51,728 nt of DNA, taken from contig JAJVHW010000071.1 in assembly GCA_022072415.1 (NCBI GenBank), forward strand, positions 1 to 51,728. Reading direction: 5' to 3'. The position numbers and the translations under genes are program-made. Positions 1 through 51,728 of this stretch are shown here, in pieces. The first letter of the stretch is position 1, and every line of letters starts with the position of its first letter. The stretch is from Planctomycetota bacterium (lineage in GTDB: Bacteria; Planctomycetota; JAJSAM01; JAJVHW01). The notes under the pieces were generated by a model. The model was not told the DNA's origin, made no database searches, and saw only the letters and a list, made by a program, of their open reading frames with translations.

Positions 1-80
1 CCGCGACGCCGGCGCCCGCCCCGGCGACGCCCGCCAACGCGCCCGTCGCGGCGCGGCCGCGACCCGCCGCCACGAAGTGA
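1..80 (+). CDS. 3' end of an upstream gene, Pro/Ala-rich tail
   Basis: Reading from base 3, the frame stays open to a TGA at 78-80 and encodes a tail of alternating Ala, Pro and Thr ending in AATK. The next gene starts 33 bases further on behind its own ribosome binding site, so this is probably the end of the preceding operon gene, truncated by the window. Phage loci of this type often carry a RecA-like ATPase before the DUF669 gene, but nothing visible here proves that. The tail composition is that of a disordered linker. Confidence 0.4.
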   Translation, partial: ATPAPAPATPANAPVAARPRPAATK

Positions 81-113
81 TCCTCTCACCGTCCCACGAA
101 GGAGAACGACACG

Positions 114-611
114 ATGCACGACCAGAGCCACGACCCCGTCCCCTACGGGAAGCCGATCGACCTCGCGCAGTTCGACGACGAGTTCGCCGAGGCGCCGATC
201 GAGGAGCGCACGTTCGAAGAGGTCCCCGACGGCAAGTACCAGGTGAACGTCGAGAAGGTGGACCTCGTCCACGCGAAGTCGAGCGGGAACCCGATGCTCC
301 GCTGGGAGCTGAAGGTCCTCGCGCCGCGGTGCCAGGGCCGCGTCCTCTTCCGCCACAACGTGCTCGCGACGCGCGAGAACCTGAAGTGGCTGAAGAACGA
401 CCTGCACATCTGCGGCCTCGACCTCGCGAAGGTCTCGGACCTGCCGGCGCGCATGCGCGAGCTCCTCGACGTGAAGCTGGAGGTGACCAAGCGCACGAAG
501 GGCGAGAACACGAACGTCTACTTCAACCGCCGGATCGTGCTGGACGCCGCTGCGTCCGGCCGGGACCCGGGCTACGACGCGACCGCCGGCGAGGCGCTCG
601 CCCCGTTCTGA
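114..611 (+). CDS. DUF669-type phage single-strand DNA-binding-like protein
   Basis: A 165-residue acidic protein. It begins PYGKPIDLAQFDDEF and has a central beta-rich section (VPDGKYQVNVEKVDL, then GNPMLRWELKVL) typical of DUF669 proteins of phage replication and recombination loci. These are thought to bind single-stranded DNA. The start is set by AAGGAG at 99-104, ten bases before the ATG. It is followed one base after its stop by the ERCC4 nuclease gene and then by helicase and primase genes, which supports a role in element replication. The family call rests on pattern recognition of the N-terminal half; the biochemical role is inferred from context. Confidence 0.6.
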   Translation: MHDQSHDPVPYGKPIDLAQFDDEFAEAPIEERTFEEVPDGKYQVNVEKVDLVHAKSSGNPMLRWELKVLAPRCQGRVLFRHNVLATRENLKWLKNDLHICGLDLAKVSDLPARMRELLDVKLEVTKRTKGENTNVYFNRRIVLDAAASGRDPGYDATAGEALAPF

Positions 612-612
612 C

Positions 613-1065
613 ATGGACGGACTCGAAGAGCCCGGCCTCGTGATCGCGATCGACACCCGGGAGCAGGAGCCCTACGGCTTCGACCCCTCCCGGGTGGCGA
701 CCGTCCGGCGCGCGCTCCCCGCGGGCGACTACTCGCTCGCGGGGAGGGAGACCGAGGTGGCGATCGAGCGGAAGTCGCTCGAGGACCTCGTCGGGACCGC
801 GATCCACGCGCGGGAGCGGTTCGCGCGGGAGCTCCGGCGTCTCGCCGCCTACGACTTCGCGTGCGTGGTCGTCGAGGCGTCCATGGAGGACCTCCTCCTG
901 CATCGGTACCGCTCGGCCGCGGACCCGCGGTCGGTCTTCGGCGCGGTGCTCTCGATCGTGCTCGACCACCGCGTCCCGGTCTTCTTCTGCAGCGACCGGC
1001 AGATCGCCTGCCGCTTCGTCGAAGGGCTCCTCGTCCTCTACCACCGGAGGTCCGCGCCACGATGA
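613..1065 (+). CDS. ERCC4-domain structure-specific nuclease
   Basis: A 150-residue protein made almost only of an ERCC4/XPF-type nuclease domain. The catalytic pattern is visible as IDTRE near residue 13, GDYSLAGRE near residue 37 and VAIERKSLEDL near residue 51, i.e. the D...GD...ERK..DL signature. Stand-alone versions of this size occur in phages and plasmids and probably cut branched or flapped DNA during replication or recombination. Its ATG directly follows the DUF669 stop, and its TGA overlaps the helicase ATG by four bases, so the genes are translationally coupled. Confidence 0.8.
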   Translation: MDGLEEPGLVIAIDTREQEPYGFDPSRVATVRRALPAGDYSLAGRETEVAIERKSLEDLVGTAIHARERFARELRRLAAYDFACVVVEASMEDLLLHRYRSAADPRSVFGAVLSIVLDHRVPVFFCSDRQIACRFVEGLLVLYHRRSAPR

Positions 1066-4000
1066 CGTCCGCCACGAAGGAGGGGCACGCGATCACGCTG
1101 CGCGGCGTCGTCGAGACGGTCTACTTCTCGAACACGCGCTTCAGCGCCGGGCGGCTGCGGACGCAGGACGGCGAGCGCGTCTCGTTCGCCGGGCCGGTCG
1201 TCGTCCACGAGAACGCGCCGGTCGTCCTCGCGGGCGCGTGGGAGCGGCACCCGAAGTACGGGCGGCAGTTCAAGGCGACGTCGCTCCAGCACGATCTGGC
1301 TCCCGACGTCGACGGCCTCGCCCGCTATCTCGCGAACCACCCGGACCTCGAAGGGATCGGGCCGGTCAAGGCACGCCGCATCGCCGAGGCGTTCGGCGCG
1401 GACTTCGAGCGGGCACTCGCCGAGGAGCCCGAGGAGGTCGCGCGCGTCGGGAGGATCGCGCCCGCCGCGGTCGAGGTCCTCCGCGAGGAGTGGGCGCGCA
1501 CGCGGACGGTGAACGCCGCTCTCACGTGGCTCTCCTCCTTCGGGCTGACCTACCACCAGGTGACGTCGCTCGTCGACGCCTACGGGAACAACGCCGTCGC
1601 GATCCTGAAGGCAGATCCGTACCTGATCGTCGGCGCGATCGCGGGCTTCGGGTTCAAGCGGGTGGACGTCGTCGCCCGGAAGCTCGGGGCGCCGAAGGAC
1701 CACCCGTCGCGGCTGCGCGCCGGCGTGCTCCACTGCGTGGACGAGGCGATCGACGACGGCGACTGCTGGATCGACTACGAGGAACTCCTCGCCCGCGCGA
1801 ATGAGGTCCTCGTCCTCGACACGATGGACAGTCGCGCGCGGATCGAAGCGGCGCTCGACGCGCTCGTCGCCGAGGAGAAGCTCGCCTGCGCCTCGGTCGG
1901 CGGGCGCTTCCTCGTGGCGCGCCCCTGGCTCCACGAGCAGGAGCGGGATCTCGCGGCGTGGGTCTCCCGGGGCTTCGAGCCGAGCCCGCACTTCGCGGAC
2001 GAGGCGGACATCGACGCGCTCGTCCGTCGGCACGCGCCGGAGCTGAACGACGGGCAACGCGCCGCTGTCGTCCTGGCGCTTCGCCACAGCCAGTGCCTGA
2101 TCGCCGGCGGCGCGGGCTCCGGGAAGGCGCAGCCGCTCGACGCGAAGGTCCTCACGCCGAGCGGGTGGCGTGCGATGGGCGACATTCGCGTCGGCGACGA
2201 GGTCATCGGGGCCGACGGCCGTCCGTGCCGGGTCGTCGGCGTCCACCCGCAGGGCGAGCGCGAGGTGTTCCGCGTCACGATGACCGACGGCTCGTCCACG
2301 GAGTGCTGCGACGAACACCTCTGGCTCACGCGCTCGCAGAGGGACCGCGACAAGGGACGGCCGGGCACCGTGAAGCCGCTGCGCGAGATCCGTGGCGCTC
2401 TCGTCGGGGCCGACGGCAAGCGGAACCACTGGATCCCCCTGGTTGCGCCCGTTGAGTTCGCGGGCGGCGAGCTGCCCCTCCATCCGTACGCCCTCGGATT
2501 GCTGCTCGGGGACGGGTGCTTCCGCGTGCCGAACGGATGCGGGTTCTCGAAGCAGGGCATGGAACTCATCGATGCGATGGAGGCGCTCCTCCCCGAGGGG
2601 GCGCATCTGAGCTACCGCGAGGCGTTCGAGTGGCGGATCGTCGGCAACGGGGCGCCCGGCGGCAACCCGGTCGTGAACGCGCTGCGCGAACTCGACCTCG
2701 CGGGCAGGGGGTCACCGGAGAAGTTCGTCCCGGAGCGGTACAAGCTCGCGGGGGCGGAGGACCGGCTCGCACTGCTCCAGGGCCTCCTCGACACGGACGG
2801 AAGCACGAGCGGACACGGACTGGAGTTCAGTACGACGGCACCGCAGCTCGCGCACGACGTGCTCTTCCTCGTGCGGTCGCTGGGCGGAACCGCGCACCTC
2901 GCGCGGCGGCAGACGTACTTCACTCACCGCGGCGAACGCCGGCCCGGGGCGCCGTCCTTCCGCCTCCACATCTGCCTGCCGACGCACGTCCTCCCGTTCC
3001 GGCTTGCCCGCAAGCGCGCCGCCTACCTCCCGCGCACCAAGTACCTCCCGAGGCGGGCGATGGAGCGCGTCGAGTCCGTCGGCGTGAAGCGCGTCCAGTG
3101 CATCGCGGTCGATGCAGCGGACCAGCTCTACGTGACCGACGACTTCATCGTCACTCACAACACGTTCACCGTCGCCGCGATCGCCCGGATCTGCGAGGCG
3201 CGGGGGCTCGACGTCGTCCTCGCCGCGCCGACCGGGAAGGCCGCGAAGCGGCTCGAGCAGGTCGTCGGGCGCGAGGCGGTCACGCTCCACCGTCTCCTGG
3301 AGTTCAACGGCGAGGCCTTCCAGCGGAACCGGGACGAGCCGCTCGACGCCGACGTGGTGATCGTCGACGAGGTGTCGATGCTCGACGTGCCGCTCGCGTG
3401 GCGGCTCTACGACGCGCTCCGGCTCGGCACGACGGCGCTCGTCCTGGTCGGCGACCACAACCAGCTCCCGCCGGTCGGACCCGGGAACGTGCTCCGGGAC
3501 CTCCTGGAGCGCCGCCCGATGCCCGCGGCCCTGCTCGACCGCGTCGTGCGGCAGGCAGGCGTCCTCAAGGAGAACTCGATCGCGGTCCTCGCAGGCGAGG
3601 TGAGGAAGACCGCGCCCGAGGGGCCGGACGGCCGGCGCCCCTGGTACCTCGTCGACCAGTTCACCGACGCGCTCGCCGTCCAGCGGTTCGTCCTCGACCT
3701 CTTCGAGAACGTGCTCGCGGAGCGGTTGCGCTTCGACCTGCTCGCGGACGTGCAGCTCCTCTCGCCGCAGAAGAAGGGTCCGCTCGGCGTCGCCGAGCTG
3801 AACGTCCTCCTCCAGCGCCTCGTCCAGCGGAAGCTCTGGGGCGTCGAGGTCGCGCCGGTCGAGGAGGGGCGGCGGCCCGCGCTCCTCCTCCGCGACAAGG
3901 TGATCCAGACGCGGAACAACTACCGCCTCGGCGTGATGAACGGCGCGATCGGGTTCGTCACCGACGTCGGTCCGCGTCCCGGGGACCTCCGCGTCGCGTT

Positions 4001-4322
4001 CGAGGGTGGCGAGGTCGAGATCTCCGCCGAGACCGACGACGCGTCGCACCTCCAGCTCGCCTACGCCCTCACGATCCACAAGGCGCAGGGGAGCGAGTTC
4101 CCGTGCGCGGTGGTGCTGATCCACAAGGCGCACGCCTTCATGCACCACCGGAACCTCTTCTACACCGGGGTCACGCGGGCGCAGCAGGTGGCGGTCGTGA
4201 TCGGGGACCGCTGGGGCCTGCGGAACTGCGCATCGAAGGAGCAGGTCGAGCGGCGGAAGACCTTCCTCTCGGTCCTCGACCTGCCGCCGTCCGCGGGGGT
4301 GAACGAGCCTCCCGCGGTCTGA
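1062..4322 (+). CDS. recD2: RecD2-like superfamily 1 DNA helicase interrupted by an intein
   Basis: The 1086-residue precursor starts at the ATG overlapping the previous stop. Extein residues 1-355 contain the N-terminal OB-like region (GVVETVYFSNTRFSAG) and helix-hairpin-helix region (LEGIGPVKARRIAE) of RecD2 helicases, and lead into the Walker A motif GGAGSGK. The motif is cut after its lysine by residues 356-700 and completed by the Thr at 701. The remaining extein carries motif II VIVDEVSMLD, LVGDHNQLPPVG, the LTIHKAQGSEF motif and YTGVTRAQ. The spliced product would be about 741 residues, normal for RecD2. Because the interruption sits in the ATP-binding loop, the helicase should be inactive until splicing. 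It lies in a replication operon of an integrated element. Confidence 0.9.
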   Translation: MTSATKEGHAITLRGVVETVYFSNTRFSAGRLRTQDGERVSFAGPVVVHENAPVVLAGAWERHPKYGRQFKATSLQHDLAPDVDGLARYLANHPDLEGIGPVKARRIAEAFGADFERALAEEPEEVARVGRIAPAAVEVLREEWARTRTVNAALTWLSSFGLTYHQVTSLVDAYGNNAVAILKADPYLIVGAIAGFGFKRVDVVARKLGAPKDHPSRLRAGVLHCVDEAIDDGDCWIDYEELLARANEVLVLDTMDSRARIEAALDALVAEEKLACASVGGRFLVARPWLHEQERDLAAWVSRGFEPSPHFADEADIDALVRRHAPELNDGQRAAVVLALRHSQCLIAGGAGSGKAQPLDAKVLTPSGWRAMGDIRVGDEVIGADGRPCRVVGVHPQGEREVFRVTMTDGSSTECCDEHLWLTRSQRDRDKGRPGTVKPLREIRGALVGADGKRNHWIPLVAPVEFAGGELPLHPYALGLLLGDGCFRVPNGCGFSKQGMELIDAMEALLPEGAHLSYREAFEWRIVGNGAPGGNPVVNALRELDLAGRGSPEKFVPERYKLAGAEDRLALLQGLLDTDGSTSGHGLEFSTTAPQLAHDVLFLVRSLGGTAHLARRQTYFTHRGERRPGAPSFRLHICLPTHVLPFRLARKRAAYLPRTKYLPRRAMERVESVGVKRVQCIAVDAADQLYVTDDFIVTHNTFTVAAIARICEARGLDVVLAAPTGKAAKRLEQVVGREAVTLHRLLEFNGEAFQRNRDEPLDADVVIVDEVSMLDVPLAWRLYDALRLGTTALVLVGDHNQLPPVGPGNVLRDLLERRPMPAALLDRVVRQAGVLKENSIAVLAGEVRKTAPEGPDGRRPWYLVDQFTDALAVQRFVLDLFENVLAERLRFDLLADVQLLSPQKKGPLGVAELNVLLQRLVQRKLWGVEVAPVEEGRRPALLLRDKVIQTRNNYRLGVMNGAIGFVTDVGPRPGDLRVAFEGGEVEISAETDDASHLQLAYALTIHKAQGSEFPCAVVLIHKAHAFMHHRNLFYTGVTRAQQVAVVIGDRWGLRNCASKEQVERRKTFLSVLDLPPSAGVNEPPAV
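2127..3161 (+). other. Class 3-type intein with LAGLIDADG endonuclease
   Basis: A 345-residue in-frame insertion in the helicase Walker A motif. It begins with Ala (AQPLDAKVLTPSGWRAMG), not Cys or Ser, and ends VTHN with Thr as the first downstream extein residue. Three residues match the class 3 WCT triad: Trp421 in the block B segment EHLWLT, Cys680 in the block F segment VQCIAVD, and Thr698 in VTHN. The centre holds two DOD endonuclease motifs, ALGLLLGDG at residues 477-485 and LLQGLLDTDG at 571-580, so the homing endonuclease may still be active. In class 3 inteins the block F Cys is the first nucleophile. The boundaries follow from restoring GAGSGKT. Confidence 0.9.
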
Positions 4323-4324
4323 CG

Positions 4325-7090
4325 ATGGCGCCTATGGACGAGCCGAGCACGCCTTCCCGTCCGAGCGCCGACCTGGCGATCGAGGTCTTCCGGCGCTGGT
4401 TCCTCAACCGCACGGACGTCGTCGCGATCCGCGCCCCTTGGGACAAGCCCTGCCCGGTCGAGGGCGGCGACGGTCTCGACGCGCTCCTCCGCGCCCACAT
4501 CGACGGCGAGGCAGCGCCGGCCGCGGTCGTCCAGTACGCCCACCGCCGCGGGATCGGGGCGACGAAGGGGCGCTTCCGGATCGGGAGCTACGCCCCGGGC
4601 CCGGACAACCTGACCCGCTGGACCTGCCTCGACTTCGACGGGACCGGCCACGCGGAGGCCCTCGCCGATCCGCTGGCTGCCGCGCGCGCCGCGTGCGCCG
4701 CGTTCGAGCGGGCCGGGCTCCCGTGTTTCCTCGAACGCTCTGGCGGCGGCCACGGCTGGCACGTCTGGGCGTTCTTCGAGACGCCGATCGCTGCGGCGAA
4801 GGCGCAGGCGCTCGGCCGCGCGATGGCGCCCACCGACGCGCCTCTCGCCGACGGCAGCGGCGTCGCCGACGTCCTCGCGGCGCGCGGGATCGAGTGCTTC
4901 CCGAAGCAGGCGAAGCTCGGGAAGAAGGGCTACGGGAACCTCGTCTGGCTCCCCTGGTGGCGGGAGGCCGTGCCCGGCGCGAACCTCTTCTACCGCGTCG
5001 CCGCGGACGGAACGCTCGCGCCGTACGTGCCCACGTTCGCGGGGATCCGCGAGGAGGACGTGGACCGCGTGCTCGCGGCGGTAGTCGCCACGTCGGCGCC
5101 CGTGTCGCGCCCCGCGGGGATCGTCGCGGAGGGGTCCGTGCTTGGTCCTGCGGCGGCCGACGGCGGCGACCCGGCGTGGGCGGACTGGCGGAAGCGGGCC
5201 CTCGCGGCGCTCGACCTCCCGGCGGTCTACGGGACGTGGCTCACCGGGAAGGAGTCCGGGGCGGGGTGGCTGGAATGCCGGGACCCGGCGTCCGCCTCCG
5301 GGGACCAGCACCCCTCTGCCGGCGTCGCCGACGGCACCGGGCAGGCGGAGCGGGGAGCCTTCCACTCTCACATCTCCGGGAAGACGCTGTCCGTCTTCGA
5401 CTTCCTCGTCGCCCACGGCGGCGCCTCCGACTTCCGCGCCGCGTGCGCGCGCATCGCGGAGCTCTCGGGCGTCGCGTTCCCAGAGCCCCGCGCCGCCGCG
5501 CCGGCCGCCCCGGGCCCGTCGCGGCCCCGCGTCCGCATCAACGGCCGCCAACTCCGGGACGTCCTCGCCGACGCGTGGCGCGCCGTCCACGCGACGAACA
5601 CGCGTCCGTCCCTCTTCGCCCGCGGCGGCGTCCTCGTCCGCCTCGCCCGCGCCGAGGACGGCCCCCGCATCGAGCACGTGGAGGAGACCGCCATGTACGG
5701 ACACCTGGTCCGCGTCGCGAACTGGGTGCGGGTCACGCCGGACGGCGTCCTCGACGCGACGCCGCCGAAGGACGTCGCCCGGGACATGCTCGTCAACCCC
5801 GACGAGGCGCTCCCGCCGCTCGACGCCGTCGTCGCGACGCCCGTGTTCGACGCCGGGGGGCGGCTCGTCGCGGCCGCCGGGTACTCCCGGGACGCCCGCC
5901 TCTGGCATCACCGTGCGCCCGATTTCGAGGTCGATCCGGTTCCCGAGCGTCCCGGCGAGGAGGACGTCCGCGCGGCCCGCTCCCTCCTCCTCGATGAACT
6001 CCTCGTCGACTTCCCGTTCGCCGCGGCGTCGGACCGGGCGCATGCGCTCGCGGCGCTCGTTCTCCCGTTCGTTCGGCGGATGGTCACGGGCTGCACGCCG
6101 CTCCACCTGATCGAGGCGCCGACGCCCGGGAGCGGGAAGGGCCTCCTCGCCGACGTGCTGGCGATCGTCGCGCTCGGGCGGCCCTGCGACCCGACGACGA
6201 TCACGCCGGACGAGGACGAGGCGCGGAAGAAGATCACGTCGATCCTCGCGCGGGCCCAGCCGCTCATCCTCCTCGACAACGTGAAGGACGGGCTCGACTC
6301 GGCGCAGCTCGCGTCGGCGCTCACGGCGGAGACGTGGTCCGACCGGCTCCTCGGGCAGACGCGGATGATCGACCTCCCGAACCGCGCGACGTGGCTCGTC
6401 ACCGCGAACAACCCGCACCTCTCGCTGGAGATCGCCCGACGCTGCGTGCGCGTGCGGATCGACCCGAAGCAGGACCGCCCGTGGAGGCGCTCGGTGTTCA
6501 AGCACCCGCAGCTTCGCGACTGGGCGCGACGGAACCGGCCGGCGCTCGTCCGCGCGGTCCTGGTGCTCGTGCAGTCGTGGATCGCTGCCGGGCGTCCCGC
6601 CGGCGCGCAGCCGCTCGGTTCCTTCGAGAGCTGGGCCGAGGTGGTGGGTGGGATCCTCCGCCACGCCGGGATCGAGGGGTTCCTCAAGGACACGGAGAAG
6701 CTCTACGAGGAGGCCGACTCCGAGGGCCAGGAGTGGCGGGAGTTCGTGACGGCGTGGTGGGCGATCCACGGCGACACGTGGGTCGCGACGGCCGACCTCC
6801 TGCGCCTCGCGGGGGAGCGGGACCTCCTCGGCGGCGTCGTCGGCGACAAGTCCGAGCGCTCGCGGCTGATCCGGCTCGGCCGCGCGCTCTCGGCGGCGCG
6901 GGACCGGCACTTCGGGGCGTACCGCGTCGCGGCCGGCCGGAACTCGAACAGCAAGGCGGCGCAGTACCGGCTGCTCGCCGAGGAGACGGAGTGCGCCGCC
7001 GCGGCCCCGGCCGGCCCGGCGTCGGACGCCACGAGCGGCTTCGGCGACGGCCTGGACGACCTCCTCATCTCGATGGAGGGCGCGTCGTGA
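4325..7090 (+). CDS. Archaeo-eukaryotic-type primase fused to a helicase ATPase (replication protein)
   Basis: The protein has 921 residues. The N-terminal third resembles the primase domain of TOTE and phage primases: LDFDG with the metal-binding acidic pair near residue 101, then ERSGGGHGWHVWAFF near 138-152 and IECFPKQ. A middle region (residues 280-400) has no clear motif. The C-terminal half has a P-loop ATPase: APTPGSGKGLLADV near 600, LILLDNVKDG near 650, and WLVTANNPHLS near 693, as in plasmid and phage primase-helicases. It would prime and unwind element DNA. A second ATG nine bases downstream is possible. The gene overlaps the excisionase GTG by four bases. The frame is open for 1.8 kb upstream of the ATG, but that stretch overlaps the helicase and is not coding. 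Confidence 0.8.
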   Translation: MAPMDEPSTPSRPSADLAIEVFRRWFLNRTDVVAIRAPWDKPCPVEGGDGLDALLRAHIDGEAAPAAVVQYAHRRGIGATKGRFRIGSYAPGPDNLTRWTCLDFDGTGHAEALADPLAAARAACAAFERAGLPCFLERSGGGHGWHVWAFFETPIAAAKAQALGRAMAPTDAPLADGSGVADVLAARGIECFPKQAKLGKKGYGNLVWLPWWREAVPGANLFYRVAADGTLAPYVPTFAGIREEDVDRVLAAVVATSAPVSRPAGIVAEGSVLGPAAADGGDPAWADWRKRALAALDLPAVYGTWLTGKESGAGWLECRDPASASGDQHPSAGVADGTGQAERGAFHSHISGKTLSVFDFLVAHGGASDFRAACARIAELSGVAFPEPRAAAPAAPGPSRPRVRINGRQLRDVLADAWRAVHATNTRPSLFARGGVLVRLARAEDGPRIEHVEETAMYGHLVRVANWVRVTPDGVLDATPPKDVARDMLVNPDEALPPLDAVVATPVFDAGGRLVAAAGYSRDARLWHHRAPDFEVDPVPERPGEEDVRAARSLLLDELLVDFPFAAASDRAHALAALVLPFVRRMVTGCTPLHLIEAPTPGSGKGLLADVLAIVALGRPCDPTTITPDEDEARKKITSILARAQPLILLDNVKDGLDSAQLASALTAETWSDRLLGQTRMIDLPNRATWLVTANNPHLSLEIARRCVRVRIDPKQDRPWRRSVFKHPQLRDWARRNRPALVRAVLVLVQSWIAAGRPAGAQPLGSFESWAEVVGGILRHAGIEGFLKDTEKLYEEADSEGQEWREFVTAWWAIHGDTWVATADLLRLAGERDLLGGVVGDKSERSRLIRLGRALSAARDRHFGAYRVAAGRNSNSKAAQYRLLAEETECAAAAPAGPASDATSGFGDGLDDLLISMEGAS

Positions 7091-7356
7091 TCGGCCGCCC
7101 GAGCGACCTGCCCGCGGCCTCGCCCGTCGAGCCCTTCGGCGAGCCGCTCGTCGATGCCGCGACCGTGGCCGCGTACCTCGCGGTCGACACCGCGACGGTC
7201 TACAGGCTCGCCCAGCGCGCGGAACTCCCCGGCATCGAGATCGCGCCGCGCGTCCTGCGGTTCCGGCCGGCGGACGTCCGGGCGTACATCGATCGCCGCA
7301 CGCGGAAGGCGCGCCCCGCGGGGCGAGTCAAGGCCCTTCTCGGGGGCTCGTCGTGA
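7087..7356 (+). CDS. xis: Excisionase-like helix-turn-helix protein
   Basis: An 89-residue protein starting with GTG that overlaps the primase stop as GTGA. The central stretch DAATVAAYLAVDTATVYRLAQRAELPGI, followed by LRFRPADVRAYID, is the standard MerR-like excisionase (HTH_17) fold, with the wing after the second helix. Its stop overlaps the integrase GTG by four bases. Such proteins bend att-site DNA and set the direction of integrase recombination; some act as regulators. The context immediately before a tyrosine integrase favours the excision role. Confidence 0.8.
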   Translation: MIGRPSDLPAASPVEPFGEPLVDAATVAAYLAVDTATVYRLAQRAELPGIEIAPRVLRFRPADVRAYIDRRTRKARPAGRVKALLGGSS

Positions 7357-8714
7357 GCGAGTCCGTGTGCCCCTCCGCGTCGGCTGAACGAACTGGAGGT
7401 GCTCCCGAGCAAGAGCGTCCATCGCGTCCACGCGCGTTCCGGCTGGTCGGACGCGCGCACGGAGACGACGACGTGACGCTGCCGATCGAGACGAGCGCGG
7501 AGAAGAAGCGCTACAAGCGCCGCCGCCGGTTCGGGCGGGTGACGACCCGGAAGTGGCCCTCGGGCCGCCGGACGTTCCGCGCGCTGTGGTACTGCAAGGT
7601 CGAGAAGCGGCGGCTCTCCCGCTCCTTCGACTCGGAGAAGGAGGCGAAGGACTTCCTCGCCGAACTGGAGCGACGGATCGTCGCACGGGCGTACGAGGTC
7701 CCGCCGACGATCCAGGAAGTCGAGGAGAAGGACGCCGAGGTGAAGGCGGCCGCGCGCCCGCGCAAGATCCCGACGCTGATCGAGTACACGAAGCACGTCA
7801 TGGGCACGCGGCTCGAACCCGTGCTCGCCGAGGGCTCGATGGGCATGTACGAGTCGGCGCTCAAGGCGTGGACGAAGTGGTTCGGGCCCCGCGAGGGCCG
7901 CCGCGCGATGCGGCTCGACGAGATCACCCCCGCGGTCTGGCTCGACTACCGGAGCTGGCGCGCGAGCCACCGCCAGTCGCCGCACGGGAAGAAGACGACG
8001 GTCGGTCCCCGGTGCCTGAACTCCGACCTGCAGTGCCTCGTCCGCGTCCTCAACTTCGCGGTGGTCGACGGGCACCTCGAGCACAACCCGCTCGCGGGGA
8101 CGAAGAAGCTGCGCGAGCCGCGCCGCCCGCGGCGCTACCTGACGAAGGGCGAGATCGCGCTCCTGATCCAGAACTGCGAGGAGCGCTTCCGGCCGCTCCT
8201 CCTCGCGATGGTCTACACGGGCGCGCGGAAGAGCGAGCTGACCGCGCTGCGCTGGCGGGACCTCGACTTCGAGGGCGGGAAGATCGCGCTCTTCCGCCCG
8301 AAGGTCGGGAACAGCGACTACATCGACCTTCACCCCGCGCTCGCGGCGGAGTTGAAGCGCGTGCGGGAGTCCCGGACGGGCGACGACGGGAGGGGGCCTG
8401 GTTCCGAGGAGCACGTCTTCCTCTCCTGGCACGGGACGCCGTGGGTGGACATCCGGAAGTCCTGGGCCCTCGCGCTGAAGGCTGCCGGGCTCGCCGGGCG
8501 GCCCGGACTCACGCCGCACGCGGTTCGGCACTCGTTCGCGACGCACTTCCTCGAAGGCGGCGGATCGGTCACCGACCTGATGACCCAGCTCGGGCACTCG
8601 AAGCTGGAGACGACGCAGATCTACGCGGCGGCGGTGAGCGAGAGGCGGCGGGCGACGGTGCTGGCGATGGAGTTCGGGGGGCCCGCCGCCGCCGAACCGC
8701 CACGCAACTGCTGA
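7353..8714 (+). CDS. int: Tyrosine recombinase / phage integrase
   Basis: Integrase of 453 residues with a GTG start. It has an arm-binding and core-binding N-terminal part (KVEKRRLSRSFDSEKEAKDFLAEL, then a SAM-like domain around 135-250). The catalytic domain shows the first Arg in YTGARKSELTALRWRDL, the HxxR box in LTPHAVRHSFATHF, a late His in QLGHSKLETT, and the nucleophile Tyr in QIYAAA. A downstream start near 7473 (VTLPIETSAEKK) would remove a low-complexity leader and cannot be excluded. With the excisionase it forms the mobility module of the left element. The tRNA-Pro gene 2.1 kb downstream is the likely integration target. Confidence 0.9.
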   Translation: MSESVCPSASAERTGGAPEQERPSRPRAFRLVGRAHGDDDVTLPIETSAEKKRYKRRRRFGRVTTRKWPSGRRTFRALWYCKVEKRRLSRSFDSEKEAKDFLAELERRIVARAYEVPPTIQEVEEKDAEVKAAARPRKIPTLIEYTKHVMGTRLEPVLAEGSMGMYESALKAWTKWFGPREGRRAMRLDEITPAVWLDYRSWRASHRQSPHGKKTTVGPRCLNSDLQCLVRVLNFAVVDGHLEHNPLAGTKKLREPRRPRRYLTKGEIALLIQNCEERFRPLLLAMVYTGARKSELTALRWRDLDFEGGKIALFRPKVGNSDYIDLHPALAAELKRVRESRTGDDGRGPGSEEHVFLSWHGTPWVDIRKSWALALKAAGLAGRPGLTPHAVRHSFATHFLEGGGSVTDLMTQLGHSKLETTQIYAAAVSERRRATVLAMEFGGPAAAEPPRNC

Positions 8715-8819
8715 ACCGCCGTGCCGCACGCCTGGGGGACGCGGAGCCAGAGCATGGGTGCGCCGGGTGACGTGACCTGACCGTTTCCGCCTCGTGTCGC
8801 CGTGGCACGGCACGTGAGA

Positions 8820-10637
8820 ATGTCGAGCGTGAGGTTCACGGTTCGAACGATCGGACTCGCGTCGGCGCTGGCGTTCCTGCTCACGCTGGACGGCCCATCC
8901 GTACTCGCATCATCGACAGCGCCGGACCCGGTGCCGTACCCCCTGGTGCGAGGACTCCCCGACGAGCACACGCGGTTTCGGGGACTGGTGGCGGACGACG
9001 TGGGTCGTCCGATTGCTGGTGCACGGGTCGCGGTGCAGACTGGCCTGGTGGACACGGAGGTGACGACCGACGCCGCTGGCCGCTTCGACCTCGCCCTCTC
9101 GACGGCGTCTCCCGTGGCGCGGTGCATCGTCTCCGCCGCGGGGAAGGGGCTGTTCATCGGGAAGTGGGTCGCCGTCGAGCCCGGGCGCGGAGCTGACCTC
9201 GGGACGATCGAGCTTCGGCCAGCCGCCTCGATCGCGGGGCAGATCGCGGACGGCGCCGGGGCGCGGGTGCCGTGGGCGTGGATCGAGATCGACGGGACCG
9301 AGGTGTTCGGCGCGGACTGGGAGGTCGCGGCGCGCCTGCTCGGCGTCCACATCGTCGATTGCCATCCGACGGACGGCACGTTCGTCATCGCCACGCTGCC
9401 GCCGGGGAACTACCAGATCGCCGGCCGCGCGGTAGGCCACGAAGTCGAGGAAGCACGCGTCGCGGCGCCGACCTCCAATGTCCGACTCGGCGCGAAGCCG
9501 TTCTCGGACGGCCCGCGCCTCGACATCGACACGTTCCTCTCGCCGCCGGACGGGGCGGAGCCGGGCGACGAGATCGTCGTCGAGACCGCTGCCGGTACCG
9601 TCCGCGGGCGTCGCATGGCCGTGTCGATGGAGAGCGAGTTCGTTCGCTTCCCCGTGAGCCTCCCGTGCCGGCTGGTCTACGCGGGCGGTCGGTGGAACGA
9701 GCGCGTCGAGATCGCGCTCGACCGTGTGCCGCACGGCCCGCTGCCAATCTCGATCCGACCGAAGCGCCCATCGGCTTCGGCACTGGGTGGCGACGTCTCG
9801 ATCCGCGGCGTCGTCGAGCTGGGCGGAGTGCCACTTGCGTGGCACGACGGGTTCGGCGGTGTCCTGAGGTCCGGCTACCGATGCCGGGTCGAAGCGTTCC
9901 GCCACTCTCCTCGCGAGGCGGACGACGGACCGAGTAGTCGCGCGGACACGCTGACGCAGCCGGACGGATCGTTCCAGTTCGAGGGCCTGCTGCGGGGCAC
10001 GTATGTGCTCCGCGCGACAGTGGAGGAGAGCTTCGGCGATCCCGTCGATGCGCCGATCGGTCCCGAGTACATGGTCAGTGTCGGGAAGGGTCCGGTCCGC
10101 GTGCCGATGAGGGCGCGGTCGAACCCGGAACTGGCGGTCCACGTGCCAGACTCGGTGAGGAGCGCTCCGGACTTCCGGTTGGAGGCGACTGCTGCGCGCG
10201 GCGCGACCAACTTCCAGTGCGTCGTGGCCGCTGATCGCGTGACGGTGCGCGGCGTCCCGCCGGGCCGCTTCGAGGTCGCCGTTCGTGCCCGGGCGAATGG
10301 CCTCTGGTCGCGCCGCGTGGTCGTCGCGGGCGACACCGTGACCCCGCTCGCGACGGCGACGATCCCGGTGGGGCGTCGGATCTCCGGGCGAGTGCTCAGC
10401 GGCGGGTCGCCCGTTCCTGGAGCGCGAGTCGAGATTCGTCCGGACCCAGACACCGGCACGGGTGGCGACGTCGTCTGCACGGATGCAGAGGGTAGGTTCG
10501 CTGTCGTCGGACTTGACGCGACGTCGGCGTGGTCCGTCAGCGCTAGGGCCAGCGTCGGCTACGGGTACGCGCCCGTGACCGCAGGCGAGTCGTCGATCCA
10601 GGTGTTCCTCGTGCCGTGGCCTGCTCGCTATCGCTGA
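8820..10637 (+). CDS. Secreted protein with carboxypeptidase-regulatory-like repeats
   Basis: About 605 residues from the ATG at 8820; a GTG 18 bases earlier is also possible. The N-terminus TVRTIGLASALAFLLTL looks like a signal peptide. The mature part holds several beta-sandwich units of the carboxypeptidase regulatory-like type, with phrases such as VADDVGRPIAGARVAV...TDAAGRFDL and RVLSGGSPVPGARVEI...TDAEGRFAV. These domains occur in exported proteins of Planctomycetota, Myxococcota and Bacteroidota, usually with unknown ligands. It lies between the integrase and the tRNA attachment candidate, so it could be element cargo or a chromosomal gene. A distant relative in domain type is the sigma-fusion protein at the right end of the window. 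Confidence 0.65.
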   Translation: MSSVRFTVRTIGLASALAFLLTLDGPSVLASSTAPDPVPYPLVRGLPDEHTRFRGLVADDVGRPIAGARVAVQTGLVDTEVTTDAAGRFDLALSTASPVARCIVSAAGKGLFIGKWVAVEPGRGADLGTIELRPAASIAGQIADGAGARVPWAWIEIDGTEVFGADWEVAARLLGVHIVDCHPTDGTFVIATLPPGNYQIAGRAVGHEVEEARVAAPTSNVRLGAKPFSDGPRLDIDTFLSPPDGAEPGDEIVVETAAGTVRGRRMAVSMESEFVRFPVSLPCRLVYAGGRWNERVEIALDRVPHGPLPISIRPKRPSASALGGDVSIRGVVELGGVPLAWHDGFGGVLRSGYRCRVEAFRHSPREADDGPSSRADTLTQPDGSFQFEGLLRGTYVLRATVEESFGDPVDAPIGPEYMVSVGKGPVRVPMRARSNPELAVHVPDSVRSAPDFRLEATAARGATNFQCVVAADRVTVRGVPPGRFEVAVRARANGLWSRRVVVAGDTVTPLATATIPVGRRISGRVLSGGSPVPGARVEIRPDPDTGTGGDVVCTDAEGRFAVVGLDATSAWSVSARASVGYGYAPVTAGESSIQVFLVPWPARYR

Positions 10638-10790
10638 CCCGGTCTTGGGTCGCCGCCGCCTCGCCGCGCGGGCGATACTGTGTGACCCTAGGGGACCTCC
10701 TAGAGCACCTGCAGCCGAATCGGCCTTCCGGAGGCCCGCCCGAGGGGCTCCGCGCGGTCGCCGTAACTCACTCATTCCGCGCCACTTACG

Positions 10791-10870
<80 letters not shown>

Positions 10871-11330
10871 ACAGGCGGTCCGTCCCTGCCCGCGGGGGGC
10901 GTGTGGCCGGCGGGGTGGCCGGTCGGAGGACGGGAGGGCGGAGCATAGCGAAGGATGCGGCGGGGCGGGGAGGAAACCTCGCCGCGGCGTGGGTGGTGAT
11001 GGGCGGATGCGCGGGGAGGGGCCGGGGCCAGGCCGAGACGAGCGGGTCCGGGGATGCCAGCGACGAGCGCACGCGGGCGGAACTGCGGAGAACGAACGGT
11101 GGGGGGCCGCGAGGCGCGGACGGATCCTCGGACGCGGGCGGACGGACGGCGAGACGGACGGACGGTTGGTGGGACCGACGGTTGGCGGAACGGGCGGTTG
11201 GCGGGACGGGCGCTTGGCGGAACGACCTCTCGGCCGGACGGTCGCTTGGTCCGGGGACAGGCCGGGCGGACGGGCGCGCGCCGGGCGCGCGGATCTCGTC
11301 GGCGTCGCCGAGGGGCGCGACGATGGAGGG
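10871..11330. other. Intergenic stretch between tRNA-Pro and the AsmA-like gene
   Basis: About 460 bases without a convincing gene. The first 200 are GC-rich and unstructured. From about 11100 the sequence becomes a run of GGACGG and GGTTGG words that resolves into a 16-bp tandem array, listed separately. The open frames here have arginine-rich, repetitive translations and no family resemblance. Confidence 0.6.
11163..11258. repeat. Degenerate 16-bp tandem repeat
   Basis: Six consecutive 16-base units. The best are 11163-11178, 11179-11194 (CGGTTGGCGGAACGGG), 11195-11210 (CGGTTGGCGGGACGGG) and 11211-11226 (CGCTTGGCGGAACGAC); the last two, to 11258, are more diverged. The array ends 72 bases before the AsmA-like ATG. 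It may be a minisatellite or a set of protein-binding sites. Confidence 0.75.
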
Positions 11331-12176
11331 ATGAAGAAACTCCTCGTGCTCCTCGGGATCGTCGTCGCGATCGTGGCGGTTGCGGCGGTCGTGCTGCTGA
11401 CGAACCTCGGCGCGGTGATCCGTGCGGCGGTCGAGCGGGTCGGGTCGGACGCGACGGGGGCGGAGGTGCGCCTGGCGGAGGCGGACGCGTCGCTCACCGA
11501 GGGGCGCGGCACGCTGCGCGGGCTCACGGTGGGGAACCCCGAGGGGTTCTCGACGCCGACGGCGTTCTCGCTCGGCGACGTGACGCTCGAGATCGATCCC
11601 GCGACGGCGACGGGCGACGTCGTCACGATCCGGCGCATCGCGATCGGCGCGCCGCAGGTGACGTACGAACTCGACGCGAAGCTGCGGAGCAACGTGGGCG
11701 TGATCCAGGAGAACGTGGAGGCGTACGCGGGCGGCGGGGGCGGGAGCGGCGGCGCAAGCGGTAGCGCGAACGGCGGCGCGGACGGCGGCGGCGGGAAGGG
11801 GAAGGGCGGCGGCAAGGGCGGAGGCAAGGGGGGCGGCGGCGGCGCGAAGGAGCCGAAGCAGGAGACGAAGTTCATCGTGGACGAGTTCACCGTGCAGGGC
11901 GGGACCGTCACGCTGGCCCTGCCCGCGGGCGCCCGGAAGGACGCGAAGGCCGCGACGGCGTCGATGCCGGAAATCCGCATGCAGGGGCTCGGCCGCGACC
12001 GCGGCGGGCTCACGTCGGAGGAACTCTCGGTGGAGATCGTCCGCGCGCTGACGAAGTCGGCGCTCGCGGGCGCCGCGCGGGGCGAACTCGAACGCACGGC
12101 GAAGGGGCTGCTCGACGGCGCGGTCGAGAAGGCGAAGGACGCGCTCGACGGGATCTTCGGCGGGAAGAAGAAGTAG
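11331..12176 (+). CDS. AsmA/DUF748-like membrane-anchored protein
   Basis: 281 residues. An N-terminal membrane anchor (LLVLLGIVVAIVAVAAVVLL) is followed by text typical of the AsmA-like envelope protein family: VRLAEADASLTEGRGTLRGLTVGNPEGF, then LGDVTLEIDPAT, then IVDEFTVQGGTVTL. Full-length AsmA proteins are much longer; this is the short form seen in many GC-rich bacteria. A glycine/lysine low-complexity insert at roughly residues 131-175 (GGGKGGGKGGGGG) splits the domain and is probably a flexible loop. The protein would lie in the periplasm attached to the inner membrane. GGAGGG stands directly before the ATG, closer than an ideal ribosome binding site. Confidence 0.65.
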   Translation: MKKLLVLLGIVVAIVAVAAVVLLTNLGAVIRAAVERVGSDATGAEVRLAEADASLTEGRGTLRGLTVGNPEGFSTPTAFSLGDVTLEIDPATATGDVVTIRRIAIGAPQVTYELDAKLRSNVGVIQENVEAYAGGGGGSGGASGSANGGADGGGGKGKGGGKGGGKGGGGGAKEPKQETKFIVDEFTVQGGTVTLALPAGARKDAKAATASMPEIRMQGLGRDRGGLTSEELSVEIVRALTKSALAGAARGELERTAKGLLDGAVEKAKDALDGIFGGKKK

Positions 12177-12245
12177 CCGTCTCCCGCGGACGAGGTCTCC
12201 GGTCGGGCGTGAACGGCACGCGCGCAGGGGCCGACGCGTCCCGCG

Positions 12246-12968
12246 TCAGCCGAGGTCGAAGACGAGGACCTGCGACGGCGACCGGGCGGTGAGTTCGAGC
12301 CGCGTCGCCGACGGGAGGGGCGCGCCGTCGCCGGCGGCGAGCGCGGCGCGCGCGCCGTCCGCCGCGAGTTCGACGTCGCCGGTTGCGACATGGACCCACG
12401 CGGCGCCGCGACGCGGGGCGACGGCGGCCGACGCGCCGCCGTCGAGCGTCGCGATCCACAGGTCCGCGGCGGAGTCGATCGCGACCGCGCCGTCGTGCGC
12501 GGTGTCGCGGCCCGCGACGATGCGCGCGAAGGTGTTCGGGACCGTCGGGAGCGGGCGCTGGTCGTAGCCGGGAGCCACGCCGTGCGCGAGCGGGCGCAGC
12601 CAGATCTGCAGGAAGCGCACCTCGTCGGTCTCCGACGGGTTCCACTCGGAGTGGACGATGCCGGCGCCCGCCGTCATGCGCTGGATCTCGCCCGGACGGA
12701 TCACCGAACCGTTCCCGAGGCTGTCGCGGTGCTGGAGCGCGCCGGAGAGGACGATCGACACGATCTCCATGTCGCGGTGCGCGTGCGGCTCGAAGCCGGA
12801 CGCGGGATGCACGCGGTCGTCGTTGAGGACGCGGAGCGCGCGGAAGCCCATGTGCGCAGGGTCGCGGTACTCGGCGAAAGAAAAGGTGTGGCGGCTGTCG
12901 AGCCAAGGGAGGCGCGTCGCGCCGCGGTCGGCGGCGCGGCGGACCGTGATGGGCGTCGCTCCGGTCAT
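12246..12968 (-). CDS. Pirin-family bicupin protein
   Basis: A 240-residue protein matching the pirin/YhhW family from end to end. The hallmark residues are DSRHTFSFAEYRDP near residue 24, then FEPHAHRDMEIVSIVLSG with the metal-binding His pair, the GEIQRMTAGAGIVHSEWNPS segment with a further His and Glu, and a second, degraded cupin half. Members bind iron and some act as quercetin dioxygenases; the substrate here is unknown. It starts 86 bases from the divergent hemerythrin gene, so the two may share a regulatory interval. Confidence 0.9.
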   Translation of the reverse strand: MTGATPITVRRAADRGATRLPWLDSRHTFSFAEYRDPAHMGFRALRVLNDDRVHPASGFEPHAHRDMEIVSIVLSGALQHRDSLGNGSVIRPGEIQRMTAGAGIVHSEWNPSETDEVRFLQIWLRPLAHGVAPGYDQRPLPTVPNTFARIVAGRDTAHDGAVAIDSAADLWIATLDGGASAAVAPRRGAAWVHVATGDVELAADGARAALAAGDGAPLPSATRLELTARSPSQVLVFDLG

Positions 12969-13053
12969 CGACGAAGGCTACACGCACTCCGGGCGGCGCG
13001 CACCCGGCGGTCGGGAGTTGCAGCTTCGCCGCGCGTCGGCGAGCGTTGCGCGG

Positions 13054-13533
13054 ATGCGGGACCTCTCCCACCTGGCCGAGTTCGCGCCGTTCGTCGCGGT
13101 GCACGACGAGTTCGCCGAGCGGCTCCTCCGGCACCAGGACGCGCTCGTGCGCGGCGACGCGAAGGCGGCGCGCGCCGAACTCGCTGCGCTGCGCGCGGAC
13201 CTCGTGTCGCACATGGAGCACGAGGAAGCGCGCATCCTTCCGGTGCTCGCCGCGCGCGGCGGATGGGGGCGGGCGGGCGACCCGCAGTTCTACCGCGACG
13301 AGCACGCGAAGATCCGCGCGCTGCTCGGGCGGTTCGCGGCGGCGAGCGAGGGGCTCGATCCGGGCTCGGCGGGCTACCCGCGGGCGGCGGGGCGGCTCAT
13401 CGCGGACGAGGAGGCGCTCGTGACGCTGCTCGCGCACCACGACGACCGCGAGTCGCGCTGCCTCTACCCGGACCTCGTCCGCGTCACCACGCCCGCGGAG
13501 CGCCGCGCGATGCTCGACGGCGCAGCGTCATAG
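13054..13533 (+). CDS. Hemerythrin HHE cation-binding protein
   Basis: 159 residues with a four-helix hemerythrin pattern: VHDEFAERLLRHQ, VSHMEHEEARILP, FYRDEHAKIRALLGRF and TLLAHHDDRESRCLYP supply the expected His and Glu/Asp iron ligands. Such proteins bind a di-iron centre and sense or store oxygen or nitric oxide. The frame is open further upstream, but the start is placed at the ATG where family similarity begins. The 3' end overlaps the convergent radical SAM gene by six bases. Confidence 0.8.
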   Translation: MRDLSHLAEFAPFVAVHDEFAERLLRHQDALVRGDAKAARAELAALRADLVSHMEHEEARILPVLAARGGWGRAGDPQFYRDEHAKIRALLGRFAAASEGLDPGSAGYPRAAGRLIADEEALVTLLAHHDDRESRCLYPDLVRVTTPAERRAMLDGAAS

Positions 13534-14382
13534 CCCGCGCCAGGCGTCGGGGACGAACGGAGCGCCCTCCGGGTCGGCGAGCGCCGCGTCGATCGTCGCG
13601 AGGATCGCGTCCTTGTCCTTCGGCAGCGTGCCGCCGATCGGGAGCCAGTTGCTCGCGTGGTTCGCGCGGAAGACCGTGCCGTCGAGCTCGAGCCCATGGA
13701 CGAACGCGCGGAGTTCCCGCGTGATCGCGGCGGGCTCCATCTCCTCGAACTCGCCGCGCATGGCCTCCTCGAAGAGCGGCGTGCCCTCGACCGGCGTCAC
13801 GACCAGCGTGGACACGAACCGCGGCTGGATCGCGTTCACGACCTGCGCCGACGCGCGCGAGTGCTCGAGCGACAGCGCGGGGCCGCCGGCGCCGAGCAGG
13901 ATCATGACGGACAGCTTCACTCCGGCCTCGGCCGGCTTCCGCGCCACGCGGATCATGGTCTCGGCGTCCACGCCCTTCACGAGCCGGCGGAGCACCTCGT
14001 CGTGCCCGCTCTCGACGCCGAGGTAGAACTGCGTGAGCCCCGCTTCGCGGAGCGCCGACATCTGCGCGACCGTGCGGACGTCGAGGGCCTGCGGCGACGC
14101 GTAGCACGAGACGCGGCGGAGCTGCGGGAAGGCGGCGCGGAGGGCGTCGAGCACCTCGTGCAGGAACTTCGGCGGAGCCATGAGCGCGTCGCCGTCGGCG
14201 AGGAAGACCTTCCGCACGCCCGGCGCCCGCTCGCGGGCCCACTCGATCTCGGCGCGGAGCTCCTCGATCCGGCGGACGCGGAAGCGCTTGTCCCGGTACA
14301 TCCCGCAGAAGCTGCACTCGTTGTACGAGCATGGTTGCGTTGCCAACCTGTCACGGTTTCCGAGGCTGAGGGGCGAAAGCAC
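13528..14382 (-). pseudogene. Radical SAM protein gene, 5' end removed by recombinase integration
   Basis: The frame encodes the iron-sulphur motif PCSYNECSFCGMY followed by KRFRVRRIEEL, FLADGDALM, YASPQALDVRT and YLGVESGHDEVLRRLVKG, a clear radical SAM barrel of the kind related to coproporphyrinogen oxidase-like enzymes. Normal members have about 20-40 residues before the first Cys, usually ending in a Gly. Here these are replaced by MLSPLSLGNRDRLATQ, encoded by the flanking recombinase element. The original start codon is therefore missing; a GTG at 14382 could still allow translation of a nearly full-length barrel. The original N-terminal part was not found elsewhere in the window. Confidence 0.75.
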
Positions 14383-15809
14383 AAGTTGATCTCGATCTCT
14401 CCTTCGCTCACGGTCAGGCGGTCGGTGATGGCCTCGACGATGCGACGCTTCTCTTCGTGATTGAGGTCGCCCCAGTGGGTGTAGAGGTCCTGGGCCTCGC
14501 GGATCATCTCATCGCTTGAGACCAGGCTGATCTTCAGGAAGTCGAGCTCACCCTGGAGCCGCGGAAGCTCGTCTCGAAGCTGGTTGCGGCGGGCCTCGAT
14601 CGGCCGGTAGCGCTCACCCACGCTCTCCTGTGGCAACTGACCGGAGAGGTAGAGCCCCATGATCCGGTCAAGATCGGTGTTCAACCTGGCCACCTCGACC
14701 TCCGTCGCCTCGACAAGGGCGGTCTTCTCTTGGAGCTTGCCGTTGGCTTGGACGAGGTACGCCGAGAGGTCCGTGGGTGAGAGCAGGTATCCCCTGAGCT
14801 GCTCGCGGAAGACGGCTTCGAGAACAGCGACCGGGATCTTGTTCTTGCAGGCGTAGCAGACGTACTTCGGGTTGCGAGAGGGCACGTACATCTTCGAACC
14901 GCAGTGACAGAACGTGAGGCCAGTGAACAGGTGTCGGGTCGTGCGCGCCGGCTTGCGGGGGTTCTGGCGCGTCTCACGCAGGATCGCGTTGGCCTGTTCC
15001 CAGACGTCGAGCGAGATGATCGGGTCCACCGTCTGCCAGACCCACTCGCTCTCTGGCTTCATTGCCAACTGGCGGCGACCTCGGATGCTCGTCTGGCGGC
15101 TGTAGTTGAGCCGATGCCTGCCGATCGCCGTAGTGTCGGCGATCAGGCGGACGATCGTCGTATCCGACCAACGGGCGCCCTCTCGGGTACGGTACCCCTT
15201 CTCGTTGAGCAGCCGAGCCACCGTCTTCTTCCGTCGGTGCTCGATGAAGAGGTCGTAGACGAGCCGACGAACGGGAACCTCGTCCGGGTTGGGCACCAGC
15301 TTCTTGTCGATCCAGCGGTAGCCATACGGGGCACGGCCGCCAAGCGACTTGCCGAGCTTCGCGCGGACCGGGACTGAGGCGGCGACCCGCGAGGCGATCT
15401 CCTCGCGCTCCCACTGCGCCATCGCGGCGATGAGCGTGTAGAAGAGACGGCCCGCCGGGCTGGACGTGTCGATCGACTCCTGAAGCGAGACCAAGTCAGC
15501 TTTCTCGGATTTGAAGAAGTCGGCGAAGTCGAGCAACTCCTTGGTGTTCCGCGCCAGTCGGGCCAGCTTGCTGAAAACGAGGGCGGAGATAGCTCCGGAC
15601 TGGACGTCGGACAGCATCCGCTTGCACTCAGGGTGGTCCTTGACTGACTTTCCGGACCAGCCGCCGAGGTTGTAGACGGTGGCGACCTCCCAGCCCTTGG
15701 AGAGGGCGTATGCGCGGGCGCGGGCCTCGTGGTGTTGAGGACTCTCGCCCCGGACTTGGTCCTCCGTCGAGACTCGGAGCCAGATGCCGACTTTCGTTGG
15801 GGGGCTCAT
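13977..15809 (-). CDS. Large serine recombinase
   Basis: Start chosen at the ATG at 15809 because GGAGG lies nine bases upstream; this gives 610 residues. The catalytic Ser is Ser14 in IWLRVSTEDQ. The resolvase domain continues with GGWSGKSVKDHPE, FSKLARLARN and MAQWEREEIASRVA. It is followed by the recombinase domain (GRAPYGYRW), a zinc ribbon (CHCGSKMYVPSRNPKYVCYAC) and a coiled coil. The family-like sequence stops near EIEINLCF. The last 120 residues or so are Ser/Arg/Ala-rich because the frame runs out of the element across the junction into host radical SAM DNA in the wrong frame. The integrated form thus has an altered C-terminus. Confidence 0.9.
   Translation of the reverse strand: MSPPTKVGIWLRVSTEDQVRGESPQHHEARARAYALSKGWEVATVYNLGGWSGKSVKDHPECKRMLSDVQSGAISALVFSKLARLARNTKELLDFADFFKSEKADLVSLQESIDTSSPAGRLFYTLIAAMAQWEREEIASRVAASVPVRAKLGKSLGGRAPYGYRWIDKKLVPNPDEVPVRRLVYDLFIEHRRKKTVARLLNEKGYRTREGARWSDTTIVRLIADTTAIGRHRLNYSRQTSIRGRRQLAMKPESEWVWQTVDPIISLDVWEQANAILRETRQNPRKPARTTRHLFTGLTFCHCGSKMYVPSRNPKYVCYACKNKIPVAVLEAVFREQLRGYLLSPTDLSAYLVQANGKLQEKTALVEATEVEVARLNTDLDRIMGLYLSGQLPQESVGERYRPIEARRNQLRDELPRLQGELDFLKISLVSSDEMIREAQDLYTHWGDLNHEEKRRIVEAITDRLTVSEGEIEINLCFRPSASETVTGWQRNHARTTSAASAGCTGTSASASAGSRSSAPRSSGPASGRRACGRSSSPTATRSWLRRSSCTRCSTPSAPPSRSSAASRATRRRRPSTSARSRRCRRSAKRGSRSSTSASRAGTTRCSAGS
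14325..14350. other. Recombinase attachment junction inside the radical SAM gene
   Basis: Host coding sequence (radical SAM frame) ends here and the recombinase frame begins. The two genes lie on the same strand in different frames and share this DNA. Serine recombinases typically integrate at short core sequences, so the core should lie within or next to this interval. Exact ends cannot be set without the empty site or the other junction. Confidence 0.6.
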
Positions 15810-16128
15810 GGGGATACCTCCAGGTGCGCGGTTCCCCACATTCTACGCAGCGCGACGACATGGATCCAGTCGATCCCTGAGCGATGCATGCACTCTGTCG
15901 TACCGGTGCTTCCAGCTCAACGACGCGTACCGCAGCTACGCACGGGTCGGTCGGCTTCCACATCGACACCCGCTCGCCGCGGGCGGGCTGGACGAAGGTG
16001 AAAGGTGGAGGCAAAGGCGCATCTGACACGGTTGCGCGCGGACCCGATGAGGTAGAGCTTCCGCTGGCTGGGGGATCTGCAGTCCTGGTCGAACTAGCGA
16101 CTCGCGACGTAGAGCGCGACGCCTACTC
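15810..16128. other. Intergenic region upstream of the recombinase
   Basis: About 320 bases. The first 30 hold the recombinase leader with its ribosome binding site on the minus strand. Short frames on both strands have no recognisable domain and are not called. No strong hairpin or terminator was seen. Confidence 0.5.
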
Positions 16129-16929
16129 TTAACTGGAGCGTCCCTTCACGATGGAGATGAACTCCGCCCCGCGCGCGGTGGCGACCCAGAGTTCCGTGCG
16201 GTGAAGCAGGGGGGTGCCGTCGGCGCACGCGGCTCGGTTGATGCCCGCGATCAAGGACTGCGTGTGCATCGCGAGTCCGTGCGCATCGAGCACCCGGAGC
16301 GCGTCGAGCTGGTGCGCGCCGACCGCTGCCGTCGCCGGCTGCACGCGTCGCAGGAGCTCGGCAAGCGACGTCTCTCCAACGACCGAGTCGGGGTCGGGCG
16401 GGCCGTCCCGTTGTGGGCGCGCCTTTCGGTACACGCCCCGTACATAGTGATCGACGAGGACACCGAGCAGCTCGACTCCCGCGTCCGTGAGAGCGATCGC
16501 CGCCTGGGCCAGCCACAGGTCGGGCTCCAAATCATCGTCGGCACGCAGTGCCCGGCCCGCCACAACGCTCGCGAACCGATCCAACCGCGAGTCGTACTGC
16601 GCGAGCGCATATACGTCGCGGGCCTCGGCGAGGAGCTTGAGGACATCCGCCCGCCGGAGCAGATCCAGAGCCTGCGCCTCAGTCAGGTCGCAGCGTGCCA
16701 TCACGCGTTGTTCGACACGCCCGACGAGCCGCTTGAGCGCCTCGACCTCGTTGCGAACGTAGTCGCCGTTCACGTCCTCGGCGATGGTGGCCCCGGCCTC
16801 GAATGTGAGGATGAGCGCGGCGATCGTCGGGTTCATCGTCGCGACGATCGGCAGGAGGCGGCGACAGCCCGAGAGCGCGGTGGCGAGCAGCGTCAGCCTG
16901 GTTCGTGCGAGACTGTTCGGATCTGCCAT
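16129..16929 (-). CDS. Hypothetical protein divergent from the pentapeptide-TIR gene
   Basis: 266 residues from the ATG at 16929, chosen because GGAGGTG lies eight bases upstream; a longer open frame to 17151 lacks such a site. No family was recognised. The N-terminal 60 residues contain a hydrophobic stretch (LLPIVATMNPTIAALILTF) that could be one membrane segment or a buried helix. The rest is predicted helical and acidic, with TEAQALDLLRRADVLKLL and LAQAAIALTDAGVELLGVL. The C-terminus ends ISIVKGRSS. It is divergent from the TIR gene with about 390 bases between, and lies in a recombinase-carried region, so a defence-related or accessory role is possible but unsupported. Confidence 0.55.
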   Translation of the reverse strand: MADPNSLARTRLTLLATALSGCRRLLPIVATMNPTIAALILTFEAGATIAEDVNGDYVRNEVEALKRLVGRVEQRVMARCDLTEAQALDLLRRADVLKLLAEARDVYALAQYDSRLDRFASVVAGRALRADDDLEPDLWLAQAAIALTDAGVELLGVLVDHYVRGVYRKARPQRDGPPDPDSVVGETSLAELLRRVQPATAAVGAHQLDALRVLDAHGLAMHTQSLIAGINRAACADGTPLLHRTELWVATARGAEFISIVKGRSS

Positions 16930-17323
16930 CGAGGCACCTCCGCGTATGGAACCGCCGGGGGGGCCGGCCGGTTCCATGGTCGACATCCCAGGCCACGGTT
17001 CTGACGTCGCCGCCTCATCGACGGTGACTGCAAGCCTCGATCGCCGTAGCGACACCTCCACTCCGACGCCCGAGCGCGGCGTTGGCTCCTCGAACGACGA
17101 TGGAAGGAGCGGACTCGTCGTCGTCCCTCGGTGCGAGGATGCAGACGCCATGGCGTACGATAACCAGACGCGACTGAACGATCTGCCTCAGCGACACACG
17201 TTCGATGGCGTCGCGGACAAGGACGGGGAGGTGCCTTGTTCGAGCCCACAGCCCTGAACTGCGGCGGCGTCGCGCTCCCGTCGTCAGCGGAATTGGAGTA
17301 CCCTCCCAGCAGGAGGACGCGCG
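16930..17323. other. Intergenic region between two divergent genes
   Basis: About 390 bases holding the two divergent ribosome binding sites: GGAGG near 16936-16943 on the minus strand and AGGAGG at 17311-17316 on the plus strand. The frame of the left gene remains open to 17151, but its translation loses protein-like character. The interval probably carries promoters for both genes; no operator was recognised. Confidence 0.5.
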
Positions 17324-18418
17324 ATGCCGAATCTTGATGGGTTCGACCCCGGAGCAGATGCAGAGCACATCTACTTGCTGACGCAGGGCCGCCGGGCCAT
17401 CGAGGAGTGGCGAGCGATCCACCCGCAGACGCGGCTCTGTCTGAGCGGTGCGGAGTTCAGCGGCGCCGACCTGAGTGGCCTGAACTTGCGCGGCGCGTAT
17501 CTGTTCGACGCGCGACTTGGGGGCGCGAACCTACGTGGTGCTGACCTCAGCGGCGCGAAGCTGATTCGCGCAGATCTTTGCGCCGTGGACCTGCACGGTG
17601 CGAACTTGTGCCACGCATCGCTACGAGGTGCCAACTTGAGTGCCGCCCACCTTGACAACGTCACCTTCATCGACACCAACCTGGCTGATGCCGACTTCAA
17701 CGGCGCGAGCCTTCAGGACACGAGATTCCTCCGGGTCGACCTTGGCGGTGCTCGCAACTTGTCCGCCGTGTTCCACGTCGGCCCCTCATTTGTCAGTGCG
17801 CAAACGCTTGCGCTGTCGAGGGGGAGGCTGCCCCGCGAGTTTCTCCGCGGCTGCGGTCTCCAAGACTGGGAGATCATCGCGGTGCAGCTCTGCGATCCGG
17901 ACTTGACTCAAGAAGAGATTCAGGAGGTGAACCTTCAGGTCGGCGCGGCGCGCCTCGCGCACCCGATTCAGACGCGAGCGGTGTTCATCTCGTACACGCA
18001 CGCAGACTCTGCAGCTGTTGAACGTATCGAGTCTGCGCTTCAGTCGCATGGCGTACGCGTGTGGCGCGACGTTCGTGATCTCAGGGCGGGGCCTCTGGAC
18101 GAGCAAGTCCGCAATGCGATGCAGGAACGTGTAGCCGTCGTAGTTCTATCCAGGACCTCACTGAGGAGCGACTGGGTCGCCGCCGAGGTGGCGCATGCGT
18201 GTGCAATAGAGAAGGAGCAAGGTCGCCACGTCCTCTGCCCGATCGCGCTGGATTCATCGTGGACGGAGGGCACCCTCGGCATGGGGCTGACGCACGCGCT
18301 GAAGAGGTACGTAGTGCTCGACTTCGCCGCGTTGGCCGGTGGGTTCGAGGCGTCGGATGCGACGCTAAGGCTCGTCGAGGGACTGCGCCGCTACTATGGG
18401 CCGACACGCGCGTCATGA
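17324..18418 (+). CDS. Pentapeptide-repeat protein with C-terminal TIR domain
   Basis: 364 residues, ATG preceded by AGGAGG. Residues about 40-130 are pentapeptide repeats of the A(D/N)LxG type (GADLSGLNLRGAYL, GANLRGADLSGAKL, GANLCHASLRGANLS), forming a right-handed beta helix. A linker leads to a TIR domain from about residue 220: TRAVFISYTHADSAAVERI, VRVWRDVRDLRAG, VVVLSRTSLRSDWVAAEVAHA. The last segment contains the Glu used by NAD-degrading TIR domains. Such fusions are common in bacteria and are suspected immunity effectors. The gene ends convergently against an IS1182 remnant, overlapping its stop by a few bases. Confidence 0.9.
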   Translation: MPNLDGFDPGADAEHIYLLTQGRRAIEEWRAIHPQTRLCLSGAEFSGADLSGLNLRGAYLFDARLGGANLRGADLSGAKLIRADLCAVDLHGANLCHASLRGANLSAAHLDNVTFIDTNLADADFNGASLQDTRFLRVDLGGARNLSAVFHVGPSFVSAQTLALSRGRLPREFLRGCGLQDWEIIAVQLCDPDLTQEEIQEVNLQVGAARLAHPIQTRAVFISYTHADSAAVERIESALQSHGVRVWRDVRDLRAGPLDEQVRNAMQERVAVVVLSRTSLRSDWVAAEVAHACAIEKEQGRHVLCPIALDSSWTEGTLGMGLTHALKRYVVLDFAALAGGFEASDATLRLVEGLRRYYGPTRAS

Positions 18419-18885
18419 AGCGGCGAACGGGGTGAGTACCTCGACGGTCCGTGCCCAGACCCTCGTCCCGTCGAGCGACACGTGCCCGAGCTCTGCCATC
18501 CCCGCGTCGCGGCAGAGTTGGAGCACCTGCACGAGGAGTTCCGATATCTCATTCCAGTGCCTCGTCCGGAGGTTGCAGATCCTGTCGTGGTCCGGGCGCT
18601 CCGAGCCCACCAGTGTCCGGAATTCCAGACGCTCCTCGCCCGCAATCTCCATCCTGCGCGACGAAACGACCCCCGGCAGTACGAGTAGAGCCGGAGCGCG
18701 ACCATCATGCGCGGGTCGTACGGAGGCTGTCCCGTCGGTCTGTCGTACTTCGCGTAGATCGCCGAGAGGTCCACGTCCTCCGTCGGAGCCTTGCGGAAGT
18801 AGTGCACCGGGTGGTCCGACGGGACCAAGTGTCGCAACGCGGGCCGGAAGAACTCCCCCTGGTCCGGATTCCACGCGCGAAACAC
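18411..18885 (-). pseudogene. IS1182-family transposase remnant, frameshifted
   Basis: From a GTG at 18885 the translation FRAWNPDQGEFFRPALRHLVPSDH...DLSAIYAKYDRPTGQPPYDPRMM is the conserved N-terminus of IS1182 transposases. After LRLYSYCRG the frame is lost. The family sequence continues in another frame (SSRRMEIAGEERLEFRTLVG, ERPDHDRICNLRTRHW, LCRDAGMAELGHVSLDGTRV) and ends at a TGA at 18413. Only the first third of a normal transposase remains and the catalytic core is gone. No inverted repeats were found. Confidence 0.85.
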
Positions 18886-19225
18886 GGTCTACGACATCCC
18901 CAGATCAGCGACCGCGGCGGCGAAGTGGTTCCGCGCCAAACCGGTCTCCGCGGCACCAGAAAATCGGCTCCTGGTTGCGGCGAATTGGCTGGGTGGGGAT
19001 CGGCGAACCGGGAGGAGGCAGGGCCGCCGGATGCGCCAGCATCCCTCCGAGACGTCGTTGCGCTGCAAGTGACGCCAAGCGCAGGGCTTGCGAAGCGCAG
19101 ACCGGGGCAGCGAGCTGCTTCCCAGCCAGGACAGCGAAGAGGCAGTGTTCTCCACACGGACTGCACACGCCTCCGCGGAGACAACGCGAGATTCCCGGCA
19201 CGACCGAGTCTTGTGTCGATGGCGC

Positions 19226-19252
19226 GTAAATTGTTATGCATAAACAGTTTAC
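19226..19252. repeat. AT-rich imperfect palindrome
   Basis: A 27-base near-palindrome, with arms GTAAATTGTT and AACAGTTTAC around a centre containing ATGCAT. Nine of the ten outermost positions on each side pair. It sits in a short AT-rich island inside GC-rich DNA. It could be an operator, a recombination site or a decayed IS end. Confidence 0.6.
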
Positions 19253-19340
19253 ATAAATTAGTGGGCCGCGAGCCTAACCATGCTCCTCCGTAACTACAGG
19301 TTGTTGATCATCTTGCTTTCCCCACAACCCATGGTATGAT

Positions 19341-19379
19341 CTAGATGGGCGGCAGGTACGATGCGCACCGTCCATCTAG
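19341..19379. repeat. Inverted repeat, 12-bp arms
   Basis: CTAGATGGGCGG at 19341-19352 and CCGTCCATCTAG at 19368-19379 pair with one mismatch around a 15-base loop. No T-run follows on either side. Function unknown; it may be a hairpin in a transcript or a binding site. Confidence 0.6.
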
Positions 19380-19686
19380 GAGTCGCGACACTTGACACTT
19401 CAGCCGTCTTCCCTACCATCCGAGGTTCTCGGCGCTTGACGCTGAGTCCACGACCCTGCGCTCGGCATCGCCCGAGGACCTGGTCGGAGGTTACAGCATG
19501 TCATCTCGGCCTTAGTTTCCGAGCTGGCGTACGTGGCTCCGAGGTTGCCCACGAGGCGACCTCGGATCCGGTGGCTGATCGCCGTGTCGATCGCTACGCC
19601 GTAGAAACAGATGAAGGTCAGTCTCGCAAAGCCGGGCGGTGCCGCCGACGGACGGTCGCCCTGCCCGCGTCTGCGAGCATGATATG

Positions 19687-19720
19687 GCACCGGCCGTGCC
19701 ATGGGAGGCACGGCCGGTGC
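19687..19720. repeat. Perfect 14-bp hairpin
   Basis: GCACCGGCCGTGCC at 19687-19700 and its exact complement at 19707-19720 flank a six-base loop. It lies 57 bases after the stop of the 28-residue membrane ORF read on the minus strand, the position of a terminator. Neither side has a T-run, so intrinsic termination is uncertain. Confidence 0.65.
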
Positions 19721-19777
19721 GGAGACTTGGGTACCCGCTGCGGGAGCTGGGTACCGCCCAATCGCGTGCGAACGCCC

Positions 19778-19864
19778 CTAGAGGCGTCGTACGACGATCA
19801 GGATCAGCCCGCCGATTGCCGCAAGCAGCGCGGCGAGAACGACGGCATAGCTGATTTCCATCAT
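19778..19864 (-). CDS. 28-residue single-pass membrane peptide
   Basis: Two adjacent ATGs follow AAAGGAGAGG at ideal spacing, the strongest ribosome binding site in this part of the window. The product is one hydrophobic helix, SYAVVLAALLAAIGGLILIV, with a short acidic start (MMEI) and basic end (RRL), and so a typical small membrane peptide. It could be a KdpF-like subunit, a toxin of a type I toxin-antitoxin pair, or another small membrane protein. No kdpA follows, and no partner gene is visible. The 400 bases upstream contain several hairpins. Confidence 0.5.
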   Translation of the reverse strand: MMEISYAVVLAALLAAIGGLILIVVRRL

Positions 19865-20273
19865 GGCCGCCTCTCCTTTCGTGAATTCTCACGCAGGGAG
19901 TCCAAGGCCCCGGGCGGTCCCACCCCCCGTGCTAGGGGAGGTTCAAGGTGCGGCGTGGCCCTAGGGCCGTTGCCAAACCGCGACCTTTTGCGAAGACGCC
20001 GACCTCTCGTAAGGGGGGTCGGCGTCATGCGTATGCCTAAGCTGAGGGTGGCAACCCGCCGATCGGCAGACTGCCTCAACAGAGGTTACCACGCCCCGTG
20101 GGGAAATCTGCCAACAGGTCGAATTTTTGCAACGTCGTAGGGTGCCGTCGGACTGTGCCGCGACGACAAACGTGTCCGCTGGACGCACAAGTCATTTGCA
20201 GATAACGAGATATGGTGATGCAGAAGTGCCCACGGGAGTCCCAGCTTCCAAAATCACGCGTAGTAACCGGTCA
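19865..20273 (-). promoter_or_regulatory. Hairpin-rich leader candidate for the small membrane peptide
   Basis: About 400 bases between the IS1595-type element and the peptide start, with no supported ORF. On the minus strand it contains a perfect 10-bp stem (arms 19995-20004 and 20017-20026, GACGCCGACC), the self-complementary GCCGATCGGC near 20057, and several short GC stems before the ribosome binding site. This arrangement suggests a structured leader RNA, but it matches no riboswitch class that I can identify by eye. The IS may have cut its upstream part. Confidence 0.3.
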
Positions 20274-21336
20274 ACGGGCCATCAAGGCGTGACAGGTCGG
20301 CGCCTTCGTCTTCCGTAGGCCGGCCGTCCACCCGTGAAATCGTCGTAGGTCGGCGGCGCGCCGCCGGTCGCGCAGGCGAGGACGCGCTGGAAGTGCAGGC
20401 CGCGGCTCAAGGAGTGGCGGCGGTTGAAGCGGAACTCGAACTCGGCGAGGTACGCGGGCAGGTGCTTCATCGACACCGCGCCCTGGTAGGTCGCGAGCAG
20501 CACGCGGTGCACGAGCGAGAAGACGCGGTGGACCCCGGGGAGGATGTCGTGCGCCTTGCGGTCGCTCTTGGAGACGCACGTCGGGACGTGGTCGAGCTTC
20601 GCAGCGGCGGCCGCTGCGCGGTAGCTGCGCCAGTCGTCCGTGAGCAACGTGCTGCCCGGCGCGACGTGCTCCTTGAAGAACTCCTCGAAACTCGCGATCG
20701 TGCCGTCGCGCATCGAGCCAAGGCGGATGCGGCCGAAGCCCTGCTTCGCCGTGCGCAGCTCGACGGCTCCGCCGATCAGCGCCTTCTTGTCGCCCACGAA
20801 AGGCCGTCCCACGTTCGCCCGGCCCTCGCGCACCCCGCCTTTCCACGTGTCGTCGTGCGGCAGCCGACGGCGCTGCGCAGCCTGTGGAGCCACAGCCACG
20901 CGGTCGGGTAACTGACTCCGAGCTGCTGCGCGAGGGACGTTGCCGAAATCCCCTGCTTCGTCGAGACGAAGAGGTACATCGCCAGGAACCACAGACGCAG
21001 CGGCTTGGGGCTGTTGTGAATGACGGTCCCGGCGGTGAGCGACGTCTGCCCGCCGCAGGAACGGCACTCGTCGGTCTTCCTCGACTCGATGAACCAGGCG
21101 GCGTCGTGACCGCAGCGCGGACACCGGAACGCGCAGCCGTACTTCCAGCGCCGCAGCACCTCGGCGCAACGCTCGTCGTCGCGGAACCACGCGACGAACA
21201 CCGCCAGCGTCCGCGGCAGCGCGTCGTCGCGCATCCGCGACGGATCGACCTCGGGCATCGAAGCCTCCTCTCGAGTGGGCCGCGAAGCCTACGAGGAGGC
21301 GGGGACGCTCGAACCTGTCACGCCTTGATGGACCGT
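20274..21336 (-). mobile_element. IS1595-family insertion sequence A, inactive
   Basis: The ends carry 24-bp inverted repeats with one mismatch (left 20274-20297, right 21313-21336), sharing the core CATCAAGGCGTGACAGGT. Flanks 20266-20273 ACCGGTCA and 21337-21344 ATCGGTCA differ at one base and are best explained as an aged 8-bp target duplication, the length expected for IS1595. The length of 1063 bp is normal. The transposase is frameshifted. Confidence 0.85.
20282..21258 (-). pseudogene. IS1595-family transposase A, one frameshift
   Basis: The N-terminal part from the ATG at 21258 has the zinc ribbon (CPRCGHDAAWFIESRKTDECRSCGG), the SLTAGTVIHNSPKPLRLWFLAMYL segment and GVSYPTAWLWLHRLRSAVG. 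The frame is lost at about 20885 and the protein continues in the -1 frame. That part has HDDTWKGG (first catalytic Asp), LLTDDWRSYRAA (second Asp), VHRVFSLVHRVLLATYQG and FEFRFNRR. A one-base deletion explains this. The stop lies in the left inverted repeat. Confidence 0.85.
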
Positions 21337-21411
21337 ATCGGTCATAGTCCGAAGTCTCCGACACGGAGCCCGCGCCAAGAATCGCGGGTAGATGTACAGA
21401 GGGATAGCAAG

Positions 21412-22454
21412 CATGCATATCCGGCTGTTGACCGTAGCCCCAAGGGGTTGTGCTAGAAGGGCAACGGATCGGCTGGCTCGTCGGCGTAGACCTGCGCGTA
21501 GGTGCGCGGCGAGACCTTCGCCGCAATGCCGAGGATCGTCTGGAAGGCGGCTTGCGGCGAGTGCCGGCGGTTGAAGCGGAATGTGAACTCGTCGAGGTAC
21601 CGCTGGAGGTGCTTCTTCGAGACGCGGCCGTGGTGCGTGCCCTCGAGCCACGTCTTCAGGTTGGCAAAGACGAGGTGCAGGTGCTTGAGGACGTCCTTCT
21701 GCGCGTCGCCGAGCGACGTGGACTCGATCCCGTGCTCGTAGCCGAGCGCCTCGACGGCGTCGTACGTCTCGTGCCCGTCGGTCACGACGAGAGCCCCGCG
21801 CTCGATGCTGTCCTTGACGAACGCCATCAGGCGCGGCTTCGACGAACTCGGCACGTGACGCAGCCGGATGCGGCCGGGCTGCGTACCCTTCTTCGTCGGC
21901 CGCAACTCGACCGCACCTACCACGACAGCCTTGTCGCGCGCGGTCCGCTCCTTCCTGCCCCGGAACGGCGCCCCGATCAGGGTCTCGTCGACCTCGACGA
22001 CGCCGAAGAGCTGCGAGCGCTCGGGCGCGACCATCGCGGAACGCAGCTTCTGGAGCATCTGGTACGCGGTCTCGTAGCGGCTGAGGCCGAGTTGCCTCTA
22101 GAGCGCGAGCGCCGAGACGCCTCGCTTGTCCGTTGCCACCAGGTATGCGGCCCACATCCACGACTTCAACGGCAAGCGGCTGCGGTGCATCGCCGTGCCC
22201 GCGGTGACCGACGTGATCAGATCGCAGTTCGCGCACCGCATCGCCTTCCGGTCAGGACGAGGCCACGACCTGACGCCGCCGCAGCGACGGCAGCGAAACC
22301 CGTCGGGCCAGCGACACCGCACGAGGTACGCGAGGCACGCCTCGTCGGTCGCGAACTCGCGTGTGAACTCCACGATGTTGCGAGGGTAGCCCGGCTTCGG
22401 CACGTGGACGAAACGCTACCGGTGGTGGTCGCGGTCGTCAACCGGATATGCATG
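21412..22454 (-). mobile_element. IS1595-family insertion sequence B, inactive
   Basis: The ends are perfect 13-bp inverted repeats (CATGCATATCCGG at 21412-21424 and its complement at 22442-22454). They are flanked by an exact 8-bp target duplication, ATAGCAAG, at 21404-21411 and 22455-22462. The element is 1043 bp. It sits 67 bases from element A in the same orientation. The intact duplication indicates a more recent insertion than A, yet the transposase already has a stop codon. Confidence 0.93.
21453..22403 (-). pseudogene. IS1595-family transposase B with an in-frame stop
   Basis: From the ATG at 22403 the product has the zinc ribbon CRRCGGVRSWPRPDRKAMRCANC and SVTAGTAMHRSRLPLKSWMWAAYL. 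It is interrupted by an amber codon at 22098-22100 inside GVSALAL*RQLGLSRYETAYQML. The same frame continues with VVEVDETLIGAPFRG, LVVTDGHETYDAV, HLHLVFANLKTWLEGTHHG and FTFRFNRRHSP, so all catalytic residues are present. Only the single stop disables it, unless it is suppressed. Confidence 0.9.
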
Positions 22455-22461
22455 ATAGCAA

Positions 22462-22494
22462 GAGGCCCCGTCACACAACGTGTGACGGGGCCTC
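22462..22494. terminator. Perfect 15-bp hairpin next to IS B
   Basis: GAGGCCCCGTCACAC at 22462-22476 and its exact complement at 22480-22494 enclose a three-base loop. It stands about 155 bases after the stop of the RuvC-like gene on the minus strand and could terminate that operon. The base run after the stem is TTGCTATC, not a full T-run. It may also be a miniature inverted repeat. Confidence 0.5.
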
Positions 22495-22649
22495 GTCGCT
22501 GCATCCTCAACAAAGGAGCGCGGACAGCCTCCGAACCCGTCTCGTACGTGAACAGAACGAGTTGATCCGTGCGATCGTGCCAAGCGATGTCGAAAGGGAT
22601 TGCCGTCACACTGTCGGTTCGAGTCACTTGCTGCCTTGTCGTTGCCCAC

Positions 22650-23165
22650 TCAGATCTGCGAGTGGTCCCGTGTCGCAAGTGCAGCGGCGAGAGAATCAAA
22701 CACGCTCATCGAAGCTCTTTCAGCCTGAGAGTTGCGTCGCCGGTTCGGCAGTATCGTGCGCAGCTCGGGGAACTCCACCGCGAGAGACGAGGCGACAGCG
22801 TGCTTGGTGGTGACGCCTCGTGGCGCAAAGTGCTCGCGCACCTGATCAGGCGTGCAGAGAAGGACCGGCAGCGTTGGCGACGTAAGCGCCTCGCCAATTG
22901 ACTCGATAAACGCCTCTAGCGCAGGTCCGCGAAACTCATGGTCAGTTTCGCGCCAGTCCGGCATGACCAAGGCCGTCGGCTGATACTCAATCAGCACCCT
23001 ATTGACTGCGAGGAGGCTGGAGTCGTTCTTGCGGTTGCAAGTTTTGGTTCCCCAGCCGACCAGGCGCAGTGGCTCGTACTCGATGACGGCGTAACCGAAG
23101 CCCCAGGTCATCGGGTCGATGGACAACAGTCGCTCCGTCGGGTTCTCTACATACTCAAGGGTCAT
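22650..23165 (-). CDS. RuvC-like RNase H-fold nuclease
   Basis: 171 residues. LLSIDPMTWGFGYAVIE near residue 13 is the first RuvC-fold strand with its catalytic Asp, RVLIEYQPTALVMPDW holds the second region, and ASMSVFDSLAAALA near the end supplies the last Asp. TTKHAVASSLAVEFPEL is also typical of Holliday junction resolvase relatives. It probably resolves branched DNA for the mobile module. Its ATG overlaps the XRE regulator stop as ATGA, so the two form one operon. The exact subfamily is uncertain. Confidence 0.6.
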   Translation of the reverse strand: MTLEYVENPTERLLSIDPMTWGFGYAVIEYEPLRLVGWGTKTCNRKNDSSLLAVNRVLIEYQPTALVMPDWRETDHEFRGPALEAFIESIGEALTSPTLPVLLCTPDQVREHFAPRGVTTKHAVASSLAVEFPELRTILPNRRRNSQAERASMSVFDSLAAALATRDHSQI

Positions 23166-23515
23166 AGTGCTGAAGTTGGAAGATCGTTGGTAATGAGGGA
23201 GAGGACGTCGAGCTTCCTCTTGTCAGCCAAGGTCAGTCGACTCTTCGCGGAGATCTGTCGTGCAAGTCGCCGAGCTCGTTGCCGAATCTGCTGATGGACC
23301 GCTTGATACTCTCCGGTGAACAGATGACGAAGTCCGACGCGGAAGACAATCTCGTAGGCCATGACCGTCGACAGCGACGGCAGGCGGTTTCCGCGTTCGT
23401 ATCGAGAAACCTTCGACCCGTGCGAGGCACCGAGCAATATCGCCAGCTCTTGTTGCGCGAGAGCATTTCGCTTTCTATACATCCGCAGGTACTGCGGGAG
23501 GTGTGATGTGGACAT
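23162..23515 (-). CDS. XRE-family transcriptional regulator
   Basis: 117 residues from the ATG at 23515. The N-terminal helix-turn-helix reads LPQYLRMYRKRNALAQQELAILLG...GSKVSRYERGNRLPSLSTVMAYEIVF, a standard Cro/C1 domain. The C-terminal 50 residues are basic (QQIRQRARRLARQISAKSRL). The frame extends far upstream, but that part is a shadow of the ATPase gene. It precedes and overlaps the RuvC-like gene. Three 9-bp repeats lie 140-170 bases upstream of its start and are candidate operators. Confidence 0.85.
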   Translation of the reverse strand: MSTSHLPQYLRMYRKRNALAQQELAILLGASHGSKVSRYERGNRLPSLSTVMAYEIVFRVGLRHLFTGEYQAVHQQIRQRARRLARQISAKSRLTLADKRKLDVLSLITNDLPTSAL

Positions 23516-23625
23516 GCTCTCATCATCGATGATCAATCGGAGTCCTGATAGCAGTGGAAAGTTGCCGGCAACGGCAAGAAGACACCGGCGGCGTGAACTC
23601 AGAGGATACTGGTGCTGTCCAAGTC

Positions 23626-25011
23626 TCATGGTGGGAGTGTAGGAATGGCCGGCGCGGATGAACTCTGTGCACTCTGTGAACGCTCCGGCGACGTGGGCGC
23701 CGTAAGGCCATACCGCTCGAAGAGCGTGACCAGTTTGCTCCCCTCGGAGTCCGCGATCACGTAGCCGTCGGCTCGGCGCTGGGTCAGCAGGCCGAGTCGC
23801 TGCCGGATCTGCCACCCGATCCAGTGCGGCGTCGGTCTGCGCTGAAGCTCGTCCGAGTGCCGCTCGGCAAAGACGGTAGCGATCTGGCGCATCGTTGGTG
23901 GGACCGCCGTTCCGTTGATCAGGTCCCGGATGACCTCAAGTATCCGGCCGTCCAAATCGAGTCCACGGTCGGCAGAGAGCTGGGCCTGATGCTGGCGCAG
24001 CATCGCCATCACTTCGGACGTGACCCGTGGGTTGTCGATCATCGCGAGGAGGGGGCCGAAGGACTGGACGAGGCGGGGCTCAAGAGAGCGGTCGACCTCC
24101 GGAGGAGCGGGGGTCGTGGTGAGGGTTTGAAGCCGGAAGAGTAGGAGCTGGTTTCGAAGATGCAGCGACTCCTCCCGGTGCCGGTGATCGAGGCTGATTG
24201 GTACGTCGCGGCGCAGCCGCTTGAGGCCGAGCTGCTCGGAGATGAAGCGGCTCTCCAGGCCACGATCGTCGAAGGCGCTGCGCGAGGCGATGATCTTCGG
24301 GCCGAAGACGTGATAGGCGTGCGGCGAGTACTCCTTGGTCGCGGCGTTCTGCTCGGCTCGAAGCACGGGGAAGCCGCGGACGGTCCCGTTGTTGAGGATC
24401 TTCGTGATGTCGTTCTTCTCGTCGGAGAAGCGGAAGTCTGCCTCATCAAGGACGAGCGTGCCCCGGATGGAGTCAAGTATCCGAAACAGGGGCGAGACGG
24501 TGGAGGCGCCGGAGGCGAAGATGGGCTTGTAGCAAAGTCCGCCGACGGTCAGCAGGAATCGGGTCTTACCGGAGCCGGGGGCTCCGGTCACGCGAAGATA
24601 CGGGAGCTCGTGGAAGCCGTCGTGAACCCAGGAGAGCAGGACGTAGTGGGCGGCGATGACTTCGAACAGCGGGCTCAGGTCCACGTACTGATGGATGAAC
24701 CGCTGGACTGCGGCCAGGAGCTCCGTCTTGGACCCGTAGTCCTCGGGTCCGGATGGAAACAGGACGACGTCATGTGTAAGGAGGTTGTTCTGTGGTGAGT
24801 AGGGCGCAAGCGTTCGGCCGTCCGAGAGACGATGGTCAACCACGGCTCGATGCTCGCCGCCTTTCGCGATGACGAACCCCGTCCGAGCTGGATCGCGGCT
24901 ATACACCATCTCGAGGAGAGATCCGTCTTGCAGGACGGCGGAGGCTGTGGGAACGCGTCTAATCTTCTCGTCGGGCGCGCGGTCAGCGGCACGCTTGCTT
25001 GTGTCTTCCAT
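23626..25011 (-). CDS. Phage/plasmid helicase-like P-loop ATPase
   Basis: 461 residues from the ATG at 25011 (METDSK-like start MEDTSK); the open frame reaches 25074. The ATPase core has Walker A VTGAPGSGKTRFL near residue 148, Walker B TLVLDEADFRF near 187, and KIIASRSAFDDRGLESRFI near 240, where the sensor residues are expected. A winged-helix-like C-terminus (PHWIGWQIRQRLGLL) follows. This pattern matches mobile-element proteins related to the helicase half of primase-helicases. It probably serves replication of the small module with the RuvC-like nuclease and XRE regulator. No primase domain is present. Confidence 0.65.
   Translation of the reverse strand: MEDTSKRAADRAPDEKIRRVPTASAVLQDGSLLEMVYSRDPARTGFVIAKGGEHRAVVDHRLSDGRTLAPYSPQNNLLTHDVVLFPSGPEDYGSKTELLAAVQRFIHQYVDLSPLFEVIAAHYVLLSWVHDGFHELPYLRVTGAPGSGKTRFLLTVGGLCYKPIFASGASTVSPLFRILDSIRGTLVLDEADFRFSDEKNDITKILNNGTVRGFPVLRAEQNAATKEYSPHAYHVFGPKIIASRSAFDDRGLESRFISEQLGLKRLRRDVPISLDHRHREESLHLRNQLLLFRLQTLTTTPAPPEVDRSLEPRLVQSFGPLLAMIDNPRVTSEVMAMLRQHQAQLSADRGLDLDGRILEVIRDLINGTAVPPTMRQIATVFAERHSDELQRRPTPHWIGWQIRQRLGLLTQRRADGYVIADSEGSKLVTLFERYGLTAPTSPERSQSAQSSSAPAIPTLPP
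23657..23683 (-). repeat. Three 9-bp repeats (GAGTTCAYN type)
   Basis: Read on the minus strand the units are GCGTTCACA, GAGTGCACA and GAGTTCATC with no spacer. They overlap the 3' end of the ATPase gene and lie upstream of the XRE gene. The same triple 9-bp arrangement recurs downstream of both recombinase tails, at 27037 and 30413. Confidence 0.6.
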
Positions 25012-25206
25012 GCACCAAGCGTTGCACGAGATGTGTGTGGGGTGATAGCAGGAGAGTGGTGCCGGGGCCGGCAACGTGGATCCACAGGAAGCGCCTTGAC
25101 GAAAGATCGGATCCGGAGGAGATTCCGAATCGGGGTCATGTGAGGTGCCGAGCGAGGCAACTCTCCCCTGCTATCTCGTCGCCCAGTGCTCTGGTACCGT
25201 CACTCG

Positions 25207-25362
25207 GTGCAACTTTCACCAGAAGACATCAAAGAGCTACAGGGGATCTGGAGACAGATATTTGACGAGACGATCTCAGACGCCGAGGCGCAGGTCTGTG
25301 GAAACAACCTGGTCGAGCTGTTCCTCGTGCTCGCAGAACACAACAAACGAACATCGCCATGA
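25207..25362 (+). CDS. Small recombinase-associated protein, copy 1
   Basis: 51 residues from a GTG, ending in a TGA that overlaps the recombinase ATG as ATGA. Sequence highlights are LSPEDIKELQGIWRQIF and NNLVELFLVLAEH. It aligns along its whole length with the 49-residue product at 27168-27317 (LTEEDISEYQRIWKEVF, SWLVELFLILASH), which shows selection for the protein. Similar short helical proteins are often found just before serine recombinases in mobile elements, as far as I recall. A role as recombination directionality or regulatory factor is inferred. Confidence 0.75.
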   Translation: MQLSPEDIKELQGIWRQIFDETISDAEAQVCGNNLVELFLVLAEHNKRTSP

Positions 25363-26993
25363 AGTACTTCGTGTATTGTCGAAAGTCGATGGAGTCAGAA
25401 GATCGCCAGGTTCTCTCGATCGAGAGCCAGCGTCGCGAGGTTGAGCGCCTCGTCCCCGGCGGCGCGGTGATCGAGGTGCTCGAAGAGGCACGGAGCGCCA
25501 AGGCGCCCGGCCGTCCTGTGTTTGACGCCATGGTACGCAGAATTGAGCGGGGTGAGGCGCGCGGCATAGTGGCCTGGCACCCCGATCGCCTGGCTCGCAA
25601 CGCGATCGACGGCGGGCGCATCATCCACATGCTCGACACGGGGAAGATGTCGGACCTGAAGTTCGCATCGTTCAGCTTCGAGAACAATCCGCAGGGCAAG
25701 TTCATGCTCTCCATCATCTTCGGTTACTCAAAGTACTACGTAGACAGCCTCGCTCAGAACGTGAAGCGAGGGATGAGGACGAAGGCGCAGAATGGTTGGC
25801 TTCCCAACATGCCGCCGACTGGCTATCTCAACGACAAGTCGAGCGGCACGATCATCGCAGACCCAGAGCGATTCCCGGTCGTTCGTCGAATGTGGGACCT
25901 GATGCTCTCCGGAGTCTGGTCGCCTCGACAGATCCGCGACCGCGCGGAACGTGAGTGGGGTTTCGCCACGATCCAGCGGAGGTCTGCTGGCGGAAAGGCT
26001 CTCGCCCTCTCCGCCGTCTACAAACTGCTGTCGAACCCATTCTACGCCGGGATCGTGACCTGGGCTGGCGCGACCTACCCCGGGAAGCACCCGGCCATGG
26101 TGACGATCGCGGAGTTCGAGAAGGTGCAGGCTCTCCTCGGCCGCCCTGGGCGGCCCTCTCCCCAGAAGCACGAGTTCGCCTACATGGGACTGATCCGGTG
26201 CGGAGAGTGTGGTCTCTCGATCACCGCATCACAGCGGCGCAACCGACACGGCACGCTCTACACCCACTACCACTGCACAAAGCGGCGACTCGACGTCACT
26301 TGTCGCCAGCCGGTGATCCAGGAGCACGAGCTGGAGGCGCAGATCGTCTCACATCTGGAGAAGCTCCATATCGATACCAGGTTCGAGCAGTGGGTGCTGG
26401 CCCGGCTCCACCGAGCGGTGTCGGAGGTCGGTGGGCAGGAGGAGGCCGCTCGACGCGCGGCCTCGGAACGGCTTCCGCGTCTTGTCAGGCAGCTCGACAA
26501 TCTGACGACGCTGCGCCTGCGTGATCTTGTGACCGACTCAGAGTTCGTCAGGGAGCGGGCTCGCATTGAACGCGAGCGTCTCGCTGCCGAGCAGGCAGTC
26601 CGCATGCAGGAAACGGGGCAAGCGTTGTTTGAACCCTGCCGGACCGTGATTCAGTTCAGTATGCATGCTGTTTCGGCGTTCCGTCGGGCGAACGCGCGCC
26701 AAAGAAGGCTGATCGTGGAAATCGTTGGTTTGAACCCTAGTCTGACCGACAAGAAGCTTCGTGTTGACGCGAGAAAACCGTTCACGAGGCTGTCGAAAAC
26801 GCCCTCGCTTCCTCAACTGTGCACCCTCGTAGAGGAACTTAGAACCTATTGCACTGATTCTGCTAACCACAAGTCAATAGCGGCGATGCGCCAGATCATG
26901 ATCGACACCGGGCTCTGGCAGGAACCTCCGCCTCTGGAGTCGGCGAAGCCGAAACGCAAGTCGCGGGCGTATGCTCCTCCTAGAGCTACTTAG
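25359..26993 (+). CDS. Large serine recombinase
   Basis: 544 residues. Catalytic Ser10 lies in YCRKSMESEDRQ, with further resolvase motifs ARSAKAPGRPVFDAM, WHPDRLARNAIDGG and FGYSKYYVDSLAQNVKRG. The recombinase domain (LPNMPPTGYLND) is followed by a zinc ribbon (CGECGLSITASQRR...YHCTKR) and a coiled coil. It is not closely similar to the first recombinase in this window. Its last 58 codons and the 120 bases that follow recur as a diverged copy at 30192-30490. It is translationally coupled to the small protein before it and probably mobilises the module at 22.6-27.1 kb. Confidence 0.9.
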   Translation: MKYFVYCRKSMESEDRQVLSIESQRREVERLVPGGAVIEVLEEARSAKAPGRPVFDAMVRRIERGEARGIVAWHPDRLARNAIDGGRIIHMLDTGKMSDLKFASFSFENNPQGKFMLSIIFGYSKYYVDSLAQNVKRGMRTKAQNGWLPNMPPTGYLNDKSSGTIIADPERFPVVRRMWDLMLSGVWSPRQIRDRAEREWGFATIQRRSAGGKALALSAVYKLLSNPFYAGIVTWAGATYPGKHPAMVTIAEFEKVQALLGRPGRPSPQKHEFAYMGLIRCGECGLSITASQRRNRHGTLYTHYHCTKRRLDVTCRQPVIQEHELEAQIVSHLEKLHIDTRFEQWVLARLHRAVSEVGGQEEAARRAASERLPRLVRQLDNLTTLRLRDLVTDSEFVRERARIERERLAAEQAVRMQETGQALFEPCRTVIQFSMHAVSAFRRANARQRRLIVEIVGLNPSLTDKKLRVDARKPFTRLSKTPSLPQLCTLVEELRTYCTDSANHKSIAAMRQIMIDTGLWQEPPPLESAKPKRKSRAYAPPRAT

Positions 26994-27113
26994 CCCTCAG
27001 TACAGCCCATCCAAGGATGGGCGTCACCCTGTGGAAGAGTTCACGAAGTTCACCGAGTTCATCCGGCCGCATCAGGCCTGGGCTCGAGCAGTGAACTGAG
27101 GTGATGAGCTACG
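26817..27113 (+). repeat. Direct repeat, copy 1: recombinase 3' end plus tail
   Basis: About 297 bases covering the last 58 recombinase codons, its stop and about 120 bases after it. It matches 30192-30490 at roughly four bases in five, with short gaps. Most of the shared coding changes keep the frame. The tail includes three 9-bp repeats and an inverted GTGAACTG word. Confidence 0.85.
27037..27063 (+). repeat. Three 9-bp repeats downstream of the recombinase
   Basis: GAGTTCACG, AAGTTCACC and GAGTTCATC follow each other without spacers. Inverted words (GTGAACTG near 27092) follow about 30 bases later. Candidate binding sites for the recombinase, the small protein or the XRE regulator, or part of the attachment site. 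Confidence 0.65.
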
Positions 27114-27167
27114 ATCGAGAAGTTCACTCAACTGGATCCACCGATCTCCCCGTGCTAGGTTGTGAGC

Positions 27168-27317
27168 ATGAAACTCACGGAGGAGGACATCAGCGAGTAC
27201 CAGCGGATCTGGAAGGAGGTGTTCGGAGAGGAGATCACGGCGGCAGAAGCGCGAGACAGCGGGAGCTGGCTCGTGGAGCTGTTCCTGATCTTGGCGAGTC
27301 ACACCAAGAATCCATAA
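27168..27317 (+). CDS. Small recombinase-associated protein, copy 2
   Basis: 49 residues starting MKLTEEDISEYQ, a homologue of the 51-residue protein before the recombinase at 25359. It has lost its recombinase partner: 17 bases after its stop the convergent PHP-AAA gene ends, and only a recombinase 3' fragment remains, 2.9 kb further on. The reading frame is intact and the hydrophobic LVELFLIL motif is kept, so the protein may still be made. Confidence 0.65.
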   Translation: MKLTEEDISEYQRIWKEVFGEEITAAEARDSGSWLVELFLILASHTKNP

Positions 27318-27333
27318 ACAGTCCACGAGGCAG

Positions 27334-30021
27334 CTAGTCAGCATCCCCCGACATGAACTCCTCAGCTCGATACTTGCTGAACTTCAGTTTGTACGTTGGA
27401 GTCCCACCCTCCAAGTACTGGAGTGCTTCCTTGCTGAGGGGCTCATGATCCATCGAGCCAGAGTACACAATACGCCCTCGTGTTGCATCGGCCTCAAGGA
27501 TCGTGAACATATCCGTGTCGGTCGCTACCGCGACGCTTGAGTTATGGGTCGTGAAGATGAATTGGCGCTGGTCCTTGCCTTGCCTCACGCGCTTGCAAAC
27601 ATCGTCCCAAATGGAACGGAGGTCAAGAGAGTCCTCAGGCTGGTCTATGACAATTGGCGCTGTGCCGTCACTCAGGGCGATCAGAAGCATTGCTGTACAC
27701 TTCTGACCAATAGATAGCCGATCCAGTTGCTCGAACTTCCCAACGACATTGTAGCTGATCTCCGGACGATCCCTCGGCACCCCCATGTACTCAAGCGCCA
27801 GCAACTGTTCAAACGTGTATGTTTCGGTGAGGAACTCAGCGAGGGTGCGCATCCTGCCCCCGTCGATGCCGGCGCGTTGCGCAACCTCCTCAAGGTACTT
27901 CCCAGGAGTGCCTAGTGCATGCGACACGATCGCGCGCATGAAGTCTCCAGAGTCCACTCCGCCGCAGAGCTTCTCGATATCGTGGTCTTTAAGGTACGAA
28001 CCGCGCTTCAAAGCGGTCAGACGCGCACGAAACTCAGCACGGTTTGTTGCCTCGTGGATCTCTACCTTGAGGCGACCGCCTGTATCGGCAGCGATCTTCT
28101 CGCAGCGGGTCTTGCGCTCGGCTGTGTAGTTCTGGTAAGCCTTCCGATGCGCTTCAACGGTGGCCTTTCTCTTCTGCCCGATGGCCGGAAGCTCACCGGC
28201 ACGGTCCTTGGCCGCTGCGAGTTTCCGCTCAAGCCCCTCGAACTCAGCGAACAGCTTCGCGCGCTTCTGAGCCAGCACTCTCGAATCACCACCACGGGAT
28301 TGGATAGCCGAATCGTACGCCTTCTTCTCCTCCTCGAATGTGGGCCGCCATCTCGCGTACTCGTCTACCGCCCGCGCCTCCACCTCGGCGATCTCTCCGT
28401 CCAGTGCTTCGAAGTGACCCGACACGGAAAAGCGAACCTCGGCAACGTATCCGAGAGCACGTCGGACGGCAGGATCGTCCTGAAGAGCCTCTGGCACCGG
28501 CGGCGTCCCAATTGTAGTTGCGCTTTTCTTGGCCTCGGCTACTCGCTGTCTAATAGTCCGAATCGCCTCTAGCTGCTGCTTAAGAACAAGATCCTTGGCC
28601 GCAACTGCAGCGAACTTGCTCAGGATGGGGTCCTTGAGAGACACATCCAGTTTGGTAATCTCCTCCCGCACCGTGACAACCTGTCGCTCAACGTCCTTCG
28701 CTTCAATCGACGCGCGCATACACTCAGCCAACGACTGGTCGAGGTTCTTGAGTTCCCTCTCTCGCTCGGCAATCTCGAACTGGTAGGAACGAAAGTCGAA
28801 GAACGTGTCAATGAACGCCAACTGAGAGTCCCGGTCCTCTGCGATCTTGAGAATCTCGTTCTGACTGAGAAAGAAGACAGGAAATGCACGCGCCAAGTCT
28901 CTGGTCTGACCTCCATCGTATGGATGACCGCCGGCCGGATCGTAGGTGCGCTTTACGGTAAACGGCTTCCCGGTCTCATCTACTAGCGTCACCTCGACGG
29001 CACCATAGAGCTCGAGTCGCGCACGGAGCTTCGCATCATGATCGTTCGCAAGATCTGCATTGCTGGGTGCCTGATCCAGAGCGAAGCGGAGGAACTCGAT
29101 GATCAACGACTTCCCGGTACCTTTCGCTCCAAGAATACTGTTAAGACCATCATGGAATACGATACTTTCGCCGTCCAGAAAGCCGCCCGTGATGCGAAGG
29201 CTCTGTATCCTTGGATACGAGTAGGTCTTGAGCTCGAAGTCTTGGCGAATGCGCACGTCGGGGTCGGCGAGGCACTGCTTAAGGGAGTCGATGTCGATAC
29301 GGTCCATCTTGAAAAATGCGCATCGACTCCCGATCGTCGCAAGGGAGTGTGTTCCCGGTGCGCCGGGATTGTCCGAGGCTTGGTAGACCGCGAGCTTTCG
29401 CCGGTACTCAGCGTCAGTGCCGTCGAGATAGTCAACCGCCCGGTGGTGCTGCGCTCGCCTCGCTGCATCTTGAAAGTCCGCAGCCTCCAAGGCGGTGACG
29501 GCTGGGTGGCGGATCAGATCAGTTCGCTGCTTTCCTGACATGTCGCGAAGCACGCCCCGGCTCGAATTCGCATGAGCCAGGATGGCGACGCCTCCGCGGT
29601 CCCGAATGATAGCCACCACTTCCATGACTTCTTTGCTGGCGACCGTATCCAACTTCCCGTACTGGCTGGTCTCAAAACCCAGGACCGACAGTAGGCTCTC
29701 CACTTCGGCGCGCCCGTGCATCGGGTCAAGAAGAGCGATCACGTGTATGCCGTCCTTGCCGCCTCGGCAAGTGATCTCCACGCCGGGAAAGACTGTGAGC
29801 GTCGTACCGACGGCTGCCTTCTTCACTTCATCGATCCATGCGGCACTATTGTGATCCGTAACCGCTACTCCCTGGAGGCCCGCTGCAAGGCAGGCTTGGA
29901 CGAACGCTGCAGGCGTGACGGACTTGTCATCGAAGTCAGCCGATCCCGGGCTGTGGACGTGGAGATCGAGCTTACGGAAGACAAGGCCTGCGCTCTTGGG
30001 TTTGCTAGGTTTGGTGCTCAT
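27334..30021 (-). CDS. PHP-domain and SMC-like AAA ATPase (TrlF type)
   Basis: 895 residues from the ATG at 30021. The N-terminal PHP phosphoesterase domain shows KLDLHVHSPGS, GVAVTDHNSAAW, VFPGVEIT and ILAHANSSRG, all with metal ligands present. The ATPase has Walker A ILGAKGTGKSLI near residue 300, long coiled coils (430-650), SIGQKCTAML, Walker B PIVIDQPEDSLD and a TTHNSSVAVATD segment. The architecture matches TrlF-family proteins of mobile elements and defence islands, thought to sense and cleave nucleic acid. A longer frame to 30066 is open. The gene stands alone in reverse orientation between two copies of a recombinase 3' end, so it looks like inserted cargo. Confidence 0.85.
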   Translation of the reverse strand: MSTKPSKPKSAGLVFRKLDLHVHSPGSADFDDKSVTPAAFVQACLAAGLQGVAVTDHNSAAWIDEVKKAAVGTTLTVFPGVEITCRGGKDGIHVIALLDPMHGRAEVESLLSVLGFETSQYGKLDTVASKEVMEVVAIIRDRGGVAILAHANSSRGVLRDMSGKQRTDLIRHPAVTALEAADFQDAARRAQHHRAVDYLDGTDAEYRRKLAVYQASDNPGAPGTHSLATIGSRCAFFKMDRIDIDSLKQCLADPDVRIRQDFELKTYSYPRIQSLRITGGFLDGESIVFHDGLNSILGAKGTGKSLIIEFLRFALDQAPSNADLANDHDAKLRARLELYGAVEVTLVDETGKPFTVKRTYDPAGGHPYDGGQTRDLARAFPVFFLSQNEILKIAEDRDSQLAFIDTFFDFRSYQFEIAERERELKNLDQSLAECMRASIEAKDVERQVVTVREEITKLDVSLKDPILSKFAAVAAKDLVLKQQLEAIRTIRQRVAEAKKSATTIGTPPVPEALQDDPAVRRALGYVAEVRFSVSGHFEALDGEIAEVEARAVDEYARWRPTFEEEKKAYDSAIQSRGGDSRVLAQKRAKLFAEFEGLERKLAAAKDRAGELPAIGQKRKATVEAHRKAYQNYTAERKTRCEKIAADTGGRLKVEIHEATNRAEFRARLTALKRGSYLKDHDIEKLCGGVDSGDFMRAIVSHALGTPGKYLEEVAQRAGIDGGRMRTLAEFLTETYTFEQLLALEYMGVPRDRPEISYNVVGKFEQLDRLSIGQKCTAMLLIALSDGTAPIVIDQPEDSLDLRSIWDDVCKRVRQGKDQRQFIFTTHNSSVAVATDTDMFTILEADATRGRIVYSGSMDHEPLSKEALQYLEGGTPTYKLKFSKYRAEEFMSGDAD

Positions 30022-30191
30022 ATCTTCGTGCCTGTTACCGCCAACTCTACCACGACAGCGCCCCACTGCAAACTCGGGTTGCTGTCGCCGGCTGCGGCAA
30101 GTTCCTGCTGCTATCGGCCCGAACTGGCGTGCGCTAAAATCGCCCCGAACCCTGAAAGGACGGGTGGGGTTAGGTTCGAACCGATTCTCGC

Positions 30192-30368
30192 CTGTGCACT
30201 CTCGTAGAGGGACTCAGAACCCATTGCACTGACTCTTTCAACCAGGAGCCAATAGCGGCGATGCGCGAGATCCTGGTCGACACCGGGCTTTGGAAGGAGC
30301 CTCAGCCCCTGGAGCCGGCGAAGCCGAAGCGCAAGTCGCGGGCGTATGCTCTTCCACGAGGTACCTAG
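30192..30368 (+). pseudogene. 3' fragment of a second serine recombinase
   Basis: 58 codons (LCTLVEGLRTHCTDS...KPKRKSRAYALPRGT) equal to the C-terminus of the recombinase ending at 26993, with about three quarters of residues identical. Nothing upstream resembles the rest of the gene, so about 1.45 kb of the gene is absent. Together with small protein copy 2 it appears to be the shell of a second recombinase unit whose body was replaced by the PHP-AAA gene. Confidence 0.85.
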
Positions 30369-30412
30369 CCATCGGCATAGCCCAGCCAAGGAGGAGCGTC
30401 ACCCTTGTGGGA

Positions 30413-30439
30413 GAGTTCATGGAGTTCACAGAGTTCATG
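30413..30439 (+). repeat. Three 9-bp repeats in tail copy 2
   Basis: GAGTTCATG, GAGTTCACA and GAGTTCATG without spacers, better conserved than in copy 1. The inverted words GTGAACTG and ATGAACTG follow near 30467-30485. Confidence 0.7.
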
Positions 30440-30616
30440 AGGCCACACCAGATTGGGGTTCTGGCTGTGAACTGCGGTGATGAACTGTGATAAGAGGAGT
30501 GTTCGAACCTGACCTGTGACCCGAGCGTTATCTCTTGCTCCCGGTCGCGCTGCTTCATAGAGTTCGGGTCGGCACGTACTGGCGCGTACTCTCGAGGGCT
30601 GAGAGGAGTCGGCAAC

Positions 30617-31957
30617 ATGCGAATCTTCCTGAGCCACAGTAGTCGGCTCAAGCCGTTGATACGTGAAATCAGAGGGCATCTTCCTCACTTCCTAGCTGTT
30701 TGGATCGACGAGGATGCCCTTGTCTTCGGAGACAATGTCCCAGCGTCGATTCGCGACGCAATCAGCTCGAAGACAGACTACGTGCTACTGTTCCTGGATC
30801 GCAGCGCTGTCGAGTCGGAGTGGGTCCGCCAGGAGGTCGCTTGGGCTCTGGAGGCGGAGAAGCAACAGGCCCGTACGATTCTGCTGCCGATAACGGTAGA
30901 GCAGCAGCCGATTGAAGGGCTCGGGAACATCGAGTTGGCGAACCGGAAGCACCTCGATCTGCGAGATCTATACGCGGCAACCGTGCACGCCTTTTCAGCA
31001 CTGCTCTCTGAGCAGTTGTTCGCTCTCGTCTGCCGAGATGTTGAACGACTACATCGCCCAGTCTCTCCGTCACTCTCAAGAGCGATTGCAGAGTCTGATG
31101 AGCTTCTGCGGACACACGCACGACTCGTTCACAAGGTAGTGTTTCCGCACCGCCGTGGAAATCCAATCTCGCGAGACGTTCTGCGGGAGATCGTAAACAC
31201 TCACAGCAAGGCGAACCTCAGCCCCGCTGAGTTTGACCAACTCATTCTCGGGGTAGTACAGCGCAATCTCCTCCCTGGGCTCAACTATGATGGGGAGGTC
31301 GCCTTCTTGGTGGAAGAGCACGCGCAGTGGAAGGGTGAGGTACAGGCGGAGAGGAAGCAGCGTGTCGGGCTCAAGGCGATTAACCTAATCGAGAATGGAA
31401 TGAAAGTGCTGTTCGACGCAGGTTCCGCGTCGGAAGCTGTGATCCGGCTCTTGTGCAAACGGATACAGACTCGTACCATTACACGAATCAGTTTGGCCAC
31501 GAATTCGGTGAACATTGCGGACATGGTGTCAGACTGTTGTGTCGCCATGGGGTTTGACGATGACTACTCGGCGGTCTCCTTGTTCGTTCCTGGTGGTCGT
31601 GTACGACCAAACACACAGGCAATCGTCGCGGTTCAACAGTCAGGGCCGACGGACATCGCGATCCTCGCCAGTTTACTCGGAGGCTTCGACATCGTCTTCG
31701 TCGGGGTCAATGGAATTCACGCCGAGAGCGGGCTGACAACACACTCAAACGCAGAAACACGGAACAAGCTGGAGATCTTGGCCGCGAGCTCGAGGCGGTA
31801 CATTCTCGGCGACTGCTCTAAGATCGGGATCTCGCTGGAGCATCGATTCGCCAGCTTCGAGGACGACATCAACCTGATCGTCGATCGGGATGACGCCTGT
31901 CCCGGGCTGGCCTCGTTGTTGGAGCGACACTCTGCACGAATCATCCTCGCGCCGTAG
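30617..31957 (+). CDS. TIR-domain protein with a DeoR-type sensor domain
   Basis: 446 residues. The N-terminal TIR domain reads RIFLSHSSRLKPLIREI, AVWIDEDALVFG, YVLLFLDRSAVESEWVRQEVAWA, with the Glu expected for NAD cleavage. The middle (RGNPISRDVLREIVNTHSK...) is helical and may be a winged helix. From about residue 255 the sequence follows the sugar-phosphate sensor domain of DeoR regulators: VLFDAGSASEAVIRLL, ISLATNSVNIADMV, LFVPGGRVRPN, DIVFVGVNGIHAESGLTTHS, RRYILGDCSKIGI. I infer an immunity effector that couples a metabolite or nucleotide sensor to NAD depletion. It is a single gene with its own leader and a weak GGAG before the ATG. Confidence 0.8.
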   Translation: MRIFLSHSSRLKPLIREIRGHLPHFLAVWIDEDALVFGDNVPASIRDAISSKTDYVLLFLDRSAVESEWVRQEVAWALEAEKQQARTILLPITVEQQPIEGLGNIELANRKHLDLRDLYAATVHAFSALLSEQLFALVCRDVERLHRPVSPSLSRAIAESDELLRTHARLVHKVVFPHRRGNPISRDVLREIVNTHSKANLSPAEFDQLILGVVQRNLLPGLNYDGEVAFLVEEHAQWKGEVQAERKQRVGLKAINLIENGMKVLFDAGSASEAVIRLLCKRIQTRTITRISLATNSVNIADMVSDCCVAMGFDDDYSAVSLFVPGGRVRPNTQAIVAVQQSGPTDIAILASLLGGFDIVFVGVNGIHAESGLTTHSNAETRNKLEILAASSRRYILGDCSKIGISLEHRFASFEDDINLIVDRDDACPGLASLLERHSARIILAP

Positions 31958-32059
31958 GAGCACGTCGGTCGCAGTGATGGAAGTGTGGATGGGCCTCGCA
32001 GTTGTGTCGGACTGATAGCGTAGTTGCCAAAGTGGTGAAATCACGATATCATTGGGCCG

Positions 32060-32653
32060 ATGCAAAGCAAGAGCGTTGTGTTCGATCTGTTCGGCGTGCT
32101 GGTGTCGGAGGTGTCACCGGGCTGGTTGCGTCAGCATTTGTCCGAGGACCAAGCGGTGCGCGTCAAGCGGGCCGTAATTGGGCCAGCCGATGCAGGCGAG
32201 TGTACGCAGGCCAAGATGTTCGAGACGCTGGCTGCTGTAACCGGAGTGCCAGCGAAACGAATTGAGGAGGAGTGGCTCGAGCTAGCCGTTGCGAACTCGG
32301 AAATGATTGAGTACGCGAGAGGCATCAAGAAGTTGCACAAGTTGGGACTTCTTACGAACTGCCCGACGCCGTACGGCCGAGCGGTTCTGGCGAAACACGA
32401 TCTGCTCCCCATGTTTGATGAGATCGTCGTGTCCAGTGAAGTCCGGATAGCGAAGCCGGATGCCAGGGCTTACCGGATCATCCTTGAGCGACTTGAATGC
32501 GACGCGATCAACACTGCCTTGATAGATGACAATCCAAGTAACGTGGCAGCCGGCAAGGCGACTGGAATGTTCGCGATCCTCTACAAGGAACGACGACAAG
32601 CTCAGGCTGCGTTGGACGAGTGGCTGAGTGCTTCGACCCAGTGGCGAGCGTAG
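32060..32653 (+). CDS. HAD-superfamily hydrolase
   Basis: 197 residues. Motif I is VVFDLFGVL (nucleophile Asp, with Phe at the position of the usual second Asp), motif II LLTNCPT, motif III VRIAKPDARAY (Lys) and motif IV TALIDDNPSN. This is a complete subfamily I HAD domain with a helical cap. Family members are small-molecule phosphatases or dehalogenases; the Phe substitution occurs in many phosphatase-like members of unknown substrate. It follows the TIR gene by about 100 bases. A functional link is possible but unproven. Confidence 0.85.
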   Translation: MQSKSVVFDLFGVLVSEVSPGWLRQHLSEDQAVRVKRAVIGPADAGECTQAKMFETLAAVTGVPAKRIEEEWLELAVANSEMIEYARGIKKLHKLGLLTNCPTPYGRAVLAKHDLLPMFDEIVVSSEVRIAKPDARAYRIILERLECDAINTALIDDNPSNVAAGKATGMFAILYKERRQAQAALDEWLSASTQWRA

Positions 32654-32695
32654 CGAGCATGGGTATCGGCTTGACTCAGGACAGGCTCGCCGGGT

Positions 32696-32727
32696 AGCCT
32701 CGCAGCCTCGCAGCCTCGCAGCCTCGC
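32696..32727. repeat. 8-bp tandem repeat, four units
   Basis: Four perfect AGCCTCGC units directly downstream of the HAD gene, followed by the partial unit AGGCTCG. A simple repeat that may vary in copy number. Confidence 0.9.
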
Positions 32728-32749
32728 AGGCTCGAAGGCGAGGCGCTGC

Positions 32750-33118
32750 ATGGGCAAGTTCGGCAAGTCCGCTGTGGTTGCCTTGGCGGCGGTCGTCGGG
32801 TGGATCGTTCACGCCTTCGAACCGGAACTCAAGGCAACGGTGCTCGGGGCGCTCCGGCGCGCCTGCGACCCCGTCGTGGGTGCGTTCGTGATAGGCATCA
32901 TCGTCGGCGCTGCCATTGCCGCGGCGGTCGCGTGGCTCTTGCGATGTCGCGTCGAAGCGATCAAGTATGACTTTGGTACAAAGGTCCGGGTTAGGACCGA
33001 CTGTCGGAGGCGAAGAGTGCTGTCTGTGTTGGGGCATTGGTGCCCGTCGTCGCCGACGTGCGAGGGAGCGTTGCTTACGAAGGCACGGCCCAACAACGCA
33101 CGCATCTCCGGTTCATGA
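32750..33118 (+). CDS. Small protein with two membrane segments
   Basis: Up to 122 residues. Hydrophobic stretches AVVALAAVVGWIVHAF and FVIGIIVGAAIAAAVAWLL flank a short loop, and CRVEAIKYDFG follows. After that the translation becomes arginine-rich and less protein-like, and its end overlaps a hairpin with integron-attC-like features. No family was recognised. Start taken at the first ATG after the tandem repeat; there is no clear ribosome binding site. Confidence 0.45.
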   Translation: MGKFGKSAVVALAAVVGWIVHAFEPELKATVLGALRRACDPVVGAFVIGIIVGAAIAAAVAWLLRCRVEAIKYDFGTKVRVRTDCRRRRVLSVLGHWCPSSPTCEGALLTKARPNNARISGS

Positions 33119-33562
33119 CCGTGACCACTACCGGTTGCGTGTCGCGTGCGACGCCGCTTGCTGGGTTGGCGCGCCACGATCCTGGGCGCGTGGAACACAG
33201 AGTACAACTGAGCTTCCGGCGGGCGCGAGGCGGGCGGCATCACATGAGTCACGCGTCGATCGAGCGTGCCAGCGGACGCGCGCGCGACCACAACGGGTCG
33301 TGGCTCCGGTCGTCATCCGGAGAAGCATGGTTCACGAGGCATGGCGAGTCTACGCTTCGAGAGCGTTGAACACTGGGTCGAGCGGTCTGCCGGGATACGG
33401 GTGCGGTGGGCAAATGGTGGTAGAGTTGGCACATGCTTCAACTGTACGCGAGGCGAATGAAATGTCCAATGCTCCATGTACGTTGTCGGGACTTTGCGAG
33501 ATCCCGGCGAGTGAGCTTGCTGCGGATGTTGATGATGACTCTCATTATCGAGGTGCTGGGCG
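33119..33562. other. Intergenic region with no supported gene
   Basis: About 440 bases. Several short frames exist, e.g. from 33461 (MSNAPCTLSGLCEIPASEL), but none has a family match or a convincing ribosome binding site, and they disagree in frame along the stretch. The left part belongs to the hairpin at 33088-33171. Confidence 0.5.
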
Positions 33563-34393
33563 TCAGGGGCGCTTTCGTCGAGCGAGCTCGGCGGGCAGTT
33601 CGTACAGGTACTTGAGCAGCTCGATAACGAACTCAACGAGGGCGCGGGCGTCGGCAGCGGACACCTCTTCCATGGGATCAAAGTGCGCTCCGACGTTTCC
33701 GATCAGCCGAACCTCTGTCGCCATCTCCATGAGGGCAGGGAGTAGTAGCCCGCGCGTCGCCAGCTCGTCGACCCGCTGTTTCAGGGTTCCGTTGGGCGCG
33801 CCCTTGTCCTCTGTGACGGCCTCAAGCGTTCGTCGAGCCATGACGGCAGCCGACGAATGACATTGAGCGTGCAGGGCTCGCATCGCCTCGCCGAGCGCCC
33901 TCGCAATCCTCGGCGGCACGTCGGGCCTCGACGCGTCCCCGGGGAGCGGCCACCAATTGATGCCGTTCCAGTGGATCTCACCGACTTCGTTGCGACCCGC
34001 TCGCATTGGGTAATCTCCGACCCACGCCTCCTCGATGACAACCACGCCTTGACGGCAGTGGCGGCAGTAGAGGACGGCGACGCGGTCATGGAACGTCCGT
34101 GTCGGCTGACCGCCGCCGCCGGGGTACGAGAGTCCGCCATCGAACGTGAGAGGGAGGTTTCCCGCGATGTCGAAGCTCGAAACAGTTCCGCAACGTGGGC
34201 ACAGGCCGCTGCCCTTGTCGGAGTCTGGCAGACCCCTGTGAGGGGTTGGCACATCTCCGCCGCGGGCATCCTCTGTTCGTTTGCGACTCTTCCAGAACAA
34301 GGTATTCCTCTCGTTCGTACTTGGTGCCGCGCAGCCTAGCATCCGGAGGGGACACCCCGCCGGTGGCTTGTCCGAGCTTGCCGTTCCCGGCAC
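33563..34393 (-). CDS. DUF4145-domain protein
   Basis: 276 residues if translated from 34393; an internal ATG at 34339 is as likely. The N-terminal part has two CxxC pairs (LCPRCGTVSSFD and LYCRHCRQGV) forming a probable zinc ribbon. The C-terminal half is a DUF4145 domain: SSAAVMARRTLEAVTEDKGAPNGTLKQRVDEL, LLPALMEMATEVRLIGNVGAHFDP, ADARALVEFVIELLKYLYELPAELA. DUF4145 is frequent in defence loci and as a fusion partner of restriction enzymes; its activity is not established. It lies at the edge of the cargo region, convergent with upstream genes. Confidence 0.8.
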   Translation of the reverse strand: MPGTASSDKPPAGCPLRMLGCAAPSTNERNTLFWKSRKRTEDARGGDVPTPHRGLPDSDKGSGLCPRCGTVSSFDIAGNLPLTFDGGLSYPGGGGQPTRTFHDRVAVLYCRHCRQGVVVIEEAWVGDYPMRAGRNEVGEIHWNGINWWPLPGDASRPDVPPRIARALGEAMRALHAQCHSSAAVMARRTLEAVTEDKGAPNGTLKQRVDELATRGLLLPALMEMATEVRLIGNVGAHFDPMEEVSAADARALVEFVIELLKYLYELPAELARRKRP

Positions 34394-34472
34394 GTTCCTG
34401 CTGCTATCGCCTCCGCACGTCTTGCCTCACACTGAACCTCGTTCGGGAAGCGAGCGGTCAGGCCGAGGCGAA

Positions 34473-34557
34473 ACCGGGGAAACACCCCGGTCCGGGGACG
34501 TGTGTTCCCGCTGATGAGCCCAGATGCGGCTCTGATCTTCGCGCCCCGAACACACGT
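34473..34557. promoter_or_regulatory. Two-hairpin structure upstream of radC
   Basis: The first stem is ACCGGGG/CCCCGGT (34473-34479 with 34485-34491). Seven bases later a perfect 10-bp stem follows, ACGTGTGTTC at 34498-34507 with GAACACACGT at 34548-34557. It encloses an inner stem GAGCC/GGCTC with asymmetric internal loops. The structure ends 38 bases before the RadC ATG. It looks like a folded leader RNA or a protein-binding site at the start of the operon. Confidence 0.5.
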
Positions 34558-34595
34558 GTATTGAAGCGTTGTGGGGGTGAGGGAGGACAGGAGGA

Positions 34596-35198
34596 ATGCA
34601 GGAACCCGGCATCGCAAGTACGAGGAGGTTGCTCGAGCTCGTGCTCGGCAAGCAGGCGGCGCGGGGCCTCTCGTCGCTTGAGCGTCTTCGGGATCTTCGG
34701 ACGGCCGGCGTCAGCGAGCTCACCGGAGCCTTCGGGCTCTCGGACGCCGCCGCCGTGAAGGCCGGGGCGCTCGTGGAACTCTTCCATCGCATCGACGGCG
34801 AGCGTCTGGAACGAGGGGTCGCTCTCAGCGGGTCGGCATCGGTGTGCCGGCACGCGGTGTCGCTCGGCCTGCGCGACCTTCAGGTCGAGCAGTTCCGGAC
34901 TCTGCTGCTCGACGGGAAGCACCGGGTCATCGACGACCATCGCGTCTCTCAGTGGACGTTGACCTCCTCGCCGGTGCATCCGCGCGAGGTCTTCCATCAC
35001 GCGATCCGGTGCAAGGCCGCGGCGATAGTGCTCCTGCACAGCCATCCGTCCGGCGACCCGTCGCCGTCGGCGGACGACCTGGAGATCACGAGGAGGCTCG
35101 TCCAGGTCGGTGAGCTGGTCGGTATCCGCGTCGTCGATCACGTCATCGTCGGGCAGGGGGCGTTCTGTTCCTTGGCCGACAGGGGGCCGCTCTCGTGA
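34596..35198 (+). CDS. radC: RadC-like JAB-domain protein
   Basis: 200 residues, ATG behind GGAGG. It contains a helix-hairpin-helix-like N-terminus and the JAB metalloprotease-like motif of RadC: EQFRTLLLDGKHRVIDDHRVS, then ILLHSHPSGDPSPSADDLEITRRL and IRVVDHVIVG. The HSHPSGD...S..D metal-site residues are all present (AAIVLLHSHPSG). Stand-alone RadC genes are very common on integrative elements and plasmids; the molecular role is unresolved. It is the first gene of an overlapping set with the sigma factor. Confidence 0.93.
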   Translation: MQEPGIASTRRLLELVLGKQAARGLSSLERLRDLRTAGVSELTGAFGLSDAAAVKAGALVELFHRIDGERLERGVALSGSASVCRHAVSLGLRDLQVEQFRTLLLDGKHRVIDDHRVSQWTLTSSPVHPREVFHHAIRCKAAAIVLLHSHPSGDPSPSADDLEITRRLVQVGELVGIRVVDHVIVGQGAFCSLADRGPLS

Positions 35199-35662
35199 GC
35201 GGTCTCGACTGGAACGTGGTCTACCCCCAGATGCTCCCGCGCGTGCGATCCGTCGTCTGCGCGGTGCTGCGGGACAAGCACGAGGCTGAGGACGCGGTGC
35301 AGGAGACCTTCGTCCGCGCCATGAGAAGCGTCGGCTCGCTGCGCGACCCAGCGGCCTTCTCCGGGTGGCTGCTGGTCATCGCACGGCGGACGGCGGTGAG
35401 CAGGTGCCGACGGCTCATGCGGGTCCTCCAAGTCTCAGAGGAGGACGCCGACCCGGTCGATTGTCGGGAAGGTCTGCCGTCCGACGCGGTCGAAGTGGCC
35501 GAGGCCCTTGCTCGGCTCCCGCTCGGGGCGCAGCGTGTGCTCAACATGAAGGCCAGCGGCCGGACTGTCGAGCAGATCGCGGCGATCGACGGGATCACTG
35601 CAGCGGCCGCACGAATGCGCCTTCATCGCGCACGGGTCCGCCTCAAGGAGCTGCTCTCGTGA
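35195..35662 (+). CDS. ECF-type RNA polymerase sigma factor
   Basis: 155 residues with a GTG start overlapping the RadC stop. Region 2 is visible as VRSVVCAVLRDKHEAEDAVQETFVRAM and SGWLLVIARRTAVSRCRR. Region 4 is LARLPLGAQRVLNMKASGRTVEQIAAIDGITAAAARMRLHRARVRLKELL. It could direct transcription of the mobile backbone genes that follow. No anti-sigma gene is adjacent; the next small protein has a CxxC motif and is a weak candidate. Confidence 0.93.
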   Translation: MSGLDWNVVYPQMLPRVRSVVCAVLRDKHEAEDAVQETFVRAMRSVGSLRDPAAFSGWLLVIARRTAVSRCRRLMRVLQVSEEDADPVDCREGLPSDAVEVAEALARLPLGAQRVLNMKASGRTVEQIAAIDGITAAAARMRLHRARVRLKELLS

Positions 35663-35898
35663 CCAACGCGGAGCGGCTCCTCCTCATCCGGCGGGCGCGG
35701 TCTGAGTTGCAAAGAGTACGTGACGAGCTCAACCTCGCCACGGCCAGCTGTCCGCACTGCACGAGTTCGCTGGTCGTCGACGGTCTCGCCAAGCAGCTTG
35801 ACGAGGACCTCGACGTCGTTGCAGGCAAGCTCGAGGAGTGGGTGCTCCACCTCTCGCGGCGTTCGCCGACATCTGAGCGCGTTTCGTCCGAGCCGTAG
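35659..35898 (+). CDS. Small protein with a CxxC motif
   Basis: 79 residues from a GTG that overlaps the sigma factor stop. An N-terminal helix (LLLIRRARSELQRVRDELNLA) is followed by SCPHCTSSLVVDG and an acidic helix. The lone CPHC could bind metal as a dimer. Because of coupling to the sigma gene it may be a regulator of it, but no zinc anti-sigma HxxxCxxC motif is seen. Coding is supported by overlap and composition. Confidence 0.6.
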   Translation: MTNAERLLLIRRARSELQRVRDELNLATASCPHCTSSLVVDGLAKQLDEDLDVVAGKLEEWVLHLSRRSPTSERVSSEP

Positions 35899-35939
35899 CT
35901 CAGTACTCACCAACCCCCGAACACGAAAGGAACCGGTTC

Positions 35940-36905
35940 ATGGCTCACTGCATCTCTGCATCCGATGGCGTCGCGACCGGTCGGGGCATCCGGCCCTGGC
36001 ACGGTCTCGGCGTCACGCTTCCGGATCTGCTCACGCCCGCCCAGGCGATCGAGCACGCACATCTCGGGTGGAGCGTCTCGCTCCACCCGTTGTGTGTCGC
36101 GCATCCGGACTTCGCCGCGCTTCCCGTCCCCGCACGCGCCGTCGTCCGCATGGACACGCAGGACGTGCTCGGCGTCGTGGGAGAGCGGTACGTCCCGGTC
36201 CAGAACACCGACCTCGTCGCCGTCCTCGACGCCATTGTGGAGAACGGGGCGAAGATTGACACCGCCGGATCGCTGCTTGGCGGCCGGATCGTCTGGTTCG
36301 CGGCGCTCCTCACCGAATTCGAGGCCGCGGGCGAGCGGCACCAGGACTACCTCGTCATCTCGCACGGACACGACGGCTCTCGGGCCGTCACCGTGCGCCG
36401 GACGACGGTGCGCGTCGTCTGCTGGAACACTCTTCAGGCGCACGACCGGCAGGCGGGGGCATCCTTCGCCGTCCGGCACACCGAGTCCGCCCAGGAGCGG
36501 ATCGGCGCGATCGGACAACTGGTTGCCGCGGGGGCACAGACGCGGGCGCGGTTCCAGGCCGCCGCCTCTCGCATGGCTCGCGCGCGCCTTTCGGAACGCG
36601 AGCAGCTCGAGTTCGTTCTGAACAGCCTGGGCCTGGATCCGCACCTGGAAGTGAAGTCCATCAAGAGGAAGATCGAGGCGGCACGAGCGGCGCTCGCCTG
36701 GGAGAGATCTCAGACCGGGGCACCGGAGTCTGTGTGGGCCGCCTTCCAGGGCGTCACCCACTACCTCGCGCACGAGACGGCGTCGAAGGGCTCGAGCTCG
36801 CAGGGCGGCAGGGAGCGACGTCTCGTCTCAACGATGGTGGGCGGCGAGCGGTCGAAGATCGCCTCGCGCTCGTTCACCGTCGCAGCACAGCTTGCGGGCG
36901 TGTAG
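35940..36905 (+). CDS. DUF932 phage/plasmid protein
   Basis: 321 residues; AAAGG lies about seven bases before the ATG. Matches the DUF932 (TIGR03299-like) family: GIRPWHGLGVTLPDLLTPAQAIEHAHLGW, VVGERYVPVQNTDLVAVLDAIVENG, VRRTTVRVVCWNTLQAH, and FAVRHTESAQERI. These proteins are conserved on plasmids and phages, where they are often among the most highly expressed early genes, with unknown function. It is separated from the next gene by two tandem hairpins. Confidence 0.88.
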   Translation: MAHCISASDGVATGRGIRPWHGLGVTLPDLLTPAQAIEHAHLGWSVSLHPLCVAHPDFAALPVPARAVVRMDTQDVLGVVGERYVPVQNTDLVAVLDAIVENGAKIDTAGSLLGGRIVWFAALLTEFEAAGERHQDYLVISHGHDGSRAVTVRRTTVRVVCWNTLQAHDRQAGASFAVRHTESAQERIGAIGQLVAAGAQTRARFQAAASRMARARLSEREQLEFVLNSLGLDPHLEVKSIKRKIEAARAALAWERSQTGAPESVWAAFQGVTHYLAHETASKGSSSQGGRERRLVSTMVGGERSKIASRSFTVAAQLAGV

Positions 36906-36956
36906 ACCGCGAGATTCTACAAGTCCACGACTCCGGTCTCAGCCGGAGCAGCACCC

Positions 36957-36988
36957 GGGTCCGAAGCTCAACACTTCGGACCCATTTT
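36957..36988 (+). terminator. Intrinsic terminator-like hairpin just before the ATPase gene
   Basis: A perfect 10-bp stem (GGGTCCGAAG at 36957-36966 with CTTCGGACCC at 36974-36983) is followed by ATTTTC. A smaller hairpin, CTCCGG/CCGGAG, precedes it at 36931-36948. It ends four bases before the ATPase ATG, so it could terminate DUF932 transcription or act as an attenuator. Confidence 0.75.
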
Positions 36989-36992
36989 CGTC

Positions 36993-38198
36993 ATGAACAA
37001 CGATCCACTCATCCTGGGGCGAACCAACTGGCGCGAGCCGTACCGGCGGCGTCTCTTCGGGCTGCGCGCGGGAGACCGACTTCAGCACGTCTACATCATC
37101 GGCCAGACCGGCACCGGGAAGACGACCCTCATGGCCAACCTGATGTGGCAGGACCTGAAGCTCGGCCGCGGCTTCGCTTTCCTCGATCCGCACGGTGACG
37201 CCGTGGAGCGGCTTGTCGCGCAGATCCCATCGGATCGCCGGGCGAGCGTCATCTACCTTGACGTCCCGAACCCGGACTGCGAGTTCGGTTTCAACCCGCT
37301 CGAGTCCGTCGCGTTGGAGCAGCGGGCGTTCGCCGCCTCCGGCATCATCGAAGCCTTCAGGAGCGTCTGGGGCACGACCTGGGGGCCGCGCCTCGAACAC
37401 ATCCTGCGCAACGCGCTGCTCACCCTGCTCGACCAACCCGAGGCGACGTTGGCCGACATCTCGCGCCTCTTCACAGATGATGCGTACCTGAAGGCGTGTC
37501 TCCCACAGATCACGCACCCGACCAACCTCGAATTCTGGACCAGGGAGTTCGCCAAGTACCCGTACCGCTATCGAGTCGAGGCCATAGCGCCGGTGCAGAA
37601 CAAGCTCGGTGCTTTCCTGGCTCAGCCCCCACTTTTCCGATTGCTCACGCGGCCGCGCTCTGGTTACAACCTTCGACAGGTGTTCGACGAACGAGGGGTG
37701 TTGCTCGTGAACCTCGCGAAAGGAAGGATCGGCGGAGATGGCGCGGCCCTGCTCGGGTCGCTGATCGTCTCGCGCCTCGGGCTTGTTGGCCTCTCCCGGC
37801 AGGATCTGCCGGAGGAGGCTCGCGTCCCGTTCTTCATCTACCTCGACGAGTTCCATACCTTCACGACGACGGCGCTCTCGGGGATGCTCTCGGAACTGCG
37901 CAAGTACCGGCTCGGTCTCGTCCTCGCACACCAGTTCTCGGCGCAGCTTGAGACGGAGGTCCGCGACGCCGTTTTCGGGAACGTGGGCACACTCATCGTG
38001 TTCCGCGTGGGACCGGACGATGCCAGGGTACTCCACCGGCAGTTCTCGCCCGAGTTCCAAGAGTTGGATCTCGTGAACCTGCCGGACCACGACATCTACG
38101 TGCGGCTGCTGGTGCAAGGCGCACCGGCGCGGCCGTTCTCAGCGACCACGCTGCCGCCTCTCTGGACCCAGACATGCAGCGAAAGTAGCCATGGATAA
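36993..38198 (+). CDS. VirD4/HerA-like DNA-translocating ATPase 1, C-terminus replaced
   Basis: 401 residues. Walker A is IIGQTGTGKTTLMANL at about residue 30. GFAFLDPHGDAVERLV follows, Walker B is PFFIYLDEFHTFTT near 285, and a QxSAQLETEVRDAVFGN motor motif comes next. This is the type IV coupling protein/TraM-recognition ATPase family, here soluble without membrane segments. The last residues (ARPFSATTL, then PPLWTQTCSESSHG) differ from the tail ARPFSATTLAPLWRKAAEEW that lies 1.25 kb downstream, so the original C-terminus was displaced by the toxin cassette. No ribosome binding site is visible behind the terminator hairpin. Confidence 0.85.
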   Translation: MNNDPLILGRTNWREPYRRRLFGLRAGDRLQHVYIIGQTGTGKTTLMANLMWQDLKLGRGFAFLDPHGDAVERLVAQIPSDRRASVIYLDVPNPDCEFGFNPLESVALEQRAFAASGIIEAFRSVWGTTWGPRLEHILRNALLTLLDQPEATLADISRLFTDDAYLKACLPQITHPTNLEFWTREFAKYPYRYRVEAIAPVQNKLGAFLAQPPLFRLLTRPRSGYNLRQVFDERGVLLVNLAKGRIGGDGAALLGSLIVSRLGLVGLSRQDLPEEARVPFFIYLDEFHTFTTTALSGMLSELRKYRLGLVLAHQFSAQLETEVRDAVFGNVGTLIVFRVGPDDARVLHRQFSPEFQELDLVNLPDHDIYVRLLVQGAPARPFSATTLPPLWTQTCSESSHG

Positions 38199-39189
38199 CC
38201 CGCACATCGAAACAAGCAACCGACTGCTTGCGATCTATCTCCAACTGGTACGCGAGTTGGTCAAGTGGCCGACGAGCGATGCTGACCTAGGGCAACGCCA
38301 CGCCACACTAGTTCGCGCTCGCGGTGCCGTCGAGGCACGGCGGCGATCGAGATACGCGTCGTTAGATTGGGCAAGCAGTCGCGGCGGTCAGGTGGTGGTC
38401 GAGGACGAGGGAAGAACAACTCCCACTGACTCCGTCCGGATTGAATCGGACCATGCGCGCGCCATCGGCTGGCTGGCTGACGTAGAAAAGAGACTTCGAA
38501 TACTTCCATTCGCGCTTCGCGGCAACCGGGCCGCGGAGTCCATCACGTCGAGATACAGAGAATTGACTCCTCGGCTTCGTGACAGAGCATATGTCCGGAG
38601 GCTCCGACGGTGCCTCCACGAGCTTCGTGCGCTCTTGCACGAGTGGCGCGCCGCGTGGCTGGCGTACGTGGAGGCGGGCGGCAAGCCACAGTTCTCGTCG
38701 TTGGGCGGTAGAGCCGCGACTCAGCATGACATCGAACAGATGCATACGCGCGGCATCGACGAGATCGACGATCTGAGCAGGATCGCCGATCGATTGGAAT
38801 CCACAGGAAAGGGCGCGCTGAGCTCCCAGGAGATCGCGCAAAGGGACGGGCTGCCGCTGCTGAACGGTCATCGTGCCGTAGCCGCGGAGTCCAAGTTCAC
38901 GGCCTATGCACTCAATGAGCGGCATCCACACGGAGCCGCAAAGGCACGTGGTTTTCGTGAGGGACTCGGATTTACGCCCAAGAACTTCTCCGATCTGAGA
39001 GAGCAGATACTGAAGTCTCTCCCGCAATCTGGCGCGCAGCTAGGGAGTGTCGATGACTATGGAGTCAGGTTCTTCGTTGATACACAAGTCACGGGGCCAA
39101 CGGGACGGACTTTGACAGTCAGGAGTGCTTGGTTGTACCAAGACGGATCTGAACGGCCGCGGTTGATTTCCATGTTCCCGAAGTGGTAA
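38191..39189 (+). CDS. DUF6883-domain predicted toxin
   Basis: 332 residues; the ATG overlaps the ATPase stop. The C-terminal 105 residues match DUF6883: AAESKFTAYALNERHPHGAAKARGF, LGFTPKNFSDLREQILKSL, DDYGVRFFVDTQVTGPTGRTLTVRSAW, RLISMFP. This domain occurs at the ends of polymorphic toxins, usually next to a DUF4926 gene, as here. The N-terminal 220 residues are helical with no recognised domain (RRRSRYASLDWASS, ELRALLHEWRAAWLAY) and might be a delivery region. The cassette has lower GC than its flanks. The activity of DUF6883 is not known to me; a nuclease is one proposal. Confidence 0.75.
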   Translation: MDNPHIETSNRLLAIYLQLVRELVKWPTSDADLGQRHATLVRARGAVEARRRSRYASLDWASSRGGQVVVEDEGRTTPTDSVRIESDHARAIGWLADVEKRLRILPFALRGNRAAESITSRYRELTPRLRDRAYVRRLRRCLHELRALLHEWRAAWLAYVEAGGKPQFSSLGGRAATQHDIEQMHTRGIDEIDDLSRIADRLESTGKGALSSQEIAQRDGLPLLNGHRAVAAESKFTAYALNERHPHGAAKARGFREGLGFTPKNFSDLREQILKSLPQSGAQLGSVDDYGVRFFVDTQVTGPTGRTLTVRSAWLYQDGSERPRLISMFPKW

Positions 39190-39198
39190 GGTGATAAA

Positions 39199-39405
39199 AT
39201 GAGTATTCTAGAGTTCAGCAAGGTCCGCCTGAAGGTGGATCGACCCGCCTTGGGTTTGCACATAGGAGACGTAGGAGTCGTCGTGGAGGTACATCAGGTA
39301 CCACGTGTGGCATATGAGGTCGAGTTCATCGACGAGATGGGGCGATCTGATGGTCCAGGCTTGGCGGCCTTCGAGGAGTCGGAGTTGGAGGTCGTTCCAG
39401 GGTAG
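39199..39405 (+). CDS. DUF4926 predicted immunity protein
   Basis: 68 residues, nine bases after the toxin stop, with AAGGTG before the ATG. The sequence FSKVRLKVDRPALGLHIGDVGVVVEVHQVPRVAYEVEFIDE fits DUF4926, a small beta-barrel family that is the usual neighbour of DUF6883 toxins. It presumably binds and neutralises the toxin. Its leader is AT-rich compared with the surroundings, consistent with recent acquisition. Confidence 0.8.
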   Translation: MSILEFSKVRLKVDRPALGLHIGDVGVVVEVHQVPRVAYEVEFIDEMGRSDGPGLAAFEESELEVVPG

Positions 39406-39411
39406 GTAGCC

Positions 39412-39492
39412 GCACACGCGCGGCCGTTTTCGGCGACGACACTCGCACCACTGTGGAGAAAGGCAGCGGAGGAATGGCGCAACCAGAACTGA
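39412..39492 (+). pseudogene. Displaced 3' end of ATPase 1
   Basis: An orphan stretch of 26 codons translating to ARPFSATTLAPLWRKAAEEW plus six more residues and a TGA. The first 45 bases align with the current ATPase 1 3' end at 38121-38165 (34 of 45 identical). The stop lies inside the next gene, which starts at 39474, the normal tight overlap of an operon. Before the cassette arrived, ATPase 1 probably ended here. Confidence 0.85.
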
Positions 39493-39977
39493 TCTCTCAC
39501 TGGAACCAGCTCATCGACGGACTTGATCACTCGTCGGACGCCTTCTACAAGGCCCTTGAGGCCAAGATCGAAGAGCGGAGGATGCCGAACGTCACCGTTG
39601 ACCGGACCGAGTTTGCAGAGGGCGGGCTGTTTTCCGCTCGGCGGACCTACCTGCGCGTGCGGCGCTATGAGCTGACGTATCACATTTGTGCCGCACCCTT
39701 CGGGAAGAACTACTTCTTCTTCTCCGCCTGGCTGCACGGCAACACCGGCTGCCTCGCCATCCTGGCCAGCATCCCGGGCGTCGGACTGCTGATCCGACTC
39801 CTGATCCGCCCCCTCACCTTTTACTACATCGACAGCACGATCATGTTCCAGTCCGCCGTCCACGAGTTGCTCATGGCCGAGATCGACGGGCTGACGAAGG
39901 CGCAGAACCTCCATCCGCTCTCGGGTGAACAGCGCAAGCCGATCCTCTCCGAGTTCTACGCCAAGCCCAAGCGATGA
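39474..39977 (+). CDS. Membrane-associated protein between the two ATPases
   Basis: 167 residues from the ATG behind GGAGG; the reading frame upstream belongs to the displaced ATPase end. The central part is hydrophobic (NYFFFSAWLHGNTGCLAILASIPGVGLLIRLLIR) with probably one or two membrane segments. It is preceded by a charged region (FSARRTYLRVRRYELTYHICAAPFG) and followed by a helical tail. No family was recognised. The stop overlaps the ATG of ATPase 2 as ATGA. It may anchor the ATPases to the membrane. Confidence 0.7.
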   Translation: MAQPELISHWNQLIDGLDHSSDAFYKALEAKIEERRMPNVTVDRTEFAEGGLFSARRTYLRVRRYELTYHICAAPFGKNYFFFSAWLHGNTGCLAILASIPGVGLLIRLLIRPLTFYYIDSTIMFQSAVHELLMAEIDGLTKAQNLHPLSGEQRKPILSEFYAKPKR

Positions 39978-42900
39978 CCTCGCTTTCCGAGCATCTGGCC
40001 TCCCAGTTCTACGCCTGGGAGCGGCGCGGGCGGGGCTGGCAGGTGTACGGGTATCCGGTCGTGCTGGAGCCGGCCTTCCGTCCCTTCGTCGGGTACCTTC
40101 CTCTCCACGCCGCAGGTCATGACGACGGACGGACAGCAGGGCTCGCAGAGTCGTTGTGGAGCTCGGTCCGGGGCAAGGTGCCCGCTTCAGATCAGCCTGC
40201 CATGCTGGAGTTCGAAGAGCCGGAGCCGGAACGGGATACCCAGGACGAGGAGTTCGTCGAGCTTCAGATCCGCCTCCCGTCCGCGGTGGACATCACGCCG
40301 GAGCTCTCGGAGCTGCTCCTCTTAAACCTGCTCGCATCACAGCAGCGGATCGGGTTTGAGCTGCTCGGTGTCGGTCCAGAGATCATCCTCCAGTTCGTCG
40401 TACCCGAGTCGCACACGGGCGACCTCCAAGCGGCGATCGAGACCTACGTACCGGACATCGTGGTTGCTTCCCGACCAACGCTCCGCGCCGCCTGGGAGAC
40501 GAACGTCGCCGATGAGACTGTCGTCGCGGACTTCGGCCTCTCGAACGAGTTTCTCCTCCCGCTCGCGACGCCCCGCTCGTTCCGCACTGACCCCCTTCTT
40601 GGCTTCCTCTCCACGCTCGACGGGTTGGGCGAGCACGAGATCGGTCTCGTGCAGGTGCTCTTCGAGCCGACGCGGCAGCCCTGGGGGCGGACAGCGGTGG
40701 CCTGGCTCACCGGCACCGACGGCGCGCCGATCTTCCCAGACTCGAAGAGCCTCCTCGCCGGTGCTGCGGAGAAGTTCAGCCGTCCGGTGGTTGCGGCGGT
40801 CGTCCGGGTCGCCGCGCGAGCCGAGGATCGCGAACGCGCCTGGGCCGTCGTGCGGCGCCTCGGAGGGGCACTCGCGCAGTTCTCGGGGGCCAACGATCTG
40901 ATGCCGCTCGCCGCCGAGGGCTACGACCCCTTCGACCAGGAGCAGGACCTCCTCCGGCGGCGCACCCATCGTGGCGGGATACTGCTTTCGACCGCGGAGC
41001 TGGCCGGACTCGTCCACGTGCCCGCGTCGTCGGTCCGGACGGAGCAGGTCCGGGCTTCGCCGGCGAAGACGAAGGCGGCGCCCGGCTCCGTCGCGTCCGG
41101 TGAGATCTGCCTCGGCGAGAACACGCACCGCGGTCGGTCGGTCCGCGTCCTCCTGCCGCTTCCAACGCGGCTGCGCCACACGCACATCATCGGCGCCACC
41201 GGCACCGGCAAGTCCACCCTCGTCAAGAGTCTCATCCGGCAAGACCTCGAGGGCGGGCGGGGGATCGGGCTCCTCGACCCGCATGGCGACCTCGCCGACG
41301 AGGTGCTCGGGCTTGTGCCGGAGGACCGTCTCGGCGAGGTCGTACTCTTCGATCCCTCCGACGAGGAGTTCCCGGTCGGGTTCAACGTTCTGGCGGCGCA
41401 CTCGGACCGGGAGCGGAATCTCCTCGCGTCGGACCTGACCGCCATCTTCCGCCGGTTCTCGACGACCTGGGGCGATCAGATGACGGCCGTCATGTCCTCG
41501 GCCGTGATGGCGCTCCTGGAGTGCGAGGGCGGCGGCACGCTCCTCGATCTGCGGCGGTTCCTGGGTGATCGCGAGTTCCGCGAGGCGAAGCTCGCGAGCG
41601 TCCACGATCCGCTCCTCCTCTCCTTCTGGCGCGAGGAGTTCCCGCGGCTTCCCGGGGCGAAGTCGCAACTCCCCATCACGACACGCCTCGATGCCTTTCT
41701 ACGGCCGAAGTCCATCCGCCACATGGTGGCCCAGAACAAGAGCCGCCTCGACCTCCGGCGCCTCATGGACACAGGCGGCATCTTCATCGCGAAGCTCTCG
41801 CAGGGGGCCATCGGCGAGGAGAACGCACATCTCCTCGGCTCCCTCCTCGTCGCCAAGCTGCACCAGCTCGCCATGAGCCGGGAGCAGGTGCCCGAGACGC
41901 AGCGCACCCCGTTCCTCCTGTATCTCGACGAGTTCCAGCACTTCGTAACGCCCTCGCTCACCGGACTCCTGACCGGGGCGCGGAAGTACGGCGTGGGGCT
42001 CGTGCTCGCGCACCAAGAGCTCCGCCAGCTCTCCGACGCCGAGGTCCGCGGCGCGGTGCTTGCGAACCCGGCGACCCGGGTCTGCTTCCGCCTCGGCGAT
42101 GAGGACGCGCGCCTGCTCGCCAGCGGTTTCTCCTCCTTCGAGGCGACCGACCTCGTGAATCTCGGCGTCGGCGACGCCGTCTGCCGGGTGGGGCAGTCGG
42201 GCCACGACTTCAACCTGAGGGTGCCGGAGCCAGCGGTCGCGGACGTGCAACGATCAACAGCCCGGCGCGATGTGGTGCGCGAAGGAACACGGACGCGGTT
42301 CGGGACGCCCCGGACCGAGGTCGAGCGGATGATCGCCGCCTTCTGGTCTGTGGCGCTCCGCACTGACCCGACCCGGGTCGCGCCGGAGCGTGGTCCGGTC
42401 GCGACGCCGGTCGAGCCCGTAGCCGTTGAGCTGCCGCAACTGGCGAAGCACCCACCTGGGCTGGAGCCGGCCACACCCGGACGGGGCGGATCGCAACACA
42501 AGTACCTGCAAGGCATGGTCAAGCAGGCAGGCGAGGCCAAGGGGTACAGAGCCACGATCGAGGCGACCGTTGGAGAGCGCGGCAGAGCAGACGTACTTCT
42601 TGAGCGCGGGGACGAGCGGATCGCGGTCGAGATCTCGATCACGACATCGGCGGATCACGAAGTCGGCAACCTGAAAAAGTGCCTGGAAGCGGGTGTCTCG
42701 CGCGTGGCCGTTCTCTCCCCGGTGCCTCCCGTCTTGCAGCGCATCCAGGAAGCGGCACTTGCCGCGCTGCCCGAGGCCGACTTCACGCGGATCGTCTTCA
42801 CGAGCGCGGAGGAGTTCGTGGCCGCACTGGCGGAACCTGCCGCGCCACCGACGAAGACGGTTCGGGGGTACAAGGTGAAGACGCAGGTGCACGTCACTGA

Positions 42901-42979
42901 CGTCGCCGCGGCGAAGGAGCGGCAGGACGTCCTCGCGCAGACGATCGCCGGGGCGCTTAGGCGTCTGAAGCGGCGGTGA
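39974..42979 (+). CDS. VirD4/HerA-like ATPase 2 with C-terminal PD-(D/E)xK-like domain
   Basis: 1001 residues. The N-terminal 390 form a domain seen in such proteins (FVELQIRLPSAVDITPELSELLL). The motor has Walker A IIGATGTGKSTLVKSL near 410, GIGLLDPHGDLADEV, Walker B PFLLYLDEFQHFV near 650, and GLVLAHQELRQLSDAEVRGAVLANP. After a Pro-rich linker, the C-terminal 140 residues contain GRADVLLERGDERIAVEIS, the D...ExS pattern of PD-(D/E)xK nucleases, then a helix/strand series. It belongs with the first ATPase and the membrane protein to a DNA-transfer or DNA-processing machine. No relaxase or T4SS channel gene is in the window. Confidence 0.85.
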   Translation: MTSLSEHLASQFYAWERRGRGWQVYGYPVVLEPAFRPFVGYLPLHAAGHDDGRTAGLAESLWSSVRGKVPASDQPAMLEFEEPEPERDTQDEEFVELQIRLPSAVDITPELSELLLLNLLASQQRIGFELLGVGPEIILQFVVPESHTGDLQAAIETYVPDIVVASRPTLRAAWETNVADETVVADFGLSNEFLLPLATPRSFRTDPLLGFLSTLDGLGEHEIGLVQVLFEPTRQPWGRTAVAWLTGTDGAPIFPDSKSLLAGAAEKFSRPVVAAVVRVAARAEDRERAWAVVRRLGGALAQFSGANDLMPLAAEGYDPFDQEQDLLRRRTHRGGILLSTAELAGLVHVPASSVRTEQVRASPAKTKAAPGSVASGEICLGENTHRGRSVRVLLPLPTRLRHTHIIGATGTGKSTLVKSLIRQDLEGGRGIGLLDPHGDLADEVLGLVPEDRLGEVVLFDPSDEEFPVGFNVLAAHSDRERNLLASDLTAIFRRFSTTWGDQMTAVMSSAVMALLECEGGGTLLDLRRFLGDREFREAKLASVHDPLLLSFWREEFPRLPGAKSQLPITTRLDAFLRPKSIRHMVAQNKSRLDLRRLMDTGGIFIAKLSQGAIGEENAHLLGSLLVAKLHQLAMSREQVPETQRTPFLLYLDEFQHFVTPSLTGLLTGARKYGVGLVLAHQELRQLSDAEVRGAVLANPATRVCFRLGDEDARLLASGFSSFEATDLVNLGVGDAVCRVGQSGHDFNLRVPEPAVADVQRSTARRDVVREGTRTRFGTPRTEVERMIAAFWSVALRTDPTRVAPERGPVATPVEPVAVELPQLAKHPPGLEPATPGRGGSQHKYLQGMVKQAGEAKGYRATIEATVGERGRADVLLERGDERIAVEISITTSADHEVGNLKKCLEAGVSRVAVLSPVPPVLQRIQEAALAALPEADFTRIVFTSAEEFVAALAEPAAPPTKTVRGYKVKTQVHVTDVAAAKERQDVLAQTIAGALRRLKRR

Positions 42980-43367
42980 ACTTGTTGCGGCGCGTCCCAC
43001 GGGGCGAGTACCGTCCAAGTCGAGAGGCCGGGGCTGGAACTCACCCTTCCGTAAGATCGTCAGCCCCCTCCACACCACATTCCCCCTTTCCCTACGGGCG
43101 ATGGTTCCCCCGGTTCTCTCCTGCGGCGCGCGACACCGTCCCTGACATCGTCTAGACTCTCCGAATTCAGGAGGTGCGCCGATGCCAAGAACGAAGGAAG
43201 ATGCCGCGACGCTGCTTCAGGATCTCAGGCTCCGTTTGGGGCGCCTCGTCGAGGTGGCGCTGCGCGAGGGTCGTGACGCTGCGCTCGAAGAAGTCCGCAG
43301 TTTGATGAGTGGCGGAGCGCCGACCAAGGTTCGTCGCGGCCCGGGACGTCCGAAGGGTAAGAAGAAC

Positions 43368-44744
43368 GGCTTCTCGCTGTTCGGAATGGGTAGCAGCTGG
43401 AGGCGCGTCTGTCGCGTTGCGTAGCTTCGGTGGATGGACACGACGAAACTGTTCGAGGCTGCGCTCGGGCTGAAGTCTCCGTGGCGCGTCGCTGGGCTTG
43501 AGTTCCAGGCGGGGGCGAGGGGCGGTCGTGGACGTCTGGACATCCGCCTGGACTTCGAGCGCGGTGGCGCGTTGCCGTGTCCGGAGTGCAGCAAGCCGTG
43601 CAAGGCGCACGACACCGACGAGCAGACGTGGCGCCACCTGAACTTCTTCGAGCACGAGGCGTACCTGGTGGCGCGGACGCCGCGGGTGAACTGCGAGGTG
43701 CACGGCGTCTTGAAGGTGGAGGTGCCGTGGGCGCGGCCGGGCAGCGGCTTCACGCTGCTCTTCGAGGCGTACGTGATGGCGCTGGCGCCTGAGATGCCGA
43801 TGGCGGCGCTGGCACGGATGGTCGGCGAGCACGACACGCGTCTGTGGCGGATCGTGAAGCGCCACGTGGAGGAGGCAAGGAGGCAGGTCGACATGAGCGA
43901 GGTGCGCTCGGTCGTCGTGGACGAGACGAGCCGAGCGAAGCACCACAGCTACGTGTCGCTCTTCCTCGAGCCGAAGCAGCTCGACGAGGAGGGCGAGGTC
44001 CGGCAGGACGCGCGGGTCCTCTTCGCGACGGAGGGCCGCGCGAGCGGGACCTTCCACGCCTTCGTGTCCGACCTGCAGACGCACGGCGGGAAGGCGACGA
44101 ACGTCCGCGACGTCTGCATGGACATGAGCCCTGCGTACCAGCTCGGGGCCTCGGAGGCGCTGCCGTGGGCGGCGGTGACCTTCGACCGCTTCCACGTGAT
44201 GAAGCTCGTCAGCTTCGCGGTGGACCAGGCTCGGCGGCGAGAGGGAGCGGGCCGCCTCGAGCTCCGGCGATCGCGGTTTCTGTGGCTCAAGAACCCATCG
44301 ACCCTGTCGTCGCCGCAGCGCGAGACGATCGAACGCCTGAGCACGACGAACCTGCTGACCGCGAAGGCGTACCAGATGCGCCTGAACCTGCAGGGGCTCT
44401 GGGACCGGCGCAAGCCCGAGCGCGCTGCGGCGTACCTGAGGAGATGGTGCAGCTGGGTGCTGCGAGTCGCCAAGCGCCCCGCAGATCCGGAGACGCCGTG
44501 GGTGCTCGAGACGATGCACAAGACGGCGCTAACCCTGCGCGACAACGCGCAAGGCATCCTCAACTACTTCCGGCTGCGGATGACGTCCGGCGTCATCGAA
44601 TCGGTGAACAGCCTCGCGCAGGCGGCGCGCGCCCGGGCCCGTGGGTATCGCAACGCGGACACCTTCATCACGATGATCTACCTCATCGCCGGCCGGCTGC
44701 GGTTTGACCTGCCCGCGCTTACCCATTCGCCGTAGCGAGGAGCC
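43368..44744 (+). mobile_element. ISL3-family insertion sequence
   Basis: 1377 bp. Terminal inverted repeats of 25 bp match at 19 positions: left GGCTTCTCGCTGTTCGGAAT..., right (complement) GGCTCCTCGCTACGGCGAAT..., both continuing GGGTA. The flanks are an exact 8-bp duplication, AGAAGAAC, at 43360-43367 and 44745-44752. End sequence, duplication length and transposase all agree with ISL3. The transposase is intact, so the element may be active. Confidence 0.95.
43434..44735 (+). CDS. ISL3-family transposase
   Basis: 433 residues, full length. A zinc finger (CPECSKPCKAHDTDEQTWRHLNFFEHEAYL) leads to the DDE core: VRSVVVDETSRAKHH (first Asp), VRDVCMDMSPAYQLG (second Asp) and MTSGVIESVNSLAQAARARARGYRN (Glu). 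No frameshift is seen. It fills the insertion sequence from 66 bases after the left end to nine bases before the right end. Confidence 0.95.
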   Translation: MDTTKLFEAALGLKSPWRVAGLEFQAGARGGRGRLDIRLDFERGGALPCPECSKPCKAHDTDEQTWRHLNFFEHEAYLVARTPRVNCEVHGVLKVEVPWARPGSGFTLLFEAYVMALAPEMPMAALARMVGEHDTRLWRIVKRHVEEARRQVDMSEVRSVVVDETSRAKHHSYVSLFLEPKQLDEEGEVRQDARVLFATEGRASGTFHAFVSDLQTHGGKATNVRDVCMDMSPAYQLGASEALPWAAVTFDRFHVMKLVSFAVDQARRREGAGRLELRRSRFLWLKNPSTLSSPQRETIERLSTTNLLTAKAYQMRLNLQGLWDRRKPERAAAYLRRWCSWVLRVAKRPADPETPWVLETMHKTALTLRDNAQGILNYFRLRMTSGVIESVNSLAQAARARARGYRNADTFITMIYLIAGRLRFDLPALTHSP

Positions 44745-44913
44745 AGAAGAACTCTCCCAAGCCCGACGCTGCGCCGACGAAGAAGCGCAACAGCTCGTGG
44801 GCAGGGCTTTCGGACGACGCGCGCCTCGCTCGGATCAATGCGATCCGCAAGGGCAGAGGTCTGTCGCCGAAGGAAAGGCTGTAGGCGCGCGGGCGCCGCG
44901 AGAGGCAGCATCG

Positions 44914-45432
44914 ATGGACGAGCAAGCGCGCGAGACGATTGCACGGCACGCCCGCGAGGTGGCCGCCCTACCGAACGAGGCGGCAAAGCGAGTCCGCTTC
45001 AAAGAGTTGGTCGGCCAGCTGTTCCCGCGCAGCCACGCGACTCGTGTGTTTGCCGCAGGCATCGAAGAGCGCATTCGACTGCGAACCGCCGAGGGCAAGA
45101 AGAACCGCTGCATCGACTACCGTGCAGCGGCGCTCAACACCGGTGTCGTGAACGCCACTATCAAGCCGTTCCAGAGCATGGGACTACTTGGCCAGCGAGA
45201 TGTTCACAAGAAGCCACTCGACCTCCCAATCCAGATTTTTGATCAGAGTCTGCCGCTTCATCGTAGGTTGGCCAGGCTTGGCAAGGATGCTCACGTCGCC
45301 GTCCAGCGAGAGGTCAAGTCGCGCGGCTCAGGGATGAGACTCTCCGCGCGACGGCAGTTGGCACGCGAAGCTGCCTCAACGAGCATGATCCGCATCGATC
45401 GGCTCGTGATCCAGATGCTCGAGTTGAAGTGA
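44914..45432 (+). CDS. Hypothetical protein next to the OLD nuclease
   Basis: 172 residues from the ATG at 44914. The frame is open upstream into the IS, but that part is not protein-like. It starts MDEQARETIARHAREVAALPNEAAKRVRFKEL and contains FAAGIEERIRLRTAEGKKNRCIDYRAAALNTGVVNATIKPFQ, a helical, basic protein. No family was recognised. The gene converges on the OLD gene with 12 bases between the stops. It could belong with it or with the disrupted small basic gene upstream. Confidence 0.6.
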   Translation: MDEQARETIARHAREVAALPNEAAKRVRFKELVGQLFPRSHATRVFAAGIEERIRLRTAEGKKNRCIDYRAAALNTGVVNATIKPFQSMGLLGQRDVHKKPLDLPIQIFDQSLPLHRRLARLGKDAHVAVQREVKSRGSGMRLSARRQLAREAASTSMIRIDRLVIQMLELK

Positions 45433-45444
45433 GGAGGACGCGAG

Positions 45445-47412
45445 TCACTTAGGGCCGCACGAGCCGGCTGTGGGCGACACCCTGAAAAGCTCAAACAGAC
45501 GCTCGAAGCGATCGAGTGTCTCGTGGTCCACTTGAGCGAAGAATGCATCGCGTTCGCGTGTGAGTAGGTGCGCGGCGCGCGCGTGATCAAACTTCCCGAG
45601 TGCGGCCTCAATTCGGCGAAGTATCGGTTCGCCTGTGGCGGGCAGGTCCGCTTCGGTGACCGCCCGCACCGACCTGACGTAGAGCCACAGGTAGTCCTTA
45701 GGCGTGAAGAGATCCTCAATGTCTGCGGACGACGGCAGGCCGGGAAGCTGGCCGAGAACGAGTATTCGGTCCGGAGGAATTCCAGCGGCATCGGCAGCGC
45801 TGCGGACCTTCGCCGCCACCGCGGTGGACTGGGCTCCGTCAATCAGCGCCCGCACATCGAGTTTACGCCCCATAAGGGCGACGAAAGCGGGCATGTTGCC
45901 GACGCCGCCGACCGGGATGATCGCCAGCTGTCGGTCGAGTCCCGTGCGACCCACCGAAATCATGTACTCTGACACTCGCATGAGGAATATAAAGTCGCTA
46001 CTACCCTCAACTACGAGGTGGGGACCGGCACCCAGGAACAAATGCTGTGAAACCGAGTAGCCGAGAGCGGCCTCGACCGGCAGAATGGTCTGACGATCCG
46101 CAGCTAGGTCGACGCGCGTAATGGCAACGCCAAGATTTGGATCGGCGCGCGTCGCACGATCGTGGACGGCGCGCATGGTCTCGTAACGAGTCGGGTCCAA
46201 CATGTGCTGCGAGTGAGTCGTGTAGATCACCTGCTGGCTCTTTCCGAGTTCGGAAAAAATGTATTGAAGGAAGTCACGCTGTGCGTCGCCGTGTAGGCTT
46301 GTCCCTGGCTCATCGAGCAGAACCACGACGCGTCTCGATGAGTCTTGGTGGACGCTGAAGGCTGCAAGAAATGAGAAGAACCACTGGAAACCCGAAGATC
46401 GCGTCGAGAAGTTGGTGGTCACGTCGTGCCTTGCGTCGTGGAGCTCGACGTGTAGCACGCGGTGGCGGATCTCAACCTGGTGATGCGTTCGCGCGACCAC
46501 GGGCATGTCGGTGTCAAAGACAACAGAGAGCGCGTCGTTTTGCTTCCAGTACCGGAAAACCTGTCGACTTAGGTCAGAGCTCGCGGCTTGAAGTTCTGCC
46601 TTTCGACTTACATACTCCTCGTCGAGGAGACTCTCCGGTCTCACCCCAGCGAGTCGAAGAAGCGCGAGGACGGTCTCGTCACCGGACTTCAACGCTTTCT
46701 GTCGCACTCGTTCTGCGAGGTCGGTCAGATCGCACTCGCCCGGAAGTAGCTCGTAGTTTGAGAAGTAGAAGAACCTAGGGAGCATTGCTGCGATTGCAGC
46801 GCCCTTCTTTTCATTGGTAGTGCCGTCGATGATGACTCTGTACTTCTCGACGGCTGCGGGCACGCGGCGAACGGCCTTCGACCGAGCGTGCTGGCTCCGC
46901 GCTGACAGTGCGGTAGCGATATCCTTCACCTTCGCGTTGAGCGCTGAGACATCGGCGCATGCAACGAGCTCCCTCGCGTCCTCCTCATCAACGTCGGCGT
47001 CAGAGCACGCGAGCTCAACAGCGTCTGAGAGATCGCATCGTATCCAGACGGTCAGATGTCCTGCGTAGCTCCGTGAGGCAATCACAACCGTCTGCGGAGG
47101 TGGCGTGAAACTCAGAATGTCAGCGATGGCGGCGGCATCCGACTCCTCGAGGGAGAAGGTCGCTTCGATAGGCTCCACAGCAGAGAGGTCCTCCTTGCGG
47201 CGGTCGCTGGCGAGCCGAGACCTCGGATACTCGGTGGCGACGTCGAACTTGTCCGGGGCGTTCGCTGGATTCAGCCGGTGGAGTGCCTTCAAGACGGATG
47301 TCTTCCCTGACTCGTTCTTTCCAACGAGACAGGTGACGTCTGGCTCGACCTCCATCGACTGCATCGTCCCGAAGTTACGGAACCGTTGAATCTTGATCGA
47401 CACTAGCCTCAT
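45445..47412 (-). CDS. OLD-family ATPase and TOPRIM nuclease
   Basis: 655 residues from the ATG at 47412, chosen because family sequence begins there (MRLVSIKIQRFRNFG) and AGAGAGG lies upstream. Walker A is CLVGKNESGKTSVLKAL, the coiled middle contains the SNYELLPGECD region, and Walker B is VVVLLDEPGTSLH followed by VIYTTHSQHML. The C-terminal TOPRIM domain shows HLVVEGSSDFIFLMR (Glu), IIPVGGVGNMPAF and RALIDGAQS. OLD nucleases act in phage defence alone or with a UvrD-like partner (Gabija); no helicase partner is next to it, so it is probably stand-alone. Confidence 0.85.
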   Translation of the reverse strand: MRLVSIKIQRFRNFGTMQSMEVEPDVTCLVGKNESGKTSVLKALHRLNPANAPDKFDVATEYPRSRLASDRRKEDLSAVEPIEATFSLEESDAAAIADILSFTPPPQTVVIASRSYAGHLTVWIRCDLSDAVELACSDADVDEEDARELVACADVSALNAKVKDIATALSARSQHARSKAVRRVPAAVEKYRVIIDGTTNEKKGAAIAAMLPRFFYFSNYELLPGECDLTDLAERVRQKALKSGDETVLALLRLAGVRPESLLDEEYVSRKAELQAASSDLSRQVFRYWKQNDALSVVFDTDMPVVARTHHQVEIRHRVLHVELHDARHDVTTNFSTRSSGFQWFFSFLAAFSVHQDSSRRVVVLLDEPGTSLHGDAQRDFLQYIFSELGKSQQVIYTTHSQHMLDPTRYETMRAVHDRATRADPNLGVAITRVDLAADRQTILPVEAALGYSVSQHLFLGAGPHLVVEGSSDFIFLMRVSEYMISVGRTGLDRQLAIIPVGGVGNMPAFVALMGRKLDVRALIDGAQSTAVAAKVRSAADAAGIPPDRILVLGQLPGLPSSADIEDLFTPKDYLWLYVRSVRAVTEADLPATGEPILRRIEAALGKFDHARAAHLLTRERDAFFAQVDHETLDRFERLFELFRVSPTAGSCGPK

Positions 47413-47474
47413 CGCTTCTACCTCTCTGTCGCACTCTTGCTGTGTAACTGGCAGCGGCAAGCACCGACATGGTC

Positions 47475-47771
47475 TCAGGCATGACAGTTGCTCGCGTCAT
47501 GTAAATCCCTCAGCTCAGCGAGCGAGGTTGCGTGGTCTTCCGCCGCTGCGGTAACCCCAAGGAGGGTCTGGATCGCCCGGCGGACCCGAGCTCTCGGGCT
47601 GCTCAGACTACCTCGATCGGCAGGGCTCAGCGTACCGGGATCCAGCCCGAACTGCGCAGCAACCTCGCTCTGCAACGGGCCCTGCGACCATCTCCTGGCG
47701 ACCAGCCGCTCTCTGAGGGTGGCGGCACGAGGGGCGGATGCCGGCGACGTGAAGGACGCTCGCCGGGACGC
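47475..47771 (-). CDS. Possible small HTH-like protein or fragment
   Basis: An open frame from the stop near 47772 down to 47475 encodes TLRERLVARRWSQGPLQSEVA, then AQFGLDPGTLSPADRGSLSSPRARVRRAIQTLLG and a helical end. The first part resembles a helix-turn-helix. No ATG or GTG start with a ribosome binding site is present; a TTG at 47675 is the only candidate. It may be a remnant. The rest of the 47.4-47.95 kb interval shows nothing else. Confidence 0.3.
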   Translation of the reverse strand, partial: ASRRASFTSPASAPRAATLRERLVARRWSQGPLQSEVAAQFGLDPGTLSPADRGSLSSPRARVRRAIQTLLGVTAAAEDHATSLAELRDLHDASNCHA

Positions 47772-47957
47772 CTAGGACGAGGGTTCCGGTCTCTCCCGGA
47801 GGCGTTCGTCCCAGCTGGTTCGCTCGCCGAGTGAGAACTGGCTCAAGGAGCGCCACTGGGCGGGTCGGAGTAGCCGACGCACGGCGACGCAGATCCCGGG
47901 TTGATCTCGACCGACCGTATCGACGCGGCGATCGCCATGGTGATTCGTCGCGAACGG

Positions 47958-48563
47958 CTACTCCTCGTCGAGCCACACCCGCTCAACGCGCCATCCGTCG
48001 TCGAAGCGACGGAGAGCGGCCGCGCCCTGACGGGCCTTGATCACGCGCGCCGCCGTGAGGTGCGTTGCCGCAGGGCCGTCGAACTCCCAGGTGAACTCGG
48101 CAGCGGTTGTTCCATCGGACATCGGCGCAGCAGCGACTCTGGTGACCCCCGTGATTCGAACGGAGAGGGGTGTGAGCACCTCGATCGTCGCGCCCATCTT
48201 CAACATCATCCAGTCCGCATCTTGGATGCGGACGACGCGCAGGAGCTTGTCTGCGGGCGGCTTGAGAGTCACCGCGCGCAGGCGGGGTTCGTAGGTCTTG
48301 ACCCGCTTCGGGTCACGATAGATGCCGCGGTCGAACTGCTCGAGCGGATCGACCTGCTCGATCTTGAAGTCCCAGACTCCGGCGGCTGACCCAGCCTTGA
48401 GCTCGTCCTCGGAGCTGACGCGCACCGATGAGAGACGTCGTCGCTGGATCTCGCTCGACGAAGCGATCAGGTCCTCCGCGACGCTGCGTGAGAGGCCGCC
48501 GGGCCCGCACGCGGACAGAGCGGCCAAGAGCACGGTGAGCCGCGCGGCAAGGCGCGAGTTCAC
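47958..48563 (-). CDS. Predicted lipoprotein, second gene of a pair
   Basis: 201 residues from a GTG at 48563 that overlaps the stop of the upstream lipoprotein gene as GTGA. The signal LAARLTVLLAALSACG has a lipobox ending in Cys. The mature part (DPLEQFDRGIYRDPKRVKTYEPRL, VLTPLSVRITGVTRVAAAP, RVERVWLDEE) is beta-rich and unknown. Coupling suggests both lipoproteins work in the same envelope structure. Confidence 0.7.
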   Translation of the reverse strand: MNSRLAARLTVLLAALSACGPGGLSRSVAEDLIASSSEIQRRRLSSVRVSSEDELKAGSAAGVWDFKIEQVDPLEQFDRGIYRDPKRVKTYEPRLRAVTLKPPADKLLRVVRIQDADWMMLKMGATIEVLTPLSVRITGVTRVAAAPMSDGTTAAEFTWEFDGPAATHLTAARVIKARQGAAALRRFDDGWRVERVWLDEE

Positions 48564-49135
48564 GTGCCGCCGCCCGATGCCGACAGGGCATCCTGCACGC
48601 GCGTGAGAATCCACCGCTCGATCTCACCGTTGCTTCGAACCGCCTGCCACTCCTTGCGACCGGCGACCGCGTGGCCGCCGACAACACCCGTCGGCTGCGT
48701 GAGCCGCACGAGCTTCCGCGTCACGCTCACCCGCGAGGTCGAGGGCGACGTTGCCGTGACCTCCGTGGTGAACTGATCCATCCAGGAGCCGACACCTCCA
48801 CCGATAGCGGCGTTCTGGGAGATGTTCCCGTTCTTGATCCGCATCGAGTTCTCGTCGATGCCGGTGACGGTTCGACCACCGATCTTGGCGAAGTCATCGG
48901 CGACGAGGCGAACGGCCACCCAGGCCGTGGTGGCCGGAACTGGCAGATCGATCGACGTCGTCGCCGTGTCCTGGATGCCGGCGAACAGGCCTCCGATGAG
49001 GGCATCCTCCTGCTTGCCGGTGGGGAACTCGGTCACGCGGCTGAAGCTGGTGGACCCGCACGCCCCGCTGACGAGGCAGAGGAGGGCGAGAGTCAGTCTG
49101 AGGGGAAGTCTGAGAGTCCGGCGTCGAGCAGCCAC
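48560..49135 (-). CDS. Predicted lipoprotein, first gene of a pair
   Basis: 191 residues with signal LPLRLTLALLCLVSGACGS and a lipobox Cys. The mature part contains FAGIQDTATTSIDLPVPATTAWVAVRLVADDF and NISQNAAIGGGVGSWMDQFTTEVTATSPSTSRVSVTRKLV. This resembles outer-membrane-associated lipoproteins with an SRPBCC-like or BON-like fold, but no family can be named. Directly followed by the second lipoprotein. The 100 bases upstream contain the divergent XRE gene leader. Confidence 0.65.
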   Translation of the reverse strand: MAARRRTLRLPLRLTLALLCLVSGACGSTSFSRVTEFPTGKQEDALIGGLFAGIQDTATTSIDLPVPATTAWVAVRLVADDFAKIGGRTVTGIDENSMRIKNGNISQNAAIGGGVGSWMDQFTTEVTATSPSTSRVSVTRKLVRLTQPTGVVGGHAVAGRKEWQAVRSNGEIERWILTRVQDALSASGGGT

Positions 49136-49237
49136 AGCGACCTCCTTCTAGCGGCCTCGCGCGGCCGACATAGCCACACAGACGATAGCCACGGGGCCTA
49201 TAGCGTGCAAGAGCAAACTGGGCTTGCCTGTGCGTGC

Positions 49238-49537
49238 ATGGCACGCCACCGGCAGTCCTCCGCAGCCTCCTCAGCATCTCCTTTGGTGGCATTCGGGAAC
49301 CGCGTGCGAAGCCTGCGCAGCATCCGCGGATGGAGTCAGATGGAGCTCGGCAACCGGGCCGACAGGCACTTCACGTTCATCTCGGGTATCGAGTGCGGCA
49401 CGCACAACGTGTCCCTGATGACCATTCACCTGATCGCACGTGCCTTGGGTGTCGATCCGGGATTACTGCTCACAGACGACGAGGTGAGGTTTCAGGCCGC
49501 GCTAGACAGTCTTCGAAGCGAGGACGTGAGACCCTAA
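49238..49537 (+). CDS. XRE-family helix-turn-helix regulator
   Basis: 99 residues from the ATG at 49238; a GTG at 49286 would give a shorter start at the domain. It is a single HTH: FGNRVRSLRSIRGWSQMELGNRADRHFTFISGIECGTHNVSLMTIHLIARALGVDPGLLL. The usual QxxLA is changed to QMELG. It is divergent from the lipoprotein pair and may control it. The C-terminus is short, so it probably has no ligand domain. Confidence 0.8.
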   Translation: MARHRQSSAASSASPLVAFGNRVRSLRSIRGWSQMELGNRADRHFTFISGIECGTHNVSLMTIHLIARALGVDPGLLLTDDEVRFQAALDSLRSEDVRP

Positions 49538-49642
49538 CGGCTCCCGCCGCTAGGTCGACAGGCAGTCGTCGGCCGCCGATCCGACCTCTCAACCGCCGCG
49601 GAAGCCCCCCGCTCGAGGCCGCTGAAAAGGTCGCCTCCGCTA

Positions 49643-51728
49643 CTAACGCACAACAAACACGCACGCGGTGGTCTGCTCTCGGCGAACCGAGTGCGACTGA
49701 GTCAACCTCAACCCGGAAGGCGTCGTCACCTCGACTTGGTACTCGCCTTCAGGCAATGGATCGCGCAGGTTGGTGACGCCGGACGGACAGAGATGCTCGC
49801 GTGACAGAGAGATTCCGGCCGCGGTTAGATGCTCGAAGAGGACGAACCGTCGACCCGCCGCATCCTGGATCGTCGCGATGGCGGAGACCGGCCGGCCAGA
49901 CTCATCACGACAGACGATGGACAGGCGCCCTCCCTCAATGAGCGGAAGCTCGCGGGCGACGACGTCCTGCAGCTCTGCGACCTCGGCGCGAGGAACCCAC
50001 CACGATCGTTCACTGGCTGTGCGAGTCCAAGGTCTCATCAGCAGCACTTGCGACCCTGAGGACCGGAGGCGGAGAATCGCCGTGCCGTCCGTTACCGCAG
50101 CCGATGCGACCTCGACGATGGACCGCCCGATGTTCCGAGGGTCCCAGAGTTCGACCGTTACGCCGCCTAGGAATCGGTCGGTGGGTGAGACGGATGCTAC
50201 GACCGAGACCGTCGGTTCGACTCGAACTGACTCGCTGAGCGTGATGTGAGAGCGATCGTCGGCCCTGCCTCGCGCCGCACGTCGGGTCAACGGACCTCGT
50301 CCGGCGCGAAACTCGACGTCGGTGTCCGCGGACACGAGGAACTCGCACCTACCTGAAGCCAGCGTCGCGGCGGTCGAAGTTCCGGTACCAGCCGTGGCAA
50401 GGACCGTGGATCCGTCTGGAAGTCCGGGTGCCTCTACGACAACCCGCGTAGCTCTCAGGTCCAGCACTCCCAAGTCCTCAACGACGGATGAGATCTGTAC
50501 GGAGGGCCCGCCCACGATCGGCAGGCGTGCGGCGAGCACTGTGAGACGCGCCTCGCCGCCGCCGAGACTGGGCACTCGATACCCGCCGAAGCGATCGACA
50601 GTCGCCCTTGCCCTGACGCGCGTCACCTCACCGTCGACGATCCCGAGTGTGCCGTCGGGCACCTGCAGTACGCGGTCGAGCGATGCGCGCTCTGCCACCA
50701 CAGACAGCCCGATGTCGACCGGGTCGAATCCGTCGCAGTGGATCCCTCCCGAGAGCGCGCGTTCAGGTCGCAGATCCGGGAGGTGCAGCGTTGCGCCCTC
50801 TCGTGCATCGACGCTTGTAGAGCTCGGTGCGCCATCTGCGGCAACGGCGACGACGCGATACCTGACTCCTTCGCGCAGCCGGAGGTCGAACCGCCCGTTC
50901 AGATCGCAGGTCGCGGCATCCTCGGGCGGAGTCTCGAAGGCCCCTGAATCCGGAAAGGCGTACACCACTGGGCTGGCTGTCCGTTCCGGGCAAGGCGGTA
51001 CGACGCCTTGGATCGAGACGGCGGCAGGCATCTGGACTCGCAGAACGCCATCTTCGGCTTCCGACTGCGACACGCGAAGCGGCGCTCTCGAAAGGTGCTT
51101 CGCATCTGCGAGAATCTCTAGCGCCAAGAGTTCCTGACCGTCCGCGTGCAGATCGATGCGAAGGGGCTCAGACCAGTCGCTGGCTGGGACGGCCAGCTCA
51201 ATCCACGCCGTGGGCTCGGTGCCCGGAGCTCGGAGACCGCGCACCCGAAGCTGGACCGGAGCATCCGGTCGGGTGTTGGCGAGCCGGAGCCTAGGAAGCT
51301 CTCGGCGAGCGTCCTGCTCCGAGACCTCACAGCTGCCAGACGGCTCGACAACAGGCTGAACGGGCATCTCTCTTGGCTCAGCCCCTGCGCGGCCTCTCTC
51401 TGACACCAACAACATGGACGGGCTGCCGGGCAGGTGGAAGCTTCCCGTCGATTGGGCACAGGACGATCGAGACGAGCAATCTGGCCCTGCGTGCATTGCA
51501 GCAACTCCGACAACGACTGCCAAGGCAACTGCCGCTGCACGAACGACGCGAATCGCTGGACGACCGCCCCGACCGCGGCGAAGTCGCGATGCCGCTACGC
51601 TGGTGGTCCACGGGTCGAGCAACAACGGCGCGAGCGCCCCTAGGAGGCCGCGCCCGTCCTTGCAGCCTCTGGCCTCAAGTGCCTCACGGAGGTGGTGCAT
51701 GGCGCGCCGATGCCTCGACTTGACAACA
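49643..51728 (-). CDS. Probable ECF sigma factor C-terminus fused to a membrane-anchored exported protein (5' end outside window)
   Basis: The frame runs off the window. The first visible residues, VVKSRHRRAMHHLREALEAR, are the end of sigma-70 region 4 (compare VKSRLHRA..LRE in ECF factors). A short linker follows (GLLGALAPLLLDPWTT), then a transmembrane helix (VVRAAAVALAVVVGVAAM) and about 600 residues of exported beta-sandwich repeats of the carboxypeptidase-regulatory type, e.g. TCDLNGRFDLRLREGVRYRVVAVA and NLRDPLPEGEYQVEVTTPSGLRL. An internal ATG at 51700 exists but lies within the sigma motif. The whole would put a sigma factor on the inner face of the membrane and a sensor-like region outside. 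The sigma assignment rests on about 20 residues. Confidence 0.6.
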   Translation of the reverse strand, partial: VVKSRHRRAMHHLREALEARGCKDGRGLLGALAPLLLDPWTTSVAASRLRRGRGGRPAIRVVRAAAVALAVVVGVAAMHAGPDCSSRSSCAQSTGSFHLPGSPSMLLVSERGRAGAEPREMPVQPVVEPSGSCEVSEQDARRELPRLRLANTRPDAPVQLRVRGLRAPGTEPTAWIELAVPASDWSEPLRIDLHADGQELLALEILADAKHLSRAPLRVSQSEAEDGVLRVQMPAAVSIQGVVPPCPERTASPVVYAFPDSGAFETPPEDAATCDLNGRFDLRLREGVRYRVVAVAADGAPSSTSVDAREGATLHLPDLRPERALSGGIHCDGFDPVDIGLSVVAERASLDRVLQVPDGTLGIVDGEVTRVRARATVDRFGGYRVPSLGGGEARLTVLAARLPIVGGPSVQISSVVEDLGVLDLRATRVVVEAPGLPDGSTVLATAGTGTSTAATLASGRCEFLVSADTDVEFRAGRGPLTRRAARGRADDRSHITLSESVRVEPTVSVVASVSPTDRFLGGVTVELWDPRNIGRSIVEVASAAVTDGTAILRLRSSGSQVLLMRPWTRTASERSWWVPRAEVAELQDVVARELPLIEGGRLSIVCRDESGRPVSAIATIQDAAGRRFVLFEHLTAAGISLSREHLCPSGVTNLRDPLPEGEYQVEVTTPSGLRLTQSHSVRREQTTACVFVVR

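What the first reader, a model, noticed from the sequence alone, without database searches (positions are those of the whole stretch)
38121..39492. Toxin-immunity cassette exchanged into the 3' end of a DNA-translocating ATPase gene
A DUF6883/DUF4926 pair lies exactly between the current end of ATPase 1 and an orphan copy of its original last 26 codons. The two ends share 34 of 45 bases. This is the layout left by homologous exchange of polymorphic toxin tails, but here the host gene is a VirD4-like ATPase rather than a secreted filament. It suggests that conjugation-type elements carry swappable toxins at this site, perhaps delivered with or policing DNA transfer.
Basis: partly seen in the sequence, partly recalled or inferred. 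Interest (0 to 1): 0.75.

Follow-up and report, generated by a model that had tools for sequence, protein, structure and literature searches.

The report
Toxin-immunity cassette behind a DNA-transfer ATPase
In an uncultured Planctomycetota bacterium, a two-gene toxin-and-antidote cassette has been spliced in right behind a DNA-pump gene, leaving the stub of an older version of that gene on its far side; the splice is real, but it is a single known case and the toxin being carried by the pump is a guess.

Summary
ATPase1 (36993-38198) is followed by a toxin gene (38191-39189, C-terminal DUF6883) and a DUF4926 gene (39199-39405), then by an untranslated copy of an ATPase1 3' end (39406-39492) overlapping the start of the next gene. 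The two ends match over 50 nt (76%). Over 13 shared codons, 8 of 9 differences are at third positions and 7 of 8 changed codons are silent, so both evolved as ends of working ATPase1 genes: an exchange scar, not a target-site duplication. The cassette has foreign codon usage and is absent from syntenic relatives (13-bp gap in L044; RadC-sigma-ATPase1-orf167-ATPase2 in L041). DUF6883-DUF4926 is a recurrent pair, also found as C-terminal tips of MuF capsid and CdiA-like proteins. A modest DUF6883 model matches the tRNase toxin CdiA-CT Kp342 (6cp9), and its K, Y, H, R, S/T residues are conserved and intact here. Not supported: swapping at this site. No other ATPase1 relative carries a toxin-immunity pair there, and nothing shows export by the ATPase. 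Most likely an addiction/immunity or competition cargo captured by an integrated element.

The parts
34596..35198 (+). RadC-like gene, upstream part of the conserved block
   Evidence: PF04002 E 4e-39; syntenic RadC in L041, 55% identity
35195..35662 (+). sigma-70-like gene, conserved block
   Evidence: PF04542 E 8.5e-17; syntenic in L041, 30%
35940..36905 (+). DUF932 phage/plasmid-like gene; no counterpart found in L041
   Evidence: PF06067 E 2e-40, TIGR03299 above cut-off; no match in the relatives' loci
36993..38198 (+). ATPase1, HerA/VirD4-superfamily ATPase, 401 aa
   Evidence: PF10412 and PF01935 above gathering score; 67% identity to L003/G244, 59% to L044
38117..38166 (+). present ATPase1 3' end: upstream copy of the 50-nt imperfect direct repeat
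   Evidence: 76% identity to 39408-39457
38191..38856 (+). N-terminal 222 aa of the toxin ORF; helical, low-confidence prediction, no relatives found
   Evidence: GC3 0.685
38857..39189 (+). DUF6883 toxin domain, predicted BECR-fold RNase
   Evidence: PF21814; model pLDDT 75, Foldseek 6cp9 E 1e-4, TM 0.65; conserved K,Y,H,R,S/T
39199..39405 (+). DUF4926, putative immunity/antitoxin protein, 68 aa
   Evidence: PF16277; directly downstream of DUF6883 at 28 of 30 Planctomycetota loci
39406..39492 (+). orphan ATPase1 3' end (28 codons plus stop), without a start, overlapping the orf167 start by 19 nt
39408..39457 (+). downstream copy of the 50-nt imperfect direct repeat
39474..39977 (+). orf167, conserved partner gene of ATPase2 without a Pfam family
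39974..42979 (+). ATPase2, 1001-aa TrwB/HerA-like ATPase
   Evidence: PF10412 E 1e-8; 56% to L041, 50% to L044

Best explanation
An integrated mobile element of Planctomycetota carries a conserved block RadC-sigma-ATPase1-orf167-ATPase2. In an ancestor, ATPase1 ended in ...LAPLWRKAAEEWRNQN and overlapped the start of orf167. DNA carrying a diverged ATPase1 3' end plus a toxin-immunity cassette recombined at the shared 3'-end sequence. The new ATPase1 end and cassette now lie upstream, and the old end survives as an untranslated stub that still holds the start region of orf167 (structure shown; order of events inferred). The toxin's DUF6883 domain is most likely a BECR-fold RNase, by analogy with CdiA-CT Kp342 a tRNase, and DUF4926 is its cognate neutraliser (predicted). 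Translated with the ATPase operon, the pair most likely acts as an addiction or immunity module, or an effector in competition between elements or cells, rather than as cargo exported by the ATPases (inferred; the least certain step).
For: Repeat and coding-type divergence. GC3 0.65 in the cassette against 0.81 in the flanking ATPase/DUF932/orf167 genes, P 2e-11. Empty sites in relatives: L044 13-bp gap, L041 syntenic with no cassette, L012. ATPase1 is closest to L003/G244 (67%), whereas orf167 and ATPase2 are closest to L044 and L041 (52% and 56%) and only 30-44% to G244. DUF6883-DUF4926 pairing in 28 of 30 loci, and DUF6883 at the C-termini of MuF minor capsid proteins and of a 2700-aa CdiA-like hemagglutinin. 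Structure and active-site match to 6cp9 (PMC9086364, PMC6851490, read).
Against: Single instance: no second ATPase1 with this or another toxin pair. The 222-aa N-terminal region of the toxin has no relatives and may have a role not considered here. The DUF6883 model rests on a two-row alignment (pLDDT 75). G244's ATPase1 and orf167 are unlinked, so the incongruent identities may only show that this genome holds two elements. No toxicity data for DUF6883 or DUF4926 were found in the paper library searched.
Confidence: 0.62

Rival explanations
1. Delivered effector: the 332-aa protein is exported by the ATPase1/ATPase2 apparatus into recipients or rivals during DNA transfer, its 222-aa N-terminal region being the signal that docks on ATPase1.
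For: Same operon and 8-nt overlap with the ATPase1 stop; T4SS coupling proteins do dock toxins in the bacteria-killing T4SSs (literature listed); the extra N-terminal region is where a targeting domain could sit.
Against: No T4SS channel, VirB4 or relaxase among the window proteins scanned; most DUF6883 genes in the phylum stand alone at about 110 aa with no delivery part; no relatives of the N-terminal region beside any other ATPase.
Confidence: 0.12
2. Plain toxin-antitoxin hitch-hiker: a stand-alone DUF6883-DUF4926 pair was inserted by illegitimate recombination, and its place behind ATPase1 has no functional meaning.
For: The pair is a common, dispersed unit in Planctomycetota (29 of 294 genomes), with a second copy in this genome (C101); several copies are broken by stops, as expected of a transient cargo.
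Against: Does not by itself explain the coding-diverged second ATPase1 end, nor the fusion to a 222-aa region.
Confidence: 0.2
3. The two ATPase1 ends are att-like sites of a site-specific integrase that targets the 3' end of ATPase1, and the cassette is what remains of the element.
For: Imperfect repeats at a gene's 3' end with the end restored resemble attL/attR.
Against: No integrase in the 1.2-kb cassette; only an 11-nt exact core; third-position-biased differences point to coding history; no inverted-repeat pair frames the insert.
Confidence: 0.05
4. Assembly chimera of two strains' elements in a metagenome bin.
For: The genome is an incomplete draft (76% complete, 174 contigs).
Against: The copies share no exact match longer than 11 nt, far below assembler word lengths, and the immunity-to-stub junction has no repeat at all.
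Confidence: 0.04

Closest known systems
Orphan cdiA-CT/cdiI and rhs-CT/rhsI modules (Poole et al. 2011, PMC3150448; Zhang et al. 2012, PMC3482391)
   Same: Toxin plus immunity gene brought in together at the 3' tip of a resident gene, with a displaced fragment of that gene's coding sequence left behind the cassette.
   Different: The resident gene is a HerA/VirD4-type ATPase, not a secreted filament; the toxin is a separate ORF; the displaced fragment carries no toxin of its own.
MuF polymorphic toxins of temperate phages (PMC5576092)
   Same: DUF6883 is the C-terminal domain of phage MuF minor capsid proteins, one followed by a small DUF4926-like ORF.
   Different: No MuF domain here and no capsid genes next to it.
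CdiA-CT Kp342 BECR tRNase with CdiI (PDB 6CP9; PMC9086364, PMC6851490)
   Same: Predicted helices followed by a four-stranded sheet; K, Y, H, R and T/S residues as in the published active site; immunity gene directly downstream.
   Different: No detectable sequence similarity; substrate untested; DUF4926 is not known to be related to CdiI Kp342.
VirD4/TrwB coupling proteins and HerA ATPases
   Same: Same ATPase superfamily: PF10412 and PF01935 above cut-off.
   Different: P-loop starts about 30 residues from the N-terminus; all NCBIfam conjugation models far below cut-off; no relaxase or channel found.

Membership tests
Polymorphic toxin-immunity module | C-terminal toxin domain shared between unrelated N-terminal delivery regions | tested here: met
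   DUF6883 at the C-terminus of MuF minor capsid proteins, of a 2700-aa hemagglutinin, and stand-alone
Polymorphic toxin-immunity module | small immunity gene directly downstream | tested here: met
   DUF4926 9 nt downstream here; adjacent in 28 of 30 Planctomycetota loci
Polymorphic toxin-immunity module | recognised N-terminal trafficking domain | tested here: not met
   222-aa N-terminal region has no Pfam, NCBIfam, PHROG or PADLOC family and no relatives
Polymorphic toxin-immunity module | different toxin-immunity pairs on the same resident gene in relatives | tested here: not met
   no other pair at ATPase1 3' ends in the loci surveyed
Polymorphic toxin-immunity module | toxicity neutralised by the cognate partner | not testable with these tools
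   needs expression assays
BECR-fold RNase toxins (CdiA-CT Kp342 type) | helices followed by a four-stranded antiparallel sheet | tested here: met
   model, pLDDT 75; Foldseek 6cp9 E 1e-4, probability 1.00, TM 0.65
BECR-fold RNase toxins (CdiA-CT Kp342 type) | K, Y, H, R, T/S active-site set | tested here: met
   K13, Y17, H23, R102, S105 here; all five in 18 of 23 complete rows; matched by motif, not superposed in three dimensions
BECR-fold RNase toxins (CdiA-CT Kp342 type) | tRNA cleavage | not testable with these tools
   needs a biochemical assay
VirD4/TrwB coupling protein | coupling-protein ATPase domain above curated cut-off | tested here: inconclusive
   PF10412 26.9 bits (cut-off 20.5) over a short stretch; HerA DUF87 scores equally well
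VirD4/TrwB coupling protein | N-terminal membrane region before the ATPase domain | tested here: not met
   ATPase profiles already match from residue 30
VirD4/TrwB coupling protein | linked relaxase and secretion channel genes | tested here: not met
   none among the 28 window proteins scanned with Pfam; not every ORF was scanned

The most novel reading that the evidence does not exclude
The junction between a conjugation-type ATPase and its partner gene is an exchange port for toxin-immunity cassettes, the overlapping 3' end being both the homology for exchange and the retained start region of the next gene, and the cassette's N-terminal domain is a new adaptor that lets the DNA pump deliver the toxin.
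Probability: 0.08. Interest if true: 0.8.

Novelty: new variant of a known kind. Interest (0 to 1): 0.45.

Why it matters
It shows the polymorphic-toxin exchange scar on a gene that is not a toxin carrier, suggesting that such cassettes can use any homologous gene end as a landing place. It also gives a testable function (BECR RNase and its neutraliser) to DUF6883 and DUF4926, a pair found in about a tenth of sampled Planctomycetota genomes and in phage capsid toxins, for which no functional paper was found.

Tried and rejected
Target-site duplication: rejected, because the two ends differ almost only at silent third positions. Chance similarity: rejected. Searches for relatives of the toxin's N-terminal region in plasmids, viral contigs and 294 Planctomycetota genomes gave only chance-level hits. 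DUF6883 in phage records by tblastn: none, although three BFVD models match. ATPase1 in viral contigs: none. A search for a breakpoint inside ATPase1, by sliding identity and GC3, was inconclusive (the L003 row was read in a wrong frame and is replaced). No solved structure is detectable by sequence for DUF6883, the N-terminal region or DUF4926.

Full report
Observation. The window lies in a Planctomycetota draft genome: the genome of L003, recorded as a Planctomycetota bacterium, carries the same orf167 match at the same coordinates as G244, which the tool lists as 'same phylum'. ATPase1 occupies 36993-38198. Its stop codon is overlapped by the start of a 332-aa ORF (38191-39189) whose residues 225-331 are DUF6883 (E 6e-24); nine bases later comes a 68-aa DUF4926 gene (39199-39405, E 2.8e-12). 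Directly behind the DUF4926 stop, in the same frame, the sequence reads VAAHARPFSATTLAPLWRKAAEEWRNQN*, against ...APARPFSATTLPPLWTQTCSESSHG* at the present end of ATPase1. Its end overlaps the ATG of orf167 (39474) by 19 nt. The repeat is 50 nt at 76%, 34 of 45 in the core, against 28 of 45 for the best other place in the window.

What the repeat says about its origin. Over the 13 codons ARPFSATTL(P/A)PLW the two copies differ at 1 first, 0 second and 8 third codon positions; 7 codons are silent changes and 1 is a replacement (binomial P 0.001). A duplicated target site that decays after insertion would not show this. Both copies accumulated their differences while coding for a functional ATPase end, so they come from two ATPase1 alleles that had already diverged, and the stub has been non-coding for a short time by comparison. 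The stub also still holds the purine-rich stretch directly before the orf167 start, a plausible reason why it was kept (inference).

Relatives. ATPase1, orf167 and ATPase2 follow one another in six loci. In three nothing lies between ATPase1 and orf167: L044 (13-bp gap), L041 (141 bp; RadC and sigma genes also syntenic upstream; its ATPase1 is frameshifted) and L012 (a gap of about 77 bp). Two hold unrelated genes: L010 (348 aa, no family) and L042 (285 aa on the opposite strand, weak PEP-CTERM). The sixth is the window. In other relatives ATPase1 is followed by RadC, methylase or unrelated genes, or orf167-ATPase2 occurs without ATPase1. A profile search of 45 loci with ATPase1 relatives (some of them different fetches of the same place) found neither DUF6883 nor DUF4926. 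The site therefore takes inserts, but toxin swapping there is not shown. ATPase1 is closest to G244 (67%), while orf167 and ATPase2 are closest to L044 and L041 and only 30-44% identical to G244, which fits separate histories, with the caution that G244 may hold two different elements.

Foreignness. Third-position G+C is 0.85 in DUF932, 0.76-0.87 in ATPase1, 0.84-0.85 in orf167 and ATPase2, but 0.685, 0.586 and 0.65 in the toxin's N-terminal region, the DUF6883 part and DUF4926; cassette against neighbours P 2e-11.

The cassette. PF21814 occurs in 29 of 294 sampled Planctomycetota genomes. In 28 of 30 examined loci a DUF4926 gene follows directly on the same strand, and most DUF6883 proteins are about 110 aa and stand alone. 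Annotated stand-alone pairs also occur on Rubrobacter, Stanieria and Gloeothece plasmids, with a DUF4926 gene in the same position on a Rahnella plasmid. DUF6883 is the C-terminal tip of phage MuF minor capsid proteins, one with a small DUF4926-like ORF behind it, and of a 2700-aa hemagglutinin. That is the distribution of a polymorphic toxin domain (PMC3482391, PMC5576092).

Mechanism. An AlphaFold2 model of the domain (pLDDT 75, two-row alignment) has three helices followed by a four-stranded sheet. Its only PDB matches with E below 0.001 are the chains of 6cp9 (best E 1e-4, probability 1.00, TM 0.65), the CDI toxin-immunity complex of K. pneumoniae 342, whose toxin is a BECR-fold tRNase with K157, Y160, H170, R252 and T255 listed as active site (PMC9086364, PMC6851490). 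DUF6883 has invariant K13, Y17 and H23, and R102 with S/T105 in most members (all five in 18 of 23 complete rows); the window copy keeps all five. The best prediction is an RNase, probably a tRNase, neutralised by DUF4926. The full-length model leaves residues 23-132 below pLDDT 50, and the N-terminal 222 aa has no known relative.

Verdict. The layout is real and is best read as a toxin-immunity cassette captured through exchange of an ATPase 3' end. Swappability at this site and delivery by the ATPases remain unproven; the pair is at least as likely to serve the element as an addiction, immunity or competition module.

Noticed in passing
window 36957-36983: Perfect 10-bp hairpin GGGTCCGAA...TTCGGACCC followed by ATTTTC, just before the ATPase1 start: terminator- or attenuator-like.
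   Followed up: no
window 35940-36905: DUF932/TIGR03299 gene sits between sigma and ATPase1 here but has no match in the syntenic locus L041: a second variable insertion point in the same block.
   Followed up: partly
window 2516-33000: Mobile and defence island: TOTE-type primase (2516-7090), tyrosine integrase (7353-8714), serine recombinases (13977-15839 and 25359-26993), pentapeptide-TIR (17324-18418), PHP-SMC ATPase (27334-30066), TIR-DeoRC (30617-31957).
   Followed up: no
G000:C101:6420-6911 (L099): A second DUF6883-DUF4926 pair in the same genome, weaker scores.
   Followed up: partly
L103, L102, L045, L048, L050, L052, L053: orf167-ATPase2 is a conserved two-gene unit in Planctomycetota, Acidobacteria and two contigs listed as viral, usually without ATPase1 and near different genes; function unknown.
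   Followed up: partly
L046 (G244:C49): ATPase2 is broken there: its N-terminal and C-terminal parts lie on opposite strands, as after an inversion.
   Followed up: no
window 39974-42979, last ~200 codons: ATPase2 has a long C-terminal extension that reads like a nuclease-type fold (AVEISITTSADHEVGNLKKC), without a Pfam match.
   Followed up: no
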